A DNA stretch of 64,000 bases from Anaeramoeba flamelloides. Lineage: Eukaryota > Metamonada > Anaeramoebidae. The stretch is taken from NCBI GenBank assembly GCA_027625915.1, contig JANTQA010000047.1, positions 10,974,001 through 11,038,000 of the forward strand. The letters are read 5' to 3'. A model generated the notes under the pieces. The model worked only from the letters and a program-made list of their open reading frames with translations. It was not told the origin of the DNA and searched no databases. Each line of letters starts with the position of its first letter. Position 1 is the stretch's first letter. Positions 1 through 64,000 of this stretch are shown one piece after another. Made by a program: the position numbers and the translations under genes.

Positions 1-648
1 TAAAAATACAAAAATTGAATTTTAATTGTAAATTTTACTAAAAATTATAGATTTTTTTATTAGATTACATTTCAAGATCAAGTCAGTCATTGTTTGGGAA
101 GACCAAAAATTAATAACCGTTTTAAATTAAAGTTTGTCTATGGGGATTTTTAGAATTTAAAAGGTTTCTGAAACCTTGGTATTTCAGTATATTGAAGTTT
201 TGATTGTATAACATTAGTGGAAAACAATCTCTTTCTGAAAAATAGCTTTTTTTGGAAGAATTTATTATTCAATTTGGTTTAAAAGGATATTTTAGATTAA
301 CCGAGATAAATTTGTGTTAATTAACAATGACAGATATCTTATTGAATTAATAGATTTTAATATTTCCTAATAAATAGTTATCTTATTTTTAGTAAAGTTT
401 ACAATTAAAAATAAATTTTTGTTGTTTAGAGTTCCACAGTAATTATAAAAGATCGAAATGCAATTCTCGAATATTCTTTTGAAAATTATTATTGATAATG
501 ACTTTGGTTTGTACTTAAGTGTAAGATTTGTTCATAAAATTTTACTTTGATCAAAAATCATTTTGCTAATATTTACTATTTAAAAAACGAAAACAAATTT
601 TTGACTGAACCCAATTTTTTTTAATGACCCAAATTTTTTTCACAATGA
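1..648. mobile_element. Partial long-TIR MITE (PIF/Harbinger-like), cut by window start
   Basis: The segment matches the element at 40415-41277 along its length in the same orientation. The right terminal inverted repeat is present (about 385-648), ending in the GACCCAAATTTTTTTCACAATG type terminus, and its partner arm is mostly outside the window: the first ~50 bases are the inner end of the left arm. The core (about 50-370) aligns with the core of the other copy with scattered substitutions. There is no coding capacity. The superfamily call rests on the TAA target duplication seen only at the other copy. Confidence 0.8.
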
Positions 649-1854
649 TTAATAAAATATTTGAAAAAAGAGAACATTTACTACCTTTTTACAATGAAAA
701 CCGATTTGACAATTGTTTTCCAGATAGGTTAAAAAAAATTGCTTTTAAAAAGAGATAATTTTGTCCTTATGAAATGCAATTCTATTAGATTATGGGGTGT
801 TTTATTTCTGAACATATTTGGGAGAATAGAGTCATTGTTTAAGCTGAAGGTGATCTTTTATTCAAAGAGCAAAATAAAAAATATTCTATCCGCAAAAAAA
901 GTCTTTTGGTATGTTTTTTGTTTTTATTTTACTCTTTGAAATTAAACATTCCATATTTGAGTACTTAAAAATACACCAAAGAAGAATGTTACTCCAAGAT
1001 TTTTTCAATATTGGTGATACTATTAGTTCTTTCGTACTAATTACTCATCAAAAATGAATAATTTGCCCATAAATCAATTCTAATCTTCGTTGTTGCTTTG
1101 TGATTATGGGTTATTAGGTAAAGAACAAAAAATTAAAAAAATAAAAAAAAACTCCATTTTTTAGCAAAAATTCTTTGTTTCACTCTGTTGGATAAATGAT
1201 CGTATTTCGCAAAACCAAAACGAAAGGGTTTCATTTTGCTATGTGTCTGAAGAACTCATTGGGAATGAACCTTGTTAAGTTGATAATCAACATTCTAATT
1301 TAAAACGAGAGAAAAAAACAACCTGCAACGCTTCTAACTTGTTTCTTTTTTATTTTGCCTGAATTCCAAGGAATTTCACTTTAGCTAATTAGAAAAAATC
1401 TTATAGCCAATATAGAAAATGGCATACTAAGATTTTGGTGTGTTGAAGAATTAGGTTGTGGACACAAAATAAAGACAGAAAAAAAGAAAAGTGTTTTTTC
1501 AATAAAAATAGGTAAAGAATGACAAAAAATAATTGCCTGAATGAAAAAAACCCAAAAAAAAATCTCTCATTTTAGTTGTCTTTTACAAGTGAAAGGTGTT
1601 GTTTGTAAACAAAAGCAATTGTAACACAAAAAACCTTTTAAAATTTTCAATTCTAAAAAATTACAAGTAAAAAAGACTCATCATGGAAGAGATCTTATCT
1701 TAAAGGTAAAGAGATTGAGAACTTTATTCTGAAAAATAAGAATTAATAATTTCTAACATATTTAGGAGCGAATGTTAGATTTTTATTCATTTTTCTAATT
1801 TTGGCATTAACCTTCCTACCTCAACCAAAATCTAACAACCAAGTTCTTCTAAGG
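649..1854. other. Upstream region of the TMEM181-like gene
   Basis: No convincing gene or repeat is visible. From about 1768 a hydrophobic open frame runs into the TMEM181-like start in the same frame (reads like LFIFLILALTFL) and is preceded by an acceptor-like ATATTTAG. It could be 5' UTR or an alternative N-terminal exon. The only ATG in frame is at 1855. Confidence 0.4.
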
Positions 1855-4800
1855 ATGAAATCTTTACAATTTGAATTAAAAATCGACCTGTGGTCACCAC
1901 AAAAAATTGCAGGAGCATTTACATTCCTAATAATTTTAACACAAATTATCGTAATCACATCAAAAACAGAACCTTCAAAATTCAAAATAATTTCAGAGAC
2001 ATATAACTTAACAGCCCCATACCCAATTAAATTACGTTTCGAAATCGAAACCCTCAATCGCCTCAACCAATTTTTAATAACCACAGTCCATTTCAAAAGT
2101 GATCTGCCCATTGGTATGGTTGTCTCCCCGACTATTAATGTCACAACTTATGGATCCGATACCTCAAACAAAATTAGCACACGGAGATCAGCTGATTTAG
2201 AGATAGAGTGTCAAGTAAGTCCTTAGACTAAATTCAATTCCTTTTATTTTTCTTTCTTCTTCGTTCTTTTAATCTTTTTTCAATTTTCTTTTATTCTTTT
2301 TTCAATTTTCAATTTTCTTTTTTCTTTTTTATTTTGGTTCATCTCGCTGAGATTTTCAAAACTTACAGCCTACCAACTCACTCCTTTCTTCTGACTGAAA
2401 AGTCTTTACTTTTGGTTTTGTTTGATCTGACAAAAAGAGTTTTCTAAAATAACAAATAATTCATTAAAAAATGTTTTGAGCGTGTTTACATCCCATCTAA
2501 AAAAGTGATTGTCATACAGTCCGATAATTTAATCCTCAGACTACTTAAAAACTTGCTTCAAGTCATTGCATAACACTTTTTTAACAATGCTTGTAGAACA
2601 AATCAGTTCCCCCTTTCAAATTAAGGGTTTGTTGGATAACAACCAATGAACACAAGTAATGAATAAAAGAAAAAACTTTCTTTTTTTTTATGAAGATTTT
2701 CATTCAAATTTCGTTTATCAAGCCTGAAATAATTTTTTGAGTGTTTGTGAGCGATCAAAAATTCGAAAAACTATTTGCTTGAGAATTTGTTCTCTACTTT
2801 TAAATAGTACCTAGCTTTCGGAAGAATTCAGCAATTTCAAATCATGGTTCTCACAAGTGAACTTTTGTCAAATTTAAAATTTTAATTAAGGGAGTAAGTA
2901 CATTTTATCAATATTGAGGCCCTCACTTTATTCGAAATTGAATCACTGAAACCATTTCTTTAACCAAATAAATGAATATATAAATAAAAATGAGAGGGCC
3001 ATAGAATATATACCCCAGTATAATATATTTACAATTTAATGAACAAAATGGAAATCAAAATAATTAAAAAATTGATCAAGAAAAAATAAAAAAAAACATT
3101 TATTTATTGATCTTATCTGTAATATTTGATACAATTACTTCTTCTTTACTTGAGTTTTATTTTTAATTCTTCAGGAAAAAACTTTTATTTGAAAAATTTT
3201 TGAGAAACAAATTACATTTCTATTTCTAAAGAATTTTCCAAAAATGAATTCTCAATTCCTATTGGCCATTTAGTTCATCTAATTCTAGTTTTGGTTCAGA
3301 AAATAGGATATTTTTTGAACACTTGTTAAGAAAAAAAAAAAGATTTATTGGATGAATTTGTTTAATTTGATAATTATTTCTTTTCCATTAAATTGGTAAA
3401 CTCAAAATATTTCTGAATCAGATTTTGATTTTTTCTTGAATTTTTCAATTATTTTGGGTTTTACATTTTTGAAGTTCTTTTTATATTTCAAAAATTTAAT
3501 TCTTTTACTTTAATCTCTGAAACGGTATTCTTTACTGGTGGCTTATTTTGATAACAATAAGGAAAATTGAATTTTGAAAGCAAATTTCATAAAAAAATGT
3601 TCTTTAAAATAATAATAAATAAGAATGGTACAAGGAATACAAGGTTAAAAATCATTTGTTTAATCTTCACAAATTAAGAAGATAAAGAAGAATATTGCTC
3701 AAAATATAATTTTGGTTCAAAAATTGTTTTCATTTATTCATAATTGTACAAACTTATTAGGAAAGGTGTTCTTTCTTGTTTGGGATTCAAAAAGAAAAGA
3801 TCTGTTGAAAAATACACACTAGCTCATGTCTATTTTTTTGGTTTGAATTTTGATTAATTTCAAACACCTCAATAAATACATTTCTAGATTCAAAACCTAA
3901 TTTAATTAAACCAAAAATTTAATCAAAAAAAATGTTCTAAAAATTGAAAAATTAAAGATTCAACTCTGATTTACTTTGATTTGTATTTCTTTTCATAAAT
4001 AATGTATTGAATGATGTTTTGATTCCACAATTCCAATATCCAGTGTTACTCAAAAAATCTTTTTTCAGGAATGTTCAAACAATTAAAATTTTTCATAAAT
4101 GCTAAAATGTACCTACTTGCTTAAATTATATTTTACAGTGGTACAAAAATACATATACGTTATGTAACTAAAACCCACATTTTAAATTAGGCCTATGTTT
4201 TTTCTTATTGTTGTTTTTTTTTTCAAATACAACAGTTAATTCAGCATTCTATCATATAATGGAGTATAAATCAATTTTGAAGGTAAAGTACTTGAAATTT
4301 TTGGTAAAATTTTTGAAATATAATTTCTTAAAAATTTTTCTGGATATTTGTTTGTTTTTTTTTATTGAGAAAAATTTTAAATATAACCCTTCATTTTTAA
4401 AATTTCTTTTTTAATAACAGTTCTTTAAGAAGCCAATATCTTGTTTATTTCCGGTTTCTTTGATCATTTAATGTGTAAACCTTCTTGAAAAAAGAAACAT
4501 GAATGTTAATTTGCATCATAGATTAAACAAGTCTACATGTGGTTATTTTAACAACGATAAAACCCTTTCAATTAAAATGATCAATTATTATTTTGGTCTT
4601 AAATCTTTTTAGTATTGTACTTAATCTTGTAAATCCCTTCCAAAAGGAATTTTTTTAATTTTTTTTAGAAAAAGTTTTTGAAAAATCGAAAAGTTGTTTA
4701 CAAAGGTTACCATTATTATATTCTTGTATTTTCGGGTTAAAAACTTTAATTCAGTATTAACATATACTTTCGGTTAAATAAAGTTTAATTAAAAATAAAA

Positions 4801-7686
4801 GCTATGAAAGTTAACTTGTGCTCACCAGGTTTGAAATTAATATATTAAATTCTGTCTTGATTAAAATTATCTTGAAAATATTAATCATTTTTTTAAGGTT
4901 AAAATAAAACGACCTTTATTCAAATGTGAGGCAAATTGGCCAAATATAACTTGTTAACCCAATCTAACTGTGATTTATTTTGAGTTATTTCTTCTTTCTT
5001 TGAAAGTTATATCAACTCTAAAAAAAAAATTCTTTTGATTTTTACCACTGTTATTTGAAATTTAAATGTGAAGAAAAATTCCATCTCCTTCCCATTTTAT
5101 CAATTTATCTAAACATTCCTTCAATACAGAATTGTTATTTTAAAAAGAAAATTTACATGTTAATAATAAAAAGGATGTATTCAAAAAATCTGTAACCCCC
5201 AATTTTAATAACTTTCTTTGAAAAACACATGAAGATAAAGTAATTTTCTTTCAATATAAAAGATGGGTGGCAGTTTGTGTTTTTTAGATAACAAAAAGTT
5301 ATAATCCCAGACAGTTATTTTGGTGAAAATTTTATTCTATTTAAAATTCAAATAACGGTAATAAAAATCAAAAGGGTTTTTTTTAGAGTTGATACAACCT
5401 TCAAAGAAAAAAGTAAATACCTTTTTTTCTATTATTATTGAAGAGATCAGATCCAACAAAATTACATTCATGTTTATCAGAAACACTAACTTTATATATA
5501 GTTTTTATATTCTAGCCACAGCTGTTAGTAAGATTATAGCTTGTAGTGTAAAACAAAGAAAGGATAAAGTTATAAATAATCTATACATACATATAAACCC
5601 CAATTCAAAATTTTTAACACACCAAAATTCGATTTGTGAAAAAAAAAAAACTTAAATAACCACTTCTCGAAGATTTACCAAATTAAAACCATTCACTAAT
5701 TGAAATGTTAACACCTTTTTATAAAATAAAATACTCACAAAACAATAAATAAATAATTATCAATACAAATAAATCATGGGTGTGTTAAAAATTTTGGAGA
5801 GAGCAAAACAAAAAAATAACTTGATAAATTTGTTTAAATTCTATTAGGAATATTGATCGATCAAATGGTTAGATACTACCAACTAATTTTATTTGAGGTT
5901 CTTCTATTTGGAACAACTTGACTTTAACATAATATAAACCTTGTAGAAAAATTTTGATCCAACGAAGCAAATTACGTAATTCAAAAAATGAAATGAAAAC
6001 AAAAACTAAAAGATGAAAAAATGATTTTCATATTTTACAAAAATCAAAATTATCTCTAATTTCAATGAAATTGTATTATTGTGATTGTTTGGAACGTTTT
6101 AGCTGTGTGGAAAATTTTGAATTTTAGTTTACATTACATGATGTTCTGAGTCATTTTTTTGTTAAATAATATTGTTTAAATAAATGATCTTTGCTTATTA
6201 ATTATCCAAACAAAAATTATTACTTATCCCCTTTTTTAAAAAAGAAAAAATAAGATTTAAAGCTTTCCAAAAAAGAAAAAGAAAAAAAAAAGAAAAAACA
6301 TCCAATGACGCTTTATCCTTAAATTAGAACAAACACCATACTATAGACTATTCATTGCCTCGCACTTCGTTCGGGGTGGGTCTGATTGTATTGAAATTAG
6401 GAATAAATTGCATTTTTTCTTTATCATATCTGTAATAATTTTTTTAAAAAAAACTAGATTGATTTAAAAAAAAATTGTAATATGCCTTTACGAACTAATT
6501 CCTGTATTTTTTGAAAAATTAAAAAAAAAAAAAAAGATTCATTAGAAATGTTATTACTCATAAATTTTAATTTTACATCAATTCTTAAAAGATTTTCAAA
6601 AAAAAAAAATACATATCAAAAATTAAATTAGCTGAATCCTCGAAAAAATAATTGGAATTAAATTTAGAATAACTGTTTTAGGTTTTTTTTTTTTTTTAAT
6701 CATTTTTTTTTTTTAATAATGCAAATTCCAAAAAAATAAGAACTAAATCTAATTTCAAGATTAATCATAGTATTGGTATATTTTCTTTTTTCGATTTATA
6801 AATCAGAACCTAATAATTACTATTTTTAAATATTTATAGAACCATTTTATAAATCTTCAAAATGTAATGTTTTGTAGTATTTTTATTTTTTTTTGATAAC
6901 TTTCATAATAATTAAATAATTAATTTCTTTATTTATTATTAATAATTATCTTCTTAATATTCTTAAATATAATAATTAATAGGCAAACGGGAATTGTTCA
7001 ACAATCCAAATAGATCATCAAATATATTTAAAATATAATAAATATATTCTAGATTTTGAGATTAATGATGATTCTGGTTTTTTTCTTTTTGATACACTTT
7101 ATTTAAATGTAAATAATTAATTTATTATTTAATCTTTTTTACCAATTTTAAAACACTAAACAAAACCAAACAATTAAATTTATTCATTTTTATTTTAAAA
7201 CTTTTTTTTTTTTTTTGAATAAATAAATATAACAGTTTTATACAAAACATCCAAATTCTTCATATTTTTATATATATACAAAATTTTCATGCCTATCTTT
7301 TTTAATTGGTTGGATATTTTTTTTATTAAAAAAATTCCGAGGGATTCCTTGGTCTGGATTTACTTATGAACAGCAATCAATTTTCTCCGTATTGTTCTTG
7401 TCAATCGTTGCACTTAATCCAATTTATCCTTTAATTTTTATCACGGGAACTTATTTTGTTTTTGCTCTAAATCAATACCTTTTAATTACCTTTTTTTGCA
7501 TCATTCTGATCTTTTTCTCCTGCATCATTTCGTCATATCGTGTTGTAAGTTTTTTTTTCGTTTTTTTTTTTAATATTTTTGTATTTTAAAAATATTAGTG
7601 TTTTTATATATTTGGAATATTTTAAAAGTGAATTACTATAAGATTTAATTTTTTGTTGTCCCAGAATATTAAATAATAAAACTCGT

Positions 7687-7718
<32 letters not shown>

Positions 7719-10065
7719 AATTCTTTCATTTGAGTTGCTTTTTGAAATATGGTTTAGAATACTATATAAATTTGGGTCATCACAAAAATATTTTTGATTT
7801 ATGATTTTTCAAAAATTTAAAGATTAATTTAATAAAAAAACATTCATAATGTCTCTAAAATCAATATAGACTTTGTTTCTGGTAAAAAGTTGCCCAATTT
7901 TTTTTTTCAAATATCAAATTATTTTCTATAATTAACCTTTGAAGAACAAATAAGAAACAAGTAGAATAATACATACCAAGAAATAATTGATATATGTATG
8001 AAGTAAATCTAATAAATTCTATATATTTTCTTAAAAATTAAAAAACTCGAAATTCTTTTGTGTCACATTTAAATAAAAAACAACAATTTTCATTTTGAAA
8101 TCTTCAATTGAAGATCCAAATAAAATTCAAAAAAAAACCAATATGATTTTTCTAAAATCATTCTTCACCATTTCAATAATATTAGAATAACAGGTTTTTA
8201 CCTGGTGACTATAGATCTTGGCCTTGTAATAAAAAAATTTCAGCAAAACAATTATGTATCAAAAAAAAAAAATAAATGAAAAATAGAAAAAAAGAAAAAA
8301 GTGAAAAAATTATTTCAATTTTAAAATTTCTGAAATAAACTTTTTCTTCTAATAAAGATTCAAACCCCAAATGTATATGTACTTCATACATCACAACTGG
8401 GTATCTTTGGCTTAAAAATAGTTTATATAAGAATATTTTTTTTTTTTTTTTGAATAGTTTAATAAATTAAAAAAATGTTAATGGGTGTAATTTCACTATA
8501 ACAGACAAATATTTTGTTCTTTATTAAAAATGAAATGAGTTTATATCCCTTAGCACCCCGGATTTGCCTAAATTTCATCAAGTTTTTTAAATTAGATTTA
8601 AAATGATATTGATCTACTAATATATTAATTTTCTTATTTGTCTTTAATCCAGATTTGAATTATAATAAAAAGTCAAAATAGTTCAAAGATAAAGCAGTTA
8701 AGTTATTGAATTTTTTTTTGAAATTGAAAAAAAAAAATAATAATTATTCATTTTTACATTTTTTTTAAAGATTTTTATTTTTATTTTATTTTTTTAAATC
8801 AGAAATTTTATTACATTAATAGTAATTCAAAACTCAACACATTAATTTATTAATAATAACCACCAAACAATTTTGCTAATTTTATGATAAAAAAAATAAA
8901 TAAAAAATAAATTACTTTGAAATTTAATTTTTTTTTTTAGAAAAAATTTCAATAAATATCTAATTAAGAGAAAAATGAAATTTATTTCTTTAGGCCAAAA
9001 TTAAATTTTTAATATGATTAATTTTCTAAAACTTTTATTTAAGCAATAGAGAATAATTGAAAATCAAAAAAAAAAAAAAATGTAAAATAATTTCAATTTA
9101 TTAAATTGGAATAAAACAAATATAAATTACTTTTTAATCGATAAAATATTTATACCTAAATTTAAAATAAAATAAAAAATAACTCTTAAATATTATTACA
9201 ATATAATAAAATAATCACCGAAACCAATTTTTTTTTATTGCATTTTGTTATTGGTAAAAATTTGAATAAAAATATATTTGCGATATTTCGATTTTTCCTT
9301 AATAAATTAATCCAGATCTTGTTAAATAAGTTCTGATATATGGTCTCTAATTCAACAATATTGTTTATTTTATGTCTAGATTTTAAAAAGTCAAAAATTA
9401 AAAAATTGTAAAAAAAAAAAAAAAACAATTATTAATCTGACTCGAACTATTGGCCAAATCATTTAAAATTGAAAAAAAATCTTGTTGAAAAAATTGTAAA
9501 ATTTTGCAATGAAAAAAAAATTTGATTTTTTTTTTCTAATTTAATTTATATTTTTTTTTATTTTTAAATTATTTAGAATCTAATATAGATTGTGATATTG
9601 AATGGTAATCAGTAGATAAAACAAATTTTCTATGTGATGTTATAATATTTTTAATAATGAATAAATTAATTAATTAAGCATTTTAGGCAATTTTGGGGTG
9701 CAAAGGGCCCCAAAAAAATTTCCAGTAAAGTATGATGTGTTTTAAATGTTAAAACTAAGAGGTTTTTGATGTCGAGACAAACTTTTCAAAAAAAAAAAAA
9801 AAAAATTTATTTTGACAAAATTTGGAAAAAATAATAAAATCACAATAACCAAAAAAAAATTCCCGATGTTTGAAATTTTTTTTCAAGTTATTTTTTATTT
9901 TAAGTAACTATACAATTTTTAATAATAAAATTTACTTTCTAAGATAATTGTTTATTAATTCTATACCTTATTATCCTTTGATAACATTTCAAATTAAAAT
10001 TTTTGTTTGAAATGTTTTTAGGTTATTTGGGGTGCTAAGGGATATAAAAATTAGGATATTTTCGG

Positions 10066-10096
<31 letters not shown>

Positions 10097-12638
10097 ATTG
10101 AAATATAAAATAAATCTTAAAAAAGAAATTTCACAAATTGAGAACTCAAATAATATGATTTAAGTATCTTATTTTTTTCGTTTTTCGAACTTAAAAACTT
10201 TTTTAATGGAATTTTTGTTTTTGACAGGTAATAAAAAATATTTTTTTGTGATATTTCGAATATTTTTAAAATTAGAATTAATATTTGAAAAAATCGTTTA
10301 ATTTTTCAATTTTAACAATTTAAAGTTGAATTTTCAAATGATCTCAACACAATTGAAGAAGTTGAAGATATTTTTTGTTGAAATGTAAAATATGGAGAAA
10401 TTCTACCAAAAAAAATGTTTCATGAAAAGTTCTTTCAAATATAATAAGTTCATTTTTTTGAAAAATTGATTAAACCTATTTTTGATGAATGATTTAAGTA
10501 TTCAATTGCCTTTACATTATTAAAAATAATGTAAAAGAAAATGAAAAAAAAAAATAAAAAAGAAAATGAAAAAATAAATAATACTGATAAATTCTAAGAA
10601 ATATCTGAAAAGTTTTTGTTCATCTTCCATTTTTCAACATTTTTTATACGAGCTTTCAATAAAGCATTCTCTTTGTTTAAATGTGAAAAAACTTTGTAAA
10701 ATTGGTTTGACTTTGTAAAGATTCTTTCTCTAGAGTTGTTTTATTGGATTACAAAAATGGAAATTGAACTAAAAATTTTATATAATAAATTTGAATTTAT
10801 AAGTAATTTAAATTAAATAAAAATATAATAAATTAAAAGTTTAAAATGTTGGGAATAGTAAAATTAATTTTTGAATTCATCAATTTTCTACCCAAATCCC
10901 GATATATGGATATTAATTATCAAAAAAAATCTAGCATAAAATAAATGAAACAAAAAATTATAGGTTAAAAGATTTTAATGAATATTAGAGTTTTAACAAA
11001 AAGATTCAAAAATAGTCTTTTTTTTTCTCTTCCAAAAATCAATTTTTAATACTTTCATTTTATGTCCCAGTGAGTTTATAAATATTTTATTTTTTAATAA
11101 ATTAAGTAAAAAATTGATTTTTATCACTTTAATATAAAAATATTATTACAATGAACCTCTTACTCATTTCCAAATTGAAATTGATAAAAAAAAACCATTT
11201 AGCTTTTTTAAAAAAAATCATGATTAATTATTGATAAATTGCTCTACACCTAATGTTTTTAGGAACTATTTTAAATTCAATTAATTTTTTTTTCTTATTC
11301 TGAGAATGTTTTTATCAATCATAAGTAATTCAATATTAATACAAATATTTTTCCAAAATGAACATTCATGATCAATTATCAAATTAAATTAAATTAACCA
11401 AAAGTGTCGTGACTGTGGTTTTTGGTGTTGTTAATTAAAGATGGCATTGTTATATATATATATATATCTTTTTTACCAACTGATATCTTATAAACCCTTT
11501 TTAAATTTCTTTTTCTTTCTTTTTTTTTTCTTGTCAATTTTTTGATTTTACTTTTTAGCAATAAAGATAATTTTGATATGTTTTTACCTTTAACAATCGT
11601 GAAACCTATGATTTTACTCTCAAATTGCCTTTGGGGAAATTGAAGTAAAAGAACATTCAGAAAGTAATTTACAATTCTTCCATCAATAAATAGAATACAG
11701 ATATTTTATATTTTGAAAGAATATCAAAATAATTCATTTTATAAAAAGAGGTGTTAAGAAACTAATTTTTAAAAAAATAATTAATAATCTCAAAAAAAAT
11801 GATAAATTTGAGAAAAAAATATATTTTTAAGGAAAATCTCCTAATGTATATTAATAAGTAAAAAATGATAAATGTTTATATCTTTACTGTTTTTTATCTC
11901 TATTTAACCCCTTTTTATTCAATAAAAATAAAAATAAATAATAAACAAAAATAAAACAATCAATTCTAATAGCCAAAAGGATCTAGAACATTTGTAAAAT
12001 TTTATTTACCAAAGTTGATTTTGATCTTCTCTTTATGGCTCTTTTTACTGCTTGATAAATCCAGACAACCTCAAATAGAACTTTATGAATCGCAAAAAGA
12101 AAGCAGTAAAGCATTTTTTTATTCCTATGGTATAATTTATCTTATTGCGCTTACCTGGAGTTGGGGGAAAACAAGAAGAGGTTTAAAGCAAAAAAGATAT
12201 TTAAAAAGATTTACCTTTTTTGTTGTGACGTCAATTCCAATTTTATTTTTGTTTTGGCTAACACTTGCAAAGCATATAATATATAATAATTACGATGCCA
12301 ATGATAGGGCTAATATGGAATGGCTTGTCATTACTATTTACACAACATATCTTTCTTATGGGTGGCTTTATCACAAGCCACATGAACTATTTGAATATTT
12401 CTCTTCTGAAAAATTTAAACATGGATCTGATAATTTTGAGTTTGTCCTTGACGAAGAGAATGAGCCAAGGAAAGTGCTTGCGCGGGTGCAAAAAAAGGAG
12501 AAAGATCTGGGGGAAGTGGATTTTGAGAATCAGAATATGAATGAAAAATTTTTTGATTCCAATACTTTTTCTCTAAAAACAGAAGATGACTTGGATCAAA
12601 AATCCGATTGTAATTTAGAAGGCGATAATATAAATTAG
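1855..12638 (+). CDS. TMEM181/Wntless-like eight-pass membrane protein (multi-exon)
   Basis: Exons I can place: 1855-2214 (ends CAA before GTAAGT), 7236-7544 (after AACAG, ends before GTAAGT) and 11973-12638 (after TAATAG, stop TAG); all junctions are phase 0. A linking luminal exon is missing; 5389-5523 is a candidate. The product has one N-terminal TM (near IAGAFTFLIILTQ), a luminal domain with N-glycosylation sites, then seven TMs, as in the Wntless/TMEM181 family. Resemblance to animal TMEM181 as I recall it is clear: luminal NRLNQFLITT, the W..G...EQ stretch followed by NPIYPL, FYLPK opening TM5, and LYHKPHELFE after the last TM. The C-terminal ~70 residues are acidic and cytosolic. The family acts in secretory/endosomal membranes (known for Wntless; TMEM181 is poorly characterised). 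The start ATG at 1855 precedes TM1 by about 20 residues, as expected. Introns are 4-5 kb and carry repeats. Confidence 0.75.
2925..4110 (+). repeat. Dispersed repeat R4, copy 1
   Basis: This stretch aligns, with many substitutions and small gaps, with 44740-45935 in the same orientation. Shared landmarks are AAAAATTGATCAAGAAAAA, TTTATTGGATGAATTTGTTT, CATTTCTAGATTCAAAACC and TGAATGATGTTTTGATTCC. No ORF is conserved between the copies. It could be an old non-autonomous element or a duplicated intron segment. It lies in the first intron of the TMEM181-like gene. Confidence 0.6.
5389..5523 (+). other. Candidate luminal exon of the TMEM181-like gene
   Basis: An open stretch begins after a pyrimidine-rich TTTTTTTTAGAG acceptor and could end before GTTAGT, phase 0 at both sides, matching the exons at 2214 and 7236. 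The residues VNTFFSIIIEEIRSNKITF resemble the end of the TMEM181 luminal domain, but what follows (FIRNTNFIYSFYI) would add about 20 residues not expected in the family. The exact donor is therefore unclear. Confidence 0.35.
5594..6131 (+). mobile_element. R3 non-autonomous TIR element, copy 1
   Basis: The ends are inverted repeats of about 25 bases: TAAACCCCAATTCAAAATTT at the left and the complement of AAACTAAAATTCAAAATTTT at the right. The interior is closely similar to 18185-18725 (same orientation) and 30724-31279 (inverted). All copies keep a palindromic core TTGATCGATCAA (here near 5864). No coding capacity; superfamily unknown because target duplications are not clear. Confidence 0.75.
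7685..7714. repeat. (TA)n microsatellite
   Basis: Uninterrupted alternating TA dinucleotides inside a TMEM181-like intron. Similar tracts occur at about 22651-22674, 28416-28436 and 59449-59473. Confidence 0.9.
8195..8412 (-). repeat. Dispersed repeat R5, copy 1 (inverted)
   Basis: The reverse complement matches 54941-55165: both contain GAAGTACATATACATTTGGG / GAATTACATGTGTTTAAAGG type sequence, then TTAGAAGAAA, a T-rich middle and TTACAAG..CTATAGTCAC at the end. Short ORFs over it differ between copies, so it is probably not coding. More divergent relatives lie at about 25600-25800, 34640-34890 and 57797-57990. Confidence 0.6.
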
Positions 12639-12999
12639 AATTATAAAAAAAAATTTAATCCTTGTAAAATTTAAAATTATTGATTTATTGAAGAGTACAT
12701 AAATATAAATATCTAAATATCTATATATGAATGGAATTGTGGGGATGTGAAAAATGAAGTTCAAGAAACAAAATCAAGGTAATGATAATAATTAATAAAA
12801 AAAATTGAAATTTATTAAAAAAATTAAAAATAAAAAGAATAAGAATAAAAATAAGAATAATTTAATAGACAAAGCAAAATTGAATTCTGAAATAACAGCA
12901 AATATATCGAATAAAATATTTATGATATTTAAGGAAAATGAAAAAATGAAAACATAAAAAAGGAAAAAGAATAAAGAAAAACGAAGATTAACAATTCAA
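12639..12999. other. Convergent 3' intergenic region
   Basis: This 361-base A-rich spacer separates the stop codons of the TMEM181-like gene (+) and the ArfGAP gene (-). It must carry both 3' UTRs and polyadenylation signals. I see no gene here. Confidence 0.6.
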
Positions 13000-15900
13000 T
13001 TAAATTAATGAATCTAGGTTATTAACCACAAGATTTTTAAAAGGATTTCCTCCATTTTTTTTTTGGAATGGATTATTTGTTTGATTATTTTGACCACCTT
13101 GATTGTATTGCCCGCCTTGATTGTATTGGCCACCTTGATTGTATTGACCACCTCCATATTGTCCACCTTGGTTATATTGCCCACCTTGGTTGTATCTGCC
13201 GCCATATTGCCCGCCTTGGTTATATTGTCCTCCATATTGTCCACCTTGATTATATTGGCCCCCTTGGTTGTATCCACCGCCGTATTGCCCACCTTGGTTA
13301 TATTGTCCACCTTGGTTGTATCCGCCACCTCCATATTGCCCACCTTGGCTATATTGCCCGCCTTGGTTGTTATATCCACCACCATATTGACCTCCTTGGT
13401 TATATTGGCCACCGTATTGCCCCCCTTGATTATATTGCCCGCCTTGGTTGTTTTGGTTATATTGCCCTCCTTGGTTGTTATATCCTCCACCACTTTGAAC
13501 TGTGAAAGATCGGAATTTGTTAAATACATTATTAAGTGTATTATTATTTTGATAATTATTTTCTGAAACAAGATCTTTCAAAACATCAAATTTTGAATTT
13601 GATTGAGTTTGTTGTTGTGATTTGTTTTGTGTTTGTGTTGAATTTAATGAGCCTAGCCCAAAAATATCATTAAGATTTGTTTGTTGATTTTGTTGCTGAT
13701 TTTGTTGCTGATTTTGATTTTGATTTTGATTTTGATTTTGATTTGAACTGTTAAAGCTACTGTTTAATCCAAAAGGATCATTTTCATTATTTTGTGTTTG
13801 TTGCTGTTGTCCTTGTTGTTGTTGGTCTTGTTGCTGTTGCTGGTTTCTTTGGGTTTGTTGTTCTTCTTGTTGTTGACCAATTTCAGATTGTTCCACATTG
13901 TTATTTTGCTTTTTTGGTGGTTTTTTTAACGCTAAAGATTTAAATTTGCCAGTTGTGCTTTTTTCCTTTGCTTTTTGATTCTCATTTTTTTTTGTTCTTG
14001 ATTTTTTTTTATACCACCTAAAAATTAATCAATCAAAGAACAAATAATAAATAAATAAAAAAAATCATTATATTTTTTAATATTTGTTTAAAATATTGTT
14101 CTTGAAATAAAAAAAAGTTGCTAACTGGAAATTTTTATTCTGTTAGTAATTGAAGATTAAATGAGAAAAAGTTAAAAAATTTCCTTTTTTATTGATTTTT
14201 GTAGATCTTTTTATTTTTTCGACTAATTAGATAAAACAGGATTTTTAGAACAATGAAATAAAAAAGTTTTCATTTATTAATTGGAAAATAACATTAAAGT
14301 GCGAAATATTGTTAAATATCAGATCGATTCAATGTGTATGAATTGTTTCGTTAATATAATGACAACCAAAAATCCCACCAATTTATTTTTAAAATCTGAA
14401 TATTTTGAAATATCTTTATTCAAAAAATTTTCTTTTTGAAATAGATGAAGATATCGATCATTTTTTATGGAATTGCCCGCTCTATGAAAAAAATCGAAAA
14501 ATTTGGATTAAAGAATTAATACAAATAAATAAAAATAATAAGAATAATATCCAAGATATTATTCAAAATAAAGATTCATTATTCATCTTATCATTGGTTA
14601 ATGATAAAGAAAATTATGATTCTCTGTTAAAATTTCTAAACAAAAATTTAGAAATTAGGGAGAAGTGCCGTAGAGTGCCTAGCTTTTCCAGAATTCAAAA
14701 GAATGGAGAAAAATCAAAGATTTTGCTCAATTCTTTTAAATTCTGGAAAAGCTAACGGCGGTTTTCTTGAGGTTTTCTGTTTTATTTGTTAAATCTATTG
14801 ATTTTCGTTCGGTTTTTTTGAGTTTTCTGTTTATTTGTGAAGTGTTCTAGGTTTTTTTGAGGTTTTCTATTTTATTTGTGAAGTGTTCTAGGCTTTTTTT
14901 ACTTTTTTGAAATAACTGTCAAATCTAAAACCTGGAAATTTCTGAAACCCGGTAATTCCATTTTACTAATATTTACAATTGATCAGAAAAACCTAGAACA
15001 CTTCACAAATAAAATAGAAAACCTCAAAAAAACCTAGAACACTTCACAAATAAACAGAAAACTCAAAAAAACCGAACGAAAATCAATAGATTTAACAAAT
15101 AAAACAGAAAACTCAAGAAAACCTAACAGCGCTTTTCCAGGATTTAAAAGAATTGAGAAAGATCAAACATTTTTCTCCATTCTTTTCAGTTCTGGAAAAC
15201 TTAACGACTGTAAGAGGAAATTGATTTCCTCCCTTCAAAAAAAAAAAAAAAAAAAATTTTATTTTTCAGATTTTTTTCTGAATTCTGAATAAAAATATCG
15301 ATCTTTTTATTTTACAAACAACATTAACCTAGAAAAAACGATATTAAAGTTACTCAATATTTTTTGTGACATTTGTTTGAAAAATTTTTTTGACTTCTTT
15401 GATTGCTGTCATTTTAAATTATTTTTCTTTTTAAATTTTTCTTATTTCAAAAAAAAAAAAAAAAAAATTGAAATGAAAAAAGAATATTTCTCTATCATTA
15501 TCCTTGAACAAAACGAATCTTTTAAAACAGTTATGTGGCAAAGTTACAAGATCTAAGCTGTCAATTCAATCCGTTTTTTTTTTTTCTTGTGTTGTAAAGT
15601 GTTTTAAATCTTTTTTTTCTGTCTCAAATGAGCTGTTTCATTGACTTATAAACAAAAAAAGATCAAAATCAAAAAAGCTTTCAAAATTTTTCACTCACCA
15701 AAAAAATAACCAAAATAAAGAAAACGATATTCGAAAAAAAGGAAAGAGGGGAAAAAAGATAAAACACAAACTTTTTTTGAACATATTTCATCTCTATAAA
15801 TTGGGAAATCTGCTTATTCGCACCTGGCTTTGGTAGTTTGTGGCTTGAAGGCTTGTATTTTGCCATATAAATTTCCTTATCGACATCATTCCCACCATTT

Positions 15901-16484
15901 TGTAAGGCAGAAATCTCGTTTTTCGTAAATGAAGCAACAGTGATGCTTTTGACACGGTGATTAAAAGATCGGCTTTAAGGTGTTTTCAATATTTTTTTTT
16001 TTGTGTGAATAAATGCAAAAAGATAAAGCCGAAAAGAATTTTCAAAAGAAAATTGAAATCATATTTTGGTTTTGTGTAAATGTTTTTATTGATTTTCCCT
16101 CTTAAAAAAAGTTTAAAAATAAAACAAAAAAGACATACTGAATCCCCGAGCACACTGTACACACAAATGTGTTAAAATTCAAACACACATAGTTTGGTCC
16201 TATTTATATTTAAAGCACAAAAACAAAACATAAAAGAACAAATAATTTTCAAAAAAAAAAAAAAAAAAAAAAAAAGTGTTCGTGGATGGGTTAAACAAAC
16301 ATCAAACCAATTTTGATGTTTTTGTGGTGTAAAAAAGGGGTGAGTAAAGGGGGGAACAAAGAAAGAATTGAGAAAAATTACCTCTTTCATTACAAATACA
16401 ACACCTATTATTCTCTTTTTGTCTGACAAGTGATCGAAGTATTTTGGTATGCTTTTCTTCAAGTTTTTTTTTCGCAAATGTCAT
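13000..16484 (-). CDS. ArfGAP with Q-rich and GGQYNQ-repeat tail (SMAP/Age2-like), four exons
   Basis: Exons on the minus strand: 16484-16382 (donor GTAATT), 16199-16139 (donor GTATGT), 15972-15772 (donor GTTTGT) and 14017-13000; phases match and give about 460 residues. The ArfGAP zinc finger is split by introns: RCCICNERG supplies the first C-x2-C, FVCTVCSGIHRS the second pair, then VKSITV and the family's terminal segment QISQFIEMKYVQKKWY. The arginine-finger region reads HRSFNHRVKS instead of the usual HRSLGVH, a variant. ArfGAPs stimulate GTP hydrolysis on Arf at Golgi/endosome membranes. A basic linker follows, then poly-Q (from about residue 163), N/Q-rich sequence with DPF and DIF motifs, about 145 residues of GGQYNQGGQY-type repeats, and two NPF motifs near the C terminus. 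DPF and NPF usually bind AP-2 ear and EH domains, so a coat/endocytic role is likely. Intron 3 (1754 nt) houses LINE and fold-back DNA. Confidence 0.88.
14430..14660 (+). mobile_element. LINE 3'-end fragment in ArfGAP intron 3
   Basis: The + strand encodes DEDIDHFLWNCPLYEKNRK followed by an N/K-rich tail ending LEIREK. This matches the C terminus of the LINE at 22275-22501 (MEDIDHFLWKC, LDIRES), the end of a C-x2-C..H-x4-C zinc knuckle typical of non-LTR retrotransposons. The first Cys pair and everything upstream are absent. The fragment lies antisense to the host gene and runs directly into a fold-back module. Confidence 0.8.
14661..15212. mobile_element. Fold-back (nested hairpin) element FB-a
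   Basis: It begins GCCGTAGAGTGCCTAG. A first hairpin pairs CTTTTCCAGAATTCAAAAG (from about 14680) with its complement ending near 14752. A large palindrome follows: about 14753-14893 is the reverse complement of about 14992-15130, built of repeated units such as GAAGTGTTCTAGG and GAGGTTTTCT. A last TTTTCCAGGATTTAAAAG hairpin closes at about 15200. The same units recur at 27241-28375 and 46593-46880. No ORF. Confidence 0.75.
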
Positions 16485-18184
16485 TGGTTTGGAAGTGGAG
16501 TAGAATTACAAATTAATTAATAATTTAATTAAATAAAAAAAATGAAAAAACTTTAATAAAATTCAAGCCAAAAATGATTGGGAAAAAATAAAATGAAAAG
16601 ATAAAAAGAAAAAAGAATTTAATCAATTTAAATAATTTTGAATTCTCTACCTCTTAAATCTGTTTATTAAGGGAATTCAAAACTATTAAATTTCTCCTTC
16701 CTTTAGGGATTTATCAGTCTTTGAAAAAGGTTTTTTAATTAAAAAAATTTGATGTTTTAATTTTTTCAGCAAATTGCTTCAGAGAACTTAAATAACAAAA
16801 AAAAGAAGGTTTTTGCAACCGCGAAACATAATATTTCAATCAATCATCTTATAATCTCAGAACTAATATTTTAGTTGAGGTTTTTTCTTTTTTATTTGAT
16901 ATTGAGATCATTTATGAGAATCAAGGATGTTTGGTGACAAAAAAAGTATCGTACGGGAACTTCAAATTGATTTTTTTTGAGTTGGCTCTACAAGAAAGTT
17001 TTTTTAAAAAGACAAATCAAAAATTTGGTTTTTAAAAATTATTGTTAAATTTCTTCGTTAGTCAAAAATTTACACTTTTTGAAATTGTGGGCTGTTTATT
17101 TCCAAACTTGAAGAAAAAAAAGTCAATTTTTATTCAAAAAGTAGAGAACTTATCAAAAAGTCTTTTTTGTTCGTGTACTATCAATTTCGCCTGGACAAGA
17201 AATACAAGGACACAATTTGAAATTGTTTTTCCCACAAAGTATGATCGGTGAAAATTTGAAAGGTCCAGTTTTTCAAAGGACTGAAAAGATGTTATTTTTT
17301 GGATTTAAGAATTTAGTAGTAGTGGTGTTTAAAACATAGAGTTTTAATGAATTCCAAATGAGGTTTTTTCAAAAATTTTTGATGACAATCCTAAATATAA
17401 TGAACCTTTGGTTAATTAATCTTATTAAGGATAATATTGAAAATATCAAAAAAGAGTACTTTTATTTGTTTAAAAAACAGGAAATAAATTTGTAAATTTC
17501 AATTGTAGGGGGTTTTTCTTTTCTAATTGTAAAAAAAAAGTGAGACACCTTGAGAAATTCAATAAATAATTAAGAAATATTTTATAGAATTTTTATTTGT
17601 AGAAAATCTTGTTATGGAAAACCAAGAAAATTCTTGAGAAAAAATATTTTGTAGATCAACTAATTTAACAAAGTTTTTTCACATACACATCAATAAAACC
17701 CTTGACAAAAAGCGATGGTAAAAAATTTACAATATGAAAAAAGGAGGTAAAATTTTTCAATTATTTATTTCCATTTTTAAATCCCCTTGTTAAAATCAGA
17801 ATTATTTTAATTCTTAACATTAACAAAAATATTCAAAAAACCAAAAGAATTGGTTTTTCTTGCATTCCTTGAATCATTTTTAAAAAGTTTGAAAATTTTT
17901 TTTCACCAGGTCTGTGTAAATCAATTAACTAAACAAAACAATACCCCTTTTCAGATCTGTCAATAAAATTATTTTTCTACACTTTTTTACAAATGATTTA
18001 TCTCTTGTTCTTTTTCGGAATCTTTATGATTTTTCATTTTTTACCTCATCAATTTATCAAATAGGGTACATATTTTATTTTAAAATTATTGTTTTCAGAT
18101 CTCTTTCAGATTCGTTTTCAAGTTTACGAAAAATTCTTTTGATCAGATTAAAATAATTGTCAAAATTAAAAAAATAAACTAAAC
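16485..18184. other. Intergenic, upstream of the ArfGAP gene
   Basis: This is 5' flank of the ArfGAP gene (minus strand). I see no gene or repeat family here, only A/T-rich sequence with many short homopolymers. Confidence 0.5.
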
Positions 18185-18725
18185 TAAACCCCATTTCAAA
18201 ATTTTTAACACAACAAAATTCTATTTGTGAAAAAAAAAAAACTTATTTAATTAATTCAAGAAGAAATACCAAATTTGAAGCATCCACTAATCGGACTTTT
18301 AACACTTATTTATAAATTACAATACCCACAAAACAAAAAATAAATAATTATCAATACAAATAAATTAAGGATGTGTCAAAAATTTTGGAGAGAGCAAAAC
18401 AAAAATATTTTAGTATATTTTTTGAAATTCTATGAGGAATATTGATCGATCAAACTGTTAGATACTACCAACTAAATTTATCTGAGTTATTCTATTTGTA
18501 ACAACCTCAACTTTAGCTTATTATCAATTGTTGAAAAAAATTTTGTTCGAATCAAACAAGTGAGGTCAGGAAATCCAAAAAATGAAATGAAAACAAAAAC
18601 TAAAAGATGAAAAAATTATTTTCATATTTTACAAAAATCAAAATAATTCCCAATTTGAATGGAAATGTATTATTGTTATTGTTTGGAACGTTTGGTCTGT
18701 GTTGAAAATTTTGAATTTTAGTTTA
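18185..18725 (+). mobile_element. R3 non-autonomous TIR element, copy 2
   Basis: Same orientation and nearly full-length match to the copy at 5594-6131, including the terminal TAAACCCCA..TTCAAAATTT, the TTGATCGATCAA core (near 18443) and the closing GAATTTTAGTTTA. Confidence 0.75.
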
Positions 18726-18732
18726 CATTAAA

Positions 18733-18965
18733 AAATTGTTACTCGCCTGAAATAATAATTTGAAAAAAAAAAAAAAATAAATAAAAATACTTTTTCGTAT
18801 TTACGAGCAATTAATATTAAAATCTGATTTATAATTCACTTTTAAATCATTCTAAATTTATAAAAAACTTTTATTTTGAACAATAAAATCAAAAACCTAA
18901 AAAAAAAAGTCACATTTTATTGAGTTTATTCTATTTTATTTTATTAAATTTGATCTAATAATTAT
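18733..18965 (+). repeat. Dispersed repeat R2, copy 1
   Basis: It starts TTGTTACTCGCCTGAAATAA, followed by an A-rich tract, AATCTGATTTATAATTCACT and TTTTAAATCATTCTAAAT. The same order is found at 25264-25560 and 28385-28725. It directly follows the R3 copy here. Non-coding. Confidence 0.65.
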
Positions 18966-19114
18966 ATAATTTAGTGATTGAAAATGATAAAATAATTTTT
19001 TTTTAACCCAGATTAAAGCAAAAATATTTTTTTTTGAAGATATTTCAGAAAAATTAAAATTTCACTAAAAAAGATGAAAACAATAATAAAAAAATAGAAT
19101 ATATACAATTATTT

Positions 19115-19307
19115 CCCAATGTTTCACTTTCAATACAAAAGATTTGAAAAAATAATTAATAGAAAAAAAATCTCAAATTAGGGCACATTCTCAGAATTCT
19201 TTTTTACAAAAATTATTTTACTTGAATTTGACTTTTCTGTTTTAATTTGAGATTTTTAAAGTGTCTTAAATTTTGTTGAAAGGATGCATTAAAAGATGAA
19301 CTGACTG
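19115..19307. mobile_element. Palindromic TA-MITE, degenerate copy M0
   Basis: This is an eroded relative of the following copies: GTTTCACTTTCAA, AATCTCAAATTAGGGCAC, then the complementary half TTAATTTGAGATTTTTAAAG and a preserved right end GAACTGACTG followed by TA. Confidence 0.6.
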
Positions 19308-19439
19308 TACATATAAATATAGATAATTAAAGATTAAACTTAATAATATATATTCTCAGGTAATAAAGCCTGGAGTATTTCAAAATCATTAGATATAACA
19401 ATAATACCAATAAAAATTCTTGCATTCAAGTTCCATAGA

Positions 19440-19560
19440 GTGATTGCAGAGTACCTACGAATACTTAGGTTTTTTTTAATTTAAGAAATAAAAAAAAAAA
19501 AGAAATTTTATTTTAATTTTATAAAATTAAAAAAGGACTTAAGAAGAAATTCCTGAATTG
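19440..19560. repeat. Fold-back-like fragment
   Basis: GAGTACCTACGAATACTTAGG followed by TTTTTTTTAATTTAAGAAAT, and a complementary A-rich half, resembles the ends of the fold-back modules at 27241-28060. Short and degenerate. Confidence 0.4.
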
Positions 19561-19574
19561 AAAAGAATTGAATA

Positions 19575-19771
19575 CAGTCAGTTTCACTTTTAAAGCACAA
19601 ACTTTCAACGAAATTTAAGGCACAAAAAAAATCTCAAATTAAAGCACAAAATTCAAATTCTAGTAAAAATAAATTGTAAAAAAAAAAATTGCAAATTTTG
19701 TGCCTTAATTTGAGATTTTTTTGTGCCTTAAATTTCGTTGAAAGTTTGTGCCTTAAAAGTGAAACTGACTG
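19575..19771. mobile_element. Palindromic TA-MITE M1 (Tc1/mariner-like)
   Basis: A 197-bp element starting CAGTCAGTTTCACTTTTAA and ending with its complement, flanked by TA on both sides. The arms are about 85 bases with a short A/T loop, so the whole element can fold into one hairpin. TA duplication and the CAGT terminus suggest mobilisation by a Tc1/mariner transposase; no transposase is in the window. Confidence 0.85.
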
Positions 19772-19864
19772 TAAAATCAAAAAAAAAACAAATAATTAAT
19801 GGAATTTTTTTAAAGTTTCTGTATTTTTTTGGTTAACGATAATAATTTTTCTAATATTCAGATA

Positions 19865-20061
19865 CAGTCAGTTTCACTTTTAAGACACAAACTTTCAACG
19901 AAATTTAAGGCACAATAAAAATTTCAAATTAAGACACAAAATTCAAATTCGGGTAAAAATAAATTGTAAAAAATGAAATTCCAAATTTTGTGCCTTAATT
20001 TGAGATTTTTTTGTGCCTTAAATTTCGTTGAAAGTTTGTACCTTAAAAGTGAAACCGACTG
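19865..20061. mobile_element. Palindromic TA-MITE M2
   Basis: Same family as M1; left TA retained, right flank AA instead of TA. A short ORF across it is an artefact of the repeat. Confidence 0.85.
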
Positions 20062-20130
20062 AAACACAAACAAACATAACAGATGTTTTACTGGATTCAA
20101 AAACATAGAAAAACACATGGTTTTGTTTTA

Positions 20131-20326
20131 CAGTCAGTTTCACCCATAAGACACAAACTTTCAACGAAATTTAAGGCACAAAAACATCTTAAATTAAGGC
20201 ACAAAATTTGGAATTTTTTTTTTTACAATTTATTTTACTAGAATCTGAATTTTGTGCCTTAATTTGAGATTTTTATTGTGCCTTAAATTTCGTAGAAAGT
20301 TTGTGCCTTAAAAGTGAAACTGACTG
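20131..20326. mobile_element. Palindromic TA-MITE M3, inside LINE copy 1
   Basis: Flanked by TA on both sides. The left end reads CAGTCAGTTTCACCCATAAG, a small departure from M1. The LINE frame reads WFCFITFIQKK across the excised site. Confidence 0.85.
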
Positions 20327-20523
20327 TATTACATTCATTCAAAAAAAGAGCAACGAAGGAAATATATCTAATTACAGACCAATATCAATTAATAGTTAAC
20401 TTGCTCAAATTTTCTTAAAATTAATTAACATTGAATTGATATATATATGGAGATTTATTGATAAGAAACAATTTGGATACCGGCCAAAATACGGAACAAT
20501 TATCCCAGTTATCTACTTTATTA

Positions 20524-20719
20524 CAGTCAGTTTCACTTTTAAGGCACAAACTTGCAACGTAATTTAAGGCACAATAAAAACCTCAAATTAAGGCACAAAA
20601 TTCAAATTCTAGTAAAAATAAATTTTAAAAAAAAAAATCCAAATTTTGTGCCTTAATTTGAGATTTTTTTGTGCCTTAAATTTTGTTAGAAGTTTGTGTC
20701 TTAAAAGTGAAACTGATTG
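20524..20719. mobile_element. Palindromic TA-MITE M4, inside LINE copy 1
   Basis: Left TA intact, right flank CA. Terminal GAAACTGATTG carries one change from the usual GAAACTGACTG. It lies between the LINE RT blocks GTIIPVIYF and RDPNKKVFIV. Confidence 0.85.
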
Positions 20720-21033
20720 CAAAAAATTTAAAAAATATACAAACAAATTCAAAAGAGATCCAAACAAAAAGGTCTTCATTGTAACTATTGATATTATGAA
20801 ATGTTTTGATGCTGTACCCCATATCCTGATTAGAAAATGTTCGAAGCTATTTATTAAAAATAAAATACTACTCAATTTTATTTTCAACTTTTACCTCGGT
20901 AGCGGTCATGGTATTTATCAAGGAGACCCACTATCTCCCATTATATTCGCGATCGTATCACATTTCCTTATCAACGAAATACGGAAATTTGCAGAACATA
21001 CTCAAATGTACGCTGATGACTTGATATTAATTA

Positions 21034-21230
21034 CAGTCAGTTTCACTTTTAAGACACAAACTTTCAACGAAATTTAAGGAACAAAAAAATCTCAAATTAA
21101 AGCACAATTTTTTGGAATTTTAATTTTCACAATTTATTTTTACTAGAATTTGAATTTTGTGCCTTAATTTGAGATTTTTTTGTGCCTTAAATTTCGTAGA
21201 AAGTTTGTGTATTAAAAGTGAAACTGACTG
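21034..21230. mobile_element. Palindromic TA-MITE M5, inside LINE copy 1
   Basis: TA on both sides. Inserted four codons after the catalytic YADD of the LINE reverse transcriptase; the frame LILI..MIGEIND is continuous once the MITE and one TA are discounted. Confidence 0.88.
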
Positions 21231-22028
21231 TATGATCGGTGAAATTAATGATATCAATTCAAGACTAGAAAAAATATTCCAGGTTATCAAGAACTTTGGA
21301 ATGAATCCAAATGACTCAAAAACATTAAAGAAGCTCAAATTGAAAGAAATTTTGTATTTAGGGATCATTCTTAAAAAGAAAGCACACCTAAAACAAAACG
21401 AATTAAAGGCTTTGGAAACATACAATAGATATTCGAGATTCTTCAACTCATATGCTATCTCGAATAAACTAAAACTATTATTCTTTAAGGCAATTATTCT
21501 ATCTCAACTTACATATGATCTCGAATTTTTTACATTCAATAAAGATGAAATAAAAAGTTTAAACAGTTTAAACAGTTGGATTATGAGTAAAGTTAAAATT
21601 TTCCTTAAAGTTCAATTTGGATCTCCTTCTAAAGTAGTCAGATTTGAGGCGAAAAATGAAGATATCGCCATAACATTGAATAAAAGAAAATGGAAACTGA
21701 TCCAAAAATTAAAAAAATTAAAATTGGAAAAACTTTTAACCGAGATTAAATTCATCAAAACCAATGATATAAATTGGCTCTTAGGAAAATACAATCAATT
21801 GAAAAAAGAAATATCAAAAAATAGAATAAAAGAAATACTATCTGTTGATGAGAATGATCCACATAAGAACTGGAAAACAAGAAAATATTTTAATATAATC
21901 ACAAACCAATATATTATTCAAAAAAACAACCTAAATGTATGGAAAACTCAACATTATCTAAGCTTCAAAAACTCTTACATTTTACTCAAATTCAGACTTT
22001 TCTCAAACTGTTTGAATAGATACTCATA

Positions 22029-22226
22029 CAGTCAGTTTCACTTTTAAGGCACAAACTTTCAACAAAAATTAAGGCACAAAAAAATCTCAAATTAAGGCAC
22101 AAAATTTGGAATTTTTTTTTTTTACAATTTATTTTTACTAGAATTTGAATTTTGTGCTTTAATTTGAGATTTTTTTTGTACCTTAAATTACGTTGCAAGT
22201 TTGTGTCTTAAAAGTGAAACTGACTG
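22029..22226. mobile_element. Palindromic TA-MITE M6, inside LINE copy 1
   Basis: TA on both sides. Inserted just upstream of the LINE zinc knuckle; the frame NCLNRYS..YVFNKEK is continuous without it. Confidence 0.88.
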
Positions 22227-22676
22227 TACGTATTCAACAAGGAAAAGACAAAAGAATGTATTTTTTGTGGCGAAATGGAAGATATTGATCATTTTCTCTG
22301 GAAATGTAACAAATACAAGGAATCCAGAGATAAATGGTTATCCAAACAAAAAGACAATTTACAATTAAAGAAAATCAAAAAAGATCAAAATTCAACCTTA
22401 TTATTGGCCAAAATAAACAATCCTGAAATATATTATAATCTAGTAAAATTTATCAAAGAATGCTTAGATATTCGGGAATCTGTCGACAACGATGGTGACT
22501 AAAAATGACCTGACCATCCAATTCTTTTTATTAATCTCTTTATTTTTTATTCTTTATTTTTTATTCTTTATTTTTTTTCTTCATTTTTTACTTCTTCATC
22601 TTTTATCTTCTCTTTTTTTATTCTTTCCTTTACTTTCACTTTTTACCTATTATATATATATATATATATATATAAT

Positions 22677-23561
22677 TCTTCATATGAAGTTGCAAGGATA
22701 TATATTTCATATATAATCCCCCTCATAAATAAACATTCTACTATTAAACTACTATCCCATTATTTACCTAAGAGTCCTGTTTTAAAAATATTTAAGTTAT
22801 ACTAATTGACCTTAAAAAGTAAAAACAAAGGTGATTTAGAATCATCTCAAATTATTCTATTTTTTTCCATCACTTTCAAGAAAACCTACATAACATAATT
22901 AATTAATATCTTCAATTTAACGTACCACCAACCCATAAAGATCAAATTTTATAACAACAAATTTACCAAATCAATACATTAGAATTTTTGGCCAATTACA
23001 AAATCAAAATATTTCGTTCACATTCCAAAATATTATTCTTGTTTATTTGAAGTAAAACCAAAAGATCTTTACAACATCGTTTAGAAATGATATTTTTATA
23101 CACTTAAATAAACTTCCTTCTTAAACACAAAGACTAAATTTTTACTCCACAAATTTGATTATTCCGTAATAATTATATTCATTTCGGAAATTATAATAAA
23201 AATTTTCATTTATTCCTTGTAAAATAACAGTAATCACAAATCATATTGTCAAAATAAAATAATTACCTCACCAAAAAGTAAATTACACATGGTTTAAGAA
23301 TGTACATATACACAAAAATCTAAATGTACTATTTCCTGTTCAAGATCCATCGAAACATCAATGGGAATAATAATTTTGGAAGAAATCAAAAAATCAACAA
23401 TGATATTTAAAGGCTATATTATCAAATTGTCAAAAAGTTTCACCACCCAAACGAAAAATTCTAATAGAAATACAACAACTAGCTGTTAGAGATTCAAATA
23501 TGCACCAACCATAACAAGACAGAAATAACAAGAGAATCATTTTTTATTTTTTGAATCAAAA
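22677..23561. other. 5' flank of the receptor-kinase gene
   Basis: No gene or repeat recognised. The base composition becomes slightly less T-homopolymeric, with more A and C, which may reflect promoter or 5' UTR sequence. Confidence 0.4.
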
Positions 23562-26500
23562 ATGAGAAATTGCTCTTTCTATCTAAACTTTTGTTTTCTA
23601 TTGGCAATACTTTTTCCACTTGCACAAACCGGATCTCCACTTTTTGGAAAAACGACTTATTTGCTGCGAAAACAACAAGATTCTCTTGTCATTGATTCAC
23701 GCCATACAAGTGCCCTTAAAAGGGTACGTGAGGATGGATCAATGTCGATATCAGAAAAAGCTGCTCATGATTACCGGCTAACCTCTGCTCCGATAAGAAG
23801 AGATTCAAATGGGCTAAGTGGGGAATCTTTCTATGGCCTCACTGCAACAGCAAGAACAAGAGATAAGAAAAATAGCAATAATCTGCATGAAATAAAAAAC
23901 CAGAAAGAAAATTTGGGCATTAATTTACTACTCGAAAATTTCCAAAGTGAATACTCCATCGTTGATCCTCTTTTATACTCCTCATTCTTTTCAGGCTCAA
24001 AGCATGATTTGATCACATCTTTTTCAATTGGTGATTCTATTGATTCCTATACTGTGCTACTTGCAGGAACAACAAACAGCCCTGATTTCCCACAAAAAAA
24101 TGCGCTCTCGATTGTGGCTGATCCCGATGGATCTGATCTAATTGCATGGGTTGCCAGGTTTGACGTCAACGGAAACATTCTTTTTTCGACATACTTTGGC
24201 GGCAGCGTGACACAAAGAAACAGTGGCGTTACCAAACAACGAATTGTTCAGCCCACAAAAACTACAAGCGATTATTTGAGTAATTATTGGATTGTTGGTA
24301 CAGTAAGTTCCTTTCAGCAATTATTTGTGCTTGGCTTATTCTTTTTTTTGGATACAGTCTGTGCACTTTTTAACACACACCACAATTAATCAATCATTAA
24401 GTCACAAAAAAAAATTTTTTTTAAGGGGCTCTAGTCATTTACCGTGAATTTGCTCCATACTCAAGGAGCGACTTGAAACCAAAAAGGATATTGTGAAATT
24501 ACCCTTCATTTGATTGAAAAAATTCAAATAACAAAAAAAAATATTAGAGAGGATCTTCATTGGGACAAATAATTCATTTTTCAAAAAAAAAGTGTAAAAA
24601 GCTGAAAATACAGATAAAATTCCAAGAAAAAAAAAGTTTAAAAGCTTTTACAATTTCAAAAAAGCAAATTTTTAAAAAAATAGTAATTTATTCTCAATTT
24701 CAAAAAATCAAAATAAGAAAAAAAAAATCATCTTTTCTCATTTTCTATTGCCAAATGGTTAAATTTCTTCAATTTAAAACAAATTACTTTCTTGAATTTC
24801 GCAACCAATTTAATTCGATTTAATCTTATTTGTGGTTACTATTTGTTGCAAAATAAACCAAACAAAATTTTCATTCAACTTTCCTAAAAAAAGATTTTAT
24901 GTAAATCATGTTACTATTTAAATTATTGTATTCTTGAAAGGATCTTAAATTTTTAAATTTCTACCTTTGAGAATTGGGGACTTTGGTGATTTATTTTAAT
25001 TCTTTCGAGAGGTGATGTGTTTTTTTGGAAAGCTGAATGAAAATATTGATCTTTTTATTCTGCAATTCATGGTATTGGCAAAAAAATTCAATTTTCAAAA
25101 TAAAAGTACAAAACATTCTCTATTTAAAAAATTCAATTAAAAGAAAAACAATCACGAAAAATAAAAAAGTTTTAAAAGTAGATCTACAATTGCAAAAACA
25201 AAAAAAATTTGACTTGATAAAAAAATCCAATTAAAAATAAAAAAGTTTTCAAAGAATTCTAAACTCTTTCTCAAAAATTGTGACTCACCTGAAATAATAA
25301 ATTGAAAAAAAAAAATTATCCTTTAGTATTCAAGAACAATCAATAACTAAATCTGATTTGTAATTCTCTTTTAAGTCATTCTAAATCTATAAAAGCCTGA
25401 TATATTAAAAATTAAAAAAAATAAAACCAAAAACTAAAAAAAAAGTTAGTCACAATTTTTTAAATGAGCATTACCGATTTTTTATTACTGAACTTTCACT
25501 GAAAAAAAGTTGAACAACAAGATTTTTTATGGATAATTAAATCCATTTTCAAAGACATTACATATTCTTAATTTTCTTAGTGATTATTTGTCTTTTTCGA
25601 AGATCCTTTTTTTTTTCCACATGATCTTTTAAAAAAAAAAAAAAAAAGAAAAACAAAAGAAAAATAAAAATTTGAAAAAGCAAAACTAAAATTTGCAAAA
25701 TTAGAAAAAATGATTCTGATCTAAAAATTTGAAAATATTTTTTGTAAAGAATACTGGAATAAACCCTCAAAACAACTTCCATTAACATTATAAAGTAATT
25801 CAAAATTTATGAAAAATAGTTTATATTACAAAAAATTCATTTTTCAAAAAAAAAAGTTTAAAAGAAATCTCTATTTAAAAAATTCAATTAAAAGAAAAAC
25901 AATCCAATTAAAAATAAAAAAGTTTTCAAAGAATTCTCAATTACAAAAAATCAAATTTCAAAAAAAAAAGTTTAAAAGAAATCTCTACCTAAAAAATTCG
26001 ATTAAAAGATAAAAAAATCCAATTAAAAATAAAAAAGTTTTCAAAGAATTCTCAATTACAAAAAATCAAATTTCAAAAAAAAAAATTACTCGTTTCTTTT
26101 TTTAAATTTCCAAAGGGTTAAATTTCATCGATTTAAAACAAATTATTTTCTACAAGTACACAATCAATTTAATTCGATTTGATCAAATTTGTGGTTATTT
26201 TTCTCAATTCGGATTAAAAAAAAAAATTAGATACTAGAATTGCTGTATTAAATTTACTTTTTGAATTAGAGAAACTTAAAAATGATAATAAAAATAAAGA
26301 ATTCTAGGTGGTTACAATTGATATCAAAAAATACTTTGATACTATTAGTCATATATTAGTACACTATGCTCTCGATAAATATATTCGAAATGAAAAAATC
26401 AAAATTTGGCTTAGAAAATTATTTATGAAAGGTTGGATTCGGGGTTTATCAAGGAGACCCTCTATCTCCTTTATTATTTGGATTTATCAGTAATTTTTTA

Positions 26501-28416
26501 ATTTTTCAAATTAAACATCTTGCAAAACATGTTCAGATGTTTGCAGATGATTTGATTTTAATAATGGAAGGACCAATGTCAGAAATTGACAAAAAATTAA
26601 TAATAATTTTTAAAATTATTCAATAATTTGGAATGAATCCAAATATTGATAAAACAATAAAATCAAAAACTTTATCCAAAATTAAAATATTTAGGAATTT
26701 GGCTAGAAAAAGAAAAACATTTTCAAAAACATTTTGAAAAAGTAAAAGAAAGTTTTAAAAAAATTAAAAAAATTTTTAGCCAACAAAAACTCGTCAATAG
26801 AGTAAAATTACAAATGTTTAAATCAGTATGTATTGCCAATTATTTTATCAATTATTGATTTTTAATTTTACTCAAAAATATTTCAACTCCAGAGAGGCTT
26901 GGTTAAATAAAAAAAAGTCACAAAATTTTTAAAAATAAATCCACACTCCCCAAGAATAATTTATAAAACTGAATCTAAACTTGACCAAGTCAGAATTTCA
27001 ATTTACAAAAGAAGAGATAAACTCAAAAAGAAATTAGAAATACTAGGGTTTGATCACAGATCAAAAAATTAAAAATTTTCCAAGAAAAAAGATGAAAATA
27101 TTAATTGGCAAATAGAAAATTTAAAATTATTAAATGCAAATCTAAAAAAGTTTAGACAAAAATTAATTATAAATAGTTCTGGATGGAAATGTCAAGAATG
27201 TTTAAAAATTATTAGGTATAATAATAATATCAACAAACAGTCATGTCGTCAAGTTCCGTAGAGTGCCGTCAAGTGCCTAGCTTTTCCAGAATTCAAAAGA
27301 ATAGAGAAAAATCAAAGATTTTGCTCAATTCTTTTGAATTCTGGAAAAGCTAACGGCGGTTTTTTTTAATTTAAGAAATAACCACAAAATTTTTGAAATT
27401 TTCTGTTTATTTCAAAAATTAAAAAAAACCTAACAACAAAAAATATTTAAAATGGGTAAGCTCAACTTCCATTTTAAAATTAAGAAAGATCATAAATTAT
27501 CTAAACAGATATTCATCTGTTTATGATAAAAATAAATTAAAAACAAAATTCTGCAACTTATGTAAAAATCAATTTAATCTGGAAATAATAGAAGATATCG
27601 ATCATTTTCTTTGGGATCGTGTCGTCAAGTGTCGTAGAGTGCCTAGGTTTTTTTTAATTTCTAAATTTAAAAAAAACCTAACGGTGGTTTTCTTGAGGTT
27701 TTCTATTTTATCTGTAAAGTGTTCTAGGTTTTTTTTACTTTTTGAGGTTTTCTATTTTATTTGTGAAATGTTCTAGGTTTTTTTTACTTTTTGAAATAAA
27801 CAGAAAATATATTAAAATTTTCTGTTTATTTCAAAAAGTAAAAACAACCTAACAAAAATCAATAGATTTTCCAAATAAATAAAAAACTCAAAAAAACCTA
27901 GAACACTTTACAGATAAAATAGAAAACCTCAAGAAAACCACCGTTAGGTTTTTTTTAAATTTAGAAATTAAAAGAAAATTTCAAAAATTTTCTTTTTATT
28001 TCTAAAATTAAAAAAAACCTAGGCACTCTACGATATTCTACGGACACTTTTCGTTTGTTTTCTTGAGTTTTCCAGAAATTAAAAAAATAGAGTAAAATGA
28101 AAGCTTTTAATCAATTCTGATGAATTCTGGAAAACCGCCGTTAGATTTACTTGACTTTTCTGTTTATTTGGAAAACCTCAAAAAAACCTAGAACACTTAA
28201 CAAATAAAACAGAAAACCTTAAGAACATTTAGGTACTTGAAGGACACTTCTGTGAGGCTTTTTTTAATTTTTTGAAATTAACGAAAATTAAATAAATTTT
28301 CGATTTATTTCAAAAATTAAAAAAAACCGCAGTTAGGTTTTCCAGAATTTAAAAGAATAGAGGAAAATCGAAACACCATTTCAAAAACTGTTACTCACCT
28401 GAAATAATAAATTGAA

Positions 28417-28448
<32 letters not shown>

Positions 28449-31400
28449 ATGTATATATACTTTAGTATTCAAGAAAAACAAATAATTAAATCTGATTTGT
28501 AATTCACTTTTAAATGATTCTAAATATAAAAAAACCTTATATTTTAAAAATTAAAAAAAATTAAACCAAAAACTAAAAAAAAGTTAAATCACATTTTTTG
28601 AAAATGAACATTACCGATTTTTTATTATTACTGGACTTTCACTGAAAAAAAGTTGAACAACGAGATTTTTTATTAATAATTAAATAAATTTTAAAAGACA
28701 CTACAGAGTCGAAAATTTCTTAGTGATTATTGGTCTTTTCTAATATTTTAATTTTTCCTGTTATCTTTTGCAAAAAAAAAATTTCAAAAAAAAAAAAAAA
28801 TTTTGTTTCGATTTGGTCATGAAAATGATAATATTATTTTTTAATTTTAATATTAATTAACTATTTTTCTTCTTCGCTTTTTTTATTTAATATAATTTTC
28901 TTTAATTGCTCCTTTCTCTAAATAAATAAATAAAAAAAAAAAAAAATTTAACAAAAAAAAAAAAACAAAGACTACCACTGAGGATCTTCCTATAACGGTA
29001 AATTCGTTTAATCGGGCAACATTTAATGTACAAGAAATTTCGTTTATTATATGTTTAAGTAATAATGGAGCCTCAATTGAATATTCCTCAATGTTTGGAC
29101 AATGTGAAGATCATACTACAAGATTAATGTCTATTGAAAGTTTAAGTTCGCTTGAGGAAACGTATATCTTAATTGGTGGCTCTACAAATTCGTCTGCAGA
29201 ATTATACAAAAACGAAATCCAGACCAAGAATGAAAGTATTACAACATTATTTGCATATATTGGATTTTTGCGTATTTATTCTGATCGAACAGAATTATTA
29301 TTTGGCTCAGTATTTGGAGGTAGCAAGAGTGATATTATCGAAAATTCTGTTGTATTTTTTGAATCAAAAACTGATATTGCAATTTGGGTAACCGGAACAA
29401 CCCACTCAAATGATTTTTTTGACAATTATAACACAACCATTTCAGAAAACGTATCAATTTATTACGATGAATTTAAAGGTGATAATACGATGGGTTACTA
29501 TTTACGAATTTTGCTTTCAAACATTGATGATAATGATCATATCCAATGCCGTTTAACTTCAGCCTCGTTTCTTGGAGACGTCTACCCTGATCGCTCTCAT
29601 TGGATTGAAATTGATCACACCCAGTCTTTTTGGAAATATGGATACTATAAAGGACCGATCTTAATTGTTGGAGACACCTTAAATTATGACACTTTTTCTC
29701 ATGAAACCATCAAACCAGATTGGATGAACAAGACGGCAAATGAAGGCAAATCTTTGGTCGGCTGGTTAGTGCTTACAAACCATGATGGTACATCCCTTGA
29801 ACATACCTTTTTAGTGGGGTGCAAAAATGGTAGAACATCTCTCAATTTTGCTATGTTTCATTGGATTGATGCCGTTTTGATTTCTGGCTATACAAATTGC
29901 TCCAAGGATGAGATCAAGATTACAGATCAACTCTGGGACGATTCAATTATGGAGCAATTTGATTTGAAATATTTTGCAATGAATTTAAATAGAACAATTA
30001 TAAGAGAAGAAATTAATCAAATCAATTACGATGATGTCATTTTTTATTCAACATTTGTAGACGGCGTCGGCGATGAGGAATCCTTAGATAAGTATGCTGC
30101 AGTCAAAACTGATTTAGATGGTAACATCTATTCAGTATTCAATATAATTAATTATCAAAATTATCCGAATGATATTTTTACAGAAAATGCCTTTATGACA
30201 AAGACTCGTGGCACGTCAAGTATAATTATTAGAGTTTATGGCGGTGAAAATTGCAATCCTGGATCATATTATGACCAAGAAACTTTAATTTGTACATTTT
30301 GCGGTGCAGGTAAATATAATTTTTTTTTTTTTTTTTGAAACTTTATGTTTTTAGAGACACAACTCACAAACTGATATATTACTTCAATGACAACAAAACT
30401 AGAAAAATATTTCATTATTTGTTTGAATAAATTTTACATAATTATAAATTTCAAGTCTAATTCCACAAGCATACAAGTATCATTTTTTTTTTTTTTAATT
30501 CTGATTAGATTATTAAATTACTTAAATATAGAAAATTTGATATATTATTTAAATTTTTGTTTTTTTTTGTTCTTTTTGAAGATATTTAAATGTCAAAAGA
30601 AAAAAAAGAGCAAATTTTAAAAATTAATTTGTATTTTGGAAAAGTTTGTTTTTCTCAATATTTTTTAAAAAATACATTCATTTCCAATTCAAATAATCCA
30701 AAGCAAAACAAATTGACTGATTATAAACTAAAATTCAAAATTTTCCACACATTTAAAACAGTTCAAGCAATCACAATAATGCAATTTCATTCAAATTGGA
30801 AATAATTTTGATTTTTGAAAAATAGGAAAATCTTGAATTTTAGTTTATAATCAGTTAATTTGTTTTCATTTCATTTTTTGAATTACTTAACTTATTTGGT
30901 TGGATCGAAATATTTTTTTCAAACGATTGATAATATATGCTTAAAGTTGATGTTCTTCAAAAAGGAAGAACTCAAATAAAAATTAGTTGATAGTATCCTA
31001 ACCATTTGATCGATCAATATTCCTAATATAATTTCAACAAATTTACCAATGAATTTTTTTGTTTTGCCCATCCCCAAAACTTTTAACCGACTTTTGATTT
31101 ATTTGTATTGATAATTATTTATTTTTTGTTTTGGCGAGTATTGTAATTTATAAACAATTGTTAACATTTCAATTAGTGAATGTGTTCTAATTTGGTATTT
31201 CAATGAGAATTGATTAAATAAGATTATTTTTTTTCAAAAATTGACTTATGGTGTGTCAAAAATTTTGAATTGGAGTTTAGTTCTAATTATAATTTTTATT
31301 TTTGGTTTGAGTTTCAAATTTGTAAAAATTTTTTGAGGAATTATCCCAAATCAAAAAAAACTTTTTAAAATTAAATGAATCAAAAAAAAATATTACAAGC

Positions 31401-33943
31401 AAAATTCATCATAATAAAAAGCATTTTTTTTTTTGGTAAAAATTAATGAAAAAAAAAATAATAATAATTTCACCTGATATTAATTCCCATCAACATATAT
31501 TTTTTTCAAAAATAACCTTTCATTTTAAAAACAAAATATTTTTTGATTTTAGCAAATTTATAAACGTTTGAAATATGAACAAAAAATCCTCCTCCTCATC
31601 AAAATTAAAAAATAATAATAATAATTTTTCTTAAAAACAAAAACTAAATGAATAGGAAGTTATTCTGATAAATTTGGTGTAACAGAATGTCTCTCATGTC
31701 CCAAAAATACTTACCAAACTTATATTGGTTGTACAAGTTGTATTGAATGTCCAGAAGGTACATTTGCAACGGAGGGGCAAACATCTTGTACTAAGCATGA
31801 TTCCCCAAATCAATTATCACCATTTATTCATTCCATTCAGCACGATTCTTTTGGCATTGCGTGGGAATACAATGAAGAGGGGTACCAATACCAATTATCA
31901 TTAGAAAAGCCAACCGGGAAAAATGTATACTTTTTAATCCCAAAGCCTGATATTATTTATAAAAATGGAAATGAGAAATTTTTTGATTTCACATTACAAG
32001 GGTTACCCCCTGCAACAAGGCTTTATATTAGAATCAGAGGAAGGAATGTTGAAACAGATACTTTTGGGAGTTGGTCACCACGTTTGATGAATAATACATA
32101 CGGCCCACCGTTTCCTGTTCACTTTTCAAATATATATGAGGAGCAACATCCGTACTCTATTTCATTAAATTGGACTGAGCCCATTGATTATTCAAATGGC
32201 ACTGTTAAATATCAAATCAATTGGAAAAATGCAGAAATTGAAAATTCAAATTATCAGCACATCACTGTAAACCAACCAAACTACGAAATACCAAATCTTG
32301 TTAGTGATTCTATATACACAATCAGGATTATGCCGATCAATGATGCTGGCGATGGGTTTGCTTCAATTCCAAGGAATTTTTCGACAAAATCTGATGTGCC
32401 CTTGCAGGTTATCATTAGATCGCATTCGTCGTCAACGGATTCTGTCACTTTGGAATGGGATACACCTGATAACCAGGGGAAAACAATCACTGGGTATGAA
32501 TATTATATTAAATCCCCAAATGACGATGACTATAATAAATATGAACAATTTGGTGTTTGTAATGAATATACGATCAAGGAATTAAAGAGGAATACAAATT
32601 ATTCAATCACAATTAATGCTATAAATGGCAATGGAAGATCAAAGGATAATTTTGGCATCTATCAAACAAATGCTGATAAAGACGATTCAAAATTAAGTAA
32701 ATATTTCGCAATTATTTTTGGCTCTATTGGCGGCACTGCAATTATCATTGGAGGCGTTTTTTGGGTCTCTCGACCAAAAATTATTGCAAAAAAGAAAATC
32801 AAAAAAATCAAATCACAAATTAAACAGCATACAAACGATTTCAAATTAATGTTTAAAGACAAATTATATTGTACAGAGGAGACCTTGTCTTTTAATCATA
32901 TCAATACCGAAAATTCTTTAGAAAATTCTCGGAAGGAAATTATAAATAAGCAAATCATTGGTATTAAAAAAAATTGGATTGTTAACCAACAGGATTGTAA
33001 ATATGGACTTCTTTTTTGTAAAATTGTCCAATATAATGAAATGAGAATCTATAAAAAGCTTTGGAAGGTGTATTCTAAAAACCCTACTTTATTCCCGACA
33101 ATTCAGTTTGTTGGCAAAATTCCAATAAAAAATGATCAATTGGATTTATTAGAAAAAAACAATTTTACAGGCAATAACAATAAAAAGAAGAATAAGAGCA
33201 AAGGGGTGGATAAGAAGAAATTTATTGAAATGGATGATTCACAAGAAGAAGAAGAATTACAAAATTTAACATTGAATAATAAAAATGATAAATTAAAGAA
33301 TAATCTTTTTTTGATATCTTTAGAATGGTTTCCATTTAATCTAAGACAATACAATAAATATCGAAAAAAAGTACACTCGCCATTCACACTAAAGGAAAAA
33401 CTATGGATTTCTTTTCATTTGATAAATTCCTTGCATACCTTACATAAAAACCAAATAATACATCGAGATATTAAACCCCAAAATATTTTAATAGGAATGG
33501 ATGGTTATTTTAGAATAATAGATTTTAGTTCTGCAGTAGAATTGGCTGATGGTAAAACCTCAATTTCTGATAAATTTGTCGGTACAGAAAACTTTTTTGA
33601 TCCTGATTTAAAACCCTCTTTAGACCATTCAGACGGCATTTCTAACTATACTTACACTTTTGGTCATGATATTTATTCACTGGGGAAGACCATCGAAACA
33701 TTAAATTGGGAAAATAATAGTAATGACGGGGATTTAAATGTTAATGATAAGAAAAAGGAAACACAATTAAAGGCGCATTTACTTGATAAGGAAAAAAGAA
33801 AAAAAGAAATTAATTTAGAATTGTCATTGAAATTTGATGATTTTATTGAAATGTGTTTATCTCCCAGAAACGAAAGATTTTCTGCGTATCAGTTAATTGA
33901 ATTTTTATCTCCTTCTGTCATTCATTTTATTTCTGGACAATAA
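23562..33943 (+). CDS. Receptor-like protein: propeller repeats, Cys-rich, 3 FN3, TM, kinase
   Basis: Three exons, 23562-24302 (donor GTAAGT), 28971-30309 (donor GTAAAT) and 31656-33943, join in phase to about 1455 residues. A signal peptide opens it (CFLLAILFPLAQTGS). Residues about 130-660 are SBBP-type beta-propeller repeats (TTNSPDFP, STYFGGS, EDLPITVNSFN, SVFGGSKSD), a family common in bacteria. A Cys-rich GCC2/GCC3-like module (about 675-735) and three FN3 domains (about 740-1033) follow, then a TM at about 1042-1065 and a basic stop-transfer. The intracellular kinase (about 1115-1440) has FCKIV with Lys1149, an N/K/E-rich insertion, HRDIKPQN at 1296, and HDIYSLGKTI. The DFG motif is DFS (1316-1318) and the glycine loop is degenerate, so activity is uncertain. 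The architecture implies ligand binding outside and phosphosignalling inside. Intron 1 (4.7 kb) is full of repeats; intron 2 (1.3 kb) holds an R3 element. Confidence 0.9.
24560..24850 (+). repeat. A-rich dispersed repeat, unit 1
   Basis: Contains TTCAAAAAAAAAGTGTAAAA, a TTCTCAATTTCAAAAAATCA stretch and AATTTAATTCGATTT..TTTGTGGTTA near its end. The same order is present at 25820-26210, so the two are copies within the same intron (receptor-kinase intron 1). Confidence 0.5.
25264..25560 (+). repeat. Dispersed repeat R2, copy 2
   Basis: Matches 28385-28725 closely: ACTCACCTGAAATAATAAAT, TTTAGTATTCAAGAA, AATCTGATTTGTAATTC, CATTACCGATTTTTTATTA and TTTCACTGAAAAAAAGTTGA. Lies in receptor-kinase intron 1. 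Confidence 0.7.
25820..26210 (+). repeat. Tandem ~114-bp A-rich repeat plus flank
   Basis: The unit TTTCAAAAAAAAAAGTTTAA..AGAATTCTCAATTACAAAAA is repeated about 2.2 times with a period near 114 bases (gtttaaaagaaatctct at about 25856 and 25970). The flank 26086-26205 repeats 24738-24845. ORFs over it are low-complexity N/K-rich artefacts. Confidence 0.6.
26225..27605 (+). mobile_element. LINE copy 2, degenerate, with fold-back insertion
   Basis: RT motifs related to copy 1 are visible: VTIDIKKYFDTISH (motif A, about 26312), a QGDPLSP-like motif B near 26445 reached only by a frame change, MFADDLILI (motif C, about 26535), FGMNP..DKT, and at 27460-27605 LNRYSSVYDKNK and EIIEDIDHFLW. A fold-back module splits it at about 27241-27433 and another truncates it after HFLWD. 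Several frame changes and stops make it inactive. Lies sense-oriented in receptor-kinase intron 1. Confidence 0.82.
27241..27433. mobile_element. Fold-back element FB-b inside LINE copy 2
   Basis: Opens TCCGTAGAGTGCC, then hairpin AGCTTTTCCAGAATTCAAAAG with its complement ending at about 27352, then a second hairpin GGTTTTTTTTAATTTAAGAA paired to TTCAAAAATTAAAAAAAACC. LINE sequence resumes after it. Confidence 0.7.
27606..28058. mobile_element. Fold-back element FB-c
   Basis: Left end GTGTCGTAGAGTGCCTAGG then T8AATTT; right end is the complement AAAACCTAGGCACTCTACGA. Interior is a nested palindrome of GAGGTTTTCTATTTTAT and GTGTTCTAGG units (left arm about 27670-27800, right arm about 27840-27950). 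Non-coding and able to form a very long hairpin. Confidence 0.75.
28059..28384. mobile_element. Fold-back modules FB-d, abutting FB-c
   Basis: A TTTTCCAGAAATTAAAAA hairpin closing near 28135, a CCTAGAACACTTAACAAAT unit, then AGGCTTTTTTTAATTTTTTG paired with CAAAAATTAAAAAAAACC at about 28310. An R2 copy begins immediately after. Confidence 0.6.
28385..28725 (+). repeat. Dispersed repeat R2, copy 3
   Basis: As copy 2, with a (TA)n(TG)n microsatellite at 28416-28460 in place of the A-rich tract. Ends near the acceptor region of receptor-kinase intron 1. Confidence 0.7.
30724..31279 (-). mobile_element. R3 non-autonomous TIR element, copy 3 (inverted)
   Basis: Reverse complement of copies 1 and 2: begins TAAACTAAAATTCAAAATTT, carries the TTGATCGATCAA core (near 31008) and ends CAAAAATTTTGAATTGGAG. 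It fills about 40% of receptor-kinase intron 2. A small inverted repeat is also present at 30717-30853. Confidence 0.75.
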
Positions 33944-36020
33944 AAAGTAAAATGGTTATCGTAAGAAAGAAAAAAGTAGTTGGGGTAAATAAAATTTTGA
34001 AGATTAAAATAAAAAAAAGAAAAGATGATATAATTGTTTATTACATTTATTTAATTTTATTCTTCTTGTTTTATTTTTATTTTGTTCTATTTTTTTTTTT
34101 TTTTTTTTAATTATATATACATAATAATTAAGAAATAAAGAGATATAATATATCTTTTTTTTATTTTATGAAATAAATTTACATTAAAAACTCAGAAAAT
34201 AAATATAGATATTTTAAAAAAAAACAATTCATTTTTGGAAAAAACATATTTTATTTTATTGAAAATTTCTTTATAGAAAAAGATCATGAAAATTTAAAAA
34301 CAAAAATTATTCCTTTTTTTAAAAAAAATATCTATTTGTCTTCAAATTAAACTTCAATTCACTCAAAGGTTCACAGCCAAAAATAAAAAATTCACTTTTT
34401 TTTAAGAATCAAAATAAGATTAATTAGAAATAAGAATAATAATCAAGTTCATATTAGAGTTAACGTTTATAAAAGAAATAACTCGGCTAAACATAAAATT
34501 TTTTTAAAAAAAAAAATATTAAAAAATTATTTGGTAAACTTTTCATTTGAAATGTCGTACAAAATTTTTCAAATTCTTTAGGAAATTAAAAATTATTAAT
34601 TATCAAATATTTTTAAATCGGCAAAATATTTCATTATAAAAGACATTTATATACCCATTCATTTTCTTAATGTTAATTTAATAAAAAAATTTTTTTCTTT
34701 CGGATTGTCCTTCTTTAAAAAAAAAAATTCAAGAAAAGAATTTGGAGAAAAAAAAAAAAAAGTAAAAAGCAAAAAACGAAAAAACAAATTATTTGGAATA
34801 AATTCGAAAAAATGATCAGATCTCGAAATTTGCACATTTATTTTACGAAGAATATTACTGGTAAAACTCATATAATTTGTTTGGGATAATCAATTTAATG
34901 GGATTTTTTAAAATGTAAAGATGTTTATAATTAAAGTTGAACATTTTGAAGAGTTTTTTGTAAATTAATTTAAAACATATTAAATTACTTTATAATAAAA
35001 TAGTAAAAAAAACAGATAGAATTCCCAGATAAATATTTTCACAGATCTATATATAAATTTCATTTTAATGTTTAATTTGTTATGATAAAAAGATAATTAA
35101 ATTCTGTAACAATGATTCAATAGGGAATGAGTAACTTGTATCTAAAAAAAAATATTAACTACTTTTCAATAATTAAAGAAATAATATAAAAATGTTTCAA
35201 CTTTAAGTGTCTTTATATTCTATTTTATTTCAGCTTTATTCGTATGAGTTTATTGTTTAGGATTAAGTATTAGGTGTAAAAAAACTTTGTCTGTTTTCAG
35301 GGGTGGGGGGGTTATAAATGACTTAATGTTTAAATTCTAAATCAAAGAGTTGAAATTATTTAAACTTTGTTTTGTTTTCAAAGAATTTTTGATTTATTTT
35401 TCTTGTATTTTTAAAAATAAGATTAGAATTTCAATGTTGCCTATCTTGTTTTAAAAAAATGTGAGAATTCCTGAAAAACAAACTCTTTTTCAATTTTTTC
35501 TTTTTGTTTTTCGATCAGAAATTTAAATCAAACAGATCTAGATCTTTTTTACTCTTAGTGAATTGGGAAAACTTTCAATTTCTTTAAAAACTGATAACTA
35601 ATTTCTCAAATGTTGAAAACTAAGTTTTTTATCAGATTCAATTGTGAATTTGTGGAAATATGTACTCTATTTCTTTTGAAGTAAAAATAAAAAGGATTTA
35701 GAAGTAACAATAAACACTATTTAAAAGGAAACTTTTAATTTGGGATCTTTCTATTTATTTTTCTGGGCTTTTTTTATTAACATTCGTTAATTTTTAGAAC
35801 CCTAACAGCAAATTATATTAATTATTACAAAAAGAAAACCTTATCAAATTGGATAGCCTTAAAAGTTCAAAGAACACAATAAACTGACTTAATTATTTGG
35901 ATAGGTATTTTATAATAGGAAATTAAGTATTGGTTAAGAAGTTACCTTAATAAATAAGTTTCCTTTGTATTATTTTTTATCTTTATTATAAACTTACAGT
36001 TATCTTTCAATAAAAATCAG
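33944..36020. other. Intergenic, receptor kinase to EBP2-A
   Basis: A/T-rich. An inverted R5-like repeat relic lies at about 34640-34890 (AATGATCAGATCTCGAAATT..GAATATTACTGG). A G-run (GGGGTGGGGGGG) occurs near 35301. No gene seen. Confidence 0.5.
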
Positions 36021-36109
36021 AAAGATTTTGATCCAAAGAAATTTCAAAGAAAAATAAAAAACATTTTTTATTAATTCTTAATCATCTTTAATCTTTTCAT
36101 TTTTCAAAA

Positions 36110-39100
36110 ATGTTTGTTGAAGAAAATATCGAAGAAAAAGCACCACAAAAAGAAACCAAAAAAAACACAAAGGCAAAGAAAAAAACACCAAAGAAAAAAA
36201 CACCAAAGAAAAAAACACCAAAGAAAGAAACACCAAAGAAAAAAACACCAAAAAAAGAAACACCAAAAAAAGTAAACCCAAAAAAGAAAAACCCAAACAA
36301 GAAAAAAGAAAACACAAACAAAAAAAATCAAAACAAAAAAAACAAAAACAAGAAAAAAGAAAACACAAACAACAAAAATCAAAATGAAAAAAAAGAACAA
36401 AATGAAAATAAAAACACATCAAAGAAGGAAACCAAGATGAATAAGGAACAAGATTCGGAACAAAACAAGGAAAAAAAACAATTCCTTGGTGATGTATTTG
36501 ATAAAGCAGCTTTAATTGATAAATTAAACGAATTAATTTTTGACATTGGTGGCTCACCTGACTCTTTTGAATGGGACCAAACACAATTAATTAACACACC
36601 ATCACCAAACATCAACAACACAAATGACACCTTACTTGTTGAAAGAGAAATGTAAAATTTTGAACTTCCTTTTATTTCTATATTTCTTTATTTCAAATTC
36701 TCTTTTTATTTGCTTTTTTTTCTTTCTTATTTTCGATCAAACTTTTTTTTTTTTTTTTTGTTTTTTGTTTTTCAAACAAAATTCTTTGATCAACTTTCCA
36801 CAAAATCAATACAATTCCAATTTCAGTAATTTCAATTTCTTTTTGGAGAAAGGTCTTTCACAAACAATCTAAAACCAAGAGAGTTAATTTTTCTTTTAAT
36901 TATTTGATTTGATGAAACAAAAATTAATCTCAAAAGTTACGTAATCAATCAAAAAAATTAAAAAAAATTATTTTTTTTTTTTTTTTTTTTCTTATTTTTG
37001 AAATTCTGAACATAACCCAATGAAATTAAACAAAAACTCTTTTTTTTTTTTATTTTGTATTCAACAAATCAATAATTCCATTATTTGAAAAATAAATTTA
37101 CCTTTTTCTTTTCTTCTTCTCTCATCAATAATAATTGACATCTCGAATCTCTAGATCTCTATCAAGTTTTTCAATTTAATTGTTGACTAAACTATTTCAT
37201 CAAAGTGTTTCTAAATGTGATTCAACTGAAAAAATTTACCAACTTATTTTGAATTTATTATTAATTGAAAAATTAATTTCAAAAATTCCATTGATCTTTC
37301 CAAAAAAAAAAAAACGATTACTTACTGTGAATTGAAATTTAAAAAAAATTAAAATTTAATCTCAAAAGTTCAAGAAGGAATTGCCAAATTAAAAATTCAA
37401 AATTGTAATTTTTAACTGATTTTGTGAAAAGTCTTGTATTCTTTTAATTCATATTTCGTAGAATAGTTGGGTAATGAAAATAAAATTTTTCTTTAATTAA
37501 TTTTAAAATGACAGTATTCACTTCATTTAACTTACTTTTTAATTCTAATTCTTAGAAACTCTTAAATTAAAACAGTTTCTTGTTTTTAAAAGTTTCTCGC
37601 TTTTGAAAGATATTTTTGATATTTTTTCAAAAAATCTATGAAAAAAATTTATTAAATTTATTTTTCAATCAATAACTAAAATCACTAATCTTAAAACCCA
37701 CAATATTTTCAATAAATTATCTGTTAAAATTATTCAATGAGATTCAAAAAAAAAACATCGACACATTATTTGGAATTTATAAAAAAGATTATTTTTCTAA
37801 CAAAATAAAAATTTTGATAAATTGTTCACAACTTCTTATTTAAACACATGATTAAATTTTGAAAAAACTAACGCAAAAATTTCTTCTTTTTTTTTCAAAA
37901 TTTTATCTTTGTAGGTGAGATCCATGAAAAAGTAAATTATTTTAAAGTTTTTGACCAATTATCATAAAATTATTTTCAAAAAAATGAACACCAATAGTTT
38001 AAATAATTCATCAAAAAACTGTTCTGTTTGAGTCTTTTAAATAATTTTATGAAATTCTCTTTAACATTTTTGAATTTTACTTTTTTTTAAATTAATTTAT
38101 AAAAACATTGTTTATATTCAAAAACAAAAAAAAAACAACATTATATTTTTGTATAATCTACTGATGTAAGTCCAATAATGATTTTTCAAAATTTTGGAGT
38201 ATTTATAGACTGTTTTTTCATTTTTTTTTTCCCTAATACAGTAATCTGTTTCGTTAGATCTGGAATTTTTTTTTGATTGATAGAAGGTTAGTGTTTAGTT
38301 CTTTTAAATAGAAAAATCACATACAATTAGTTGAGGGAAGCTAACCATTTGATCGATCAATAATTGTTGGTGAAATTTCAACAAATTTAACAATGCATTC
38401 TTTGTAACCCTCGTTTCATTATTTTGGAAACATCAATATTTTTTTTTTTTCGTTTTATTTTGTTTCTTTCATTTGGATTAAAAATTATTACTTATAAAAA
38501 CATTAATACTGGGAAACTTAAATGTGATTAAATATTAAGTTTTGAAAAATATATAAACAATTGAGTTTTTTTTTCACCTATTTTTTATTTTGTGTGGGTA
38601 CAAATTTTTTGGAGTGTAGTTTAGTTTGAAAAACAAATTCTAACTAATTAAAGAGTGTTTCTCAAACTTTTGTTTTCTACTTCTTGATCGTTTATGAATT
38701 GAAAAATAAAATTTCAATTTAAAATTAAGAAATAACGATTTTTCTAAAATATGAAAAATGTTCAAGTAATGTTTCAAAATTTGACTCAATTTGATTTGAT
38801 AATTCAAAGAGATCTTGTGAAAAAATTCCTTAAAAATCGTAACATTTTATATTTTTTAAACATTTTTGATGAAATTATTTTTTTTGACTTGAAACTTTTC
38901 TCTTAATTCCAAAAATTAATCAATACCAAAAAAAATAATAATTTGTGAATGGGAAATAAACCAAAATGAAAAGATAAACAAAGATTGAGGATCTTAAAAA
39001 AAAAAAAAAAACACATTAAACACTTTAATAATATTAATCATACAGCTAATAGTGGTGTTTGTCGATTTGGTATACCAACCAGGATTAAATACTTTATTTT

Positions 39101-42100
39101 TAAAACCTAAACATTTTTCTTAGAAGCAGTGCTCTGTATTATTCATTGAAATATGTCGATTCCTAACAAAAATATAATTTATTGGTTGAAGGTTCAGAAA
39201 ACAATTATCAATGTTGATTTTTTTTTGTTTAAATTGGAAAAAGATTTTAGTTTTGTGAACAGAAATGATGTTAATAGTAAAAAGATATTAACTCGCAATA
39301 ATCCAAGAAGACATTTTTATTATTGTTGATAATATTTTAACAAGAAATTCTGTTACTTCATTTATTTATTTGACAAATGTGACAAATATAATGTGTATTA
39401 TCCAAAGACGGTTTTGTTCAGGTTCATTTTTTGAAACCCCCAATTTATTTTTTAAAAAAAGAAACTTGAAAAAACATTTTTTTTTATTTTCATTTTTTAT
39501 TTCAAGTTTTTCTCATTGTTTTGATTTACCGACCTATTTGTTAGAGGTTAATATTGTTTATTGGTGGTGAACATTTTATAATTGTGGAGAAAGTATTTTT
39601 TTTTTCCAAATGATGTAAATCATGTCCCAATTGGCATATATGAAATCTGTCTTTAAACTGTATATGTGTGTATACCTATACATTCATACATCAATCATTA
39701 TTATTATTTTTTGTTTTTGAGTTTGATTTCTGTTAAATTTATTATATGAATAATCAAAAAACAAAAGCAAATTATATTTGTGTATGAATTTTATTTGATT
39801 AGATATGTCTTACGTTACAATCTCAGTACTATTTTATTTTTTTTTTTCTTTTCGGTATTTTGTTCAATAAAGCAATCCATCAATTTTTAAATGAAGTGCT
39901 TTATGTTTTTCAAACATATTTTTTTCAAAAAGACCAACTTTGCAATGTATAATTTTTTTTCTCGTAAAAAAAATTTATAAGCTGATCAGTTTTAAAACAA
40001 AAGTTTTATCATTTGATGAGGAATGAATGGAATGGGACTTATTTTTGAAAATTAAAGAAATAAATTTCATAAAAAAATTTTTAAAATGTGATTTGAGTCC
40101 GGTGATAATGTACTAAAATTAGCTATTGTTTTAGTAATAAATAAAACAATTCAAGAAGTAAAAAGTATCTATTGGTTCTTTTTAAATGACAATGAAGAAA
40201 TAATGAGTATTGAAGTTGGAATACTTTAGGTATTTCAGGTTGATTAGAGGACTTTTATTTTTCTAAAAATGGATTATGAAATTTTAGGTTACATTTACAG
40301 TTCTTGAAAAGTGAGAGCACTAACGTTTTTGTTTACCATTGGGTGTGTGCAACCCTCTCTGTACTAAAGCGAAATATGAGTCAAAAAAAAAATAAAATGA
40401 GAAATGGTGAATAACCATTGTGAAAAAAATTTGGGTCATTAAAAAAAATTGGGTCAGTCAAAAATTTGTTTTCGTTTTTTAAATAGTAAATATTAGCAAA
40501 ATGATTTTTGATCAAAGTAAAATTTTATGAACAAATCTTACATTTAATAAAAACCAAAGTCACTATCAATAATAATTTTCAAAGGCAAAATTATTTCGTT
40601 GCATTTTGTGCTTATAGAATTACTGTGGAACTCTAAAAAACAAAAATTTATCTTTAATTGTAAACTTTACTAAAAATGTTGATTTTTTTTATTAGATTAC
40701 ATTCCAAGATCTAGTTAATCATTGTTTGGGAAGACCAAAAATTAATAACCGTTTTAAATTAAAGTTTGTCTAAGGGGATTTTAAGAATTTAAATGGTTTC
40801 TGAAATCTTGATATTTCGGTATTTTGAAGTTTTGATTGTAAACATTAGTGGAAAACAATCTCTTTCGAAAAAACATCCTTTTTGGAAGATTTTATAATTC
40901 AATTTGATTTAAAAGGTTATTTAAGATTAACCTTGATAAATTTGCGTTCATTAAAAATGATAAATATCTTATTGAATTAATAGATTTTAATATTTCCTAT
41001 TAAATATTTCTCTTATTTTTAGTAAAGTTGACAATTAAAAATCATTTTTTGTTTTTTAGAGTTCCACAGTAATTCTAAAAGGTTAAAATGCAACAATTTA
41101 ATTTTATCTTTGAAAATTATTATTGATAGTGACTTTGGTTTTTCTTAAATGTAAGATTTGTTCATAAAATTTTACTTTGATCAAAAATCATTTTGCTAAT
41201 ATTTACTATTTAAAAAACGAAAACAAATTTTTGACTGACCCAATTTTTTTTAATGACCCAAATTTTTTTCACAATGGTAAAATTTTATTTTGGTAGTGAG
41301 TGGTAAACTTGATCAATGAAAACATTTTTTATCTTTACCTTCTTTCTGGTTCTATTAACTTGATCTTCACTACCAATCATTTAAAAAAAAACAATTTGGC
41401 TCTCCTAAATATTGCTTTTTTTTTGATAATGAATCGATTTTAAGATTTGGGCAAAGAGTACATTATCCCCGGATTCTAAGTCATATACTAATGATTTATT
41501 TTTTATATTTGTTCTATTTATTGATATTTTATTATAAAAAAAAAAATAATAATAAATAAATATTAAAGAATTGATTCTGTATACAAAGGCGTTAAGCGAG
41601 CAGAAAAAGAATGTAAGAAATTGAAAATCAAATACAAAAGACCTGATGATTATTTTGCAGAAATGGTAAAAAGTGATCTTGAAATGGAAATGATCAGAGA
41701 GAAATTGGTTACTGAAAGAAAAAAAATAGAAGAATCTGAAGAAAGGAAAAAACGAAGAGAAATGAAAAAGTTTGGAAAGGCAATCCAAGACCAAAAGCAA
41801 AAAGAAAAGGCACAGAAAAGAAAATCCCAAATTGAATCAGTGAAAAAATGGAGAAAGGAAAGGAAAAGAAAAGGATTTGCTGGTGAAGATGATGAAGAAC
41901 AACTTGATAAGATTATAAATCAAACGACACAAAAAAATAAAAAGAAAAGACTTTCAAAAAGAGAATGGAAAAACAAAAAATATGGATTTGGAGGAAATAA
42001 GCCCCGTACTCGAAACAACGATAATAGTGGAAGACTAACTGAATTCAGCAAAAGAAGAAATAATGAAGACAAATCATTTTCTAAATTTAATAGAGGACGA

Positions 42101-42184
42101 GGTGGCGGAAGAGGTGGTGGAAGAGGAAGAGGCAGAGGAAGAGGAAGAGGCAGAGGCAGAGGAAGAGGAAGAGGTAGAAAATAA
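36110..42184 (+). CDS. EBP2: EBP2 rRNA-processing protein, copy A (two exons)
   Basis: Exon 1 is 36110-36651 (ends GAAAT before GTAAAA); exon 2 is 41569-42184 (after ATTAAAG). The split codon AT|A is in phase and reads VEREIIDSVYKGVKRA across the junction. The conserved EBP2 block follows: KRPDDYFAEMVKSDLEMEMI, then K/E-rich coiled-coil sequence and KNKKYGFGGNK near the end. EBP2/EBNA1BP2 is a nucleolar factor for 60S ribosomal subunit and 27S pre-rRNA maturation. The N-terminal third is a lineage-specific lysine tract of TPKK repeats and KN runs, resembling histone H1 tails; the C terminus is a (GR)n/GGR tail, common in nucleolar RNA-binding proteins. The protein is about 385 residues. The 4.9-kb intron holds a MITE. 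ATG 36110 follows the 5' flank shared with copy B. Confidence 0.9.
38270..38640 (-). mobile_element. R3-like relic in EBP2-A intron
   Basis: Contains GCTAACCATTTGATCGATCA followed by ATTTCAACAAATTTAACAAT and a terminal GGAGTGTAGTTTAGTTT, as in the inverted R3 copy at 30724-31279, but with many changes. Absent from the copy B intron. A still more diverged stretch occurs at about 59760-60000. Confidence 0.45.
40415..41277. mobile_element. Long-TIR MITE (PIF/Harbinger-like), complete, TAA target duplication
   Basis: The ends are perfect inverted repeats starting CCATTGTGAAAAAAATTTGG and staying nearly identical for about 260 bases on each side, around a core of about 330 bases. The flanks are TAA (40412-40414 and 41278-41280), a 3-bp target duplication typical of PIF/Harbinger elements. 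No ORF, so non-autonomous. A second copy begins the window. It lies in the EBP2-A intron, 291 bases before exon 2, and is missing from EBP2-B. Confidence 0.85.
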
Positions 42185-42732
42185 ATTTTATAATTTTTAT
42201 TAAATCTTAAATTGTTCTCTTGATTTTTTAAAAAACATAAAGTTATTAAACTATTTTTTCATTTTTTTATGATCCATAAAAAAAAAAAAAATTAATAAGG
42301 TTTTCAATTGATAAATCAAAATTTTTATTTTTTTTTTACTTAATTTTATTTTTTAATCTCAATTTTTATTTTTTATTAACGATTAAAAATTTGTGTTAAA
42401 TTGAAATATGAATAATGTTTTCAAAGTTCAAATTTACAAACAAAAAAACATGTTTCCATTGGAAAAATTGAAATTAAGGGATCAGTCTTACACGTTAACC
42501 GGTAAAAGTGTTAAAATATGTTATTGGTGATATTCTCTACTTTCAATTCTGTTTCGCACCAGTATCAAAAAATTCTAAGTGATTAAGAAACCCAGAAAAG
42601 AAAATTGTTTCAAGAGATTAAATGTTTTTTTCAATTTTAATATGAAAAACAAAACTTTTAAATTTATTTTATTTCTTTTATTATGATGTGTTTTTACTTT
42701 ATTTATATATATTTCGATTACTATTATTATAA

Positions 42733-43030
42733 ATAAACCCCAATCCAAAAATTTGAACAAGCCCAAAATCCAAAATAGGCGAAAAAAAAACCCAGTTTAT
42801 CGTATTTTTCCAAACTTGATATTAAATCATTTGGAGATTAACCAGAATAAATGTTTTTAGACTTAATCATTTTTATCCAAATAAAAGAAAAAATAAATAT
42901 CAAACGAAAAAACTTCAAAAATTTGTGTGTTGATAATGTTGGAAAAAGCTGAACAAATAATTGTTTTGGATTTATTGTTCATAACCTGACGAAACCTTAT
43001 CTAATCTGTTTAAGAGAGAATTTTGAATAT
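42733..43030 (+). mobile_element. R3-like relic
   Basis: Starts TAAACCCCAATCCAAAAATT, close to the R3 left end, then follows R3 loosely (GGAAAAAGCTGAACAAATAA against GGAGAGAGCAAAACAAAAAA). The right end is not recognisable. Confidence 0.4.
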
Positions 43031-43815
43031 ACTACATTTGAGACTTTTTATTCAAAGAGAATCTAATAGATATAATCATTAAAAAATATTGAATCTTAAT
43101 TTAGTTACCTAAAAAAAAGGGATAAAAAGAAAAGAAAGAGTAAAAAATGAAGAAATCCGGATAGAAAGTAAAGAGTGAAAAAAATAAACAGGTTTGAAAT
43201 AATAGTTGTCAGAAACTTGGAGTTTTCTTGTTTAAATGAATTTTGCTAATAGGTATTGTTATATTTTGTGCTCCTTTTCCCTAATTACCTAATGATTTAT
43301 GTTGGTCAGAAGATATTCTATGGTGATCTCATAGATTTCTTTTATGTTCTTTTTCCACAATAATTTAGCTGTGTATTTTTTGACTATTATCTTATAATCA
43401 AAACTTTTGACTTATTTGATGTGTTTTTTTTTTCCATGTTTCTTCAAGTTCTCTCATATTTTTCAAAATAATATATTGACAAATTAGTTGTTTTTTATCA
43501 ACAAATTATTGATCCATAAAAGTGATCATAAGATACCATCGAAACTAATGCAAAGCATTTTTCTACTAACAAACTTATAAAAAAAAAATAAAATTCGGAA
43601 AACCATTGAAAAAAAATATCCAGATCTAAAAAACAGATTAGATAACTGGAAAAAAGAATGTCAAAAATAAAAAAAAAAGACAAAAAATGGAATAGTTTTT
43701 AGATTCAAAATTATTTTCAAATTGGATGAAAGTTGTGATATTGCTATTCTTTCAACTGTTTTCGCTGTGTATAGATTTTTAGAAGTTATTTTAGTATCTA
43801 TTGTACAAAAAATTA

Positions 43816-44008
43816 CAGTCATTTCCACTTTTAAGGCAGAAACTTCAACGAAATTTAAGGCACAATAAAAATCAAAATTAAGGCACAAAATTCAGATTCT
43901 AGTAAAATAAGTTGTAAAAAAAAAATTCCAAATTTTGTGCTTTAATTTAAGATTTTTTTGTGACTAAAATTTCGTTGGTAGTTTGTGCCTTAAAAGTGGA
44001 ACTGACTA
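43816..44008. mobile_element. Palindromic TA-MITE M7
   Basis: Starts CAGTCATTTCCACTTTTAAG and ends GGAACTGACTA, flanked by TA. More diverged than M1-M6. Nothing coding: a short antisense ORF across it is a repeat artefact. Confidence 0.8.
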
Positions 44009-44739
44009 TAATACATGGATTTGTTTTTTGAAATAATTTATTTAATTGGAAAATAAATTAGTTTTTTGAAATATATTAAAACAATTATTTTTATTTTTAT
44101 ATTTTCCTGTTATGGGGTTATGTTAAATACAATCTTTTAAGATTCCTGTCATTTATAAAAACAATAATTTACAATCAAGGTAAAAATATATTTTATGTAC
44201 GAGATAGAGTGGGGGTCTTCTAATTATTAAGATTTGATTTTAAAAACGATTTAAAATGACTATTATTCCCCAAGTAAATGTATATATCGCTTTAATCGCA
44301 ATTTTTTTTTATTCAAAAAAAAATAATAATAATTTTAGTTGGATAAACATTTTTAGTGTTTTCTATATCCAATTTTCCTCCCGAAATTATCAAAAAATAT
44401 CAAAAAATTTGTAATATCTAGAAGAATTACCAACAAACAAAAAAACATGAAAAAAAAAAAGAAAGAAAAGAAATCAAATTTTTGAAAATAATCGTTAAAA
44501 TAAATTAAACAAAAATTATGGAAAACAAAAAAAGTAAAATATCTCTTAAATAAACAAAAATACGATTTATTAGCGATTAGTTATTGATACTAATAAAATA
44601 ATAAGTTCAACATTTTCAATTGTTAACAATGATTTGAATTATATAAATTAAGTCCAGATGGTAAGAAATTGTTAAACAATTAATGAAAATCTATTAAGGA
44701 AGGGGGTGATTTTTATCGGTTTTTAGTGCTACCAGAGTT

Positions 44740-45935
44740 AAAACGAAATATAATTATTTAAATCATTTCACTAACCAAATACATTTTTTTAAATGAATTT
44801 TAGTCTCATATATTATCGTATGATATATTCACAAACCAATTTAAAAATGGAATTCAAAAAAATTAATAATTGATCAAGAAAAAATATTTAAAACTCATTT
44901 ATTTCTTGACCATATCTACAAAATTTGTTATAATTACCTCTTTAATTTGCTATTGTTTTTAAAACTGAATTCAAAAAAATTTCTTTGTTAATTTTTTTGT
45001 AAACATATTAATTCTTGTTTAAAGAGAATTTTCCAAAAATGTATTTTAAAATCCAATTTTTGTTTAATTTATCTAATTCTAGTCTCGGTTTCAGGTAATC
45101 AAATATTTTCAATTTTTTTTTTTTTGAAATAAATCTTTATTGGATCAATTTGTTTAATTTAATAATGATTTTTTTTTTATTAAATTGAAATTTCAAAAAA
45201 ATAATTCTGAATCTGATTGAAATTTTTTCTAATTTTTTCTTTTTCTTTGGGTAGAATATTTTTTTATTCTTGTATTTCGAGAATCCCTCTCTTTAATTTA
45301 TTCTTTGAAACAATTATCATTGAATTATTTTTTGTTAGATAAAAATATTTGAAAAAAGAATTTAGAAATAAATTTGGGAAAAATTTGTTTTTAAATTAAT
45401 AATCATAAATAGTAATTGGGAAGGTATTTCAAGGTTATAATGGGTTTTTTGAATCATAAATAGTAAGATGAAATAGACTAAATATTTTCTTTTAAATTAT
45501 ACTTTGGTTGATTTATTTTTTTACTTTCTTTTTTTCAACAAGTTTTTCTGTTAAATTGTTCATTTTTATTTTTTCTTCCGAAAGAAATCTTTTTTAAAAA
45601 TACAAATCCTCTTATCCCTATCTTCTTTTGTTTGGTTCTTTGATTAATTTCAGGATTCAAAAAACATATTTCTAGATCCAACACATAATATAATAAGAAC
45701 CAAAAATTTAAAAGAAAAAATATTTCATAAATTGAAAATTTAAAGATTAAACTCTACAATTAATTATATGTTTGCTTACTATTCAAAAATAGAACACTGA
45801 ATGATATTTTGGTTTCAAAATTATAATTTCCCTGGCAACTCAAAAAATCTTCTTTTATTAAAGTTGTTTAATTAATATTTTGTAAACTGATGAAATTTAC
45901 CTACTTCCTTCAATTATTCTAGAATTTGGTATGAA
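44740..45935 (+). repeat. Dispersed repeat R4, copy 2
   Basis: Collinear with 2925-4110: TCACTAACCAAATACATTTT, AATTGATCAAGAAAAAATAT, TTATTGGATCAATTTGTTTA, CATATTTCTAGATCCAACAC and TGAATGATATTTTGGTTTC. A LINE remnant follows immediately. Confidence 0.6.
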
Positions 45936-45939
45936 AATA

Positions 45940-47235
45940 AATAATTATCAAAGTTTAAAATCATAAAAAGTTGTTTGAAATAAAATATTTAGGAATTTAG
46001 CTTGAAAAAGAGAAACATTTACAAATCAACCACAAAAAGATATAAGATAATTAATAAAAAAATTAAACAAATTTTTAGATACAAAAATTAGCCAATCTTA
46101 TTTAAATTATAAATGTTTAAATCGATAATATTATTAAGCCAATTATTTTATGGGTTCATTTTATTTAATCTGGATCAAAATATTTCAACTCATTAGATAT
46201 TTTGATAAATAAAACAGTCACAAAAATTTTTAAAAATTAACAAACCTTCCATAAGAATAATATAAAACAAGAATCAAAAATTTATCAATTTAGAATTTCA
46301 ATCTCTTACAGAGGGTATAAACTCAAAAAGAAATTAGAAATTATGTGTTATAAAAATATATCAGAAAATATTATTTTTTTCAAAAAAAAAAAAATTAAAA
46401 ATTCAGAGTTTTATACATATGTCAGTCAAATAAAAATTTTTGAAAAAAAAAAAGATGAAAATATTAATTAGAAAACAAACAATTTTTAAATATAATTCTA
46501 GATCGATTTTAGACAAAAGTTAATTATAAATAGTTCTTATGGAAAGGTAAAGAATATTTAAAATTATTAAATAATAGCAATATCAATAAATAGTCGTGTT
46601 GTAGAGTTATTCAAAGTGTCTTAGAGTGCCTATGTTAACCAAAATTCAAAAGAATAGAGTAAAATCAAAAATTTAACTCAATTCTCTTGAATTCTGGAAA
46701 ACCAAACAGTGATCATCAATAATTTTAGAATAGATAAAAATCTTTGATTTTATTCAATTCTTTGAAATTTTATTTTAACTAACAGCATTTTTTGTTTTAT
46801 TTTTGAAAAAAAAAGAAATTTTAAGAAATTTTCTAACAATTTCACAATTTAAAAAAAACCAAACGACAAAAAAATTTTGAAATGAAATTGTTATACTTGC
46901 CTATTAAATGGCAGAAATTAAACAAATTGTCTGAAATAGATAGTCTTATTTTTATGGTAAGAATAAAAAAAAAAAAAACAAGCTTGAAATTTATGTAAAA
47001 ATCAATTTAATTTGGAAATTATTGAAGATTGATCATTTTCTTTAGTTATCCTTATTCTAAAAAGAAAATGGAAAATTTTGGATTGAGGAATTAATTCAAA
47101 TGTACAAAATTATTATGTAAATAATGAAAAATTTCACAAAAATTTATTCAAAATAAAGGTTTATTCTTTATATAGTCATTTGTTAAGAATAAAGAAAATT
47201 ATGAATCTTTTTTAAAATTTCTAAAATAAAATATA
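45940..47235 (+). mobile_element. LINE copy 3, heavily degenerate
   Basis: DNA-level similarity to LINE copy 2 from the post-YADD region (ATTTAGGAATTTAGCTTGAAA) to the C terminus (TTGAAGATTGATCATTTTCT, GGAATTAATTCAAATG). Many frame changes; no open frame left. A fold-back module sits at 46593-46880, at the same LINE position as in copy 2. Confidence 0.7.
46593..46880. mobile_element. Fold-back element FB-e inside LINE copy 3 (degenerate)
   Basis: Opens TTGTAGAGTTATTC..TTAGAGTGCCTATG, then hairpin CAAAATTCAAAAGAATAGAG with complement TTGAATTCTGGAAAAC, then A/T-rich arms ending AATTTAAAAAAAACCAAAC. Upstream LINE text AATATCAATAAATAGTCGTG corresponds to AATATCAACAAACAGTCATG before FB-b. Confidence 0.6.
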
Positions 47236-47239
47236 CTAA

Positions 47240-47400
47240 TTCTAGTAAAGTGCTGTAGAGTACCTAGGTTTTTATAATTTGAGAAATGGAAAAAATCTAA
47301 TAGACTTTTTTTTAATACAAAGAAATAAAAAAAAATAGTCCGATTTTACTCAAATTTATTAAATTAAAAAAAAAACCTAATGAATGAGCAATGAAATCAA
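47240..47400. repeat. Fold-back-like module at LINE copy 3 end
   Basis: GTAAAGTGCTGTAGAGTACCTAGG-like start (from about 47245) and a short complementary A-rich arm; degenerate. It follows the LINE 3' end, as FB-a follows the fragment at 14430-14660. Confidence 0.45.
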
Positions 47401-47783
47401 TTTCAGCTCTTCAAAATAATAAACGATAAGAAAATTTCTTTTTTAAAAAATTTAAGAGATCAAAAAACTCACCAACACAATACCTTGACTTTTAAATGGT
47501 CTAAGACAGTTTTTAAAAAGGTATAAAGAACTAAGTGATATCTTTTGTCGTTTCTTCAAAAAGCCAACTTTGACTGTTATATAAGATCAGGTTGCTTCAA
47601 ATCCAAATGTAAATATTGTAAATTTTTGGTTTTTTCAAATACTTCAAGTTAGAAAAATAAAAAATATTTTTAGATTCAAACGTCGAATCAAAATAAAACA
47701 CCACAATTCTTTTGTAAAGCACACAATTTACAAACTTTAATCTTCTTTCTCAGATATTAAATCATTTTTTAACTATTTTTCTC

Positions 47784-49846
47784 ATGAAAATAATATTGTT
47801 GTGTTTTCTTTTGCAAATAATTTTTCCAACTTTAATTTGTAAAGCCCCTTTATTTTTTAAACTCCGCCACCAACACTTTGTTTGATCAAACAGAAACAAA
47901 AAAACTATGAAATATTTTTCTTTTTTTCTTTTTTTCTCACACTTTCCCACAAAACCAAAAAAACAAAAACAGGCTGTAAACTTTGTCCAATTTTAGAAAA
48001 AACTGATAAAATCTTAACTTCAAACTCACATAGCCATGACAATCTTCACATTCAACAATTAGAAGATGACAAGTATTGTTTGATTCATTCAAGTTATGAT
48101 CGAAGCAAGGAGCTAGTGAGTGTCTATGGTTACATAATCACTTCTGAGCCGAAAGTACTTGTTGGGCCTGTAGTTTTGGTTAGTGGCAACAATTTGTCGC
48201 CTCACCATTACGAGTCTGCAGTTTTGAATGGATCGGCTCGGATTGTTTTAACATGGGAGGCCAAAATAGGCAATGTGCTTCGGGTTACATTTCAAGTCTT
48301 TGATTATGCTTTGAAGAACACCACGGATCAAATTCGGGTGCACAACCCGCCAAGTGCGAATTTCACTGACTATTCGTCGTCGATTCTGTCGATTGGTTCT
48401 GGGGAGTTGTTTGTTCTGAGTTGGGCATTCCAAGATTTATTGGGGAGCGATTATATACTGTATTACGATATATTTGATAGCAAAGGCAAGTCGGCACTAA
48501 AGGCTGGTCCAAATGTGCTTTCGAATAGCACAAATAATGAGCATCTATCTCAAAAAAATTATTTGGTCGATCAATCCAAATTTTTGATTACCTGGAACAC
48601 CCGTAGCCTTGTTGATGTGCAAAATGCAACAATTCTTTTCCAAATTATTGGAAATGATGGCAGTCCCTTTGGAAAGCAGCAAGCCATTAATGATCAAGAC
48701 GAAACGTTACATATTCATACCAAAATTCAAATGTTCTCATCACTCTCCAGATTTTTAATCGTCTGGGCATGTCAAAAGAATGTGTCTTCCAATTATCAAA
48801 TTTACGGCAAGTACTATTCCTATACGAGCAAGCCCATTGGCAAGAAGTTCACAATTCAAAACAAAAACTCTGAGGACCAATTATATCCACAAGTGTTACC
48901 TCTTTCGACACAATCCAAATGGATCCTTTCCTGGAGCCAATATAGCAACCAGAACCGATTTGACATATATGCCCAGTTGTTTGAAAACCTTGACACGCCT
49001 ATAGGCAGCGCCTTCCTTGTCAACAATTATACAGATCAGGACCAAGTGCAATCCGAGTTGATCTTGTTCAAAAACGATACCTTTCTTGTCATCTGGAAAA
49101 GCTTTGGGCAAGACAGTGATTTGAATGGCATTTATGGCCAGTATTATCAGCAACACGGCCAGAAAATTGGATTGGAATTTAGAATCAACCAAAAGACGGG
49201 GGGCTCTCAAGAAGGGTTATCATATTTTTCTGTCTCAAATGAAAAAGTTTTATTATCTTGGATCACAAAGGATCAAGCCAATGTGGATTCGCAAAATAAC
49301 ATTTGCTTACAAAGGAGGATGCTTTCGGAACTCAAACCCAAAAGCGCAATGCCAAAACTGCAGTATACCGGAAACACGGCCTTTAGTTACATCTTCTCTG
49401 ATTCAATTTTTAATGAAAACCATCATGCTGTAAAGTATAAATCGCAGCTCCAGTCATTGCAGCCTTTACCAGATTGGCTAAAATTCGACCCCGATGTCAA
49501 GCAACTGTTTGGTACACCCCCTAACACAGCCCAGAATTTGTCTTTAATTATCAAGGCAACTAATAATTGTGGGTTTTCCTCGGTCTCAAATTTCAATTTA
49601 GTGATCAACAAAAAAAGTTCCAAAAAATCTAGTTTTCCTTCATGGAAAACAGTTATTGGTATACTCATCCCAATAGTTTTAGTAATCACTTCAGTCGTTA
49701 TTACTTATCGCACTTTTAAATTCCCCAAATCAAAAACTAGCTACCAAAAAATCTCATCTCTTGAGCAATATGAAATGACAACAACAACTTTTAGTTCCTC
49801 TTCAGAAGACCGTTTAATGAGCCAAATTAACGATAACGATCTTTAA
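47784..49846 (+). CDS. Single-pass surface protein: W-motif propeller repeats plus cadherin-like domain
   Basis: Exon 1, 47784-47838, encodes a signal peptide (MKIILLCFLLQIIFPTLI) and ends before GTAAAG. Exon 2, 47973-49846, starts after AAACAG. The phase 1 junction gives ICCKLCPILEK; total about 642 residues. The ectodomain holds at least seven repeats of about 45-60 residues, each with a hydrophobic-x-W strand and a Y/G strand: IVLTW, FVLSW, FLITW, FLIVW, WILSW, FLVIW, VLLSW; the later ones read GIYGQYYQQHGQKIGLEFRI. This resembles bacterial surface propeller repeats. A dystroglycan/cadherin-like (CADG) domain follows at about 481-565 (LPDWLKFDPDVKQLFGTPP). A TM lies at about 576-598 and a Ser/Thr-rich tail of about 45 residues ends the protein. 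Likely adhesion or ligand binding; ligand unknown. The exon is less A/T-biased than its surroundings. Confidence 0.88.
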
Positions 49847-52466
49847 GCATTTTTGTATGTTTTTGTATGATTGTTTGGATCGTTGTTATGGGTATGATTG
49901 TTCTTATGTTTATAATTTTTAACATTATTATTGTTGTTGTTATTATTATTATACTTGTTATTATTACAGCTATTTTAAAAAAGTGAGGGTGGAAAGTTTT
50001 AAAATGTTGGAGATCAATCTTTAAATGCGATGTAGAGGTTGGAGTCGGAAGAAAAGCTCTTTTCAAAATATTGAGTACAAACTTTTTTAAAACTTTATTT
50101 TTTTGAAACGTTTTAATTCTTGCAATATCAATCAAAAAAAAAAAAAAAAACTCACTTTTTTAAAATGGTTGTATTACACTGGTGAGGTAAATAAATCACA
50201 CAGTTACAATATATTTAAATCTCTATCACTAAGAAGAATTTTTTATAACTATATTGTGTAGATTTTATAAATTTACACAATACAAAAACAACAAATGACC
50301 GTGTATAAATGTATTAGAAATTATGCCTCCTCAAAAATTTCAAATTTGAAATTTGTCTCGCCCGTGTTTTATTACTGATAAATTATTATCGATAAATAAG
50401 AAGTTATTGTTTTATTTTCAATTTTTTATTGAATAAATTAACTCCCATCTCAATAAATTTTGATGTAAATCTTATAATCGATTTTTTTTTTTTTTATTGG
50501 TTTCGCTTTTTGTTTTTAAATAGTCAGAAATGAGATCATAATAAAAATAATTAAATTAACGTTTTAATATACACCATTTAATTTGATTTTTCACACAAAA
50601 AAAAAATTATATTAAAAAAACATTTATAAAAAAAAAAAAATGTTGTTTAATTATGTGTATTATAATTGAAGAAATTTAAATTACACTCTAGATATCCTAT
50701 TACTGAAATATTTATACGTATATTTAACTGTAAAATCGTATATTTCACTTATGTTTATGAGAAGACCATACTACCAAATTATTAATATGTTTAAAAAAAG
50801 GAAAAGCAAAAAATTGAAAAGAAATAATAGAGAAAAAAATATATTTTGTTATTATGATTGTAACTAATGAAACTTCAGTTTCTCAAACTTTAGAATTAAT
50901 TCATTTTTTTTTTGTCTATAAATATCTGCAGCAAACTAAAATACTCTTTCAACTTTAATAAGAAGTGCCTTGTTTTATTCCAAAAAATCTTGATTTAAAA
51001 GTGTATAAATTATATGTTCAGATTTGAAAAAGGAAAATATTGATTTGCAAAAATACGGTTTTTTAGTGAATTTTGAAATTTTTACACAAATTCTTAATTG
51101 TCCAATTATATTTAATTCATCTATTTTAAAGTACACTTCATTTTTATCAAAGTGCTCATAATTTGGAATTTTTATAGTTTTTGAAAAAAGTTCAAAATAA
51201 TTCTCGGTTAATTCAAAATTAGGAAGAATATACTCAAAAAATAATTTTCAAAAAATATGCCTAAAAATTTTTTGAGTGATATTAAAAGAATCAAAAATTT
51301 TAACGTTTTAAAAACATTAAACTTTGATGTTTACATGTATTGTTAAGTGAGGTAGACTTAAAAGTAGTTTAATTTAAGAATGAAGAGTAATTTTTAAAAC
51401 AGTTTGATCCTCTCTTTTCATTTTTGAAATTTCTTTATTAATAGTAGATTTTTAATGGGTTAGAGTTTACCCTGGAGAAGTATAAGATTAAAGTATGTGA
51501 CTATGAAAATATAAAGTAGTATCCATATCTACATGGTTCAAATGTCTCTAAAAAAACAATTATTCAAGTAGTAATATTTGTTGAACACCTTCAATTAAAA
51601 ATGATGAATGTATTAGTAAAAAATCCAACAATTTCAGAAAAATAGGCACTTCAAGATATATTTGAACCTCAAACCATCTATAAAGACTTGAAAGTTGAAA
51701 AATTTCTTTTGATAAATTTTATTAAAATGTAGAATATAGTTAAAAAATTCAATTTTATAAAACAATCAAATAATTAACCAATAGATTATTTTGACCAATT
51801 ATTTCTCATAATATTGGAAATATAATGATGTTACAATTATATTTATAGAAAGGGGGGTAATAAGAATCATTCTTTGGTTTTTTATGTTGACGTTTATTGA
51901 GTTATAACAAAATTAAATATATTTATATTTATAAGTTCTAAATATTGAATTTTTCAATACAGAGTGTTATTAATTTCGGTTCTATTTAAGATTTTGAAAA
52001 GGCACTCAAATCAAAAACTATCCAAAAATAGAAATCAGTATTTCAATAGAGATCCGTACTAAAAAATCTAATAATTTATTTTTCAATAATCTTTTATACC
52101 AATTTTTAAGATATTATAGTGTCAGTTTAACTTGTGTAAACCAGGTGTACGGTGTACCACTAATACCCTATTACAAAATACTTTTTATATTACGAATTGA
52201 TAGTAATCTTTGTCCATATAGAATATACTTTAATATTTAGTGATTTTTTGTTATCTGTCTTTTTTATTATTCAATCTGTAACAATTAGGTATTCTCGAAA
52301 GAAGAAACATGTTTTTAATTTGCTATAGGATTTATCAAGTAGGAAAAGTTTATTTTCCAAAAATAGAATATTTTTTTTCAGTTACGAATCCGTAATAAAG
52401 AAGTTTCAGTTAAACTCTTTTTTATCTTCATTGTAAGTTTTTCAGTTTTCATTCAAGAAAAATAGT
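49847..52466. other. Intergenic, propeller protein to EBP2-B
   Basis: Trinucleotide-like TTATTATTGTTGTTG sequence follows the stop codon (49925-49965). The rest is A/T-rich with no gene or repeat family recognised. Confidence 0.5.
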
Positions 52467-52555
52467 AAAGATTTTGATCCAAAGAAATTTCAAAGAAAAA
52501 TAAAAAACATTTTTTATTAATTCTTAATCATCTTTAATCTTTTCATTTTTCAAAA

Positions 52556-55500
52556 ATGTTTGTTGAAGAAAATATCGAAGAAAAAGCACCACAAAAAGAA
52601 ACCAAAAAAAACACAAAGGCAAAGAAAAAAACACCAAAGAAAAACATGCCAAAGAAAAAAACTCCAAAGAAAAAAACTCCAAAGAAAGAAACACCAAAGA
52701 AAAAAACACCAAAAAAAGAAACACCAAAAAAAGTAACCCCAAAAAAGAAAAACCAAAACAAGAAAAAAGAAAACACAAACAAAAAAAACAAAAACAAGAA
52801 AAAAGAAAACACAAACAAAAAAAATCAAAACAAAAAAAACAAAAACAAGAAAAAAGAAAACACAAACAACAAAAATCAAAATGAAAAAAAAGAACAAAAT
52901 GAAAATAAAAACACATCAAAGAAGGAAACCAAGATGAATAAGGAACAAGATTCGGAACAAAACAAGGAAAAAAAACAATTCCTTGGTGATGTATTTGATA
53001 AAGCAGCTTTAATTGATAAATTAAACGAATTAATTTTTGACATTGGTGGCTCACCTGACTCTTTTGAATGGGACCAAACACAATTAATTAACACACCATC
53101 ACCAAACATCAACAACACAAATGACACCTTACTTGTTGAAAGAGAAATGTAAAATTTTGAACTTCCTTTTATTTCTATATTTCTTTATTTCAAATTCTCT
53201 TTTTATTTGCTTTTTTTTCTTTCTTATTTTCGATCAAACTTTTTTTTTTTTTTTTTTTGTTTTTTGTTTTTCAAACAAAATTCTTTGATCAACTTTCCAC
53301 AAAATCAATACAATTCCAATTTCAGTAATTTCAATTTCTTTTTGGAGAAAGGTCTTTCACAAACAATCTAAAACCAAGAGAGTTAATTTTTCTTTTAATT
53401 ATTTGATTTGATGAAACAAAAATTAATCTCAAAAGTTACGTAATCAATCAAAAAAATTAAAAAAAAATTATTTTTCTTTTTTTTTTTTTTCTTATTTTTG
53501 AAATTCTGAACATAACCCAATGAAATTAAACAAAAACTCTTTTTTTTTTTATTTTGTATTCAACAAATCAATAATTCCATTATTTGAAAAATAAATTTAC
53601 CTTTTTCTTTTCTTCTTCTCTCATCAATAATAATTGACATCTCGAATCTCTAGATCTCTATCAAGTTTTTCAATTTAATTGTTGACTAAACTATTTCATC
53701 AAAGTGTTTCTAAATGTGATTCAACTGAAAAAATTTACCAACTTATTTTGAATTTATTATTAATTGAAAAATTAATTTCAAAAATTCCATTGATCTTTCC
53801 AAAAAAAAAAATGATTACACATGAGCAAAAAGTACTGTCTTAATATTTTAATTCTACTTTTTAGAAACTCTTGAATTAAAAAAGTTTATTATTTTTAAAA
53901 GTTTCACACATTTGAAAGATATTTTTGATGCTTTTTCAAAAGGTGTATTAAAAATTTAGAATTTATTTTTCAATCAATAACTAAAATCACTAATCTTATA
54001 ACCCACAATATTTTCAATTAATTATCTGTTAAAATTATTCGGGAAATATTGAATTTGGCAAATTGAACTTTTATTTTTAAAGTTCATTTTCGATCATTTT
54101 GCTTTATTGTACTGTTGGTTATTTAGGATATATCTATTGTTTAAATGAAATTGTTATTAAAATCTGAGAAGTGCTTGTTGAGAAAATAAATCAAATAAAA
54201 ATGCCAAAAGCTGATTTTTTCATTTTTTTGTCAAAGATTTTCGATTTCGCAAATAATATTTTGATTTATTTTTTAATTTTTTTTATAGAAAATTTTGATT
54301 TTTGTGACATTTTTGTGAAATTTTTTTAACATTTTTGAATTTCACTTTTTTTTAAATTATCGTATTAAACATTTTTTATATTCAAAAAAAAAAAAAACAA
54401 CATTATATTTTTGTATAATCTACTGATGTAAGCAAAAAAAAGATTTTTTAAAATATTCAAATATTTAAGGATTTATTTTTTTTTTTTTTTTCAATCCAGC
54501 TATTTTAAAAAAGCGAGTTACAAAAAAGTTTTAAAAGTTTTACTTAAACAGTTTAAAAGAATGAATTAAGGAATTAAATCGGCACTTATTAAATCTTTGA
54601 TTCCTAACTTTTTTTCAATATAAAAAATGTGTATAAGTTTTGAATATTTTCTAGAATATTTTGTTTTTCGTTTTTTCAATATTTTATTTTTAAAAAAATT
54701 ACCAAAAAATAATGTGTTCTTCATGAAAAAAAAAATCTTATTGAGAAAATATTGTTTTGTGTGTATGTGTGTGTGTTTGTTTTGCATCATATTAAAAACT
54801 CAAAATACATCAATATTTTTTAATTTTATTAAAAAAATTGACTTGATTCTTTATAAAAAAACTTTTAAAAACCAATATTATTAAGATAAATTATTTTCAT
54901 AATAAAATACATCAATTAAATTGGTTATACAGAAACTATTTTCCAGTCTATGAGGTGGCAGTTGTAATGGGCGAATTACATGTGTTTAAAGGGTTTGAAT
55001 GGATATTAGAAGAAACAATTTATTATTTGGAAATTTCAAAATTTAAATCATTTTTTCTCATTTTTTCATATGCAATTTTTTCTTTTTTTTTCTATTTTAT
55101 TTTTGATAACTTAATTGTTTTGCAATTAATTTTTATTACAAGAACTATAGTCACAAAGTAAAAACGTGTTATTTCAATGTTAGTGTAATCGTGGAAATGT
55201 GACAATGATTGTAGACAAATCGTATTGATTTCTATTGGAATTGTTATCTGATCTTCAATTAAAGTTCAAAATGAACATTGTTGTTTTTTTTTTTAATGGT
55301 CCCCTAAGACTTTGAGTTTTTTAATTTTTATGAAAATCTATTGATTGATTTGTATAATGCACTTCATACTGATATCAACTATTCTTTGGTGGGTATTATT
55401 CAAGTTATTTCTGATTTATTCTTTAAAGGAAAATTATAAAAAAATAATTGATATTTAAAAAAAATTTTGTGCACCTTTGGTAGAAAAAAAGTTTATATAT

Positions 55501-56423
55501 AGATATTTATATCTAATTTTAAAGAAGAAAATAAAATATTCTTAAATCGTTATTAATAATTTTAGCTCTAATATTCATTCTGTAAATATAATTTATTATA
55601 TCTACAATATTTTTTTTTCTTTTTATGTTTGATTTCTGTTAAATTTATTATATGAATAATCAAAAAACAAAAGCAAATTATATTTGTGTATGAATTTTAT
55701 TTGATTAGATATACTAATGATTTATTTTTTATATTTGTTCTATTTATTGATATTTTATTATAAAAAAAAAAAATAATAATAAATAAATATTAAAGAATTG
55801 ATTCTGTATACAAAGGCGTTAAGCGAGCAGAAAAAGAATGTAAGAAATTGAAAATCAAATACAAAAGACCTGATGATTATTTTGCAGAAATGGTAAAAAG
55901 TGATCTTGAAATGGAAATGATCAGAGAGAAATTGGTTACTGAAAGAAAAAAAATAGAAGAATCTGAAGAAAGGAAAAAACGAAGAGAAATGAAAAAGTTT
56001 GGAAAGGCAATCCAAGACCAAAAGCAAAAAGAAAAGGCACAGAAAAGAAAATCCCAAATTGAATCAGTGAAAAAATGGAGAAAGGAAAGGAAAAGAAAAG
56101 GATTTGCTGGTGAAGATGATGAAGAACAACTTGATAAGATTATAAATCAAACGACACAAAAAAATAAAAAGAAAAGACTTTCAAAAAGAGAATGGAAAAA
56201 CAAAAAATATGGATTTGGAGGAAATAAGCCCCGTACTCGAAACAACGATAATAGTGGAAGACTAACTGAATTCAGCAAAAGAAGAAATAATGAAGACAAA
56301 TCATTTTCTAAATTTAATAGAGGACGAGGTGGCGGAAGAGGTGGCGGAAGAGGTGGTGGAAGAGGAAGAGGTAGAGGAAGAGGTAGAGGCAGAGGCAGAG
56401 GAAGAGGAAGAGGTAGAAAATAA
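52556..56423 (+). CDS. EBP2: EBP2 rRNA-processing protein, copy B (two exons)
   Basis: Exon 1 is 52556-53148 and exon 2 is 55796-56423, with the same splice sites and split codon as copy A; the intron is only 2.6 kb. The product is about 406 residues. It differs from copy A mainly in the lysine-rich N-terminal tract (an extra KNKKKENTNKKN-type unit, KKNMPKKK instead of KKKTPKKK) and in a longer GGR/GR tail (four more residues). The whole EBP2 core from LGDVFDKAALIDKL to GGNKPRTRNN is the same in both. An intact frame, shared 5' flank and splice sites suggest that both copies are expressed. Role as for copy A: nucleolar large-subunit ribosome assembly. Confidence 0.9.
54941..55165 (+). repeat. 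Dispersed repeat R5, copy in EBP2-B intron
   Basis: Reverse-complement partner of 8195-8412: GAATTACATGTG..GGGTTTGAATGGATATTAGA, a T-rich middle, and TTACAAGAACTATAGTCACA. A 68-codon ORF over it is not conserved in other copies. Confidence 0.6.
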
Positions 56424-56490
56424 ACTTCTAATTTTTATTAAATCTTAAATTGTTCTCTTGTTTTTTTTAAAAAACATAAAGTTATTTTTA

Positions 56491-59400
56491 CATTTTTTTA
56501 GATCACTTAAAATTTTAATTTAGATCCAATCATAAACATTTAATCAAAATTCATTTTTTTTTTTTTTTTGTGATATTAATTCAATTGTTTTGGGGGTTAT
56601 TCATTTTCATTTTAAAAATCTATTTTATATTTTTTTTAAATTTTTTTTTTTTTTTATATTATTGAACAAAATCTCGTAATGTATTGTTATCAAATCTAGT
56701 AAAGGCAAAGAATATTATTTCAGAGATCCAAGAAAAGGGATTTAATTATTGCAATTCAAAAAACAACTCCAAAAAGTTGAACTCGAAGAAATAAAAAGGA
56801 AAAGATAATGGAAAAATTGAAAGCAAGGTTTATAATTTATTTTGATTTTTTCAAATTTGATTTGAAAATCTTTTGTTTTAAAAACAATCAAAAAATCTAA
56901 TCATAAGAAATCTATATTTCCCAAAACAGAATTTAAAAAAAAATTTTTTTTTTTCTTTCACCAAATGTTTAAATCGAGTAATTTTAAAGAAAATTGGATT
57001 TAAATTACTTTTGAATAATTCTTTGGAAAATGTAATTAATTTTATTCTCAATATTTTACAGAATATCGTTTTTTAATACATAATAAAAAATATAACTGAG
57101 CCAAGAATTTAAGATTGTAATGGAAATAGTATATAAAATCAAAAAAACTAAGTATTAATTATTAATTTTTTCTTGATGATTTTTTTAGGATAATTATTAT
57201 TTTTCAAATTTTATCAAATTTCAAAATTGATCAAATTGGCATTGTTTTCAAAATGTCAATTCAATTGAAATATTTTGACTGTATGTATTTAAAAACCCCT
57301 TTCGGGTAAGGTATTGAGTAGTTTAGAGAAGGTTACCTTATTTTAGGTTAGGTTTGGATGTTTTGTATGTTATATTCGAGAATTTTGGAAAAGATTTTGA
57401 AAAAAAAAATTAATATTGTAATAGAGTTTGTAACTTATTTAAAGGGAAATTTTTCCCTGCTTAGCTTTGGTGGTTAAAATTGGGTTTCCAACAAAATTTT
57501 ACAAATATTTAGTAGTGATGATTTCATCATTTTGGATTTTCTACAATTTAAGTAATAAATTACTATCAATCGCCATATAATCTTTTTGATTTTTCCTCTC
57601 ATAGCCTAGAAAAACCATTAAAACTTTTATAAAGAAGAAAATAATCAAGTCCCATTACAAAAATTCAAAAAATTCAACTTGAAAACTTTTTAAATTGGAC
57701 TAAATTATAATTAAATAATAAACCCATTTTTTTTTTTTTATTATTTGTATTTTTTTTATTTTTATTTTGAAAAGTGAAATAATATAAACTTCTTTTCAGT
57801 CTAAGGGTGCCAGTTTTGATGAAGATATAATAGATATTCTATATGTTTAATCCAGTATTCTTTTCAAATTAATTTTCAATTTTTAGATCGGATCATTTTT
57901 TCTCTTTTAGTAATTTTTTTTTTTTGTTTTCACATTTTTTCTTATTCTGGTAGATTTTTTTTTATTCACTATTTCCTTATTTTTTTTTTTTTTTTTTTTT
58001 TTTTTACTTAAAAATTCAAATATTGAAAAAAAATGTTTGAAAATCCAAATATACTTTAAGAAAATTGGTACTGTGATCTATTTTTAAATCAATACATTTA
58101 CCATCAAAAAATCTTATTTTCAACAATTTTTATTTTCCTAAACAAATTCAGAAAATTTGAATGGGGATTAACAATGAAAGGTAACCAATTTTTTTTTTTT
58201 CGTATTTTATTTTTTTTTTTTTTTGGAGAATTTATTGTCTATTCTAGTATTTATTGTAATAAGATCAACTTTAATATGAAGTTAATTAATTCTCTTATTT
58301 CTAAACAATTGTCGTTTTGTTTATTCTTAAAAAAATAAAATTTTCATTTTTAACTAGGTGGGTTTGAGTAAAATATTTTTTATTATTCTCGGGAATATGC
58401 CACACCTTTTTTTATTTAAGCATTTATATTATCAATTATATAAATGGTTTTGAGGGTAAAAATGAAAATAAAATAAAAAACTTGATGATTTGTAAAATGT
58501 GACTATCTTTTGATCAAAAACAATTTTTTTTTATTTTCCTTGTATTAGGAGTTATTTTACTCAGAAAAAAAATTCAAATAGAAAGTATTAGTGTAAAATG
58601 TAATTTTTTTATTGCTATATTCGAAATAACTTTTTGAAAATTTTGAATAAAATGAAAAATGAAAGTAAAATTTTCACGAAATATAAAAGAATTAAATATT
58701 ACAAATTTATTACTTTTATTTAAAAATGTATCTGTCTATGGCACTTTCGTTCTACAATTTAAACTCCTTCTCATATTTTTTTTTTCACAAAATTTAGTTT
58801 CAAGTAACCTAAAATTATTAAGTTGTTTTTATATCAAATTACTGGGGTTCAGCATAGTGAAAGTTAATAACATGCATTAAATAATATTTACACCATCATG
58901 CTAGTAAGTGAAAATCTTATATTGATTTCTTCTTTTTTAAAAATAAATTTTATTTTATAATAGGTAAACTTGAAAACTCAATTTAGAAAAGATTCTGTTT
59001 AATAAAAATTGATTTTTATTATTTTTTGGTTGGTTGTTCTTTGAATTTAAATTATATCAAAAAAAAATGACTTTAGAGAAAAATAAAGTATAGTGTATAA
59101 ATGAAAAATCAGAGAACTGAAGTTTTTTTATGAATTTTTGATTAGGTAATTAATTTTTTATTGATAAAAATATATAAATATTCAAGAACTACTATCATAT
59201 GAGGCTGTGAGAAATATCTTTTGATTATTTTTTTTTTAAGTTCATTATTTAAATTTTAACAGTCAGATAAAAATGGTTTGTTTCAAAGTGTTGACTTTCA
59301 TTTGATAATTTTGTTTATAGGTACCAGACTATTAGATTATGTAAAATTAAAAACAGATTAGTAAACATATAATCTTAATTATTTAGGTTGGGAAATTTCA

Positions 59401-61118
59401 TAGTAAAAATCAAAATGTTTTTTTTTCGAAAATTAACAAATTTGTCATTATATATATATATATATATATATATCAAGTCCTTTTCATTTCTAAAAATTAA
59501 TAATGATTAAAAATGTTCGTAAAATCAAAATTATTTAGGAATTAAACTAAAAATATATTATTTTCATTCTTTAAACTGTTTTAATCGTGCTTAAAAGTTT
59601 GTAATTAGGTTTATGATTATTTATTTATAGTTTTTTGTCTTTTTTGTTTTATTAATTTTTTTTTTTTTTTCTCCATCTACCTAATCTTTTATGTGGCCTG
59701 GAATTATTTTTCAATGATTGATACATCAGTAACGTCTGATTTGTGTTTAATAGGAAAATCAGGTATAATTAACTGATAATATCAAATCATTTGATCTGTT
59801 AATCTTAATTGGCCAAATATCAACAAATTGAATTAGAAAATTTTTTGATTTCCTTGTTTCATCATTTTGGATATATAAATTTTTATTTTTTCAATTTTAT
59901 TATTTTTTTTTTCTTTTCATCTTCTAAATTGGTTACACATAAAAAAATCTACAAATTAAAACTTGAAATTGATTAATTATTTTGTTTTGAAAAATTCAAA
60001 ACATTCATAAAACTCAAATAAGATTAAAATCCTTGGAAAGGATGCACCAGGGTGTATTATATTGTACCTAGACACTCTTTGAATTGGTAGATACAAATTT
60101 TGTCACTTTGAAATTCTCTCTTTAACACATTAAAAGGATTTTTAAAAATTTAATCCTTAACAATACATTAAAAGAAATCCAAAATTTTTGATTTTTCGTT
60201 ATATTACAATTTTTATGAAGGTTTTTTGATTGATTATTCAAATAAATAAACCTTGACAAAATAAGTGAGTTTATCATCTTCAAAAAATTAGATAATAAAA
60301 AAAAAAAATTCATTTACACATCAAGAATCTCATCCAATCCTCAAGGTTTCATTCAAAAATTTGTCTTTTTTAAATACTATACCCACCCATCTTTAAAATT
60401 AAATCTTTCAAACTATTTATTGGGGCTGGTTGTCAACCATTTTTCTTGTATTAATACCAGAGCGTAAAACTAAATTGTAGAAAAGGTTTGTTGTCTCCCC
60501 ATGGTTACCTTGGATTTTTGTATGAACCAAATAAAATAAGAATACGAAGGAAATAAAATAACGACAATAAAATCTATAAAATATTAAAATACATTGTTAA
60601 AATTTTATTTAAAAGGTTAAAATGATGATTCAAAATCACTTTTAAAAGATTTTATGATACATAAAGAAATAAAATATTGAAAGTTAATAACTATTTATAA
60701 CTTCATTTAAGGTGAATTTGTTAATATACATACATACAAAGGTATTTATATGTACCCATGTGTATACATATATTGGTTCCCTTAAATTGAAGGATATTCA
60801 ATAAATATGAATCAGTGGTAATAATTTTTGCAGTTTTCTGATCTTGATATTTTATTATAATACATATAATAGGTGTTTCTATTTAAACTAAATAGAATAC
60901 GGTTGATGGGTAGTTCAATTGGTATAAAATGGTGTTATTTTCAACTAGTCTCGAATAAATCTTTTGTAAAATTTTGGTGTATATAAATCATTACTATAAA
61001 TTTGAATAATAAAAAAAATGATATTTTTTGAAAAAACAAGCCAAAAGAGGAAAAATAAAAAATAATTAGGATTTTGATCAAAAAAAAAAAAGTATAATAA
61101 AGTAAAAAATAAAAAAAA
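56491..61118. other. Intergenic, EBP2-B to Rxt3-like gene
   Basis: An R5 relic lies at about 57797-57990 (CAGTCTAAGGGTGCCAGTTT). Long T runs occur near 57981-58005, and a (TA)n tract lies at 59449-59473. A very diverged R3-like stretch may lie at about 59760-60000. No convincing exon was found. Confidence 0.5.
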
Positions 61119-62252
61119 TTACCTTAAACGTTTTCCTCTTCCAGACTTATTCTCTGAAGTTGTGCTAAATGTATCTAAAAACAAAGCATCAAAATTAATA
61201 TTCTCGATTTGGTGGCATTGGGATTCATAATTATAATAGTTTTCAAAATCGTACTCAAAATTTAAATTTAGATCAAAATCAAAACCAAAATTAAAATCAT
61301 AATTTGATTGCATTTGGGATTCTAAGGGATTGAAATTAGAAAAGGGGTTATTTTCGATCCCGCAAAAGTTGTCAACGGAAATAACTTTGAATTTTGTTTG
61401 ATCTTCTGTGACAAAACTTTTTTTCTTCATATCTTTCGAAAGAATCGAATTTGAAATTTTTTGATCATCTTGCTTATTGATTGGGGTGTTTACAATATCA
61501 AGTAAATTCTTAAACTCATCGTCTACTGGCTTTTCACAATTGTACTCACAATTTGTCGTGTGATTCGCATTTTTGTCAGAGGTGTTCTTGCTATGGTTGT
61601 TATTGGTGGTATTATGTGTATTGATGGGTTGACTCTTATTGTTATTGCTTTCCCGTTGTTTCGAAACACTATTCTTCTCAAGAAAATCAGTAGGTATTTC
61701 TGATTGTTTATAAAGGAATTGGATTGAACAAATCGTGACAACAAACCCTGTTTGTTTGGTGCTATATCTCGAGCGAATGCCATTTTTTCTTCTCATATTG
61801 TACATTTGTGGCTGGCTGTCCAAATGTGTAACACCAACAATTACACCAACAGGTGTTGATTGCAATTTTGTTTTGTCGGGGATATATTGCGAGCTATGAA
61901 TGATAACTGGGACCAAATCAGAGCTTGGCGAATATGTTCGATCGTTTGTCGCCCATATGGTCCTATTGACGACATTTTCATTTTCAAAACTTATGATCTT
62001 GAAGGGGACATAAAATTGGAATTCTGTTTCAAAGAGCTCCTCTTCGGTGAACAAAGAACTTAATTCAATCAGTTTGATTGAGTCATAATGAAAAATTCCA
62101 ATTTTCTTGAGATTTTGTTTCGTTTGATCTCTGAGACATTCACTTTTCAGGTTTTTCTTGATCTTCTTATGGTACGTACACTTTGTAATTTTGTGACCTT
62201 TTTGGTTTGATTTGTTTTTGGGAAAAATTATTTGGTAATTAGTTTTATTCAT
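61119..62252 (-). CDS. Rxt3-like protein (histone deacetylase complex subunit family)
   Basis: One open exon of about 377 codons from ATG 62252. The central part FYVPFKIISF..NRTIWATNDRTYSPSSDLVP then VIIHSSQYIP and NGIRSRYSTKQ matches the Rxt3 pattern as I recall it (basic-hydrophobic lead, W-x-x-(D/N)-x-x-Y-(T/S), SD, IHS, R..GI.SR). Rxt3 is a subunit of the Rpd3L/Sin3 deacetylase complex in fungi. The remainder is N/K/S-rich and ends in an acidic F/N/D stretch and GRGKRLR. The frame stays open to an ATG at 62369, but the added residues are hydrophobic and A/T-driven, unlikely for a nuclear protein, so I prefer 62252. The stop overlaps AAG/GTAATT, a possible splice donor, so a further exon at lower coordinates cannot be excluded. 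Confidence 0.6.
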   Translation of the reverse strand: MNKTNYQIIFPKNKSNQKGHKITKCTYHKKIKKNLKSECLRDQTKQNLKKIGIFHYDSIKLIELSSLFTEEELFETEFQFYVPFKIISFENENVVNRTIWATNDRTYSPSSDLVPVIIHSSQYIPDKTKLQSTPVGVIVGVTHLDSQPQMYNMRRKNGIRSRYSTKQTGFVVTICSIQFLYKQSEIPTDFLEKNSVSKQRESNNNKSQPINTHNTTNNNHSKNTSDKNANHTTNCEYNCEKPVDDEFKNLLDIVNTPINKQDDQKISNSILSKDMKKKSFVTEDQTKFKVISVDNFCGIENNPFSNFNPLESQMQSNYDFNFGFDFDLNLNFEYDFENYYNYESQCHQIENINFDALFLDTFSTTSENKSGRGKRLR

Positions 62253-64000
62253 TTCGATTGAATTGCAAATGTTTTTTTTGAAAAACAAATAATATTTAAA
62301 AATCAATGTAAGAAAAAAATGAAATTTTGCACTGGAAAATTTCATTATTAGATAGAAAATGAAATTCAAATTGCAAAAAAAATAGAACAGCTAATACTTG
62401 ACCAATTCACAAGCCTGTTGATTTTTTTCCAAATGAAGAAATTATTCAAATCTTTTTTGCAAAAATTCGAATATTTTACATTTCACTTCTAATATGAATT
62501 ATTTTTGTTCTTTTGTTCATTGCTTCAACAAAGCTCTTGATAAGATTTTTTTTTTCCAAAAGAAAATTTTAAACGTTTTTTTTATTTTTTATTTATCTGA
62601 AAGTATTTAATATATTCTTAATTAGTCTAGACAGAACTTGTGAACAACGTATAAGACTCTTGACAAATTTTAATTTACAAATCAGAATCTGTAAAATGAT
62701 TATTTTGCTAAGTTAGTAAAAATTTACAAAGACAATTTTTTACCACCTTTAACCCAAAATTATCTTTTGAGAATTGGCCAAAAGAATTGTGTTGTGTCTT
62801 CTTTTCTGAGATCCAAAATTGTTCGAAAAATTATCCAAAAATCTTTTTTTTTTTAAAAAATAACACACTCAGAATAGTTTCGTTGGTTTTATAAAATGAA
62901 AGGTGTGATGTTTTTTTTTTCGATGATTAATTTTTCTTAAAAATTTCTCTATTTTTTGAATTATATTTTCCAACTTGATCCGTAATTTTTAGAATTTCTA
63001 TTTTATTTTCAGAACTTTAAGTTATCAAGTTCATGTTTATTTATTGTTTACGGGTGTTTTTTTGTATGACTAATTTATGTGTCTTGGATCAAAAACCAAA
63101 AAAATTGATTAAAAAATCGGAATTATTATCAAAAATTTAGAACAAATCCAATTCCTAATTGAATATTTACTTAAATCCTCAAGAAGTTCACTTTCGAAAT
63201 TGATTTGGGCATGGGTATATTATTCTTCTGTGAATTGAATGTTCTATTTGGACAAGAAGAAAAAAAATACGGCTTTTGTTTCCAAGAACAGATCAGGCTC
63301 TTTAATACATTTTTTTTGATCTCGGTAAATTTCTCTTAATTTGAGAAATAACTTGATTTAACGATCTGTTTGGCTTTTTGGTATCACTAATAGTGAATTT
63401 CAGTTTCTGGAATCCATCATTTTTTCGAAAAGTTAAAATTTAAAAATACACAATTAAAAAAAAAAATAAATTTGCATAAACTTTTGATCTTCATTTAAAA
63501 GATCTAAAAATAGAAAATTTCCACGAACCAGACAAATAATTTCAACAAATTTTAATTAATAACAACTTTCAGATGTTCAACACAATATGCTTGAATATAT
63601 TTTAATTGATTCCCATTCATTTAAATCAAAAATTTTTTTGAAAAATGGTTGGAAAAAAGTTTGAGTTTTTTTCAGCCATCTACTGTTCACCAATTTAACA
63701 TATTACAAAATATGTACAAATTTTTGGTAGGTAATTTTAATGAAAAGTTATCTTTTTTTTTTAGGAAATTTTTTTTTTGGAAAAAAGTTTATTTGGTTTT
63801 ATGGATAGAAATTTGACTAAAACCAATATAGTAGTTATTGAATATACTGTCTGTGGACTTTGTTTATTTCTTTCAATTAAATTCCAACAATTAAAGCAAG
63901 TAAAAAAATAATTTAAATTTTAAATCAGAAAATCTTTTCATTAAAAACGGCCACCCAAATAGCCAATGAAAATAAAGACTCTCTAAATCTTTTGACAAAA
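62253..64000. other. 5' flank of the Rxt3-like gene to window end
   Basis: A/T-rich sequence, no gene or repeat family recognised. Confidence 0.45.

Follow-up and report, generated by a model that had tools for sequence, protein, structure and literature searches.

The window, a stretch of 64,000 nucleotides from the genome of Anaeramoeba flamelloides, carries on its forward strand a gene of three exons coding for a protein of 1455 amino acids. The gene starts with an ATG at position 23562 and its stop codon ends at 33943, so that the coordinates proposed in the earlier note are exact, with start and stop codon at the two ends. Exons 23562-24302, 28971-30309 and 31656-33943 join in frame across two introns with GT-AG borders. 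The features of the gene are listed below (window coordinates, strand, description, basis).

23562..33943, +, whole gene, three exons, 1455 amino acids; exon order recurs at 21 loci
23562..24302, +, exon 1, 247 codons: signal peptide, linker, the first blade and the greater part of the second; donor gtaagt
23976..24302, +, predicted propeller, first part, residues 139-247; profile matches at 139-211 and 208-287
24303..28970, +, intron 1, phase 0, with decayed retrotransposon-like stretches
28971..30309, +, exon 2: remaining propeller and start of the Cys-rich module
28971..30245, +, predicted propeller, second part, residues 248-672; profile matches at 358-396 and 606-666, model pTM 0.74
30252..30309, +, Cys-rich module, exon-2 portion, beginning at residue 675; sequence
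30310..31655, +, intron 2, phase 1, missing in 7 of 21 paralogues
31656..33943, +, exon 3: Cys-rich module, FN3 domains, transmembrane segment, kinase, stop
31656..31795, +, Cys-rich module, exon-3 portion; matches Ephrin_rec_like (PF07699) with 28.5 bits, the cut-off being 23.1
31814..32095, +, FN3-like domain 1, residues about 747-840; sequence, unrecognised by Pfam in the window copy
32105..32389, +, FN3 domain 2, residues about 844-938; fn3, boundaries by eye
32396..32680, +, FN3 domain 3, residues about 941-1035; best fn3 stretch
32702..32767, +, single transmembrane segment, residues 1043-1064; hydropathy
32948..33913, +, kinase domain, residues about 1125-1446, interrupted between beta4 and beta5 by a low-complexity insert; Pkinase, alignment boundaries
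33020..33022, +, beta3 lysine K1149; invariant in the 17 aligned proteins, read in the other four
33461..33469, +, HRD motif, H1296-D1298; sequence
33521..33529, +, DFS in the place of DFG, D1316-S1318; sequence

Domain organization of the encoded protein

From its N-terminus the window protein is arranged as a putative propeller (about residues 139-672), a Cys-rich module (675-740), an FN3 region (747-1035), a transmembrane segment (1043-1064) and a C-terminal kinase. Its N-terminus is hydrophobic (residues 3-28), with a signal peptide assigned by hydropathy to about residues 1-22. Thirteen of the 18 N-glycosylation sequons are found N-terminal to the transmembrane segment, a distribution of little weight alone. 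The first exon junction yields an SBBP-like stretch (IVGT from exon 1 followed by TTTEDLPIT from exon 2) and the second falls within the Cys-rich module. Splicing is deduced from conserved splice sites and from paralogues.

Pfam gives matches above cut-off for exon 3 to fn3 (4.7e-22, two stretches), Pkinase (8.5e-21) and Ephrin_rec_like (1.4e-6); exon 1 has no match at all and exon 2 none above cut-off. The predicted SBBP-type propeller, FN3 domains, transmembrane segment (by hydropathy) and kinase lie together in one gene, as the earlier note had it. Ephrin_rec_like is above cut-off in four of six other members of the family scanned. The claim of three FN3 domains stands for two of them by Pfam (PF00041), while the first in order is assigned by eye from the sequence and by comparison with a member (L023) that has three fn3 stretches; the other five of the six members scanned have two, like the window copy.

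The window has a G+C content of 17-37% in steps of 2 kb, and scans of it with Rfam and for tRNAs found no match. A duplicated block occupies positions 35994-37312 and 52440-53811, and again 41536-42181 and 55763-56420, with 92-97% identity between copies that lie 16.4-16.5 kb apart. A gene for an EBP2-like rRNA-processing protein (PF05890, 2.3e-40) is present twice, at a distance of 14.2 kb. Other observations are a Wntless-like transmembrane stretch at 11973-12635 (1.3e-6, barely above cut-off) and, at 47861-49843, a 661-codon ORF that matches the He_PIG Ig-like domain (2.4e-6) and is located where G+C over 2 kb reaches its maximum for the window (37%). Decayed stretches resembling reverse transcriptase were noticed by eye in the sequence upstream of the gene (about 20622-22044) and inside intron 1 (26240-27250); Pfam has no match in the upstream portion 21154-22044.

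A family of 21 loci in the same genome

The source genome comprises 254 Mb in 76 contigs, and its genes have introns. Searching it with the ectodomain gave 63 matches, including 21 loci for the exon-2 part. Exons 2 and 3 are separate at 14 of these loci, and at the other 7 both parts are in one frame of 1269-1346 codons. The acceptor of intron 1 is at the same residue in all 21 loci, its donor matches in 12 of 12 loci where it was read, and for intron 2 both borders were read in 12 loci out of the 14 that have three exons. This recurrent exon order, with its conserved splice sites, bears out the reading of the three exons as one gene. A splicing artefact was discarded as an explanation in view of the 21 loci of the same structure, and bacterial contamination because the genes are spliced and their contigs measure 2-24 Mb.

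The search with the transmembrane-kinase part (E<=1e-10; 100 of 1077 candidates scored) gave 28 matches that fall in exactly the same 21 loci, so that every locus with the propeller (21/21) also holds the kinase. With a query of 135 residues of the kinase core, the 21 family loci score at E<=1.6e-31 and the next kinase at 8e-11 (150 of 516 scored). This gap indicates that, within the limits of the search, the kinase clade goes with the propeller in the source genome. The receptor class of propeller plus kinase announced in the earlier note is a family in the source genome, where the count of homologues with the same order, which that note called for, stands at 21 loci.

Between the window copy and a close paralogue at C33, dN/dS amounts to 0.112/0.345, 0.031/0.383 and 0.041/0.322 in exons 1, 2 and 3, a ratio of 0.08 for exon 2 and 0.13 for exon 3. 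Two further pairs of paralogues have values of 0.065/0.387 and 0.039/0.227. Such low figures between close copies argue for working genes whose coding sequence is under constraint. The separation into a two-exon and a three-exon clade is found alike in the tree of the propeller (21 rows, 100/100) and in that of the kinase (18 rows, 100/99); in the latter the deeper order inside the three-exon clade is weak (72/78). Leaving the close copy aside, identity to the window copy is 32-51% in the exon-2 propeller, the best kept region, 30-43% in the kinase and 24-38% in the FN3 stalk. Better conservation of the propeller than of the stalk fits a conserved head with a putative binding role, and no sign of fast evolution of this head was found across the family regions compared.

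One family copy (L048, C13:10275000-10280900) has its FN3-transmembrane part and its kinase part in different frames, and its near twin at C13:9875400 is an open frame. At least one locus may thus be a pseudogene or an assembly error.

Nature of the propeller

The SBBP-like seven-bladed propeller is best known from bacterial surface proteins. Pfam SBBP (PF06739) finds nothing in the joined propeller of the window protein at E<=10, and among the 21 exon-2 pieces of the family it matches a single one, at E 0.11, short of the curated cut-off. Because Pfam misses the window copy, a separate profile was built from prokaryotic repeats. A DNA pattern for the SBBP core motif DFPTTPGAFQ gave at least 119 prokaryotic loci, of which 80 were used (L068-L147; L073 is an archaeal MAG), and the resulting profile has 70 positions and draws on 458 repeats of 77 proteins. 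Exactly seven repeats were counted in 50 of these 77 proteins at the threshold used, the others having 1 to 10.

The prokaryotic profile matches all 21 members of the family (2.0e-20 to 6.2e-7; window copy 9.4e-15) in a database of 1132 sequences, in which the best decoy is at 0.11; the decoys were made from family sequences, 1100 by shuffling and 11 by reversal. Along the window protein its matches are strong at residues 139-211 and 208-287, weak at 358-396 and 606-666, and below zero at 446-472. Blades 3 and 6, around GGSTNS at 317 and SGYTNC at 553, are called by motif and strand pattern only. Profile, motif and strands together give about seven units. A profile of the family, in turn, matches proteins of the same genome that Pfam recognises as SBBP: L004 at 4.2e-13, L001 at 7.5e-8 and L003 at 1.6e-4, the best of 800 shuffles being at 0.12. 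Another such protein, L005, is not matched (E 2.7), which counts against a simple reading. Single-sequence BLAST in a search of four proteins gives hits to L004 (5.7e-7) and L003 (3.1e-5).

AlphaFold2 modelling of the exon-2 part together with 50 rows of prokaryotic SBBP sequences (mean pLDDT 70.6, pTM 0.74) predicts four-stranded sheets in series, about five in number. The best PDB matches of this model in Foldseek are two entries of CylK (3.7e-8 and 9.6e-8; TM 0.49 by query length), followed by other propellers with far weaker scores or poor superposition. The C-terminal domain of CylK is a seven-bladed propeller (PMC8916777). The earlier note expected the ectodomain to match a propeller in structure, and its exon-2 part does model as one; as the prokaryotic rows of the alignment may have shaped the model, the fold is supported, though unproven. 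Searched by sequence, the PDB has no match to the window propeller at E<=1, and with the family profile of the propeller it returns unrelated folds at E>=0.24.

The SBBP label, resting on our own profile, on likeness to those proteins of the source genome that Pfam itself calls SBBP and on the predicted fold, points to an SBBP-type propeller that has drifted beyond the reach of Pfam. The SBBP assignment of the earlier note stands in this form, with 21 of 21 members matched and a CylK-like model, and fails in that the cut-off of PF06739 is not reached.

Origin of the ectodomain

Five other loci of the same genome (L001-L005) encode proteins with SBBP above the Pfam cut-off. Four of the five carry Ephrin_rec_like modules, several of the same-genome SBBP proteins having strings of them, and in L003 the domain DUF7948 precedes SBBP. 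In their scanned stretches Pfam finds neither FN3 nor kinase. DUF7948 accompanies prokaryotic SBBP proteins. It is above cut-off in at least 40 places of the source genome, some of them in frames of more than 1200 codons, and among 14 control genomes it was detected only in Bacillus subtilis and Methanosarcina acetivorans. Raw material for SBBP fusions would thus be abundant in the source genome. Since SBBP proteins are at home there, the receptor head and its Cys-rich module most likely derive from this resident pool. A locus search with L003 in prokaryote genomes gave 589 pattern stretches, none of which was confirmed, and the DNA pattern for DFPTTPGAFQ had no match in viral contigs.

Kinase domain and its active site

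The kinase domain scores 75 bits (8.5e-21) against a Pkinase (PF00069) cut-off of 31.7. HRDIKPQN, DFS and the missing glycine loop are all in the window sequence as the earlier note described them. The motif HRDIKPQN is of the Ser/Thr type. In a PDB search with a profile of the kinase C-lobe, TTK is nearest, followed by STE20-like and other Ser/Thr or dual-specificity kinases (best 60 of 104 matches). A single-sequence model of the cytoplasmic part is uninformative (pLDDT 36).

The beta3 Lys, the alphaC Glu, the HRD Asp, the Lys of HRDxK, the Asn and the Asp of DFx are invariant in the 17 aligned proteins; with the four members that were read singly, all 21 have Lys, Glu, HRD Asp, Asn and DFx Asp. 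The Gly-rich loop between beta1 and beta2 (GxGxxG) is absent from all 17 aligned family kinases. The third residue of DFG is Ser in 13 members (AGT or AGC), Asp in 7 (GAT) and Gly in one (GGT), the DFD members being exactly the 7 two-exon loci. The nearest kinases read outside the family, L187 and L188, have an intact DFG. Since AGT and GAT are each one base away from GGT and the outside kinases keep DFG, it is simplest to suppose that the glycine was lost twice, separately. The sole DFG member of the family (C48:18377255-18377647) is nested in the Ser clade and may be a reversion. L187 (C57:2553501-2557800) and L188 (C9:7587001-7591000) encode long proteins in which an fn3 and a filamin repeat separate two kinase stretches.

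Haspin (DYT) is an active kinase with an altered DFG glycine and ILK (DVK) a pseudokinase without it (PMC4718504). As both kinds exist, sequence alone does not settle activity. Conservation of the residues of catalytic chemistry across deep divergence favours an active kinase over a pseudokinase, and the domain is probably active, with a rewired active site.

Alternative readings and proposed mode of action

The kinase may instead belong to a pseudokinase receptor with weak or no nucleotide binding that would act as a scaffold or be paired with an active kinase. In its favour, none of the 17 aligned members has a Gly-rich loop, one member of 21 retains the glycine of DFG, and many pseudokinases are altered in DFG and P-loop (PMC4718504). 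However, invariance of the chemistry residues in 17 of 17 proteins would not be expected had catalysis been abandoned long ago; the purifying selection on the kinase exon also stands against it, a point that alone fits both readings. We regard a pseudokinase as unlikely, yet as the most serious of the competing explanations.

A good deal less probable is an ectodomain of another kind, beta-rich and propeller-like but unrelated to SBBP or convergent with it. It would account for the failure of Pfam SBBP to match the window protein and for the restriction of strong profile matches to blades 1 and 2, the others being weak. It agrees poorly with the match of the prokaryotic profile to 21 of 21 members, with decoys at least five orders weaker, with the single-sequence BLAST hits to L004 and L003, and with a model closest to CylK. 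Hardly credible is a chance neighbourhood in which three unrelated exons or genes have been read as one: splicing is inferred, and the 4.7 kb of intron 1, with their retrotransposon debris, do part exons 1 and 2, but order, junctions and phases are identical at loci on other contigs and the exon-2 and exon-3 parts share an open frame of 1269-1346 codons at 7 loci.

We favour, as the probable explanation, a single-pass receptor kinase with an SBBP-type head, a stalk of Cys-rich module and FN3 domains, a transmembrane segment and a probably active kinase, a family of one origin now present at 21 loci. The seven-bladed propeller would be outermost and bind a ligand, and the layout suggests that the Cys-rich module and FN3 stalk relay the signal to the membrane, where one transmembrane segment, predicted by hydropathy only, would lead to the cytoplasmic Ser/Thr-type kinase. 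By analogy with MET/RON, the most likely working mode would be ligand-driven clustering followed by phosphorylation in trans. The family may have arisen once in the ancestry of the source genome, when a resident SBBP ectodomain of bacterial type met a kinase, and duplication could then have spread it over 21 loci, which form two clades. The whole sequence of events, in which a eukaryote acquired a bacterial-type seven-bladed propeller that came to be used in many of its surface proteins and as the ligand-sensing part of a novel class of receptor kinases, convergent with MET/RON and still catalytic although the entire clade has a rewired active site (P-loop glycines absent, DFS or DFD for DFG), is put forward tentatively, as somewhat short of an even chance.

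Comparison with known receptors and propeller proteins

MET and RON have a seven-bladed Sema propeller, a PSI Cys-knot, an IPT Ig-like stalk, one transmembrane segment and a cytoplasmic kinase (PMC3405059). The window receptor has the same layout in outline, a likeness of layout only, for which no common origin is claimed. MET and RON use Sema, IPT and a canonical tyrosine kinase, whereas the window receptor has SBBP-type repeats, FN3, HRDIKPQN, DFS or DFD and no Gly loop. The Pfam matches of the window protein include neither Sema nor PSI nor IPT, nor any family specific to tyrosine kinases, and on this sequence evidence the protein is not a member of the MET/RON family. ROS1/Sevenless also have propellers in their ectodomain, of the YWTD type. 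They resemble the window receptor in combining FN3 and propellers in the ectodomain of a receptor kinase, and differ in that their YWTD-type propellers are set among FN3 domains and their kinase is a tyrosine kinase. An extracellular fibronectin domain is tied to the Sev and InsR families in PMC8662651.

Among bacteria, PknD of Mycobacterium is a receptor Ser/Thr kinase with an extracellular six-bladed propeller as sensor; unlike the window receptor it is bacterial and six-bladed, and the accessible portion of PMC2877116 mentions neither FN3 nor a Cys-rich module in it. A survey of 2005 on prokaryotic Ser/Thr kinase architectures describes PQQ and WD propellers, SBBP and fibronectin having no occurrence in the part of its text available. 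CylK, the nearest in predicted fold, is a cyanobacterial alkylating enzyme with an N-terminal Ca-binding domain, whereas the window protein is a receptor kinase; the name SBBP does not occur in the part of the CylK paper at hand (PMC8916777). Surface proteins of prokaryotes with SBBP (PF06739), in many cases accompanied by DUF7948, likewise tend to have seven repeats (50 of 77) and differ in being recognised by Pfam, which the window copy is not. The proteins of L001-L005 have SBBP and Ephrin_rec_like in common with the window receptor and lack FN3 and kinase in their scanned stretches.

We found no description of an SBBP receptor kinase in the open-access literature. Propeller receptor kinases are already known in animals and bacteria; the SBBP-headed version would be new. 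The family raises the question of what a non-animal, eukaryote-type receptor of such a kind senses. Its 21 copies in one genome make a natural series in which to study how a kinase functions when the P-loop glycines are absent and the last residue of DFG is Ser, Asp or Gly. If our reading is true, the layout that MET/RON and PknD exemplify was assembled independently in a eukaryote from a propeller of bacterial type.
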